The notes under the pieces were generated by a model. The model made no database searches. It was not told the origin of the DNA and saw only the letters and a program-made list of their open reading frames with translations. A stretch of DNA of 26,119 bases from positions 1 through 26,119 of IMG/VR virus record IMGVR_UViG_3300025647_000234. One strand, given 5' to 3'. The translations under genes were made by a program, and so were the position numbers. Origin of the DNA: a virus. Positions within the stretch are counted from its first letter, which is position 1, and each line of letters opens with the position of its first letter. This document shows, piece after piece, positions 1 to 26,119 of this stretch.

Positions 1-161
1 TTTGGTGGACGATCTCCTCCTGTTCCGTATGGATTTTTATTACCATATTTGTTTTTAGGATCGTTTCCTCCTCCGGTGTTTTGACCATTACCACCACGTG
101 GATCTAGTCTTGAACCACCACGGTAGTATCTACTTCCTAAGTCAATATCATGATGTGACAT
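1..161 (-). CDS. N-terminus of an unidentified Gly/Asn-rich tail-region protein (partial)
   Basis: An ATG at 161-159 opens a frame that runs off the left edge of the window, so only about 53 residues are visible. The peptide starts MSHHDIDLGSRYYRGGSRLD and continues rich in Gly, Asn, Pro and charged residues, with repeated GG and NG pairs and no hydrophobic segment. This looks like a flexible N-terminus of a virion protein. It is the first gene after the tape measure, where T4-like phages usually encode baseplate or tube-cap proteins, but nothing in the visible part identifies it. The conserved upstream motif at 195-203 lies 33 nt before the start, as for the other late genes here. No Shine-Dalgarno sequence is present. 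Confidence 0.7.
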   Translation of the reverse strand, partial: MSHHDIDLGSRYYRGGSRLDPRGGNGQNTGGGNDPKNKYGNKNPYGTGGDRPP

Positions 162-194
162 AATAATTTAATTTAAGGGTTAATATTATATGTT

Positions 195-203
195 ATAAAT
201 ATT
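195..203 (-). promoter_or_regulatory. Putative late promoter motif before the left-edge gene
   Basis: The coding strand reads AATATTTAT, 33 nt upstream of the ATG at 161. The same nonamer recurs before seven other genes in this window, which is why it is called a promoter candidate. It sits just after the tape-measure stop codon in a pure A/T stretch. No transcription start can be shown from sequence alone. Confidence 0.5.
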
Positions 204-209
204 ATTTTT

Positions 210-2840
210 TTATTGAGTAGCAAATGATCCTAATCTCATAGTTTCTCCAACTTTACGTCCATCCATTTCTACTACAGATGGTCGACTAGTTAAATCACTT
301 AATAATGTTTTAATAGCTGCGAGTTCATTAGCCATAGCACTATTGTCCATACTTACTGTACCTTTAGGAGCACTTATAACGTCGTCTCCAAATAATTTAG
401 TACCTGCAATTACTGTGTCTTTATCGTTTAATGCGATAGCGCCTTCAGGGCCGTATAGAGTACGTTTTCCATAGCCAGGAGATACAATGTCGTCACCTTT
501 AGCAAGGTATCTGTAAGCGAGTGCACCTATAGCAGCAGTAGCAGCACCTGCTGCTATTGGACCTGCTATAGGACCTAACATCATAAAAGCGCTCCAAATT
601 GAAGAAACAGCTTGAGCTAAAAATTTGTAAGCAGCTGCAGCTATCTTACCTATAAATTTACCCATAGCTTTTATACCATCACCAATATAGCCACCTACTT
701 GTTTCATTAATTTTCCAGAACCATCTACAAGATCTTTAAATCTAGATTGTTTACCTACTAATTTACCAGCATCATCTAAAACTTGTCTTTGAGTAAAAAG
801 ATACTTACCTATACTTCCAACCATACCAGGTAATTGCTTTCCTACCATAGGAGCTAATATTACACCCCAAGCACCAAATTTATCATAAATCCATCCTACA
901 ATATCTTTAATAGTTCTAAAGACATCAAGTACTTCTCGTACAGTTTCTCTAAATTCTGCCGCTTTTTCATCTGTTAATTCAAAGGTACCAGTCATTTCAT
1001 TTACTTCTCCTAAACTTTCATTTAACAATTTTCCAATTTCTTCGAAAATGATATTGATATAAGGAAGTATTTTCATTTGGATATCCTGAAGAGTTTTTTT
1101 AAAGCCAAGAAACTGGTCACCTGTTCCCGCTAATGCATCTTGTCGGTCTTGTTCCATTTTAAGAAGTTGTTCTTGAACTGAGACCATTGAAGTCATTGCT
1201 GCTAATCCTTGGCTTTGGAGATCTATCATTTGCTGGTTCTCAGAAACGTTTTCTTTTGCTCCTGCTAACATGTCTGCCATTTCTTCAGAGGACATGCCTA
1301 AAGTTTTAGCTATAGCTTCTTTGCTAATACGATCTAAACTTGCAAATTTTTCTTGAGTAATGCCTTGTTTAGTAATTTCCTCCATTACTCCTGCACGATC
1401 ATCATCTAAAGCTAATGCTCTAGCTTTACTTAAATCAAGATTCATTCCTGTTAAAAGTTGAGCTTCCATTTCAGCTGAAATAGAGTCTTCAAAATTTAAA
1501 AGGCTATCCATAGTTTTTTCAACTTTAGATAAAGAAAGACCTAATTTAGTAGCTTGAGCTACCACTTTAACTAATTCAGTCCCTTGACCTTTAAAAGCAA
1601 CTTGAGTAGCTCTAGATACTTGTGCAACCTCACTTAACAGTTTTTTCTGGCTTACGTTAAGTTTAAGGTTTTTTATTGATTGGGTAGCAGTGTCAACCAT
1701 ATTTTTAACCATTGTACCTGCTTCTTGACCACTTTGTTTTGCGAATTTATAAAAAGTAGCTAAATTATCTGCTGACATTCCAGCAAATACATTTAACTGC
1801 ATAAATGTTTTTTGGGTTTCTTTAGATAGTTTTTCAGCACCATTAATAGAACTGTAGATTTCTTTAGCTGAGTTTACGGCCATATCTCCTGTCATTCCCA
1901 TAGCCATACCAACAGAACGAGCAGAAGCTGCTAATTCTTGACCTTTTGCAGCACTTACACCTAAATTTCGAGATAATTGAGTAGCTTGTTCACTAGTTCT
2001 TTTAATAGATTCAAGACCCATTTCTCCATACTTTACAAACTGTTGGTAAAGCGTAGTTAAAATTCCTATAATACCACCTGCTGCTAGAGCTTTAAGAGCG
2101 CCACCTACGGCAGCTACTGCTACTTTTAATTTACCCATAGCACCTGCCCCTTTATCACCCATATCGGTAACTTTCTTAGCAGCATCACGAGCACTGTCAG
2201 CGGCACCTTGGAAAACTTTAGCTACACCTGAGAGTCCTATTTTATTGAGGAATTTGCTAGCACCTTCAGCACTTTTGCCTAGTATGCCCATAGCGTTATT
2301 TATGTTTTTTTGCCTTCGTTCTTGATCTGCAAGTATTTCTCCTATTTTTCCTAATTGGGCAGCTTGTCTATCTAAATTGATGATTTGTTTAGCTTCTATA
2401 GATAATTGAGATTCTAAACCACGAAGTCGTTCAGAATATTGTTCTTCAGTAATTTTTCCTAATTCTAGTTGTTTAGTTAAGTCTTTTTCTCTAGATTTAA
2501 ATAAAGCAACTTCGTTTTTTAAATCATTAGAAGCGTCTTTTAATAAGCCTTTCTTTACTCTTTCTATTTTATTTCGTTGTTCAGCTATTTTTACTAACTG
2601 TTTTTGAGTAGAAGCCTGATCATCAATATCTAGTTTTAAATCTCTTGCTATTTTAGCATTTTGTTTTGAAAGATCAACTGCTTGCTTATCTAATTCTGTT
2701 TTATCTTTCATGTACTTATACATTAAAGACATTTGAGTGGCTAACTGAGAAGATATGCTTAGCTGATCTCCTAATGCTTCATTTTGTTCTGCTATAAGAT
2801 CAGCTTTTAATTGTTCTAGTTTTTCGTCGCCTTTAGCCAT
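210..2840 (-). CDS. Tail tape measure protein
   Basis: This 876-residue protein sets tail length and fills the tube lumen before DNA ejection. Residues 1-180 are Lys/Glu/Gln-rich coiled coil. A small Gly/Ala-rich hydrophobic patch follows at about 235-265, then a long helical middle with many Ala, Ser and Met residues. A Gly/Ala-rich hydrophobic stretch lies near the C-terminus, followed by a tail containing GPEGAIALNDKDTVIAG, a closing segment I associate with phage tape measures. It lies directly after the tail chaperone-like pair, the standard place for this gene. T4 gp29 has 590 residues, so at about 0.15 nm per residue a tail near 130 nm would be expected; that length is an inference. 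Its own promoter-like motif is 20 nt upstream, after a strong terminator. Confidence 0.88.
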   Translation of the reverse strand: MAKGDEKLEQLKADLIAEQNEALGDQLSISSQLATQMSLMYKYMKDKTELDKQAVDLSKQNAKIARDLKLDIDDQASTQKQLVKIAEQRNKIERVKKGLLKDASNDLKNEVALFKSREKDLTKQLELGKITEEQYSERLRGLESQLSIEAKQIINLDRQAAQLGKIGEILADQERRQKNINNAMGILGKSAEGASKFLNKIGLSGVAKVFQGAADSARDAAKKVTDMGDKGAGAMGKLKVAVAAVGGALKALAAGGIIGILTTLYQQFVKYGEMGLESIKRTSEQATQLSRNLGVSAAKGQELAASARSVGMAMGMTGDMAVNSAKEIYSSINGAEKLSKETQKTFMQLNVFAGMSADNLATFYKFAKQSGQEAGTMVKNMVDTATQSIKNLKLNVSQKKLLSEVAQVSRATQVAFKGQGTELVKVVAQATKLGLSLSKVEKTMDSLLNFEDSISAEMEAQLLTGMNLDLSKARALALDDDRAGVMEEITKQGITQEKFASLDRISKEAIAKTLGMSSEEMADMLAGAKENVSENQQMIDLQSQGLAAMTSMVSVQEQLLKMEQDRQDALAGTGDQFLGFKKTLQDIQMKILPYINIIFEEIGKLLNESLGEVNEMTGTFELTDEKAAEFRETVREVLDVFRTIKDIVGWIYDKFGAWGVILAPMVGKQLPGMVGSIGKYLFTQRQVLDDAGKLVGKQSRFKDLVDGSGKLMKQVGGYIGDGIKAMGKFIGKIAAAAYKFLAQAVSSIWSAFMMLGPIAGPIAAGAATAAIGALAYRYLAKGDDIVSPGYGKRTLYGPEGAIALNDKDTVIAGTKLFGDDVISAPKGTVSMDNSAMANELAAIKTLLSDLTSRPSVVEMDGRKVGETMRLGSFATQ

Positions 2841-2860
2841 AATTAGAATATTGTACTCGT

Positions 2861-2869
2861 ATAAATATT
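2861..2869 (-). promoter_or_regulatory. Putative late promoter motif before the tape measure gene
   Basis: The coding strand reads AATATTTAT, 20 nt before the tape-measure ATG. It directly follows the T-tract of the terminator at 2871-2896, so transcription seems to end and restart here. Confidence 0.55.
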
Positions 2870-2896
2870 AAAAGGCATCATTTTTTTGATGCCTTT
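2868..2896 (-). terminator. Intrinsic terminator containing the stop codon of the upstream gene
   Basis: A perfect 10-bp inverted repeat, AAAGGCATCA and TGATGCCTTT, surrounds a six-base loop, and the coding strand continues into TTTTA. The TGA stop of the 89-residue gene lies inside the stem, so the last codons of that gene form half of the hairpin. The tape-measure promoter-like motif follows at once. Confidence 0.8.
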
Positions 2897-3147
2897 GTAA
2901 CATAAGATGGAGGTTTAATCTTACTTTTATCAGGATTACCCCAATCTAAATTAGTAGTAGTAGAAGTTTTTCCAGTTTTAGAAGTAGAATTATTATAAGC
3001 TTTTTCATCAGCTTTATTTCTAGCATCTATAGATTTATTTAAGAAATTAATTGTAGCTCTTCTTAACCAAATTGGAAAATCGTATACTTCTCCCCATGAA
3101 TAACCTCCTTGACCATTATACACTATATCGTGTATCTGTTGAAACAC
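2878..3147 (-). CDS. Small tail-assembly protein, likely the +1-frame extension of the gp26-like protein
   Basis: As an independent gene this would start at GTG (3147-3145) and give 89 residues, 7 nt after the stop of the gp26-like gene. No Shine-Dalgarno sequence precedes that GTG. The frame stays open upstream to the TAG at 3192-3190, and that extension reads FFGLTPEHRLLVFQQIHDIV, which looks like natural coding sequence rather than chance. The core, SWGEVYDFPIWLRRATINFL at 17-36, resembles short proteins encoded just after PF12322 proteins in T4-like phages, as I remember them. The Ser/Thr/Lys-rich C-terminus looks disordered. By analogy with lambda G/GT, it may be made as a fusion with the upstream protein that chaperones the tape measure. 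A separate gp51-like role is the alternative. Confidence 0.65.
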   Translation of the reverse strand: MFQQIHDIVYNGQGGYSWGEVYDFPIWLRRATINFLNKSIDARNKADEKAYNNSTSKTGKTSTTTNLDWGNPDKSKIKPPSYVTKASKK

Positions 3148-3154
3148 TAAAAGT

Positions 3155-3189
3155 CTATGCTCGGGCGTCAGGCCAAAGAAATTGAACTT
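3155..3189 (-). other. Candidate +1 programmed frameshift window
   Basis: Here the end of the gp26-like frame overlaps the open upstream part of the next frame. The only frame change that joins them is +1 (or -2). The sequence CTT TGG C at 3178-3172 allows a tRNA-Leu to slip from CUU to UUU, as at the CUU-U site of the bacterial RF2 gene. A shift there would give a fusion of about 342 residues: 244 residues, then GLTPEHR and onward. Unlike RF2, no purine-rich element lies immediately before the site; GGAGG occurs about 25 nt upstream. Confidence 0.5.
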
Positions 3190-3907
3190 CTAAAGGAATA
3201 GCGACCTCCTCTTCGCCGTTTTCTCCTTCATAAATAAAAGTCATTTTAGTATCTGGAGCAACTTCTTTGTAGTATGATCTTAAAGCTGTAGAATCACGTG
3301 CTAAAAGATAATTATCTACAAAATCACGAATAGTTTGTTTTTCAGAATCACCTTCAACAGAAGTGATCATATATTTAAGTCTTAATGAAGAATCTGCTGA
3401 GAAGTTCTTTTGAACTCGTTTCATACCTTTAATTTCATTAGTCATAGCAGTATCATCGTGACCTGTAAGAATTTTAAAAGTAATCTTAGTTCCTGAATGG
3501 GGAAGAGTAAATGGGAATTCATTTACACCTTTAGTAACTAAGGTTGTATTTAATTCTTTAGCTGGGAGGGCTGATAGATCTACAGTGATTTCTTCTTCAT
3601 TGTATGTAAATGAATAGTCTTTACCATAGCCTAAAACTCGAGCAGCTACTAATAAGGAATTTTTATCACCTGTAACTAAATCATCTAAGTTACATTTAGT
3701 AACAATTACAGATTGTAAAAGTTTATCAACAGCTATACCTTGCTTAATATAACTTTGGTTAGTTAAAATGTCTTCTTCTTTTGCGGTCATGTACTTCATT
3801 TCAACTGTACCGCTTGATAATGGGTGCCCTTCAGGGTATAACCAACCTTTTGATGGGAGTTCTACTGTTTCAGTAGGGAATTTAAATTTTGGTGTTTCGT
3901 TTTCCAT
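3155..3907 (-). CDS. T4 gp26-like baseplate/tail assembly protein (PF12322 type)
   Basis: The 250-residue product begins with the hallmark segment ETVELPSKGWLYPEGHPLSS, followed by GTVEMKYMTAKEEDILTNQ at 33-51. I recognise this pair from proteins labelled 'T4 bacteriophage base plate protein' (PF12322), which lie between tube and tape measure in T4-like phages. The rest is mixed alpha/beta with no membrane segment. The frame ends with FLWPDARA and a TAG. Its position, and the overlapping +1 frame behind it, suggest that in this phage it acts as the tail assembly chaperone, like lambda gpG, rather than as a baseplate hub subunit; that is an inference. A promoter-like motif lies 33 nt upstream. 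Confidence 0.75.
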   Translation of the reverse strand: MENETPKFKFPTETVELPSKGWLYPEGHPLSSGTVEMKYMTAKEEDILTNQSYIKQGIAVDKLLQSVIVTKCNLDDLVTGDKNSLLVAARVLGYGKDYSFTYNEEEITVDLSALPAKELNTTLVTKGVNEFPFTLPHSGTKITFKILTGHDDTAMTNEIKGMKRVQKNFSADSSLRLKYMITSVEGDSEKQTIRDFVDNYLLARDSTALRSYYKEVAPDTKMTFIYEGENGEEEVAIPLEVQFLWPDARA

Positions 3908-3940
3908 AGATTTTTAATTAGTTGCAACTGTGTATCATAT

Positions 3941-3949
3941 ATAAATACT
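3941..3949 (-). promoter_or_regulatory. Putative late promoter motif (one mismatch) before the gp26-like gene
   Basis: The coding strand reads AGTATTTAT, one base different from the common AATATTTAT, 33 nt before the ATG. On the opposite strand the same bases give TATAAATACTATA, very close to a T4 late promoter pointing into the neighbouring 101-codon gene. The motif overlaps the left inverted repeat. Confidence 0.45.
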
Positions 3950-3968
3950 ATAAAGAGAAGTCTTTGAC
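3946..3968. repeat. Left arm of an inverted repeat flanking the 101-codon gene
   Basis: The reverse complement, containing GTCAAAGACTTCTCTTTATA, matches the right arm at 4305-4327 over 22 of 24 aligned columns, with two single-base indels. This arm starts 10 bp after the stop codon of the enclosed gene. Confidence 0.75.
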
Positions 3969-3978
3969 GAATTATTTA

Positions 3979-4284
3979 TTAATATTGACGACCTTGTGTG
4001 CGATAAAGATCGAAATCTTTATACACTTTAGATTCTAGTTTATCGACTCGAGAGTCGGTATGTCGAACAACATTGTTCTCGACATTTTTAATTTCATTAT
4101 ATAAATCATTTCGGTAGCGTTCTACCTCATAATGTAGTTCTCTAACGTTAGCTTCTAGCTCTCGTTGAGTAGATTCCGCTTGTTTGCGGGTAATGTTTAA
4201 TGTCTTTAAGACCAAAAACGTACCTGCAACGATCAAAAGATCAATCACAGCAAGCACACCTATAGTAAAAGATAGTGTTTCCAT
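3979..4284 (-). CDS. Small membrane-anchored coiled-coil protein, function unknown
   Basis: The 101-residue product has one strongly hydrophobic segment at about 5-28 (LSFTIGVLAVIDLLIVAGTF and on). A highly charged Glu/Arg/Gln/Lys coiled coil follows at about 33-92. The topology suggests an inner-membrane anchor with a cytoplasmic rod, similar in shape to phage spanin or moron products, but there is no lipobox and no recognisable family. It sits between the tube and the gp26-like gene, where no T4 core gene is expected. It is separated by a terminator on its upstream side and bracketed by inverted repeats, so it looks like an inserted cassette. A weak version of the promoter motif (GTATTTACT) lies 40 nt upstream. 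Confidence 0.75.
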   Translation of the reverse strand: METLSFTIGVLAVIDLLIVAGTFLVLKTLNITRKQAESTQRELEANVRELHYEVERYRNDLYNEIKNVENNVVRHTDSRVDKLESKVYKDFDLYRTQGRQY

Positions 4285-4304
4285 AGTTTTGTTTAGTATT
4301 AAGT

Positions 4305-4327
4305 GTCAAAGAACTTCTCTTATAGTA
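4305..4327. repeat. Right arm of an inverted repeat flanking the 101-codon gene
   Basis: The plus strand reads GTCAAAGAACTTCTCTTATA and on. It mirrors 3946-3968 with one extra A and one missing T. It lies in the leader of the enclosed gene, between the weak promoter-like motif and the ATG. Confidence 0.75.
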
Positions 4328-4337
4328 AATACAATAT

Positions 4338-4365
4338 AAAAAAAGAGCTTGGCAAAGCCAAGCTC
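4338..4365 (-). terminator. Intrinsic terminator after the tail tube gene
   Basis: The coding strand carries a perfect 9-bp stem, GAGCTTGGC and GCCAAGCTC, closing a three-base TTT loop and followed by seven T. It lies 26 bp past the tube-gene stop, and is the strongest terminator in the window. It would end the sheath-tube transcript. Confidence 0.88.
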
Positions 4366-4390
4366 AAATTTAATTTTATGTAAACTTTTA

Positions 4391-4879
4391 TTAGAAGTTT
4401 AGTACACAATAATCCATACCGAGGGTTACAGTGATATTTTGGGCAGCAGTATCATTATCCCAGTTATATTCACCAAATTCAGCGGCTTTAATAAATGCAC
4501 CTTTAATAATCCATTCAGAAACGATATCACCTACAGGACCTAATACATCGATAGTAACGTCTTTCTTATAGAAATCACTATAACCATCTCTACCAGTTAC
4601 TGATTCGTGGTGTAAACGAACCCACTCCATTACGGCTTGTGCGCCTGAAGGAGTAATTGGATCAAATAAAGTCATTGTTAAATCATTCCACTTTAATTTA
4701 CCTTTAATTTTGCGGTAAACGTTAATATGGTTTAACATAATTTCTTCTTGCGAAAAACCTACAGATGAGATACCTTTAATTGTGTATGAAGGAATTCCAC
4801 CAACGTACATAATAAATCTATTCTGTACTTTTGGTTCAAACGCCGTGAAGAAAATTTCGTTAGAGTCTAATACTGCCAT
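4391..4879 (-). CDS. Tail tube protein (T4 gp19 type)
   Basis: At 162 residues it is nearly the length of T4 gp19 (163). This subunit stacks in hexameric rings to make the inner tube of a contractile tail. The N-terminus FEPKVQNRFIMYVGGIPSYT, the internal GKLKWNDLTMTLFDPITPSG and the C-terminal TVTLGMDYCVLNF follow the pattern of the gp19 family (PF06841), where a central beta strand is followed by a 'W...V/H' helix. It follows the sheath gene, as in T4, and has its own promoter-like motif 26 nt upstream. Strong independent transcription suits the many copies needed per virion. Confidence 0.9.
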   Translation of the reverse strand: MAVLDSNEIFFTAFEPKVQNRFIMYVGGIPSYTIKGISSVGFSQEEIMLNHINVYRKIKGKLKWNDLTMTLFDPITPSGAQAVMEWVRLHHESVTGRDGYSDFYKKDVTIDVLGPVGDIVSEWIIKGAFIKAAEFGEYNWDNDTAAQNITVTLGMDYCVLNF

Positions 4880-4905
4880 TTTGCGTTTATATTAATTGTT
4901 CTATT

Positions 4906-4914
4906 ATAAATATT
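4906..4914 (-). promoter_or_regulatory. Putative late promoter motif before the tail tube gene
   Basis: The coding strand reads AATATTTAT, 26 nt upstream of the tube ATG and just past the sheath stop codon. Confidence 0.55.
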
Positions 4915-4928
4915 CAAACTTTAAACTT

Positions 4929-7049
4929 TTATGCTGGGAAAGTAGCACCAGTTGGTAAGATGTTGAAGTCGAGGTAAATAAATTCAGCTGTCTTAGTTGG
5001 TTGGATGAAGATCTGGCCAATTAACTGGTTTCTATCAATTACATCAGCTGTGTTGTTAGTATCATCCATGATTACTCTGAACGCATACAAGCCTTGTTGT
5101 TGTTGAACTTGTTCTAAGTAAGGATTTACTTGAGCTAAGAATCTATTTCTAGTAGCAATTGTGTTTTGTTCAAATACTAAATTATTAGCTACTTGAGAAA
5201 TAAATGATTTAAGTTCAATTAACAATCTACGAACGTTTACACGGTCGAGAGCTGTAGCTCTAGTTTGAAGTGTTTTCTGTCCGTATACTACAACACCAGT
5301 TCCTGGGAATGTAGCAATTGGGTTAACTTTTCCTGTGTATAATGTGTCTCTGTTAGCTTGAGTTAATGTCTTTTCAGCTCTAGTTACGTTACTTAAACCA
5401 CCTCTGTTAATACCTGCTGGGGCAAACCAAGCATAAGAAACTGAATCGTTTTGAGCATATACTCCAGGAATCATTGCTGAAGCTGGAACCCAAACGTTTT
5501 CACCTGTATCTGGGTCATTGGTTTGTAACCAAGGCCAGTAAGTAGCAGCGTATGAAGTATTTCTAGTAGCAGCAGCTGTTGTAGCATTTGCAACAGTAGA
5601 TCCATAAAGGTTTTGATCTAATATTAAAATATGATCACCTCTATTTTGTGCGTTAGAAATTAATGAAGTAACTTGAGATACCATTCCAGCACTAGTTACA
5701 TTAGCTGTGTCAAATAAACCTGGGGCTGCGATCATATTGTACTGGTATGCATCTTGGTTTGCAAGAAGAGTAATCATAGCAGCATAGTCTGAACCTGTTA
5801 AGCCTTGAGAGTTAGTTACTCCACTGATAATATTATTGTAATATTTGTTTCCAGCATTAGCTTCCATATTACCAATAGCGTTTCCAAATGAGCCACTAGC
5901 TACAACTGGAAGAGAAGCTGTGTACGCTGATTTAGGAGCTCCTGAGTTATCAAAGTAATTTGGAGTGGTAGCGTTTACTGATTTTACTCTTACAAATCTA
6001 GAAGCATTAGGATATGATCCAGAGATTTCAATTTGAGAATTATCAGCACTTAAAGCTAATTTATAGTTACCAATTACTTTAGATACGAAGTTAGGTACTG
6101 TTGGGTCAAGTGATAAGTTAGTCCAAGTTTCTAATACATTAGTTTCATTAGCATTATCATCACCTCTTCTAATTACTAAATCAAAAGTACCAGATGAAGT
6201 ATTACTAGTAACAATTTGCCATCTAATGTTATCTGATGAACCGCTTGCTAAAGCACCGTTTGAGTCTAAAGAGCTAGTGCTATTCATGATAGTACCCTCA
6301 CTAAGGGTTTCAAGAACAAGAGCTACGGCACTATCACCGTTTACACCACCACCTAAAGTAGCTTGATCTGCGAAGCTTGAAGCTGATCCAGTTGAGAAAA
6401 TTACTCCGTTATAAGTAGAACCAGATGCTGAAGATGAAATTGCTAAACCTACACCTGATTCTGAAACAAAAGTAAGTGTACCACCAAGAGCAGTAGCTTG
6501 GCCCATTGAAGCTGTTAAGTTAGCAAGTGATTGACCAACAGATGAACCTGTAGAGAAGAAATAAAGTAAACCATCAGTATCATCTGCAGGAACTGGGGTC
6601 GCTGAAGCAACAAAGCGGTAGAGACCAAAACTACCAGTTACGCGAACTTCGTCTCCATCACTAAATGCAGCTGCTAAAGCAAAGCTAGCAGTAGCAAATT
6701 TACCAGCTGTTACACTTTGGTTATTTGTAATATCACTTGAAGTAGCAGGTGTATAAGTTGAACCACCTCCAGCTACTACTCTAGATACTAATAATGAAGT
6801 ACCTCCATTATTAAAATAATTGTAAGCAGCTATTGAAGTAAAGTAAGTGTATTGTTCACCACCACTAATGAAAGTTGTACCAAATCTATTTGTGTAGTCA
6901 TTGTAAGAGCTAACAAGTGTTGGGATTTCAACTGGTCCTTTTACTGTAGGGCCTATGATAGCGGCACCCGCCTGTATAGGTAAGCTACTAACTTGAGACT
7001 GGTCGTTTTCTCTAGCTAATACTCCTGGGGAGATTAATGTTTCTGCCAT
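4929..7049 (-). CDS. Tail sheath protein (T4 gp18 type)
   Basis: This 706-residue protein forms the contractile outer cylinder of the tail. The N-terminus has SPGVLARENDQS at 7-18 and GAAIIGPTVKGPVEIPTLVS at 28-47, the usual sheath opening. The C-terminal core has LDRVNVRRLLIELKSFI near 602-618 and ends with YLDFNILPTG, as in phage sheath families (PF04984 type). The middle, about 100-400, is a Ser/Thr/Gly-rich variable region that would form the exposed outer domains. T4 gp18 has 659 residues, so the length fits. It is followed by the tube gene and preceded by a small coiled-coil gene, with its own promoter-like motif 23 nt upstream. Confidence 0.92.
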   Translation of the reverse strand: MAETLISPGVLARENDQSQVSSLPIQAGAAIIGPTVKGPVEIPTLVSSYNDYTNRFGTTFISGGEQYTYFTSIAAYNYFNNGGTSLLVSRVVAGGGSTYTPATSSDITNNQSVTAGKFATASFALAAAFSDGDEVRVTGSFGLYRFVASATPVPADDTDGLLYFFSTGSSVGQSLANLTASMGQATALGGTLTFVSESGVGLAISSSASGSTYNGVIFSTGSASSFADQATLGGGVNGDSAVALVLETLSEGTIMNSTSSLDSNGALASGSSDNIRWQIVTSNTSSGTFDLVIRRGDDNANETNVLETWTNLSLDPTVPNFVSKVIGNYKLALSADNSQIEISGSYPNASRFVRVKSVNATTPNYFDNSGAPKSAYTASLPVVASGSFGNAIGNMEANAGNKYYNNIISGVTNSQGLTGSDYAAMITLLANQDAYQYNMIAAPGLFDTANVTSAGMVSQVTSLISNAQNRGDHILILDQNLYGSTVANATTAAATRNTSYAATYWPWLQTNDPDTGENVWVPASAMIPGVYAQNDSVSYAWFAPAGINRGGLSNVTRAEKTLTQANRDTLYTGKVNPIATFPGTGVVVYGQKTLQTRATALDRVNVRRLLIELKSFISQVANNLVFEQNTIATRNRFLAQVNPYLEQVQQQQGLYAFRVIMDDTNNTADVIDRNQLIGQIFIQPTKTAEFIYLDFNILPTGATFPA

Positions 7050-7072
7050 TGTTCTATTGGGTTAATTTTGTG

Positions 7073-7081
7073 ATAAATATT
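7073..7081 (-). promoter_or_regulatory. Putative late promoter motif before the sheath gene
   Basis: The coding strand reads AATATTTAT, 23 nt before the sheath ATG. No hairpin terminator is visible between the 82-codon gene and the sheath gene, so readthrough from upstream is also possible. Confidence 0.55.
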
Positions 7082-7098
7082 ATATTTTTTTGTTAAAG

Positions 7099-7347
7099 TC
7101 AATCTTTAATAAACTCACCTGTTTCGATATCAATAGAACCTTGCCCGTATTTAGCTTCAAGAGTACTTCCAATTTCAGTTTCTCTTGTTTTTAAGTTGTT
7201 TAATTCTTCTACTAAACTAGCTTTTTGAATTTGCAATAATTGGATTCTATACTCAAACTCCCCAAACTGGGCTATTATGTTAGTACCAATTTCTTGAATT
7301 TCCTTTAATTGTTGTAACTCATCAGTGGTTAAAAAAATCTTTTCCAT
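7099..7347 (-). CDS. Small coiled-coil protein, function unknown
   Basis: The 82-residue product is mostly one amphipathic coiled coil from about residue 6 to 65 (LTTDELQQLKEIQEIGTNII and on). It ends in a short acidic turn with YGQGSIDIETGEF. There is no signal peptide or membrane segment. I have an impression of similar short proteins near structural genes in aquatic phages but know no function. It sits between the glycosyltransferase cluster and the sheath gene. Its promoter-like motif overlaps the last codons of the preceding glycosyltransferase, so it is probably expressed with the structural genes. A chaperone or minor virion role is possible but unsupported. Confidence 0.75.
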   Translation of the reverse strand: MEKIFLTTDELQQLKEIQEIGTNIIAQFGEFEYRIQLLQIQKASLVEELNNLKTRETEIGSTLEAKYGQGSIDIETGEFIKD

Positions 7348-7358
7348 AGTGTTTTATG

Positions 7359-8558
7359 TTAATAAATATTAAGGGTTTTTTGTAAAGCACTTATTACCAT
7401 ATTAGGAGTAATATTTTTTGTGCATTCGAATTGACGTAAAGTTCCTTTATGGTCAGGACACCATTCCCAATCTCCAGGATTTAACCATTCACGGTTAAAA
7501 CATCCAGTACATACATTAGATCTTTTAGGAAATACTCTTTCACAAGTAAATTCTGTATGTGGTTCGCTAAATCCTGAGATTAGTATAACTGGGGTTCCAG
7601 TAGCCCAAGCTAACCAACTTAAACCACTACCAACACCAATAAATGCATCAGCATGTTTAATTTGATTTATTCTTTCTTCTAATGAAAAATCTCCAGTTTT
7701 ATTTATAATTCCTTTTAAAGTTCCTCCTAATTTAGAATCATGCCATTTATCTCCCCAAGGTTCTTGAGTAATCATTACTACTTTGTAGCCTTGTTTATTT
7801 AGATAATCAATAACAGTTTGCCATCCTCTAGGATAATTCCAATACTTAGCATGAGCCGAAGCGTGGGGGGCTATTACTACATACTTTTCTTTTAATGGAG
7901 AAGGTTCTTGTGGGAGTTTTATTTTGGGTTTTATTTCAGTATACTCTAATCCTAGAATATCAGTTGAAGTTTGTTGTAAATTTAAAGCTTTAAAATCACG
8001 GGGTACCTTACTATAATTAACAACCGCATCACTTTCATAATGCCAACCTACACCATACATAGCATACAAATCAAATACTTCAACTCCAGGAGTTATAAAT
8101 TCTAGTTCTGGGTATTCATCGATAAACCAATCATTATGGAATGTAGAAGTTATAACATGGCAATTCCATTTTTTTCTAAATTCATCAACATAGGGAAACC
8201 AAGCTAATGTATCACCAATAGCACTTGAATCCATATGGATGTAAACTCTTTTACCTTCAGGATTATACTTATGTTCAAAAACTAATTCATTATTTGAGGC
8301 ATCATATACTTGAACTAACCAATTAATAAAATATTTAATGTTAGTACGAGTCCACATGTTAGTACTAATAGTAGTATCGTGTAATATAGTTTGGGTGTCT
8401 TGGTCAGTAAATACAACTTTATATTGTTTTTCTTCAGGACCAGTAACTTCTATAAAAGCCCCATCTACAAAATTACAAGAAAATTTATTTTGTAACTTTT
8501 TAAATGGAATTTTTAAAATTTTAGTACTATTATATTCGTCAATTAAAACTTCTTTCAT
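7359..8558 (-). CDS. BAHT-like O-glycosyltransferase (autotransporter heptosyltransferase / GT9-related)
   Basis: The 399-residue product looks like the autotransporter 'strand-loop-strand' O-heptosyltransferases (TibC/Aah type). Residues 28-100 form the N-terminal beta-rich domain (NFVDGAFIEVTG, then YFINWLVQVYD). KRVYIHMDSSAIGDTLAWFP at 103-122 is the GT-B entry with the family's SAIGDTLAW signature. VVIAPHASAHAKYWNYPRGW at 227-246 and IGVGSGLSWLAWATGTPVIL at 307-326 form the donor-binding half. Cysteines C350, C353, C367 and C379 give the CxxC...C...C pattern expected for the structural metal site described in TibC. Known members attach heptose to serines of repetitive adhesins. Here the likely targets are the Ser/Thr-rich fibres encoded just upstream. 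The start overlaps the previous stop by ATGA. The sugar donor cannot be read from sequence; a capsule or LPS target is the alternative. Confidence 0.75.
   Translation of the reverse strand: MKEVLIDEYNSTKILKIPFKKLQNKFSCNFVDGAFIEVTGPEEKQYKVVFTDQDTQTILHDTTISTNMWTRTNIKYFINWLVQVYDASNNELVFEHKYNPEGKRVYIHMDSSAIGDTLAWFPYVDEFRKKWNCHVITSTFHNDWFIDEYPELEFITPGVEVFDLYAMYGVGWHYESDAVVNYSKVPRDFKALNLQQTSTDILGLEYTEIKPKIKLPQEPSPLKEKYVVIAPHASAHAKYWNYPRGWQTVIDYLNKQGYKVVMITQEPWGDKWHDSKLGGTLKGIINKTGDFSLEERINQIKHADAFIGVGSGLSWLAWATGTPVILISGFSEPHTEFTCERVFPKRSNVCTGCFNREWLNPGDWEWCPDHKGTLRQFECTKNITPNMVISALQKTLNIY
7362..7370 (-). promoter_or_regulatory. Putative late promoter motif inside the end of the heptosyltransferase-like gene
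   Basis: The coding strand reads AATATTTAT, 14 nt before the 82-codon gene. The bases also encode the last residues (NIY) of the upstream glycosyltransferase. It is the shortest motif-to-start spacing of the set. Confidence 0.45.
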
Positions 8559-9505
8559 ACAAACTCATTATATATTTTTACTAATTCAGTAGTACGATTA
8601 TACCAATCTAATTCTTTAGCAGTATTTGCACATTTTTCTCTATAAGAATCAAAATTTAATAATATATCTTTTAATCCTTGATCCATTTTAAATACATCTC
8701 GAGGAGCTCTCCAAGCACCATGAAAATCAGTTTCATGCTCCCAATCAGCAATAATAGGTAAACCAGCAGCTGCGGCTTCAATCATAGTTAAATTAGGATG
8801 ACCTGCTTCTAACATTGTTGGATGGATAAAAATATCATGTTTATGATATAAATCTAATAATTCAGTGTTAGGTAAATCAAAAATAATACTTAATTTAGGA
8901 TAATTTAAAGCCCAAATGTGATTATTAAAAAAATTTTGATTATTGTATGGGCCCGCTATTGTAATTTCTAAATCATTTAGCATAGCTAATCCTATACCAT
9001 AAGCAAAACCTTTTCTATCAAATCCAGCTTGACCTCCTAAACCATTATTAGCAACCATTAAAAGTTTAGGTTCAGTTGGTATTTCTTTTTCAATAGGGTA
9101 AAATTCTTGATTATTAACCCCGTGAGCAAAGTATCTTACTTTAGGATGATTATCAAACCAATCTACTAAAAATTTAGCAGGTACTAATGATACTAAAGAT
9201 CCTTCAATAGCTTTTAAATTTTCTTTATATACATTTGAGTCTTTGCCATAATGAAATACGTGGTGATCATGTAATTGAAATATGTAAGGAATATTTCGTT
9301 CAGCTAACATTAAAGCTAAATTAGCAACATGGCAATGAACTATATCATATTGATAAGGTTCAACCCAAGTAGCAAATTTAACATCAGCTACATGTTCTTG
9401 TTTTTCAAGATTACACTTAAATTCCCAAATAATTTTTTCTATAGCACCCCAACCTTTAGGAGGAATAGTTAATCCGCAAGCGGGGTCGATATGGGCTACT
9501 CTCAT
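8555..9505 (-). CDS. Glycosyltransferase family 4-like protein
   Basis: The 316-residue product is a compact GT-B enzyme. The N-terminal half has MRVAHIDPACGLTIPPKGWG, the Gly-rich acceptor-side loop of GT4 enzymes. YDIVHCHVANLALMLAERNI at 53-72 and the LHDHH at 78-82 follow. The C-terminal half has AGFDRKGFAYGIGLA at about 160-174 (the RKG position) and EAGHPNLTMIEAAAAGLPII at 233-252, the nucleotide-sugar binding E...E motif with two extra residues between the glutamates. At 316 residues it is shorter than most GT4 enzymes (350-400). It is joined to the genes on both sides by ATGA overlaps, so translation is coupled. No signal peptide is present, so it acts in the cytoplasm. Donor and acceptor are unknown. 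Confidence 0.8.
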   Translation of the reverse strand: MRVAHIDPACGLTIPPKGWGAIEKIIWEFKCNLEKQEHVADVKFATWVEPYQYDIVHCHVANLALMLAERNIPYIFQLHDHHVFHYGKDSNVYKENLKAIEGSLVSLVPAKFLVDWFDNHPKVRYFAHGVNNQEFYPIEKEIPTEPKLLMVANNGLGGQAGFDRKGFAYGIGLAMLNDLEITIAGPYNNQNFFNNHIWALNYPKLSIIFDLPNTELLDLYHKHDIFIHPTMLEAGHPNLTMIEAAAAGLPIIADWEHETDFHGAWRAPRDVFKMDQGLKDILLNFDSYREKCANTAKELDWYNRTTELVKIYNEFV

Positions 9506-12204
9506 TCTTTAGCAAATATTAATGGACTATTTTCGTCTGTTGATTTATCGGTTTGTTCAATAATACTAAATCCTGGGAGGTGTTTAGTATAGATTTTTTC
9601 TGCTGTTCCTACTTTTAATTCAGCTACATTACATACCCACATATCAAAAGCATCCCATGGTGTTGTACTAATTTTATCTTGAATATAAGATAGTTTATCA
9701 TTATTAATTAAATATGATTGGGCTGGAATAAATGGTGTAACGTTTGTATAAACATCTTCAATTTTAGGTCCATTTAAATTACGGTTTTGCCATGGATTTC
9801 CAAATCCAATAATATCTTGGTTAGTTTCTTTTGATAATCTACTAAAACGAATTAATGAATCATATAACTCTTGATAGTCTGAGTCAACAATTACATCTCC
9901 TTCAAATATTAAAATATAATCATAGTTATAATTATCTTCATCATTTATAGCTGTAGTATGGGCAATATAACAACCATAGTGGCCAGGAGCAAGTTTATAG
10001 TAACCAGGTTTATCTTGAACGTCATCTGGGCGATTACAAGTATCTTTAGGAGGTAATTCAGTCCATATTTTATTTATACGTTGTTCATATTTAATACCTG
10101 TTTTTTCACAAAAATCTTTAATATTGTTTACTGAGCGTATTTCTTTTGGATTGGTTTCCGGCTCAGTAACTAAGTGCATTAATTTGATTTTTTTAGAGGT
10201 TACTAAATTTTTAATTTTTATAAACCCATTTTGAGGTAAGATATCATTATAGTAATTATAATCAATGTTTATTTGTTTACTTTCTATAAATTTATTAGTA
10301 TTTAAATCAAAAATTTCTAATTTAATTTCATACAAATCATTTTTATTAAATGATTCACAATTTATGGGTAAATAATAAAAAGTTTTGTCTATAATTTCTA
10401 AATCTTGGGTATTAACTAAATTTGAATTTTTAAATACTGAGAGTTTGAAAAGTCTACTATCTTTACTATTTAATACTTGGATATAAGGACAAAATATCTC
10501 TGGGTGTTCTTCTACTGGGAGTGCTGTAAAATATTCTACTCTTGAAAAATCTTTATGAGTAATATCTCTATTTAACTTTTCTCTAAAAATTTCAGTATTT
10601 TCATAATGAACTTTGGGGAGATTTTTAACTCCATTATACATTAAGTTTTCTAAACTATTAGTCTCTGATCCCCATTTATGCTGTAAATCATCATACTGTT
10701 TAGAATCTGTTATTAAAGGGAAATTTTTAGTATAAAATTCAGGTTTAGCTGCAGCAAAGAATGTAGTTAAACATGGGCCTTCTTGTTCTTGTCTAAATTC
10801 ATAAAAAGCATCTTGTGTATCTAAAATAGATGAAATTTCATCTAAATATGTTTTATGATTTAAAATATAGTCAAAATTTAAAAAGAATACTTTTTTAATA
10901 CCTAACTTTTTTGCTAAAATACATCCATTGTAGTAATTAGTATAAACTGTAGGACCATGATATATGTCATTATTTTCACCATTTAAATTAACGTATACAT
11001 CAAAATCTGGGGAGTAATAGAATGATTTGTTAAAGAATGTATGTTTAGTTAAAATATTATTTTTATCGTAAATACAATAATCTACTAATGATTGTAATTC
11101 TTCTGGGATAGGAGCATGGGATACAAGGATAATTTTTCTTCCAGTTTGTTTAGCTTTTACAATACATTCTTTAGTTGTATTAACAATGCTATCAGTAATA
11201 GGATAAGTAGAAATAATAATAGCCTCATTTTCAGGATTATAAATTTGAACTCCTAGTTTTCCAGCTATTAACTCACAATTTTTTTCAAAATTATCAAATT
11301 CTAAATAATTTACTCCTTCAAAATTATCCCAATAATTTAAGTATACTGGGAGGTTATATATTAAAATTGGGATTTGATATGAAACTGCTTCACGAATTAC
11401 TAGTGGCATTGTTTCTTTATCATTATTTGTTCCGCGAGAAGTAAACAAAAACAAATCCATTGCTTGATAGAATTTATCTACATCAGTGCGTTCGTTCCAC
11501 CAAGTTAAGTTTGAAGGTTGATTATTAGCTAAATCTTCCCAGTACCATTTAAAATTATCAGCTCTATTACCTAAACTATGGAATTCAACATCAGGAAATT
11601 GTTGAGCATATTCAAAAAATTCTTTTTGATTTTTTCTAGGAGTGTATAACCCAACGTGTAAAACATGTTTTTTGTTTGGATCTAATCCTAATTCTTTTAA
11701 TGCTTCTTCTCTATTAGGACGTTCAACGTATTCAATTGGGTAGTATACTACAGTTTTAGGAATGTCTATATCTTTATATTGTTGAATTTGCCACTCAGAT
11801 ACAAACATAAATTTGTCTGGGAAGAATGATTTTTCTTGGGTATTATAAGATGAATCATGGGATGTTTCTACAATTCTATATTTACGTTTAGTAGAGTATA
11901 TTTGTTCTGCTACAGATCTGTCCATAAAAAATTCAGGAATTTCTTCTAAATGAACAATATCAGGTTGAACTTGATTGATTATATCAATAAGTTCCATTTT
12001 ATTATCTCCTAAAGTAAAAAATCTACTAGAATCTATTAAATCTACAATTTTATTTCTTGTAACTACTAAAACTCCCCCAGTACAATCTACCCATTCAACT
12101 AAATAAATTTCATATGTATCTTTTAATAGCTCAATTTTTTTACATAGATATTGAGGAAGGCCCCCAGTAGATAAATGGGGAGCTATATACAATAATTTCT
12201 TCAT
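9502..12204 (-). CDS. Multidomain glycosyltransferase: GT4-like, central GT-like, GT25-like C-terminus
   Basis: The 900-residue product has at least three parts. Residues 1-320 are a GT4-like GT-B domain: MKKLLYIAPHLSTGGLPQYL at the start, HVGLYTPRKNQKEFFEYA at 183-200 and ETMPLVIREAVSYQIPIL at 264-281, with the E-x7-E motif. Residues 328-530 open with IIISTYPITDSI and IILVSHAPIPEELQSLVDYC, a segment I recall from phage and bacterial glycosyltransferases, and look like a separate catalytic domain. Residues 565-660 are beta-rich. Residues 675-900 resemble GT25: LAPGHYGCYIAHTTAI at 738-753 and YILIFEGDVIVDSD at 763-776, where EGD stands for the usual EDD. GT25 includes LPS and collagen galactosyltransferases. 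The gene starts 34 nt after the 50-codon gene, without its own promoter-like motif, and overlaps the next gene. Confidence 0.78.
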   Translation of the reverse strand: MKKLLYIAPHLSTGGLPQYLCKKIELLKDTYEIYLVEWVDCTGGVLVVTRNKIVDLIDSSRFFTLGDNKMELIDIINQVQPDIVHLEEIPEFFMDRSVAEQIYSTKRKYRIVETSHDSSYNTQEKSFFPDKFMFVSEWQIQQYKDIDIPKTVVYYPIEYVERPNREEALKELGLDPNKKHVLHVGLYTPRKNQKEFFEYAQQFPDVEFHSLGNRADNFKWYWEDLANNQPSNLTWWNERTDVDKFYQAMDLFLFTSRGTNNDKETMPLVIREAVSYQIPILIYNLPVYLNYWDNFEGVNYLEFDNFEKNCELIAGKLGVQIYNPENEAIIISTYPITDSIVNTTKECIVKAKQTGRKIILVSHAPIPEELQSLVDYCIYDKNNILTKHTFFNKSFYYSPDFDVYVNLNGENNDIYHGPTVYTNYYNGCILAKKLGIKKVFFLNFDYILNHKTYLDEISSILDTQDAFYEFRQEQEGPCLTTFFAAAKPEFYTKNFPLITDSKQYDDLQHKWGSETNSLENLMYNGVKNLPKVHYENTEIFREKLNRDITHKDFSRVEYFTALPVEEHPEIFCPYIQVLNSKDSRLFKLSVFKNSNLVNTQDLEIIDKTFYYLPINCESFNKNDLYEIKLEIFDLNTNKFIESKQINIDYNYYNDILPQNGFIKIKNLVTSKKIKLMHLVTEPETNPKEIRSVNNIKDFCEKTGIKYEQRINKIWTELPPKDTCNRPDDVQDKPGYYKLAPGHYGCYIAHTTAINDEDNYNYDYILIFEGDVIVDSDYQELYDSLIRFSRLSKETNQDIIGFGNPWQNRNLNGPKIEDVYTNVTPFIPAQSYLINNDKLSYIQDKISTTPWDAFDMWVCNVAELKVGTAEKIYTKHLPGFSIIEQTDKSTDENSPLIFAKE

Positions 12205-12238
12205 AGACTTGTTTTAGTTTATAACTAATTTAATAACT

Positions 12239-12391
12239 TTATTTTGATTTGCCAAGTTGTTTTAATCCTTCTTCTTTAGATAAAAGTGTTCCCTTAGATA
12301 ATATTTGTTGAAATTCTTCTAAAGTAACATAATGAATATTACCTCCACTAGCTTTTATTTTATTTTCTAATTCAGGGGTTAAAGGTATCAT
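12239..12391 (-). CDS. 50-residue protein translationally coupled to the shorter fibre, function unknown
   Basis: The ATG at 12391-12389 overlaps the TGA of the 1274-codon fibre gene (ATGA), and the TAA is at 12241-12239. The product begins MIPLTPELENKIKASGGNIH, continues YVTLEEFQQILSKGTLLSKE and ends in a Lys-rich tail. It looks like a small helical cytoplasmic protein. Tight coupling to a fibre gene suggests a fibre assembly chaperone or a partner of the following glycosyltransferase; this is an inference from position only. Support for it being real comes from the ATGA junction, the natural-looking composition and the fact that it fills the gap between the fibre and the glycosyltransferases. 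Confidence 0.65.
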   Translation of the reverse strand: MIPLTPELENKIKASGGNIHYVTLEEFQQILSKGTLLSKEEGLKQLGKSK

Positions 12392-15300
12392 GCTGTATAC
12401 ATTGGAATTACATAGTCTGTTGCTCCTACTCTAACGGCTAACCAGCTATCTGGGGTACCTAATACATTATCATCAGCTGTTGCTCCAATAATATCACTAA
12501 CTCCATTTCTACCACCAGGAGTATAAGCACTACCATAAGATCCACTATGAATTAACTTTAAACCTGTATAAAATTGGTTACCTACTTCTAAATAGTTTGT
12601 ACTATTAACATATAAAGCATTACGAGAAGTTCCTCCTGTATCTTGGAATCTTAAAGAAGCTGCGGGTACGTTAGATCCTGTAATAGATATTGAACCTGAA
12701 ACTGTTACATGGTGAAGTGGGGCTGCTGTGTAATTAACTGCTAAGAAAGTGCTACCAGTTAATACAACATTACCATTAGTAGTATCATAATAAAAATTAG
12801 AATAAACCGTAGGATCTCCAGATTTACCATAAGTTGTAATACCACCTACAGTAGAACCTGCCCAGTTTACGTTTACAGTTCTATCAGTACTTAATGATCC
12901 TCCTCCATTTAAACCCGTACCTGCTACTATAGATACGTAAGTACCTGCTGTACCTATATTACCTGAAATACCAGATACACCTGAAGTGCCAGAACTACCT
13001 GATGATCCAGCTTTACCTGCTGTACCTGAACTACCTGAAGAACCACTAGGGCCAGAATTACCAGCGTTACCACTAGATCCATTTGAACCTGTAGTTCCTG
13101 AATTGCCTGATTTACCTGAGTTACCATTGTTACCGCTTGAACCATTAGAGCCTGTAGTACCTGAGTTGCCTGAGTTACCTGAGTTACCATTGTTACCGCT
13201 TGAACCATTAGAGCCTGTAGTACCTGAGTTGCCTGAGTTACCTGAGTTACCGGCATTACCATTTGAGCCGTTTGAACCTGTTGTGCCTGAATTACCAGAT
13301 TTTCCTGAGTTACCTGTAGCACCTGCTGAGCCAGAAGAACCTGTAGTACCTGAAACAGCTGAAAGGCCACTTACACCTGATGTTCCTGATGAACCTGAAG
13401 TTCCTGATGAACCTGATGATCCAGACTTGCCTGAGTTGCCGGAATTACCAGAATTACCATTTGAGCCGTTTGAACCAGTAGTACCTGAATTACCTGAGTT
13501 ACCTGAGTTGCCACTTGAGCCATTGGAACCTGTTGTACCTGAGTTACCTGAGTTACCTGAGTTACCGCTTGAACCATTTGAACCAGTAGTACCTGAATTA
13601 CCTGAGTTACCTGAGTTACCGGAATTACCACTTGAACCATTAGAACCTGTTGTACCAGATTGACCTGATTTTCCTGAGTTACCTGTAGCACCTGCTGAGC
13701 CAGAAGAACCTGTAGTACCTGAAACCGCTGAAAGACCACTTACACCTGAAGTACCACTTGATCCACTTGTACCAGATGAACCTGATGATCCAGACTTACC
13801 TGAGTTACCTGAGTTACCACTAGATCCATTTGAGCCAGTAGTACCTGAATTGCCTGAGTTGCCTGAGTTGCCACTAGATCCATTTGAGCCAGTAGTACCT
13901 GATAATCCTCCTACGCCTGAAGTACCTGATGAACCTGAACTACCTGAAGAACCTGAGCTCTGGCTTAAACCTGATGTACCTGTATTACCTGATGAACCTG
14001 AACTACCTGAAGAACCTGAGCTCTGGCTTAAACCTGATGTACCTGTATTACCTGCTGAACCTGAAGAACCAGATGTTCCTGATGAACGGCTTAAACCTGC
14101 TTTACCTGAGTTACCAGAGGAGCCAGTAGAACCTGCTGAACCAGACGAACCTGATGAGCCAGAAGTACCAGATAAACCACCTACACCAGAAGTACCTGAT
14201 GAGCCCGAAGAACCAGATGAACCTGCTGAACGACTTAAACCGGAGTTACCTGTATTACCTGATGAACCTGAACTACCTGAAGAACCTGAGCTCTGGCTTA
14301 AACCTGATGTACCTGTATTACCTGATGAACCCGAAGAACCTGATGAGCCTGAAGAGCGACTTATACCAGAAGTACCAGTATTACCTGATGAACCAGATGA
14401 TCCTGAAGAACCTGAAGAGCCTGAAGTGCTTGATAGTCCACCAACACCTGAAGTACCTGAAGAACCTGAACTACCTGATGAACCTGAAGAACCTGCTTTA
14501 CCTGAGTTACCAGCATTGCCACTAGATCCATTTGAACCAGTTGTACCCGAATTACCAGACTCACCTGAATTACCACTTGAACCATTTGAGCCTGTAGTAC
14601 CTGATAATCCTCCTACGCCTGAAGTACCTGAAGAACCTGAAGAACCAGATGTTCCTGATGAACGGCTTAAACCTGAGTTACCTGAGTTACCAGAAGAACC
14701 AGTAGAACCTGCTGAACCAGACGAACCTGATAAGCCAGAAGTACCAGATAAACCACCTACACCAGAAGTACCTGATGAGCCCGAAGAACCAGATGAACCT
14801 GCTGAACGACTTAAACCTGAGTTACCTGAGTTACCTGATGAGCCTGTTGAACCTGCTGAGCCTGATGAGCCTGAGGTACCTGATAGCCCACCTACACCAG
14901 AAGTACCTGATGAGCCTGAGGAGCCTGAACTACCTGCTGAACGGCTTAAACCTGAGTTACCTGAGTTACCAGAAGAACCAGTAGAACCTGCTGAACCAGA
15001 CGAACCTGATGAGCCAGAAGTACCAGATAAACCACCTACACCAGAAGTACCTGATGATCCACTTGAACCTGATGAACCAGAAGAGCGGCTTAAACCTGAG
15101 TTACCTGAGTTACCTGATGAGCCTGTTGAACCTGCTGAGCCTGATGAGCCTGAAGTACTTGATAAACCATTTACACCAGAAGTACCTGATGATCCACTTG
15201 AACCTGATGAACCAGAAGAGCGGCTTAAACCTGATGTACCTGTATTACCTGAAGAACCTGCTGAACCAGATGAGCCTGAGGAGCCTGAAGTGCTTGATAG

Positions 15301-16212
15301 CCCACCTACACCTGAAGTACCTGAAGAACCACTTGAACCTGATGAACCAGAAGAGCGACTTAAACCTGATGTACCTGTATTACCTGAAGAACCTGAGGAA
15401 CCTGAAGAACCAGATGAGCCTGAGGTACTAGATAATCCTCCTACACCTGAAGTACCTGAAGAACCACTTGAACCTGATGAACCAGAAGAGCGACTTAAAC
15501 CTGATGTACCTGTATTACCTGAAGAACCTGAGGAACCTGAAGAACCAGATGAGCCTGAAGTGCTTGATAAGCCACCTACACCAGAAGTACCTGATGAGCC
15601 TGAGGAGCCTGAACTACCTGATGAACGACTTAAACCGGAGTTACCTGAGTTACCAGAAGAACCAGTAGAACCGGCTGAGCCTGAAGAGCCAGATGAGCCT
15701 GAAGTGCCTGATAAGCCACCTACACCAGAAGTACCTGATGAACCCGAAGAACCAGATGAGCCTGCAGAGCGGCTTAAACCGGAGTTACCTGAGTTGCCTG
15801 ATGAACCTGTTGAGCCTGAAGAACCCGATGAACCTGTTGAACCCGATGAACCAGAAGAACCTGAAGAGCCACTTGATGCTCCTGAACTACCTGAAGTACC
15901 TGTTATACCAGAACTACCTGTTTTACCTGTAGAGCCAGATGAACCTGAAGTACCTGATGATCTACCAGATGAGCCTGAGGTGCCTGCACTACCTGATGTG
16001 GAACCTCCTGAGCTACCACTACTGCTTCCACCTCCACCACCACTTACTCCTCCTATAACGTATCTAACTTGCTTTGAATTAGGATTAATTACTAAAGCAT
16101 AGTCTTCAACAGAACCAGTGGGAACTGATAGTAAAAATAGGTCATTTATAACCTTATTATCTTGACCTGAGTCTTGTTTTTTCTGGACAGTATATCTTTT
16201 ATTTTCACCCAT
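12388..16212 (-). CDS. Collagen-like Gly-X-Y repeat fibre protein with a C-terminal head
   Basis: The 1274-residue product has three regions. Residues 1-53 are non-repetitive (MGENKRYTVQKKQDSGQDNK and on) and may attach the fibre to the virion. Residues 54-1086 are Gly-X-Y triplets built from Ser, Thr, Asn and Ala with almost no Pro, organised in 45- or 48-residue superrepeats marked by GLSR and GVGGLS. Residues 1087-1274 begin GTAGTYVSIVAGTGLNGGGS and end WLAVRVGATDYVIPMYTA, a closing pattern common in phage fibre tips. No S74 chaperone domain is present, unlike the larger fibre. It is preceded by a terminator and a promoter-like motif at 27 nt, and is followed by a coupled small gene and three glycosyltransferases. 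The likely role is a host-contacting or decorating fibre; the location on the virion is unknown. Confidence 0.85.
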   Translation of the reverse strand: MGENKRYTVQKKQDSGQDNKVINDLFLLSVPTGSVEDYALVINPNSKQVRYVIGGVSGGGGGSSSGSSGGSTSGSAGTSGSSGRSSGTSGSSGSTGKTGSSGITGTSGSSGASSGSSGSSGSSGSTGSSGSSGSTGSSGNSGNSGLSRSAGSSGSSGSSGTSGVGGLSGTSGSSGSSGSAGSTGSSGNSGNSGLSRSSGSSGSSGSSGTSGVGGLSSTSGSSGSSGSSGSSGNTGTSGLSRSSGSSGSSGSSGTSGVGGLSSTSGSSGSSGSSGSSGNTGTSGLSRSSGSSGSSGSSGTSGVGGLSSTSGSSGSSGSAGSSGNTGTSGLSRSSGSSGSSGSSGTSGVNGLSSTSGSSGSAGSTGSSGNSGNSGLSRSSGSSGSSGSSGTSGVGGLSGTSGSSGSSGSAGSTGSSGNSGNSGLSRSAGSSGSSGSSGTSGVGGLSGTSGSSGSAGSTGSSGNSGNSGLSRSAGSSGSSGSSGTSGVGGLSGTSGLSGSSGSAGSTGSSGNSGNSGLSRSSGTSGSSGSSGTSGVGGLSGTTGSNGSSGNSGESGNSGTTGSNGSSGNAGNSGKAGSSGSSGSSGSSGTSGVGGLSSTSGSSGSSGSSGSSGNTGTSGISRSSGSSGSSGSSGNTGTSGLSQSSGSSGSSGSSGNTGNSGLSRSAGSSGSSGSSGTSGVGGLSGTSGSSGSSGSAGSTGSSGNSGKAGLSRSSGTSGSSGSAGNTGTSGLSQSSGSSGSSGSSGNTGTSGLSQSSGSSGSSGSSGTSGVGGLSGTTGSNGSSGNSGNSGNSGTTGSNGSSGNSGNSGKSGSSGSSGTSGSSGTSGVSGLSAVSGTTGSSGSAGATGNSGKSGQSGTTGSNGSSGNSGNSGNSGNSGTTGSNGSSGNSGNSGNSGTTGSNGSSGNSGNSGNSGTTGSNGSNGNSGNSGNSGKSGSSGSSGTSGSSGTSGVSGLSAVSGTTGSSGSAGATGNSGKSGNSGTTGSNGSNGNAGNSGNSGNSGTTGSNGSSGNNGNSGNSGNSGTTGSNGSSGNNGNSGKSGNSGTTGSNGSSGNAGNSGPSGSSGSSGTAGKAGSSGSSGTSGVSGISGNIGTAGTYVSIVAGTGLNGGGSLSTDRTVNVNWAGSTVGGITTYGKSGDPTVYSNFYYDTTNGNVVLTGSTFLAVNYTAAPLHHVTVSGSISITGSNVPAASLRFQDTGGTSRNALYVNSTNYLEVGNQFYTGLKLIHSGSYGSAYTPGGRNGVSDIIGATADDNVLGTPDSWLAVRVGATDYVIPMYTA
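12955..16052 (-). repeat. Gly-X-Y coding repeats of the shorter fibre
   Basis: The basic unit is 9 bp (one triplet), in which a Gly codon is followed by two codons mostly for Ser, Thr or Asn. Larger units are visible. The GGTTTA marker (G-L of GLSR) recurs at 14668, 14812, 14947, 15091, 15226, 15361, 15496, 15631 and 15775, giving steps of 135 or 144 bp only. Two copies of a 63-bp unit lie in tandem at 13121-13246 with no mismatch that I found. Asn-rich triplets dominate toward the C-terminal side (low coordinates), Ser-rich ones toward the N-terminal side. Confidence 0.9.
13121..13246. repeat. 63-bp tandem duplication inside the fibre repeats
   Basis: The segment starting at 13121 (TTACCATTGTTACCGCTTGA on the plus strand) is repeated identically from 13184. 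It encodes 21 residues, seven Gly-X-Y triplets. Lack of divergence suggests a recent duplication or gene conversion. Confidence 0.8.
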
Positions 16213-16239
16213 TATATAGAGGAATTCCCGTGTTTTGTA

Positions 16240-16248
16240 ATAAATATT
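16240..16248 (-). promoter_or_regulatory. Putative late promoter motif before the shorter fibre and glycosyltransferase unit
   Basis: The coding strand reads AATATTTAT, 27 nt before the fibre ATG and just after the terminator at 16266-16287. The next such motif is at 7362, so one transcript may carry the fibre, the 50-codon gene and all three glycosyltransferases. Confidence 0.55.
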
Positions 16249-16265
16249 TTAGGGTCTATGAATAG

Positions 16266-16287
16266 AAAAAGGGGCATACACCCCTTT
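16266..16287 (-). terminator. Intrinsic terminator after the giant fibre gene
   Basis: A 7-bp stem, AAAGGGG and CCCCTTT, closes a six-base loop. On the coding strand it is followed by further T, giving a run of five T in all. It lies 24 bp past the fibre stop codon and separates the two fibre genes. Confidence 0.82.
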
Positions 16288-16310
16288 AACTATATAAGAT
16301 GAATTTTAAT

Positions 16311-16619
16311 TTATTTACTATTTTTTAATTCATCAAGCTGTGTTTTAAGTTCTTTAACTGCTTCTATTAATACTGCAGTTAATTTTTCATAATCAACAGT
16401 TTTAACTATTTGAGGGTTGTTTTTATACTCTCCTACTTTAAGTTCTTTTTCTCTTACAATGTGAGGGATAATTTCTTCAACTTCTTGGGCTATTACACCT
16501 AAGTCATGTTGTCCTTTTCTACCACCCGCATTCCAATCATATTCAACACCTCTAAGTTTAGTAACTTTATCTAAAGCGTTTTCAATAGTTGTGATATTGT
16601 CTTTTAATCTTCTATCTGA
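16311..16619 (-). other. S74 chaperone region with predicted autocleavage site
   Basis: Ser2746 (codon 16619-16617) and Asp2747 open the SDRRLKD motif of the S74 endosialidase-type chaperone. The Lys in the motif and the downstream GVIAQEVEE are all present, so the domain looks active. Cleavage would remove the last 102 residues after trimerisation. Confidence 0.85.
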
Positions 16620-19600
16620 AGTTGTAGTAGAGTAAGCAATTACGTCACCGTCAGCGTGGAAATCACCATCATTTTGAATTAAGGCATCTAAGTTACCATC
16701 TAAGTAGAATTCAATTTGAGTAGTGTTAACGTGGATATAATCATTAGTATCTCTACCAATATACCAAGCTTCACCTCTTAAGTCATCTTGGAGTGATATA
16801 GTCCGGTCAGTAATCAATGAACCACCACCTGATAGACCAGAACCGGCTGTAATTGATACATAAGTACCTGCTGTACCTACATTACCTGAGATACCACTTG
16901 TACCATTTGTACCTGAAGTACCTGATGAGCGTGAACTGCCTGAACCACCTGCGTTACCATTAGCACCTGAAGTACCACTTGAACCAGTTGTACCAGATGT
17001 ACCTGAATTACCAGAGTTGCCTGAGTTACCGTTGTTGCCATTAGTACCATTACTACCAGATGTGCCTGAATTTCCTGAAACTGCTGAGTTACCTGAGTTA
17101 CCTGCATTACCATTGTTACCAGAGGTACCATTTGTACCTGAAGTTCCTGAAGTTTTGCCTGTTGAGTTACCACTAGTACCTGAAGTAGTAGCTGAAGCAC
17201 CTGAAGTACCATTTGTACCACTTGTACCTGAAGTCCGGCTAGTACCTGAAGAACCTGAAGAAGCACCTGAGGTTCCAGAAGTACCATTAGTTCCAGAGTT
17301 ACCTGAGTTACCTGAGTTACCTGAGTTACCTGAGTTGCCTGATGAACCTGTTGTGCCTGAAGTACCTGAGTTACCTGAGTTGCCTGAGTTACCATTGTTA
17401 CCTGAGGTACCGTTTGAGCCATTAGTACCTGAAGTACGGCTTATGCCAGAAGCTCCAGTGTTACCACTATTACCATTTGTACCAGATGAACCTGAAGTAC
17501 CTGAAGTCCGGCTTAATCCTGAGTTACCGTTATTACCATTAGCACCGTTTGAACCATTAGTACCATTTGTACCTGAAACTCCTGAATTACCTGAGTTTCC
17601 GTTAGCTCCATTATTACCTGAGGTACCGTTTGAACCAGTTGTGCCATTTGTTCCTGATACGCCTGAGTTGCCTGAGTTGCCACTAGCTCCATTATTACCT
17701 GAAGTACCGTTTGTACCAGATGTACCTGAATTACCAGAGTTGCCTGAGTTGCCTGAGTTACCAGTTGAACCATTAGTACCAGAAGTTCCTGAGTTGCCTG
17801 AGTTGCCTGAGTTACCATTGACTCCATTGTTACCTGAGGTACCATTTGAACCTGTGGTACCTGAGGTTCTGCTTAAACCTGAATTGCCTGCGTTACCATT
17901 AGCTCCGTTTGAACCATTAGTACCAGATGTACCTGAATTACCAGAATTACCTGAGTTACCTGAGTTACCACTTGAACCATTTGTACCTGAAGTACCTGAG
18001 TTACCTGAGTTACCAGCATTACCATTGTTACCACTTGAACCATTTGTACCTGAAGTACCTGAGTTACCTGAATTGCCTGCGTTACCGTTGTTACCTGAGG
18101 TACCATTAGTACCAGTTGAACCTGAGGTTCCTGAAGTACGGCTTAATCCTGAGTTACCAGCGTTTCCTGAGTTACCTGAAGTACCATTTGAGCCTGAGGT
18201 TCCTGAAGTAGCACTTACGTTGGATGAACCAGCATTACCGGCAGCTCCGGTTGAACCATTTGTACCTGAAGTTCCTGAAGTAGCACTTATGTTAGATGAG
18301 CCAGCTGCTCCGGCATTACCACTAGAACCATTTGTACCTGAAGTACCTGAAGTACCTGAGTTGCCTGAGTTACCAGCATTACCATTGTTACCACTTGAAC
18401 CATTTGTACCTGAAGTACCTGAGTTACCACTATTACCAGAGTTTCCATTAGCTCCTGAAGTACCGTTTGTACCTGTTGAACCACTTGTACCAGAAGTCCG
18501 GCTTAATCCTGAATTACCTGCATTGCCTGAGTTACCTGATGTGCCATTCGATCCTGAAGTACCTGATGTATTACTTACGTTAGATGAACCAGCATTACCA
18601 GCAGCACCGTTTGAACCATTTGTACCAGAAGTTCCTGAAGTGGCACTTACGTTAGAAGATCCTGCTGCTCCAGCATTACCATTTGAACCTGAAGTGCCTG
18701 AAGTGCCTGAAGTAGCTGAATTACCTGAATTGCCGGCGTTACCATTGTTACCTGAAGTACCATTGGAACCAGTTGTACCAGAACTTCCTGAAGTTCTACT
18801 TGAACCTGCAGTACCATTATTACCTGAAGTACCATTTGTACCAGTTGAACCTGATGAACCTGATGTCCGGCTTATTCCTGAACCACCATTATTACCGTTT
18901 GAGCCTGTAGTACCAGATGAACCTGAAGTGCCTGAAGTAGCACTTAAATTACTACCACCAGCAGCTCCTGCTGAACCAGTAGTACCAGATGAACCTGAAG
19001 TACCGGAAGATTTACTTAAGCCTGATTGTCCAGCTGTGCCTGCGTTACCAGTAGTACCGTTTGTACCGGTTGATCCACTTGTGCCTGAATTAGCACTAGC
19101 ACCTGCAGTACCATTATTACCTGAAGTACCATTTGTACCTGATGAGCCTGATGAACCTGATGTCCTGCTTAAACCTGAACCTCCATTATTACCATTTGAG
19201 CCATTAGTACCAGTAGAACCGCTTGTACCTGATGTAGCAGAATTACCTGAATTACCGGCGTTACCATTTGAACCATTAGTTCCTGAGGTACCTGAAGTAC
19301 CAGAATTACCAGAGTTACCAGCATTACCTGAGTTACCATTTGAACCTGTAGTGCCTGAAGTGCCTGAAGTGCCTGAGTTACCTGAGTTACCAGCATTGCC
19401 TGAAGTACCATTTGTACCTGTTGAGCCACTTGTACCTGAAGTTGCACTTAAATTAGATTGACCAGCAGCACCAGCAGAACCTGTAGTACCAGATGAACCT
19501 GAAGTACCTGATGTAGCACTTAAATTGCTACCACCAGCATTACCTGCTGAACCAGTTGTGCCTGATGAGCCTGAAGTGCCTGAAGAAGCACTTAAGTTAG

Positions 19601-22600
19601 ATTGACCTGCCGCTCCTATTGAACCAGTAGTACCAGATGAACCTGAGGTGCCTGAAGATTTGCTTAAGCCTGATTGACCTGCAGTTCCGGCGTTACCTGT
19701 AGTACCATTTGTACCAGTAGAACCTGAAGATCCGCTAGTAGCTGATGCGCCTGATGTGCTATTATTACCTGAAGTACCGTTTGAACCAGTAGAACCACTT
19801 GAACCTGATGTAGTAGCCGCACCTGAAGTACCAGCTGCTCCTGTTGAGCCTTGAGTACCTGATGAACCTGAAGTACCTGATGTAGCACTTAAATTACTAC
19901 CGCCAGCTGCTCCAGCTGAACCAGTAGTACCAGATGAACCACTTGTTCCTGAAGATTTACTTAAACCTGATTGTCCAGCAGTACCTGCATTACCAGTAGT
20001 ACCGTTTGTACCTGTTGAACCTGAAGATCCGCTAGTAGCTGATGCACCTGATGTGCCATTATTGCCTGAGGTACCGTTTGAACCTGTGGAACCACTTGAA
20101 CCTGATGTAGCAGCTTCGCCTGAAGTACCGGCGTTTCCTGTTGAACCTTGAGTACCTGATGAGCCTGAAGTACCTGAAGTTGCACTTAAATTAGATTGAC
20201 CAGCAGCACCAGCAGAACCTGTAGTACCAGATGAACCTGAGGTACCTGAAGATTTACTTAAACCTGATTGACCTGCAGTACCTGCATTACCAGTAGTACC
20301 GTTTGTACCTGTTGAACCTGATGAACCTGAAAGTGCTGATAATCCTGAAGTACCAGCGTTTCCTGAAGTACCATTTGTACCAGTTGAACCTGATGAACCT
20401 GATGTAGCAGCTTCGCCTGAAGTACCGGCGTTTCCTGTTGAACCTTGAGTACCTGATGAGCCTGAAGTACCTGACGTGGCACTTAAATTACTACTACCAG
20501 CTGCTCCGGTTGAACCTGTAGTACCAGATGAACCACTTGTTCCTGAAGATTTGCTTAAGCCTGATTGACCTGCAGTTCCGGCGTTACCTGTAGTACCATT
20601 TGTACCAGTAGAACCTGAAGATCCGCTAGTAGCTGATGCGCCTGATGTACCTGCAGCTCCAGTTGAGCCTGTAGTACCAGATGAACCTGAAGAGCCTGAT
20701 GTTGAAGATTGAGCAGATTGACCAGAAGTACCCGTATTACCTGAGGTACCATTCGAACCAGTTGAACCTGATGAACCTGAAAGTGCAGATGCTCCTGAAG
20801 TACCAACGTTTCCTGAAGTACCATTTGTACCAGTTGAACCTGAGGATCCACTAGTAGCTGAAGCGCCTGATGTGCCTGCAGCTCCTGTAGAACCTTGAGT
20901 ACCTGAAGAGCCTGAAGATCCAGATGTAGTAGATTCGCCTGAAGTACCTGCGGCTCCAGTTGAACCAGTGGTACCAGACGTACCTGATGAACCTGAAGTT
21001 GATGATTGAGCAGATTGACCTGAAGTACCCGTGTTACCTGAAGTACCATTTGAACCTGTAGAGCCTGAGGTACCTGATTGAGCTGAAGCTCCTGATGAAC
21101 CTACATTTCCACTTGTACCATTTGTACCAGTGGAACCTGAAGATCCGCTAGTAGCTGATGCACCTGATGTACCGTTATTACCTGAAGTACCGTTTGAACC
21201 TGTAGAACCAGACGAACCTGAAGTATTAGATAATCCTGAAGTACCATTATTACCTGAAGTACCATTTGAGCCTGTAGAACCTGAAGTTCCTGCTAAACCA
21301 GAAGAACCACTTGTTCCTGATTCGCCTGAAGATCCTGAACCTGAACCTACACCACTAGTACCAGTTGAACCTGTAGTACCTGATGAACCTGAAGTAGAGC
21401 TGTCACCGGAAGTGCCTGCAGCTCCTGTTGAGCCTACTGTACCGGAAGAGCCTGAAGTACCAGAAGTTAAACTATCACCTGAAGTACCTGCGGCTCCTGT
21501 TGAGCCTTGAGTACCAGAAGATCCTGAAGAGCCTGATGTAGCTGCTTCTCCTGAAGTACCAGCAGCTCCGGTTGAACCTTGAGTACCTGATGAACCTGAA
21601 GTACCAGATGTAGAGGCTTCACCTGAAGTACCAGCAGCTCCGGTTGAACCTTGAGTACCTGATGAACCACTAGAACCTGAAGTAGCACTATCTCCTGATG
21701 TGCCCGCAGCACCAGTTGAACCTGTAGTACCTGAAGAACCTGAAGAGCCTGATGTTGAAGATTGAGCAGATTGACCTGAGGTGCCTGTATTGCCTGAGGT
21801 ACCATTTGAGCCTGTAGAGCCTGAAGTACCTGATTGAGCTGAAGCTCCTGATGAACCTACATTTCCACTTGTACCATTTGTACCAGTGGAACCTGATGAA
21901 CCTGAAGTTGCAGATTCACCTGAAGAACCTGAAATACCTGATGTACCTGAGCCTGCACCTGTACCACTTGAACCTATAGTACCTGAAGATCCTGAAGAGC
22001 CTGATGTAGCTGCTTCTCCTGAAGTACCAGCAGCTCCAGTTGAACCTACTGTGCCCGAAGAACCTGAAGTGCCTGATGTAGTAGATTCGCCTGAAGTACC
22101 TGCGGCTCCTGTTGAGCCTTGAGTACCAGAAGAGCCTGATGAGCCTGATGTAGCAGCTTCGCCTGAAGTACCTGCAGCTCCTGTTGAACCTGTAGTTCCA
22201 GATGAGCCTGAGCTACCTGATGTGCCTGATTGGGCAGATTGGCCTGAAGTGCCTGTATTACCTGAAGTACCGTTTGAACCAGTAGAACCTGAAGTTCCTG
22301 ATTGAGCTGATGCTCCTGATGATCCTATATTACCTGAGGTACCGTTTGTACCAGATGAACCTGAAGAGCCTGAAGTTGCAGATTCACCTGATGAACCAGA
22401 TTCACCTGAAGTACCAGCACCAGCTCCTGTACCACTTGAACCTATAGTACCTGAAGAACCTGAAGTACCAGATGTGGCTGCTTCTCCTGAAGTACCAGCA
22501 GCTCCGGTTGAACCTACTGTACCTGAAGAGCCTGAAGTACCAGATGTAGTAGATTCGCCTGAAGTACCTGCGGCTCCTGTAGAACCTTGGGTACCAGAAG

Positions 22601-24854
22601 AACCTGATGAACCTGAAGATCCAGCTTCACCTGAAGTACTTGCTATGCCAGTTGAACCTGTAGTACCTGAAGTACCAGAAGAACCTGAAGTTGAAGATTG
22701 AGCTGATTGACCAGATGTTCCTGTGTTACCTGAGGTACCATTTGAGCCTGTAGAGCCTGAAGTTCCTGATTGAGCTGATGCTCCTGATGATCCTAAATCT
22801 CCTGATGTACCAGCTGAGCCTGAAGAGCCTGCTGAGCCTGAAGTTGCAGATTCACCTGATGAACCAGATTCACCTGAAGTACCAGCACCAGCTCCTGTAC
22901 CACTTGAACCTATAGTACCTGAAGATCCAGCTGAACCTGATGTACCTGATTCACCTGAAGTACCTGATTCTCCTGTTGAACCTACTGTACCTGATGAACC
23001 TGATAAACCTGAAGTAGCATTATTACCTGAGGTACCAGATTCACCTGTTGAACCTGAAGTACCAGAAGATCCAGATTCACCTGATGTGCCAGACTCACCA
23101 GATGAGCCAGTTGTGCCTGAAGAACCAGATGAACCTGAAGTTGAAGATTGAGCTGATTGACCAGATGTTCCTGTGTTACCTGAGGTACCATTTGAACCAG
23201 TTGAACCTGATAAACCTGAAGTGCCAGATTCACCTGATGTGCCAGACTCACCAGATGAGCCAGTAGTACCTGAAGAACCTGAAGAACCTGATGTTGAAGA
23301 TTGAGCAGATTGACCTGAAGTACCTGTGTTACCTGAAGTACCGTTTGAACCTGTAGAGCCTGATAAACCTGAAGTGCCAGATTCACCTGATGTACCTGAA
23401 GCTCCAGTTGAACCAGTAGTACCTGAAGAACCTGAAGAGCCTGATGTTGAAGATTGAGCTGATTGACCAGATGTTCCTGTGTTACCTGAAGTACCGTTTG
23501 AACCTGTAGAGCCTGAGGTACCTGATTGGGCTGATTCTCCGCTTGAACCTAAAGCTCCTGATGTGCCAGCTAAACCTGAAGAGCCTGATGAACCTGAAGT
23601 TGCAGATTCACCTGAAGAACCTGAAGTACCTGATGAACCTGAGCCTGCACCTGTACCACTTGAGCCTATAGTACCTGAAGAGCCAGCTGAACCTGATGTA
23701 CCGGATTCACCAGATGTACCACTATTGCCTGAAGAACCATTAGTTCCTGAAGAATTAGATTCGCCTGAAGTACCTGAAATTCCACTAGTACCTGATTCTC
23801 CTGTTGAACCAGATGAACCAGATGAACCAGATAAACCTGATGTACCCGCAGCTCCGGTTGAACCTACTGTACCTGATGAGCCTGAAGTGCCTGATTGAGC
23901 TGAGGCTCCTGATGAGCCTAAATTTCCACTTGTACCATTTGTACCAGATGAACCTGCTGAACCTGAAGTTGCAGCTTCGCCTGATGTACCTGCAGCTCCT
24001 GTTGAGCCAGTAGTACCTGAAGAGCCGGAAGAGCCTGATGTTGAAGATTGAGCGGATTGACCTGAGGTACCAGTGTTACCTGAGGTACCGTTTGAACCTG
24101 TAGATCCACTTAAACCTGAAGTGCCAGATTCGCCTGAAGTGCCAGATGAACCATTTGAACCTGATGAACCTGAAGTACCGGATGAGCCAGCAACTCCTGA
24201 TGAACCTGAAGTACCAGATTCACCTGAAGAGCCATCAGCTCCACTTGAACCTGATGAACCTGAACTACCTGATGAACCTGAACTACCTGATGAACCTGAA
24301 CTTCCTGATGAACCACTTGAACCTGAACTACCTGAAGAACCTGAACTACCTGATGAACCTGAACTACCTGAAAAACCGCTTAAACCTGATGTTCCGCTTG
24401 AACCTGATGAACCTGAAGAACCACTTGAACCTGATGAACCTGAACTACCTGAAGAACCTAAACTACCTGATGAACCTGAACTTCCTGATGAACCTGATGT
24501 TCCAAATTCGCCTGAAGAGCCTGAAGTACCTGATTCGCCTGAAGAGCCTGAAGTGCCTGAAGTGCCTGATTCGCCTGAAGAGCCGGATGTACTAGATTCG
24601 CCTGAAGAACCTACGGCACCTGAAGTACCTGAAGAACCACCAGAGCCTGATGTTCCTGAAGTAGAACCTGATTGACCTGAAGATCCAGTAATACCTGAAG
24701 TACCTGCAGAACCTGAATATCCTGATGTTCCAGATGAGCCAGTTGTGCCTGAAGAACCTGCGGTTCCAGATGTGCCAGAAGTAGTGGATTCACCACTAAT
24801 AGAAGTTACGGAAGGGCCAACTGTTACTTGGTCTAGATATCTTATATTTGCCAT
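16311..24854 (-). CDS. Giant collagen-like fibre protein with C-terminal S74 intramolecular chaperone
   Basis: At 2847 residues this is the largest gene here. Residues 1-19 (MANIRYLDQVTVGPSVTSI) are a short non-repeat start. Residues 20-2659 are Gly-X-Y triplets: Ser- and Glu-containing in the first half, GAAGTSGEAATSG types in the middle, and Asn-rich (GNSGNAGNSGTSGTNG) in the last third. Residues 2660-2745 contain GTAGTYVSITAGSGLSGGGS and a small beta-rich head. Residues 2746-2847 are a Peptidase_S74 chaperone: SDRRLKDNI at its start, LRGVEYDWN, GVIAQEVEEIIPHIV and VDYEKLTAVLIEAVKEL. In characterised S74 proteins the chain trimerises and cuts itself just before that Ser-Asp, which predicts release of 102 residues. 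It is probably a trimeric tail or head fibre; the virion position is not shown. Confidence 0.9.
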   Translation of the reverse strand: MANIRYLDQVTVGPSVTSISGESTTSGTSGTAGSSGTTGSSGTSGYSGSAGTSGITGSSGQSGSTSGTSGSGGSSGTSGAVGSSGESSTSGSSGESGTSGTSGSSGESGTSGSSGEFGTSGSSGSSGSSGSLGSSGSSGSSGSSGSSGSSGSSGTSGLSGFSGSSGSSGSSGSSGSSGSSGSSGSSGSSGSSGSSGSSGSSGSSGADGSSGESGTSGSSGVAGSSGTSGSSGSNGSSGTSGESGTSGLSGSTGSNGTSGNTGTSGQSAQSSTSGSSGSSGTTGSTGAAGTSGEAATSGSAGSSGTNGTSGNLGSSGASAQSGTSGSSGTVGSTGAAGTSGLSGSSGSSGSTGESGTSGISGTSGESNSSGTNGSSGNSGTSGESGTSGSAGSSGTIGSSGTGAGSGSSGTSGSSGESATSGSSGSSGLAGTSGALGSSGESAQSGTSGSTGSNGTSGNTGTSGQSAQSSTSGSSGSSGTTGSTGASGTSGESGTSGLSGSTGSNGTSGNTGTSGQSAQSSTSGSSGSSGTTGSSGESGTSGESGTSGLSGSTGSNGTSGNTGTSGQSAQSSTSGSSGSSGTTGSSGESGTSGESGSSGTSGSTGESGTSGNNATSGLSGSSGTVGSTGESGTSGESGTSGSAGSSGTIGSSGTGAGAGTSGESGSSGESATSGSAGSSGSAGTSGDLGSSGASAQSGTSGSTGSNGTSGNTGTSGQSAQSSTSGSSGTSGTTGSTGIASTSGEAGSSGSSGSSGTQGSTGAAGTSGESTTSGTSGSSGTVGSTGAAGTSGEAATSGTSGSSGTIGSSGTGAGAGTSGESGSSGESATSGSSGSSGTNGTSGNIGSSGASAQSGTSGSTGSNGTSGNTGTSGQSAQSGTSGSSGSSGTTGSTGAAGTSGEAATSGSSGSSGTQGSTGAAGTSGESTTSGTSGSSGTVGSTGAAGTSGEAATSGSSGSSGTIGSSGTGAGSGTSGISGSSGESATSGSSGSTGTNGTSGNVGSSGASAQSGTSGSTGSNGTSGNTGTSGQSAQSSTSGSSGSSGTTGSTGAAGTSGDSATSGSSGSSGTQGSTGAAGTSGEASTSGTSGSSGTQGSTGAAGTSGEAATSGSSGSSGTQGSTGAAGTSGDSLTSGTSGSSGTVGSTGAAGTSGDSSTSGSSGTTGSTGTSGVGSGSGSSGESGTSGSSGLAGTSGSTGSNGTSGNNGTSGLSNTSGSSGSTGSNGTSGNNGTSGASATSGSSGSTGTNGTSGNVGSSGASAQSGTSGSTGSNGTSGNTGTSGQSAQSSTSGSSGTSGTTGSTGAAGTSGESTTSGSSGSSGTQGSTGAAGTSGASATSGSSGSTGTNGTSGNVGTSGASALSGSSGSTGSNGTSGNTGTSGQSAQSSTSGSSGSSGTTGSTGAAGTSGASATSGSSGSTGTNGTTGNAGTAGQSGLSKSSGTSGSSGTTGSTGAAGSSNLSATSGTSGSSGTQGSTGNAGTSGEAATSGSSGSTGTNGTSGNAGTSGLSALSGSSGSTGTNGTTGNAGTAGQSGLSKSSGTSGSSGTTGSAGAAGQSNLSATSGTSGSSGTQGSTGNAGTSGEAATSGSSGSTGSNGTSGNNGTSGASATSGSSGSTGTNGTTGNAGTAGQSGLSKSSGTSGSSGTTGSAGAAGGSNLSATSGTSGSSGTQGSTGAAGTSGAATTSGSSGSTGSNGTSGNNSTSGASATSGSSGSTGTNGTTGNAGTAGQSGLSKSSGTSGSSGTTGSIGAAGQSNLSASSGTSGSSGTTGSAGNAGGSNLSATSGTSGSSGTTGSAGAAGQSNLSATSGTSGSTGTNGTSGNAGNSGNSGTSGTSGTTGSNGNSGNAGNSGNSGTSGTSGTNGSNGNAGNSGNSATSGTSGSTGTNGSNGNNGGSGLSRTSGSSGSSGTNGTSGNNGTAGASANSGTSGSTGTNGTTGNAGTAGQSGLSKSSGTSGSSGTTGSAGAAGGSNLSATSGTSGSSGTTGSNGNNGGSGISRTSGSSGSTGTNGTSGNNGTAGSSRTSGSSGTTGSNGTSGNNGNAGNSGNSATSGTSGTSGSNGNAGAAGSSNVSATSGTSGTNGSNGAAGNAGSSNVSNTSGTSGSNGTSGNSGNAGNSGLSRTSGTSGSTGTNGTSGANGNSGNSGNSGTSGTNGSSGNNGNAGNSGNSGTSGTSGTNGSSGNAGAAGSSNISATSGTSGTNGSTGAAGNAGSSNVSATSGTSGSNGTSGNSGNAGNSGLSRTSGTSGSTGTNGTSGNNGNAGNSGNSGTSGTNGSSGNNGNAGNSGNSGTSGTNGSSGNSGNSGNSGNSGTSGTNGSNGANGNAGNSGLSRTSGTTGSNGTSGNNGVNGNSGNSGNSGTSGTNGSTGNSGNSGNSGNSGTSGTNGTSGNNGASGNSGNSGVSGTNGTTGSNGTSGNNGANGNSGNSGVSGTNGTNGSNGANGNNGNSGLSRTSGTSGSSGTNGNSGNTGASGISRTSGTNGSNGTSGNNGNSGNSGNSGTSGTTGSSGNSGNSGNSGNSGNSGTNGTSGTSGASSGSSGTSRTSGTSGTNGTSGASATTSGTSGNSTGKTSGTSGTNGTSGNNGNAGNSGNSAVSGNSGTSGSNGTNGNNGNSGNSGNSGTSGTTGSSGTSGANGNAGGSGSSRSSGTSGTNGTSGISGNVGTAGTYVSITAGSGLSGGGSLITDRTISLQDDLRGEAWYIGRDTNDYIHVNTTQIEFYLDGNLDALIQNDGDFHADGDVIAYSTTTSDRRLKDNITTIENALDKVTKLRGVEYDWNAGGRKGQHDLGVIAQEVEEIIPHIVREKELKVGEYKNNPQIVKTVDYEKLTAVLIEAVKELKTQLDELKNSK
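16878..24797 (-). repeat. Gly-X-Y coding repeats of the giant fibre, about 7.9 kb
   Basis: About 880 consecutive 9-bp triplet units make up almost a third of the window. A superrepeat containing GNTGTSGQSAQSSTSGSSG occurs about nine times in the N-terminal and middle part. GQSGLSKSSGTSGSSGTTGS blocks recur in the middle. Short perfect tandem runs also occur, for example consecutive TTACCTGAG units near 17299-17336. Gly is sometimes replaced by Ala, Arg, Ser, Asn or Lys, but the three-residue register is usually kept. Confidence 0.92.
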
Positions 24855-24873
24855 TTGATCTCAGGTATATCTA

Positions 24874-24882
24874 ATAAATATA
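24874..24882 (-). promoter_or_regulatory. Putative late promoter motif (one mismatch) before the giant fibre gene
   Basis: The coding strand reads TATATTTAT, one base off the common nonamer, 19 nt before the giant fibre ATG. There is no terminator between the gp15-like gene and this motif. Confidence 0.45.
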
Positions 24883-24899
24883 GATTTAAACAATAAAAA

Positions 24900-25847
24900 T
24901 TAAGGTACTAAAGTACTTTTATTAACTCTTTTTTGTGCTTCTAATTCTTGAGGTGTTGGAGTTTCTATTCTACCATCTGAATTTTGGTTTCCAATGAATA
25001 TACCAGGATCACTTACAGTTTCCATTGAAAATAAAATTTTAGAACGCTCAGAAAACTGTGGAAAATTTACTCCATTTTTTTGGATTACATCAGGAATTAA
25101 ATACCCATTAAGTCTTATATTAAAATTAGCTCTAACTACTCTATTATTATCCTGAACAAGTTCGGTAGGAGTAGCAAAAGAATCAATCATTGCTCTAAAT
25201 TGAAAACGTTGTGGGTCTCCCCAATATGCATCAGAAGCATAATTTATAGCCTCAACTATTTTATTAAGTTGATCTATATAATAGGTTTGAATTAAACAAC
25301 TATAGTCTAAAGTTACATAATCTGGGACTACAGTAGTAAAATAAGTTTTAGTAGGGATTCTATTGTTTAATACATTAAATTTAGAATAATAATTATCTTT
25401 ATTCCAAGTTGTACTTACAACTGCAAAATTATTAGGGTTATTAGCGTCTAATTTATTAGCTATAGTTCTATTTTTTTCAATAGTATCTCTTTTAATTACA
25501 ATAACAGGAAGCATAATAGCTCCATTTTTATCTCGATAATATCCATCCTTTTGAATAGCTTTCCATTTTTCAGGAGCACCATATAATACAGGAACTTCAA
25601 TTTTATTTCCGTTTTGTACTACAGAAGGACGAATAATGTTTTGAAAATAATAAAATACTGCTTCATCAATATCTTGAATGCCAATAGTTAAAGGTTTAGT
25701 AGTTTCTCCTTGTGCTGATTTTTGAGTACCTCTATTAGAACGACCTGAAAAATTAGGGTTACCTTGTTCTTTATCAATTGCAGTATGTTTCCCAATAGAT
25801 ATTTCTTTTTGGGTTTTTGGTATAGGTTTTCTTCCAGTAGTAGCCAT
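24900..25847 (-). CDS. T4 gp15-like tail sheath stabilizer / tail completion protein
   Basis: The 315-residue product has a polar, basic N-terminus of about 55 residues that looks disordered, then a folded part. Its pattern matches T4 gp15 (272 residues) in order: an N-terminal helix FYYFQNIIRPSV at 65-76; NKIEVPVLYGAPEKW at 81-95 (T4 has FIRVPITYASKEHF); a LPVIVIK strand near 113-119; a YSCLIQTYYIDQLNKIVEAI segment; and NFNIRLNGYLIPD near the end (T4 has LTFEVNGWMYP). gp15 forms the ring that caps the finished sheath and joins the neck. The position after a gp14-like fragment supports this. It shares one base with the previous stop (TAATG), so translation is coupled. The call rests on remembered motif order, not a database search. 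Confidence 0.6.
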   Translation of the reverse strand: MATTGRKPIPKTQKEISIGKHTAIDKEQGNPNFSGRSNRGTQKSAQGETTKPLTIGIQDIDEAVFYYFQNIIRPSVVQNGNKIEVPVLYGAPEKWKAIQKDGYYRDKNGAIMLPVIVIKRDTIEKNRTIANKLDANNPNNFAVVSTTWNKDNYYSKFNVLNNRIPTKTYFTTVVPDYVTLDYSCLIQTYYIDQLNKIVEAINYASDAYWGDPQRFQFRAMIDSFATPTELVQDNNRVVRANFNIRLNGYLIPDVIQKNGVNFPQFSERSKILFSMETVSDPGIFIGNQNSDGRIETPTPQELEAQKRVNKSTLVP

Positions 25848-26119
25848 TACATTCTTTCTTTAGTTATACCAACTTTATCAGCAGGTACATAGTGAGTAGA
25901 ACAAATAATTCCAACATTATATCCAAATCTATCTAAATCAGTTTCTAAAGGATTATTACCATTATCATCAGTAAATGGGTAATCTGGATCTTTACCTACG
26001 AAGAAGTTGCTTTGGTCTATAGTGTCTACTTCATAATAAGCTTCTTGGAACATAATAATATCACCTACTTCAGGAACTACATTAGCTCCATTAGGATTTT
26101 CAGCAGATACAGATAATAA
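25847..26119 (-). CDS. C-terminal fragment of a gp14-like neck protein (partial)
   Basis: The frame is open from the right edge of the window, so the gene starts outside it; the internal ATG at 26053 need not be the true start. About 90 residues are visible. VVPEVGDIIMFQEAYYEVDT is similar in pattern to the T4 gp14 segment around GDLIYFPMDNSLFEI, and is followed by an aromatic, acidic stretch with FFVGKDPDYPF. gp14 joins head and tail. The very next gene is gp15-like, as in T4 gene order. The match is short, so another neck or head-completion protein remains possible. Confidence 0.5.
   Translation of the reverse strand, partial: LLSVSAENPNGANVVPEVGDIIMFQEAYYEVDTIDQSNFFVGKDPDYPFTDDNGNNPLETDLDRFGYNVGIICSTHYVPADKVGITKERM

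Follow-up and report, generated by a model that had tools for sequence, protein, structure and literature searches.

A very likely +1 programmed frameshift in a probable G/GT-type tail chaperone pair related to T4 gp26 and gp51

Gene order and the overlap of two reading frames

The stretch of viral DNA analyzed here (the window; 26,119 nucleotides) carries on its minus strand a series of tail genes in the order sheath, tube, small ORF, G, T and tape measure, where G denotes a gp26-like gene and T the open frame behind it. The relevant features are as follows:

4929-7049, minus strand: tail sheath, upstream neighbor (PHROG_23, E 2.3e-65; Pfam Phage_sheath_1)
4391-4879, minus strand: tail tube protein, gp19-like, upstream neighbor (PHROG_4542 tail tube, E 5.5e-23)
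3979-4284, minus strand: small ORF between tube and G
3155-3907, minus strand: G, gp26-like putative tail assembly chaperone, 250 aa (PHROG_150, E 2.8e-11; AlphaFold2 pLDDT 89.5)
3173-3181, minus strand: putative +1 slip site TTT CTT TGG (zero frame; family consensus TTT YTT T)
2878-3189, minus strand: T, open frame +1 to G
3148-3189, minus strand: part of the T frame that precedes any ordinary start codon, KFNFFGLTPEHRLL, with the conserved form FFGLTPE(Y/H)R
210-2840, minus strand: tape measure gene directly downstream of T (BLASTP)

The G/T pair is placed between the tail tube gene (4391-4879) and the tape measure gene (210-2840), whose product has a homolog in the annotated tape measure protein of Flavobacterium phage immuto (BLASTP, E 2e-27), and the order of tube, G, T and tape measure is the lambda G/GT order.

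Where the two frames overlap, the zero-frame codons of G are CAA (3184-3182), TTT (3181-3179), CTT (3178-3176) and TGG (3175-3173), and the stop codon TAG (3157-3155) ends 18 nt beyond the TGG; the G frame reads ...GTT CAA TTT CTT TGG CCT GAC GCC CGA GCA TAG. In the T frame, a stop at 3192-3190 is followed by an open stretch from 3189 to 2878, which reads ...TTC TTT GGC CTG ACG CCC GAG CAT AGA CTT TTA GTG. The GTG, at 3147-3145, lies 7 nt past the G stop; it is not a conserved start, and no Shine-Dalgarno-like sequence was seen just upstream of it on reading the window sequence. After a shift, a ribosome would enter T at GGC (3174-3172) and reach its stop at 2880-2878, adding 98 residues beyond the slip. 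Inside T, at 3107-3085 (minus strand), an AAGGAGG is followed within a few bases by an ATG that is out of the T frame; the motif arises from conserved Gly-Gly codons.

Elsewhere on the minus strand of the window, three glycosyltransferase genes (GT9, group 1, and a group 1 + GT25 fusion) lie among the tail genes at 7359-12204. A 2847-residue collagen-like protein with GSSGTSG repeats and a C-terminal Peptidase_S74 chaperone domain (E 4.9e-19), probably a very long tail fiber, is encoded at 16311-24854 and adjoins a second gene for a GSSG-repeat protein (1274 residues, 12388-16212). It is conceivable that the glycosyltransferases decorate these GSSG-repeat proteins. The long opposite-strand ORFs (PELPELP-type) at the repeat genes appear to be mirror artefacts of the repeats.

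Conservation, selection and the slip site

The first relatives found matched T already from residue 1 to 3 of its open frame. In an initial survey of 85 loci, all 85 had T in the +1 frame together with the peptide FFGL(T/S)xE(Y/H)R; however, these loci had partly been selected with a pattern containing FFGLTPE, and the survey was therefore repeated without the slip region, using as query only the residues from the GTG on. The 80 loci recovered in this way comprised 68 that were non-redundant, and T was in +1, behind a UUU-YUU-U site, in 68/68. The first slip-site codon was TTT in every one of them, the second TTT in 63 and CTT in 5, and the third TGG in 66, with TAT and TAC once each, while the end of the G stop fell 14-20 nt beyond the site. 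Since the +1 arrangement and the slip site are kept in 85/85 and 68/68 loci, chance is excluded. In 32 of the 68 non-redundant loci the T frame contained no ATG, GTG or TTG from its last stop up to the conserved core (and in 31/57 none before the conserved GGY), and ordinary initiation is therefore unable to make the whole of T in those 32. As the surveyed loci are related to one another, their counts do not represent independent events, and better independent evidence comes from the distant +1 relatives described below. In a sub-group including loci L334, L343 and L368, FGLT in T is followed by a short insertion (FGLTSDxxxQxR), without any change to the slip site.

Substitutions were examined over the seven codons after the slip site (GLTPEYR) in 57 non-redundant loci. 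Read in the T frame, these codons have a pS of 0.339 and a pN of 0.030 (pN/pS about 0.09), whereas the same bases read in the zero (G) frame have a pS of 0.019 and a pN of 0.123. Substitutions are thus silent when read in T but not when read in G, which shows that the T frame is under selection from the slip site onward; protein-level selection reaches upstream of the GTG, and the stretch before it is genuine protein.

These results bear on a first-pass annotation that had proposed a +1 frameshift between the two genes. Its frames and coordinates, including CTT TGG C at 3178-3172, held exactly, as did its suggestion that the sequence before the GTG is genuine protein, given the conservation and selection in the T frame; the +1 shift itself held on comparative evidence only. 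The outcome that would have refuted it, i.e., homologs that start at the GTG behind a clear ribosome site and show nothing conserved upstream, was looked for and not observed. The predicted peptide QFLGLTPEHR is better read as FFGLTPE(Y/H)R. The expectation that CTT-T would be invariant in homologs failed (CTT 5/68, TTT 63/68), and the conserved requirement is therefore UUU-YUU-U rather than a copy of the release factor 2 (prfB) site as such. The prfB site, CUU UGA, shares the CUU-U slip codon with the window, but in the window the A-site codon is the sense codon UGG, no Shine-Dalgarno sequence was seen close upstream, and in most relatives UUU takes the place of CUU; the RF2-type combination of CUU with a stop codon and a Shine-Dalgarno sequence just upstream is lacking.

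CTT-T is not the only possible place for the slip: in the window, slipping at CUU-U or at UUU-Y (the preceding UUU re-pairing to UUC) might each account for the shift. The first Phe codon of the site is TTT in 57/57 loci, although TTC makes up 22% of Phe codons elsewhere in G (naive p 7e-7, with relatedness ignored), and the sites of distant relatives such as LR756508 (AAC TTT CTA) and GXN1 (GAA TTC TTT CGT) contain UUU-C and lack a usable CUU-U. We therefore favor, as an inference, a slip of tRNA-Phe from UUU to UUY. No conserved downstream stimulatory RNA structure was predicted from 29 sequences, and no consistent Shine-Dalgarno sequence was seen upstream of the slip site.

Distant relatives and the T4 proteins gp26 and gp51

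The family of G in the window is established by its match to PHROG_150, which includes both T4 gp26 (6.7e-71) and T4 gp51 (2.6e-84). Both T4 proteins are also members of PF12322, for which the window G gave no Pfam match at E 0.1, although the frameshifting relatives LR756508, SP-15, RM378, GXN1 and XacN1 do match it; membership of the window G in the gp26/gp51 family therefore rests on PHROG_150 and on intermediates. Accordingly, the first-pass proposal of a G/GT role for a PF12322-type gene is supported comparatively, with the reservation that the window G itself lacks the match. Profile searches found no family for the window T. Pfam searches of the T domains of the window group (alignment A6) gave only weak matches, to Phage_TAC_13 in 4/28 members (best E 0.0095) and to DUF6760 in 6/28 (best 0.017), and nothing useful was obtained for the distant T domains. 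Elsewhere, gp26-like genes may have DUF6760 as their T partner.

The AlphaFold2 model of G is confident (pLDDT 89.5) and matches models of the gp26 family. Its best matches among solved structures, both weak (Z <8), were YqbN (3klu; Z 5.9, rmsd 5.9, 91 aligned), which we take to be related to the phage tail chaperones of XkdN type, and the tail assembly chaperone of HK97 (2ob9; Z 4.6, rmsd 4.5, 83 aligned), and these are no more than suggestive of a chaperone fold. A plain Foldseek search of the G model against the PDB gave nothing below E 1, a sequence search of G against solved structures gave no match, and no chaperone was among the solved-structure matches of a gp51 model built from IMG/VR loci.

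The +1 layout recurs in the isolate Flavobacterium phage immuto, which shares the slip site, and in the distant relatives Microcystis phage Mel-JY01, Rhodothermus RM378, Bacillus SP-15, Listeria LIS04, Streptococcus GXN1 and the huge phage LR756508. Runs at the site in distant +1 relatives are short or broken (TTCTTTC, TTTC). By contrast with the +1 site of the first-pass annotation, a -1 layout at U UUU UUC or U UUU UUU was found in XacN1, CM1, Atu_ph07 and LR756511, in the cyanophages DSL-LC02, S-PM2 and P-HM2, and in Vibrio PG216 (Schizotequatrovirus) and Aeromonas phiAS5 (Straboviridae); for the T4-like cyanophages and the Vibrio and Aeromonas T4-likes the site is U UUU UUC. T4-like marine loci from IMG/VR had T in -1 in 79/80, and in 60/60 non-redundant T4-like environmental loci from the same source the site was TTTTTTC, followed one or two codons later by the stop of G. 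The one locus scored +1 among those 80 (L110-L189) could reflect an indel or a scoring error. In S-PM2 or another T4-like cyanophage, the -1 G-T junction peptide would be expected to span ...QSFFRISMFYNNLENYYR, as inferred from sequence alone. Isolate records matching the cyanophage T number 533, many of them listing T as a separate 'gp51', and in Pseudomonas phage Cygsa01 T is a separate ORF with a TAATG stop-start. On this evidence, which again is inference from sequence, the gp26/gp51 family very likely uses both +1 and -1 shifts.

T4 gp51 (249 aa) consists of a G-type domain and a C-terminal extension that falls in PHROG_634 (1.2e-23), the group that also contains the -1-frame T of DSL-LC02 and phiAS5 (1.3e-25 and 1.9e-15, respectively), and the cyanophage T aligned with the gp51 C-terminus in hhalign at 96%. 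In profile comparisons, T of the window group matched that of SP-15/LIS04/GXN1/LR756511 at 93% and the cyanophage T at 59%, but set directly against the T4 gp51 C-terminus it gave no significant match (0.9%), and this link is therefore made via intermediates. T4 gp26 ends in ...KEFFELL, at the same place as the G of the frameshifting phages, and a T frame behind it is absent. Given this end, the missing T frame and the in-frame T on gp51, the two T4 proteins look like G and G-T, and we regard their origin as such a pair, via gene duplication and in-frame fusion, as a strong inference for which there are no bench data. They resemble the window pair in family, in the point at which gp26 stops and in the continuation of gp51 into the T domain, and differ from it in being two duplicated, divergently oriented genes without a frameshift. 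Both are listed as hub assembly chaperones, gp51 being needed for assembly and absent from the finished particle, although some genetic work put gp26 in the T4 hub. The G-T frameshift has been described as widely conserved 'except T4' (review by Atkins et al.). A Vibrio phage record notes similarity to the C-terminal 40 residues of gp51, and part of this resemblance had therefore already been seen by annotators; no prior report of a frameshift in the gp26/gp51 family was found in the literature searched, which did not cover most subscription journals.

A bolder reading is likely as a whole: that gp26/gp51 of T4-type phages are G and G-T, descended from an ancestral frameshift pair in which the direction of the shift has switched, being +1 in the window, the Firmicutes phages and RM378 and -1 in cyanophages, Vibrio and Aeromonas T4-likes and jumbo phages; that T4 dispensed with the shift through gene duplication and in-frame fusion of T; and that some phages carry T as a separate stop-start gene.

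Alternative explanations and the proposed chaperone pair

It might be argued that T is a gene of its own, with ribosomes that have passed the G stop reinitiating at the GTG or at some other weak start, as the GTG is only 7 nt past that stop in the window and the related phage Cygsa01 does have a separate T ORF. We consider this very unlikely, since about half of the relatives have no ATG, GTG or TTG before the conserved T core, protein-level selection extends upstream to the slip site, and the CTG of GGC CTG is CTA in several relatives. Slippage of RNA polymerase on the run of T, leaving some mRNAs one U short, is suggested by the seven consecutive T in most relatives. However, the run is interrupted in the window and in 5/68 unbiased relatives (TTTCTTT), which is evidence against transcriptional slippage in the window, and the runs are short or broken in the distant +1 relatives, so that this explanation too has very little to recommend it. 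A broken gene or an assembly error, which a single-base difference in frame would resemble, is all but ruled out by the same arrangement in many independent contigs and isolate genomes.

A further possibility is that the +1 frameshift is real but that its fusion product is not a chaperone, e.g., that it is a structural part of the hub, in keeping with the family annotation 'baseplate hub' and with the genetic placement of gp26 in the T4 hub. This seems unlikely, because gp51 is required for assembly yet absent from the particle, both T4 proteins are listed as chaperones and the two-product layout lies directly before the tape measure gene; the structural hints (YqbN, HK97 chaperone) point the same way, albeit weakly.

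We therefore conclude that a genuine +1 programmed frameshift is very likely and that G and T very likely form a G/GT tail chaperone pair, although no peptide or reporter data exist and the role of the pair as a tail chaperone remains a strong inference from comparative evidence without bench data. In the proposed mechanism, the gene at 3155-3907 would yield G, a tail assembly chaperone of 250 residues belonging to the T4 gp26 family, while in a minority of ribosomes the P-site tRNA on UUU or CUU before UGG would slip by +1, re-pairing from UUU to UUC or from CUU to UUU, and reading would then continue via FFGLTPEHR into T to give a G-T fusion of about 342 residues. By analogy with lambda, G and G-T would form a coat on the tape measure protein, whose gene follows theirs, with T bringing in subunits of the tail tube. 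The sequences themselves show the frames, the conservation of the slip site, the selection on T, the neighboring genes and the homology to gp26/gp51, whereas the occurrence of the shift, its efficiency, the tRNA that slips, the protein contacts, and a low-level fusion that is absent from the virion are inferred.

Lambda G/GT is alike in having a short G, a minority G-T made by frameshifting near the end of G, and a position before the tape measure gene, and neither G nor G-T is found in the lambda virion (review by Atkins et al.). It differs in that its shift is -1, rather than +1 at UUU-YUU-U, and in that the window G is a 250-residue gp26-family protein; no sequence similarity of the window G or T to lambda G or T was shown. 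A +1 shift in a G/T pair has also been described as very likely in a myovirus, halovirus HSTV-2 (review by Atkins et al.), which, unlike the window, has an archaeal host. The G/GT system itself is known, but its +1 form in the gp26 family is unrecognized in the literature searched.

If this interpretation is true, the standing of T4 as an exception to G/GT frameshifting would be explained by the same G/G-T pair being made from two genes. An unannotated frameshift is probable in hundreds of T4-like genomes, where gp51 is often listed as a separate truncated ORF. The family would then offer a natural series in which +1 shifting, -1 shifting, stop-start coupling and duplication solve the same stoichiometry problem.

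What the first reader, a model, noticed from the sequence alone, without database searches (positions are those of the whole stretch)
7359..16212. Possible fibre-glycosylation operon in a contractile-tail phage
Seen: a 1274-residue Ser/Thr/Asn/Gly fibre gene, a coupled 50-codon gene and three glycosyltransferases lie in one direction with ATGA overlaps or a 34-nt gap. There is a promoter-like motif before the fibre, and neither a terminator nor a further motif until 7362. Known: BAHT enzymes O-glycosylate serines of repetitive adhesins, and GT25 includes collagen galactosyltransferases. Inference: the enzymes decorate the fibres of this virion, including the 2847-residue one, making sugar-coated bristles that could affect receptor binding, protease resistance or surface retention.
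Basis: partly seen in the sequence, partly recalled or inferred. Interest (0 to 1): 0.85.

Follow-up and report, generated by a model that had tools for sequence, protein, structure and literature searches.

The report
Phage sugar-coats its collagen-like tail fibres
This aquatic phage carries, in one late operon with its serine-rich collagen-like tail fibre, a set of sugar-attaching enzymes that very probably coat the fibres with sugars, and the same enzyme-plus-fibre pairing recurs across many phages and even in free-living bacteria, which points to a previously undescribed way of glycosylating collagen-like proteins in microbes.

Summary
A 1274-aa Gly-X-Y fibre, a 50-codon gene and three glycosyltransferase genes form one minus-strand unit (ATGA overlaps, one 34-nt gap). 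It starts at a late-promoter motif, ATATTTAT, shared with structural genes; the next copy is at 7362-7369. The GT9-like enzyme passes TIGR04414 (TibC/Aah), and its catalytic and iron-finger residues are invariant in 53 distinct phage copies. Genomic evidence ties these enzymes to the fibres. Viral contigs picked only for Ser-type Gly-X-Y DNA carry the enzyme in 25/50 cases, against 0/50 for contigs picked for a Gly-Pro pattern. Related phages without it mostly have Thr/Pro/Ala-type collagens. A fully supported tree branch separates these enzymes from classical autotransporter enzymes; 17 of 20 bacterial members of this clade lie near Ser/Thr-type Gly-X-Y genes, eight within 13-176 nt, including on ordinary chromosomes. 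The GT4 domain is often fused to the enzyme. I conclude the operon O-glycosylates Ser (probably position Y) of the collagen-like fibres. The sugar, exact acceptor, triple-helicity and biological effect are untested; the GT25 domain is optional. No paper describing this was found.

The parts
16268..16287 (-). terminator-like hairpin between the two fibre genes
   Evidence: AAAGGGG-TGTA-TGCCCCTTT then TTCTATT
16240..16247 (-). late-promoter motif ATATTTAT of the fibre/glycosyltransferase unit
   Evidence: 7 of 7 coding-strand copies lie 22-41 nt before start codons, 0 on the other strand; conserved in relatives
12388..16212 (-). collagen-like fibre A, 1274 aa, Gly-X-Ser array of about residues 74-1092; proposed acceptor
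   Evidence: PF01391 E 7e-108; Y = Ser 76%
12239..12391 (-). 50-codon gene translationally coupled to fibre A; function unknown
   Evidence: ATGA overlap; conserved in near relatives
9502..12204 (-). 900-aa multidomain glycosyltransferase: GT4 (about 1-317), GT-A-like (325-550), beta-rich (555-650), GT25-like GT-A (670-880)
   Evidence: Pfam; AlphaFold2 pLDDT 85.7; Foldseek
8555..9505 (-). GT4-type glycosyltransferase, 316 aa
   Evidence: PF00534 E 6e-7, over cut-off; present in 34 of 34 relatives with long upstream sequence
7359..8558 (-). TibC/Aah-type protein O-glycosyltransferase (GT9 superfamily), 399 aa
   Evidence: TIGR04414 326 bits against cut-off 200; TibC 4rb4 E 1e-58; active-site and 4-Cys residues invariant in 53 of 53
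7362..7369 (-). next late-promoter motif, for the 82-aa gene; marks the end of the unit
16311..24854 (-). collagen-like fibre B, 2847 aa, with C-terminal Peptidase_S74 chaperone domain; likely also an acceptor
   Evidence: PF01391 E 2.5e-259, PF13884 E 1.8e-17; Y = Ser 59%

Best explanation
The unit is a late-expressed fibre-glycosylation cassette. During virion assembly in the host cytoplasm the TibC-type enzyme transfers a sugar from a host nucleotide-sugar to serine side chains in the newly made Gly-X-Ser repeats of fibre A and very probably fibre B, most likely the serines in position Y. The GT4 and GT-A/GT25-like enzymes then extend or modify that first sugar. Shown here: the operon anatomy, the enzyme-family residues, and a strong, controlled link between this enzyme subfamily and Ser-type Gly-X-Y proteins in phages and bacteria. 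Inferred: that the reaction occurs, which residue is modified, the order of enzymes, and that the coat stabilises proline-poor fibres or makes a glycan bristle.
For: Enzyme identity: using TibC residues from PMC4358343. One late unit sharing the structural-gene promoter motif. Forward test: of 34 distinct relatives with at least 8 kb upstream, 26 have a Ser-type collagen gene within the flank, and six of the other eight have a Ser/Thr-type stretch elsewhere in the contig. Reverse test: 25/50 Ser-type contigs have the enzyme against 0/50 Pro-type; 22/40 against 0/39 after checking the reading frames, p = 8e-9. Related sheath lineages without the enzyme mostly have GAT/GPT/GSQ collagens, median Ser at Y 0.01 against 0.66, and L138, which has the enzyme, sits inside that clade and has GTS collagen. 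Tree: fully supported branch; 17 of 20 bacterial members of the collagen clade against 0 of 32 others have an adjacent or nearby Ser/Thr-type Gly-X-Y gene. GT4 is fused to the TibC-type domain in many phages, and homologues of the 900-aa protein occur in most enzyme-bearing contigs but give only one weak match among 18 without the enzyme.
Against: No glycan has been measured. LR756504 (636 kb) has the enzyme but no collagen gene. 18 of 40 Ser-type contigs, and the 68-kb contig of L146 (Ser at Y), lack a detected enzyme, although all are fragments or of unknown completeness. Genes for ADP-heptose synthesis are almost absent (1 of 40), so the donor is unknown. Co-occurrence is partly clade-wise: only 2-3 independent pairs on the sheath tree.
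Confidence: 0.8

Rival explanations
1. The glycosyltransferases remodel the host surface (LPS or exopolysaccharide) to block superinfection or help release, and their place beside the fibre is a tail-module habit.
For: Proposed for glycosyltransferases in the host-recognition region of pelagimyophages (PMC7029224). GT4, GT9 and GT25 families are common in LPS synthesis (family descriptions).
Against: The GT9-type gene scores far better as protein O-glycosyltransferase TIGR04414 (326 bits) than as any LPS heptosyltransferase (at most 46 bits). It shares the structural-gene promoter motif. It tracks Ser-type but not Pro-type collagens and pairs with Gly-X-Ser proteins on bacterial chromosomes.
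Confidence: 0.1
2. The enzymes glycosylate another virion protein (sheath, capsid or baseplate) or several proteins, as in mycobacteriophages whose capsid and tail-tube subunits carry glycans.
For: Virion glycosylation of capsid and tail tube is cited for mycobacteriophages (in PMC12619734). The sheath gene is a close neighbour in this lineage.
Against: Sheath-related phages usually lack the enzyme (2 of 30 records have it), and in other lineages the enzyme sits next to collagen genes without this sheath. Bacteria have no sheath there.
Confidence: 0.06
3. The association is lineage history: one group of aquatic phages happens to share Ser-rich fibres and these enzymes without a functional link.
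For: Within the window's own sheath clade both traits are nearly fixed, giving few independent pairs.
Against: The pairing recurs in a Microcystis phage, a 735-kb phage, diverse contigs with different gene orders and fusions and on a methanotroph chromosome next to mfd-, csiV- and glycolate-oxidase-like genes.
Confidence: 0.04

Closest known systems
TibC/Aah bacterial autotransporter heptosyltransferases (BAHT, TIGR04414; PMC4358343)
   Same: Sequence family, catalytic Asp, Lys, Arg and Trp, four-Cys iron finger; hyperglycosylation of Ser on repetitive proteins in the cytoplasm
   Different: Partner is a Gly-X-Ser collagen-like fibre, not an autotransporter beta-helix; separate, fully supported clade; often fused to GT4 or FkbM domains; sugar donor unknown; TibC Pro300 position is Gly
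Mimivirus L230 collagen hydroxylase/glucosyltransferase (PMC9614988)
   Same: A virus enzyme that glycosylates the virus's own proline-poor collagen-like proteins
   Different: L230 modifies hydroxylated lysine with a GLT25-like domain; here Ser is the likely acceptor, the key enzyme is GT9/TibC-type, and Pfam scans found no lysyl hydroxylase in the window
Animal COLGALT1 and LH3 collagen glycosyltransferases
   Same: Top Foldseek neighbours of the tandem GT-A part of the 900-aa protein (E about 4e-10)
   Different: TM-scores only about 0.2 and about 9% identity, so no superposable whole fold; GT25 domain optional; few lysines in the repeats
Virion glycosylation in mycobacteriophages (cited in PMC12619734)
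   Same: Phage-encoded glycosyltransferases decorate virion proteins
   Different: Capsid and tail-tube C termini rather than collagen-like fibres
Collagen-like phage tail fibres (PMC3368898; PHROGs tail-fibre families)
   Same: Gly-X-Y arrays in tail fibres
   Different: No linked glycosylation found described in the papers searched; here Pro is nearly absent and Ser dominates Y

Membership tests
BAHT / TIGR04414 enzyme family | Score above the curated cut-off | tested here: met
   326.5 bits against 200, positions 9-373 of 374
BAHT / TIGR04414 enzyme family | Catalytic base and sugar/ADP-binding residues (TibC D110, T226, K230, R286, W305) | tested here: met
   D116, S234 (conservative change), K238, R296, W315; invariant in 53 of 53 (residues from PMC4358343)
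BAHT / TIGR04414 enzyme family | Four-cysteine iron finger | tested here: met
   C350, C353, C367, C379 align with TibC C339, C342, C358, C370; 53 of 53
BAHT / TIGR04414 enzyme family | N-terminal beta-barrel domain | tested here: inconclusive
   PF21129 TibC_1st 18.9 bits, below cut-off 27; TibC alignment starts at residue 29; structure not modelled
BAHT / TIGR04414 enzyme family | Dodecameric ring and ADP-heptose donor | not testable with these tools
   Needs protein; heptose-synthesis gene in 1 of 40 records
Classical autotransporter BAHT (narrow sense) | Autotransporter/strand-loop-strand partner gene, and place in the classical clade | tested here: not met
   Neighbours are Gly-X-Ser fibres; outside the classical clade on a fully supported branch
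Collagen-like protein (PF01391) | Long Gly-X-Y array above cut-off | tested here: met
   352.8 and 837.9 bits against 27.2
Collagen-like protein (PF01391) | Folded triple helix | not testable with these tools
   Only 9 and 3 Pro in 1274 and 2847 residues; needs circular dichroism or electron microscopy
GT25 (PF01755) | Score above cut-off and acidic metal-binding motif | tested here: inconclusive
   21.1 bits on the protein, 24.2 bits on the DNA frame, cut-off 24; E-x-D invariant in 20 of 20 proteins that have the domain
Viral collagen lysyl hydroxylase/GT (Mimivirus L230 type) | Lysyl hydroxylase domain | tested here: not met
   No such Pfam match in the window proteins

The most novel reading that the evidence does not exclude
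A distinct collagen-directed subfamily of TibC-type enzymes, shared by phages and bacteria, O-glycosylates Ser in Gly-X-Ser repeats. This would be a prokaryotic collagen-glycosylation system unrelated to the animal hydroxylysine pathway, in which sugars on Ser replace proline/hydroxyproline as the means of making very long fibres rigid, protected or soluble.
Probability: 0.6. Interest if true: 0.88.

Novelty: new variant of a known kind. Interest (0 to 1): 0.8.

Why it matters
Phage tail fibres decide host range, and glycosylation of them would change how they are modelled and studied. The finding assigns a likely substrate to phage glycosyltransferases usually annotated as DNA- or LPS-modifying. 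It predicts a new substrate class for a structurally known enzyme family, and gives a simple sequence rule (Ser at position Y of Gly-X-Y) that can be tested in one co-expression experiment. It would also make the question of how proline-free bacterial and phage collagens stay stable directly testable.

Tried and rejected
A Bacteroidetes-type promoter (TTTG...TANNTTTG) gave no match, and sigma-70 matches did not exceed chance (50 found against 43 expected); the phage's own motif ATATTTAT explains the promoters. The GT25 domain as the core collagen enzyme was rejected: it is optional. Phage-made ADP-heptose as donor found no support (1 of 40). Structural identity with COLGALT1/LH3 was not accepted because TM-scores are about 0.2 despite good E-values. 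The idea that the bacterial loci are prophages was rejected for Methylobacter luteus (mfd-, csiV- and glycolate-oxidase-like neighbours). Seven relatives first seemed to lack a collagen gene, and an eighth (L550) showed only a Pro-type one; in six of these eight a Ser/Thr-type stretch was found elsewhere in the contig.
Full report
WHAT IS THERE. The window is a 26,119-base IMG/VR virus record, probably a fragment, with a contractile-tail module: sheath, tube and baseplate hub; the identified genes lie on the minus strand. Two very long proteins, 2847 and 1274 residues, are Gly-X-Y arrays that match the Pfam collagen model. In both, Ser is the commonest residue at position Y (59% and 76%), X is mostly Ser, Thr or Asn, and proline is almost absent: 3 and 9 residues. 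Behind the smaller fibre lie a 50-codon gene and three glycosyltransferase genes, with ATGA overlaps at three junctions and a 34-nt gap at one.

ONE LATE UNIT. The octamer ATATTTAT occurs seven times on the coding strand, always 22-41 nt before a start codon, and never on the other strand. It stands before the big fibre, the small fibre, the 82-aa gene, sheath, tube, the 876-aa (tape-measure-position) gene and the last gene; a one-base variant (GTATTTATA) precedes the hub gene. It is absent between the small fibre and the end of the last glycosyltransferase gene, where it reappears at 7362-7369. In 15 relatives the motif (ATATTTAT or TATTTATA) precedes sheath, tube, hub and tape measure, and the fibre or the first glycosyltransferase gene. 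A terminator-like hairpin at 16268-16287 closes the preceding fibre gene. So the enzymes are probably made together with virion structural proteins. This is an inference from sequence; no transcript data exist.

THE ENZYMES. The 399-aa protein scores 326 bits with TIGR04414, the TibC/Aah protein O-heptosyltransferase model (cut-off 200), and at most 46 bits with LPS heptosyltransferase models. It aligns with TibC crystal structures at E 1e-58. The residues that PMC4358343 shows to be needed in TibC (D110, K230, R286, W305, four iron-finger cysteines) are present and invariant in 53 distinct phage homologues; T226 is Ser throughout. TibC Pro300, tied to donor stereoselectivity, is Gly here, and an ADP-heptose synthesis gene was found in only 1 of 40 phage records, so the sugar may or may not be heptose. 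The 316-aa protein is a GT4 enzyme. The 900-aa protein has four modelled parts (AlphaFold2, pLDDT 85.7): a GT4 domain, a GT-A-like domain, a beta-rich domain and a GT25-like GT-A domain. Foldseek places the GT4 part near PimB' and BshA, and the tandem GT-A part nearest human LH3 and COLGALT1, but with TM-scores near 0.2, so I treat that only as a hint. The GT25 part is missing in 10 of 30 homologues.

LINK TO THE FIBRES. Forward: among 34 distinct relatives with at least 8 kb upstream, all have both other glycosyltransferases. Twenty-seven show a collagen-type gene upstream (26 Ser-type, one Pro-type, L550). Of the seven without one upstream, five (and also L550) have a Ser/Thr-type stretch elsewhere in the contig; two (L063, L539) do not. 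Reverse, with a control: contigs chosen only because they match (GGNWSNWSN)x8 carry the TibC-type gene in 25 of 50 records, while contigs chosen for a Gly-Pro pattern carry it in 0 of 50. With only verified Gly-X-Y reading frames the figures are 22/40 and 0/39, p = 8e-9; for records of 60 kb or more, 14/19 and 0/12. In 14 of 20 such contigs a collagen gene and the enzyme lie within about 10 kb. Sheath-related phages mostly lack the enzyme (present in 2 of 30 records), and their collagens are mostly of GAT, GPT, GSQ or GVS type, with median Ser at Y 0.01 against 0.66. L138, nested among these, has the enzyme and a GTS collagen.

BACTERIAL RELATIVES AND THE CLADE. The bacterial homologues closest to the phage enzymes (Methylobacter, Methylomicrobium, other Methylococcaceae, several gammaproteobacterial assemblies) lie beside small proteins with signal-peptide-like or lipobox-like N termini (my reading, not run through a predictor) and (Gly-Thr-Ser)n or (Gly-Ser-Ser)n stretches, eight of them 13-176 nt away. 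In Methylobacter luteus the surroundings are chromosomal. A tree of 94 sequences divides into a classical group (33 bacterial rows, none with a Ser/Thr Gly-X-Y neighbour) and a group with all 41 phage rows and 20 bacterial rows, of which 17 have such a neighbour (p = 5e-11). A few of the 20 are probably phage contigs in assemblies (for example L435, L436). In many phages the GT4 domain of the 900-aa protein is fused to the TibC-type domain, and its homologues occur in most enzyme-bearing Ser-type contigs but only once, weakly, among 18 without it: a gene-fusion argument that they act in one pathway.

EXPLANATION. The most likely mechanism is cytoplasmic O-glycosylation of Ser in the Gly-X-Ser repeats by the TibC-type enzyme, followed by extension by the GT4 and GT-A domains. 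Ser at Y is my preferred acceptor because it is the position that changes most between enzyme-bearing and enzyme-free relatives. A stabilising role is plausible because galactosylated threonine is reported to raise the thermal stability of Riftia collagen (as summarised in PMC10141479) and these arrays lack proline; a mucin-like, non-helical bristle is the alternative. Neither was tested.

LIMITS. All links are genomic. One 636-kb phage has the enzyme without a collagen gene. Ser-type arrays also occur without a detected enzyme, perhaps because contigs are incomplete or because hosts supply it. On the sheath tree only two or three independent contrasts exist.

KNOWN OR NEW. Viral collagen glycosylation is known from Mimivirus L230 (hydroxylysine, PMC9614988), phage virion glycosylation from mycobacteriophages (cited in PMC12619734), TibC-type enzymes from autotransporters (PMC4358343) and collagen-like phage fibres from several phages (PMC3368898). 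Ten full-text searches found no paper that joins TibC-type enzymes with phage or bacterial collagen-like proteins; subscription journals are mostly not covered. I rate it a new variant of a known kind, with a substrate class new to its enzyme family.

Noticed in passing
window minus strand: motif first bases at 24881, 16247, 7369, 7080, 4913, 2868, 202: A near-perfect late-promoter motif ATATTTAT(A) in front of structural genes; read on the coding strand it is the reverse complement of the T4 late-promoter sequence TATAAATA. Conserved in 15 relatives; which sigma factor reads it is unknown.
   Followed up: partly
L437 8920-9783, L442 8936-9907, L450 8542-8922 and 11285-11911, L460 11237-11644: Small bacterial proteins with signal- or lipobox-like N termini and (GTS)n or (GSS)n stretches next to TibC-type enzymes, in methanotrophs and other Gammaproteobacteria; apparently an undescribed glycoprotein family.
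   Followed up: partly
L422 6210-10574, L424 7074-11657, L416 8405-12046: Single phage proteins of 1213-1527 aa combining GT4, TibC-type and FkbM methyltransferase domains (two also with DXD-sugar-binding or GT25 domains): a glycan assembly line in one chain.
   Followed up: partly
L004 2077-6171 against window 12388-16212: A contig with a 100% identical TibC-type enzyme has a fibre A of 1364 aa instead of 1274 aa: repeat-length variation, or an assembly effect.
   Followed up: no
L084 record LR756501, about 103,500-105,700 and 587,600: A 735-kb huge phage with a very large Ser/Thr-type Gly-X-Y array (1130 pattern matches on one strand) plus a TibC-type fusion gene.
   Followed up: partly
L146 6347-9682 and L521 2569-11118: Close sheath relative with Gly-Leu-Ser/Gly-Ile-Ser collagens (Ser at Y 82-97%) but no TibC-type gene in its 68-kb contig: exception or incomplete record.
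   Followed up: partly
window 12239-12391: 50-codon gene coupled to fibre A by an ATGA overlap, conserved only in close relatives; perhaps a fibre chaperone or adaptor.
   Followed up: no
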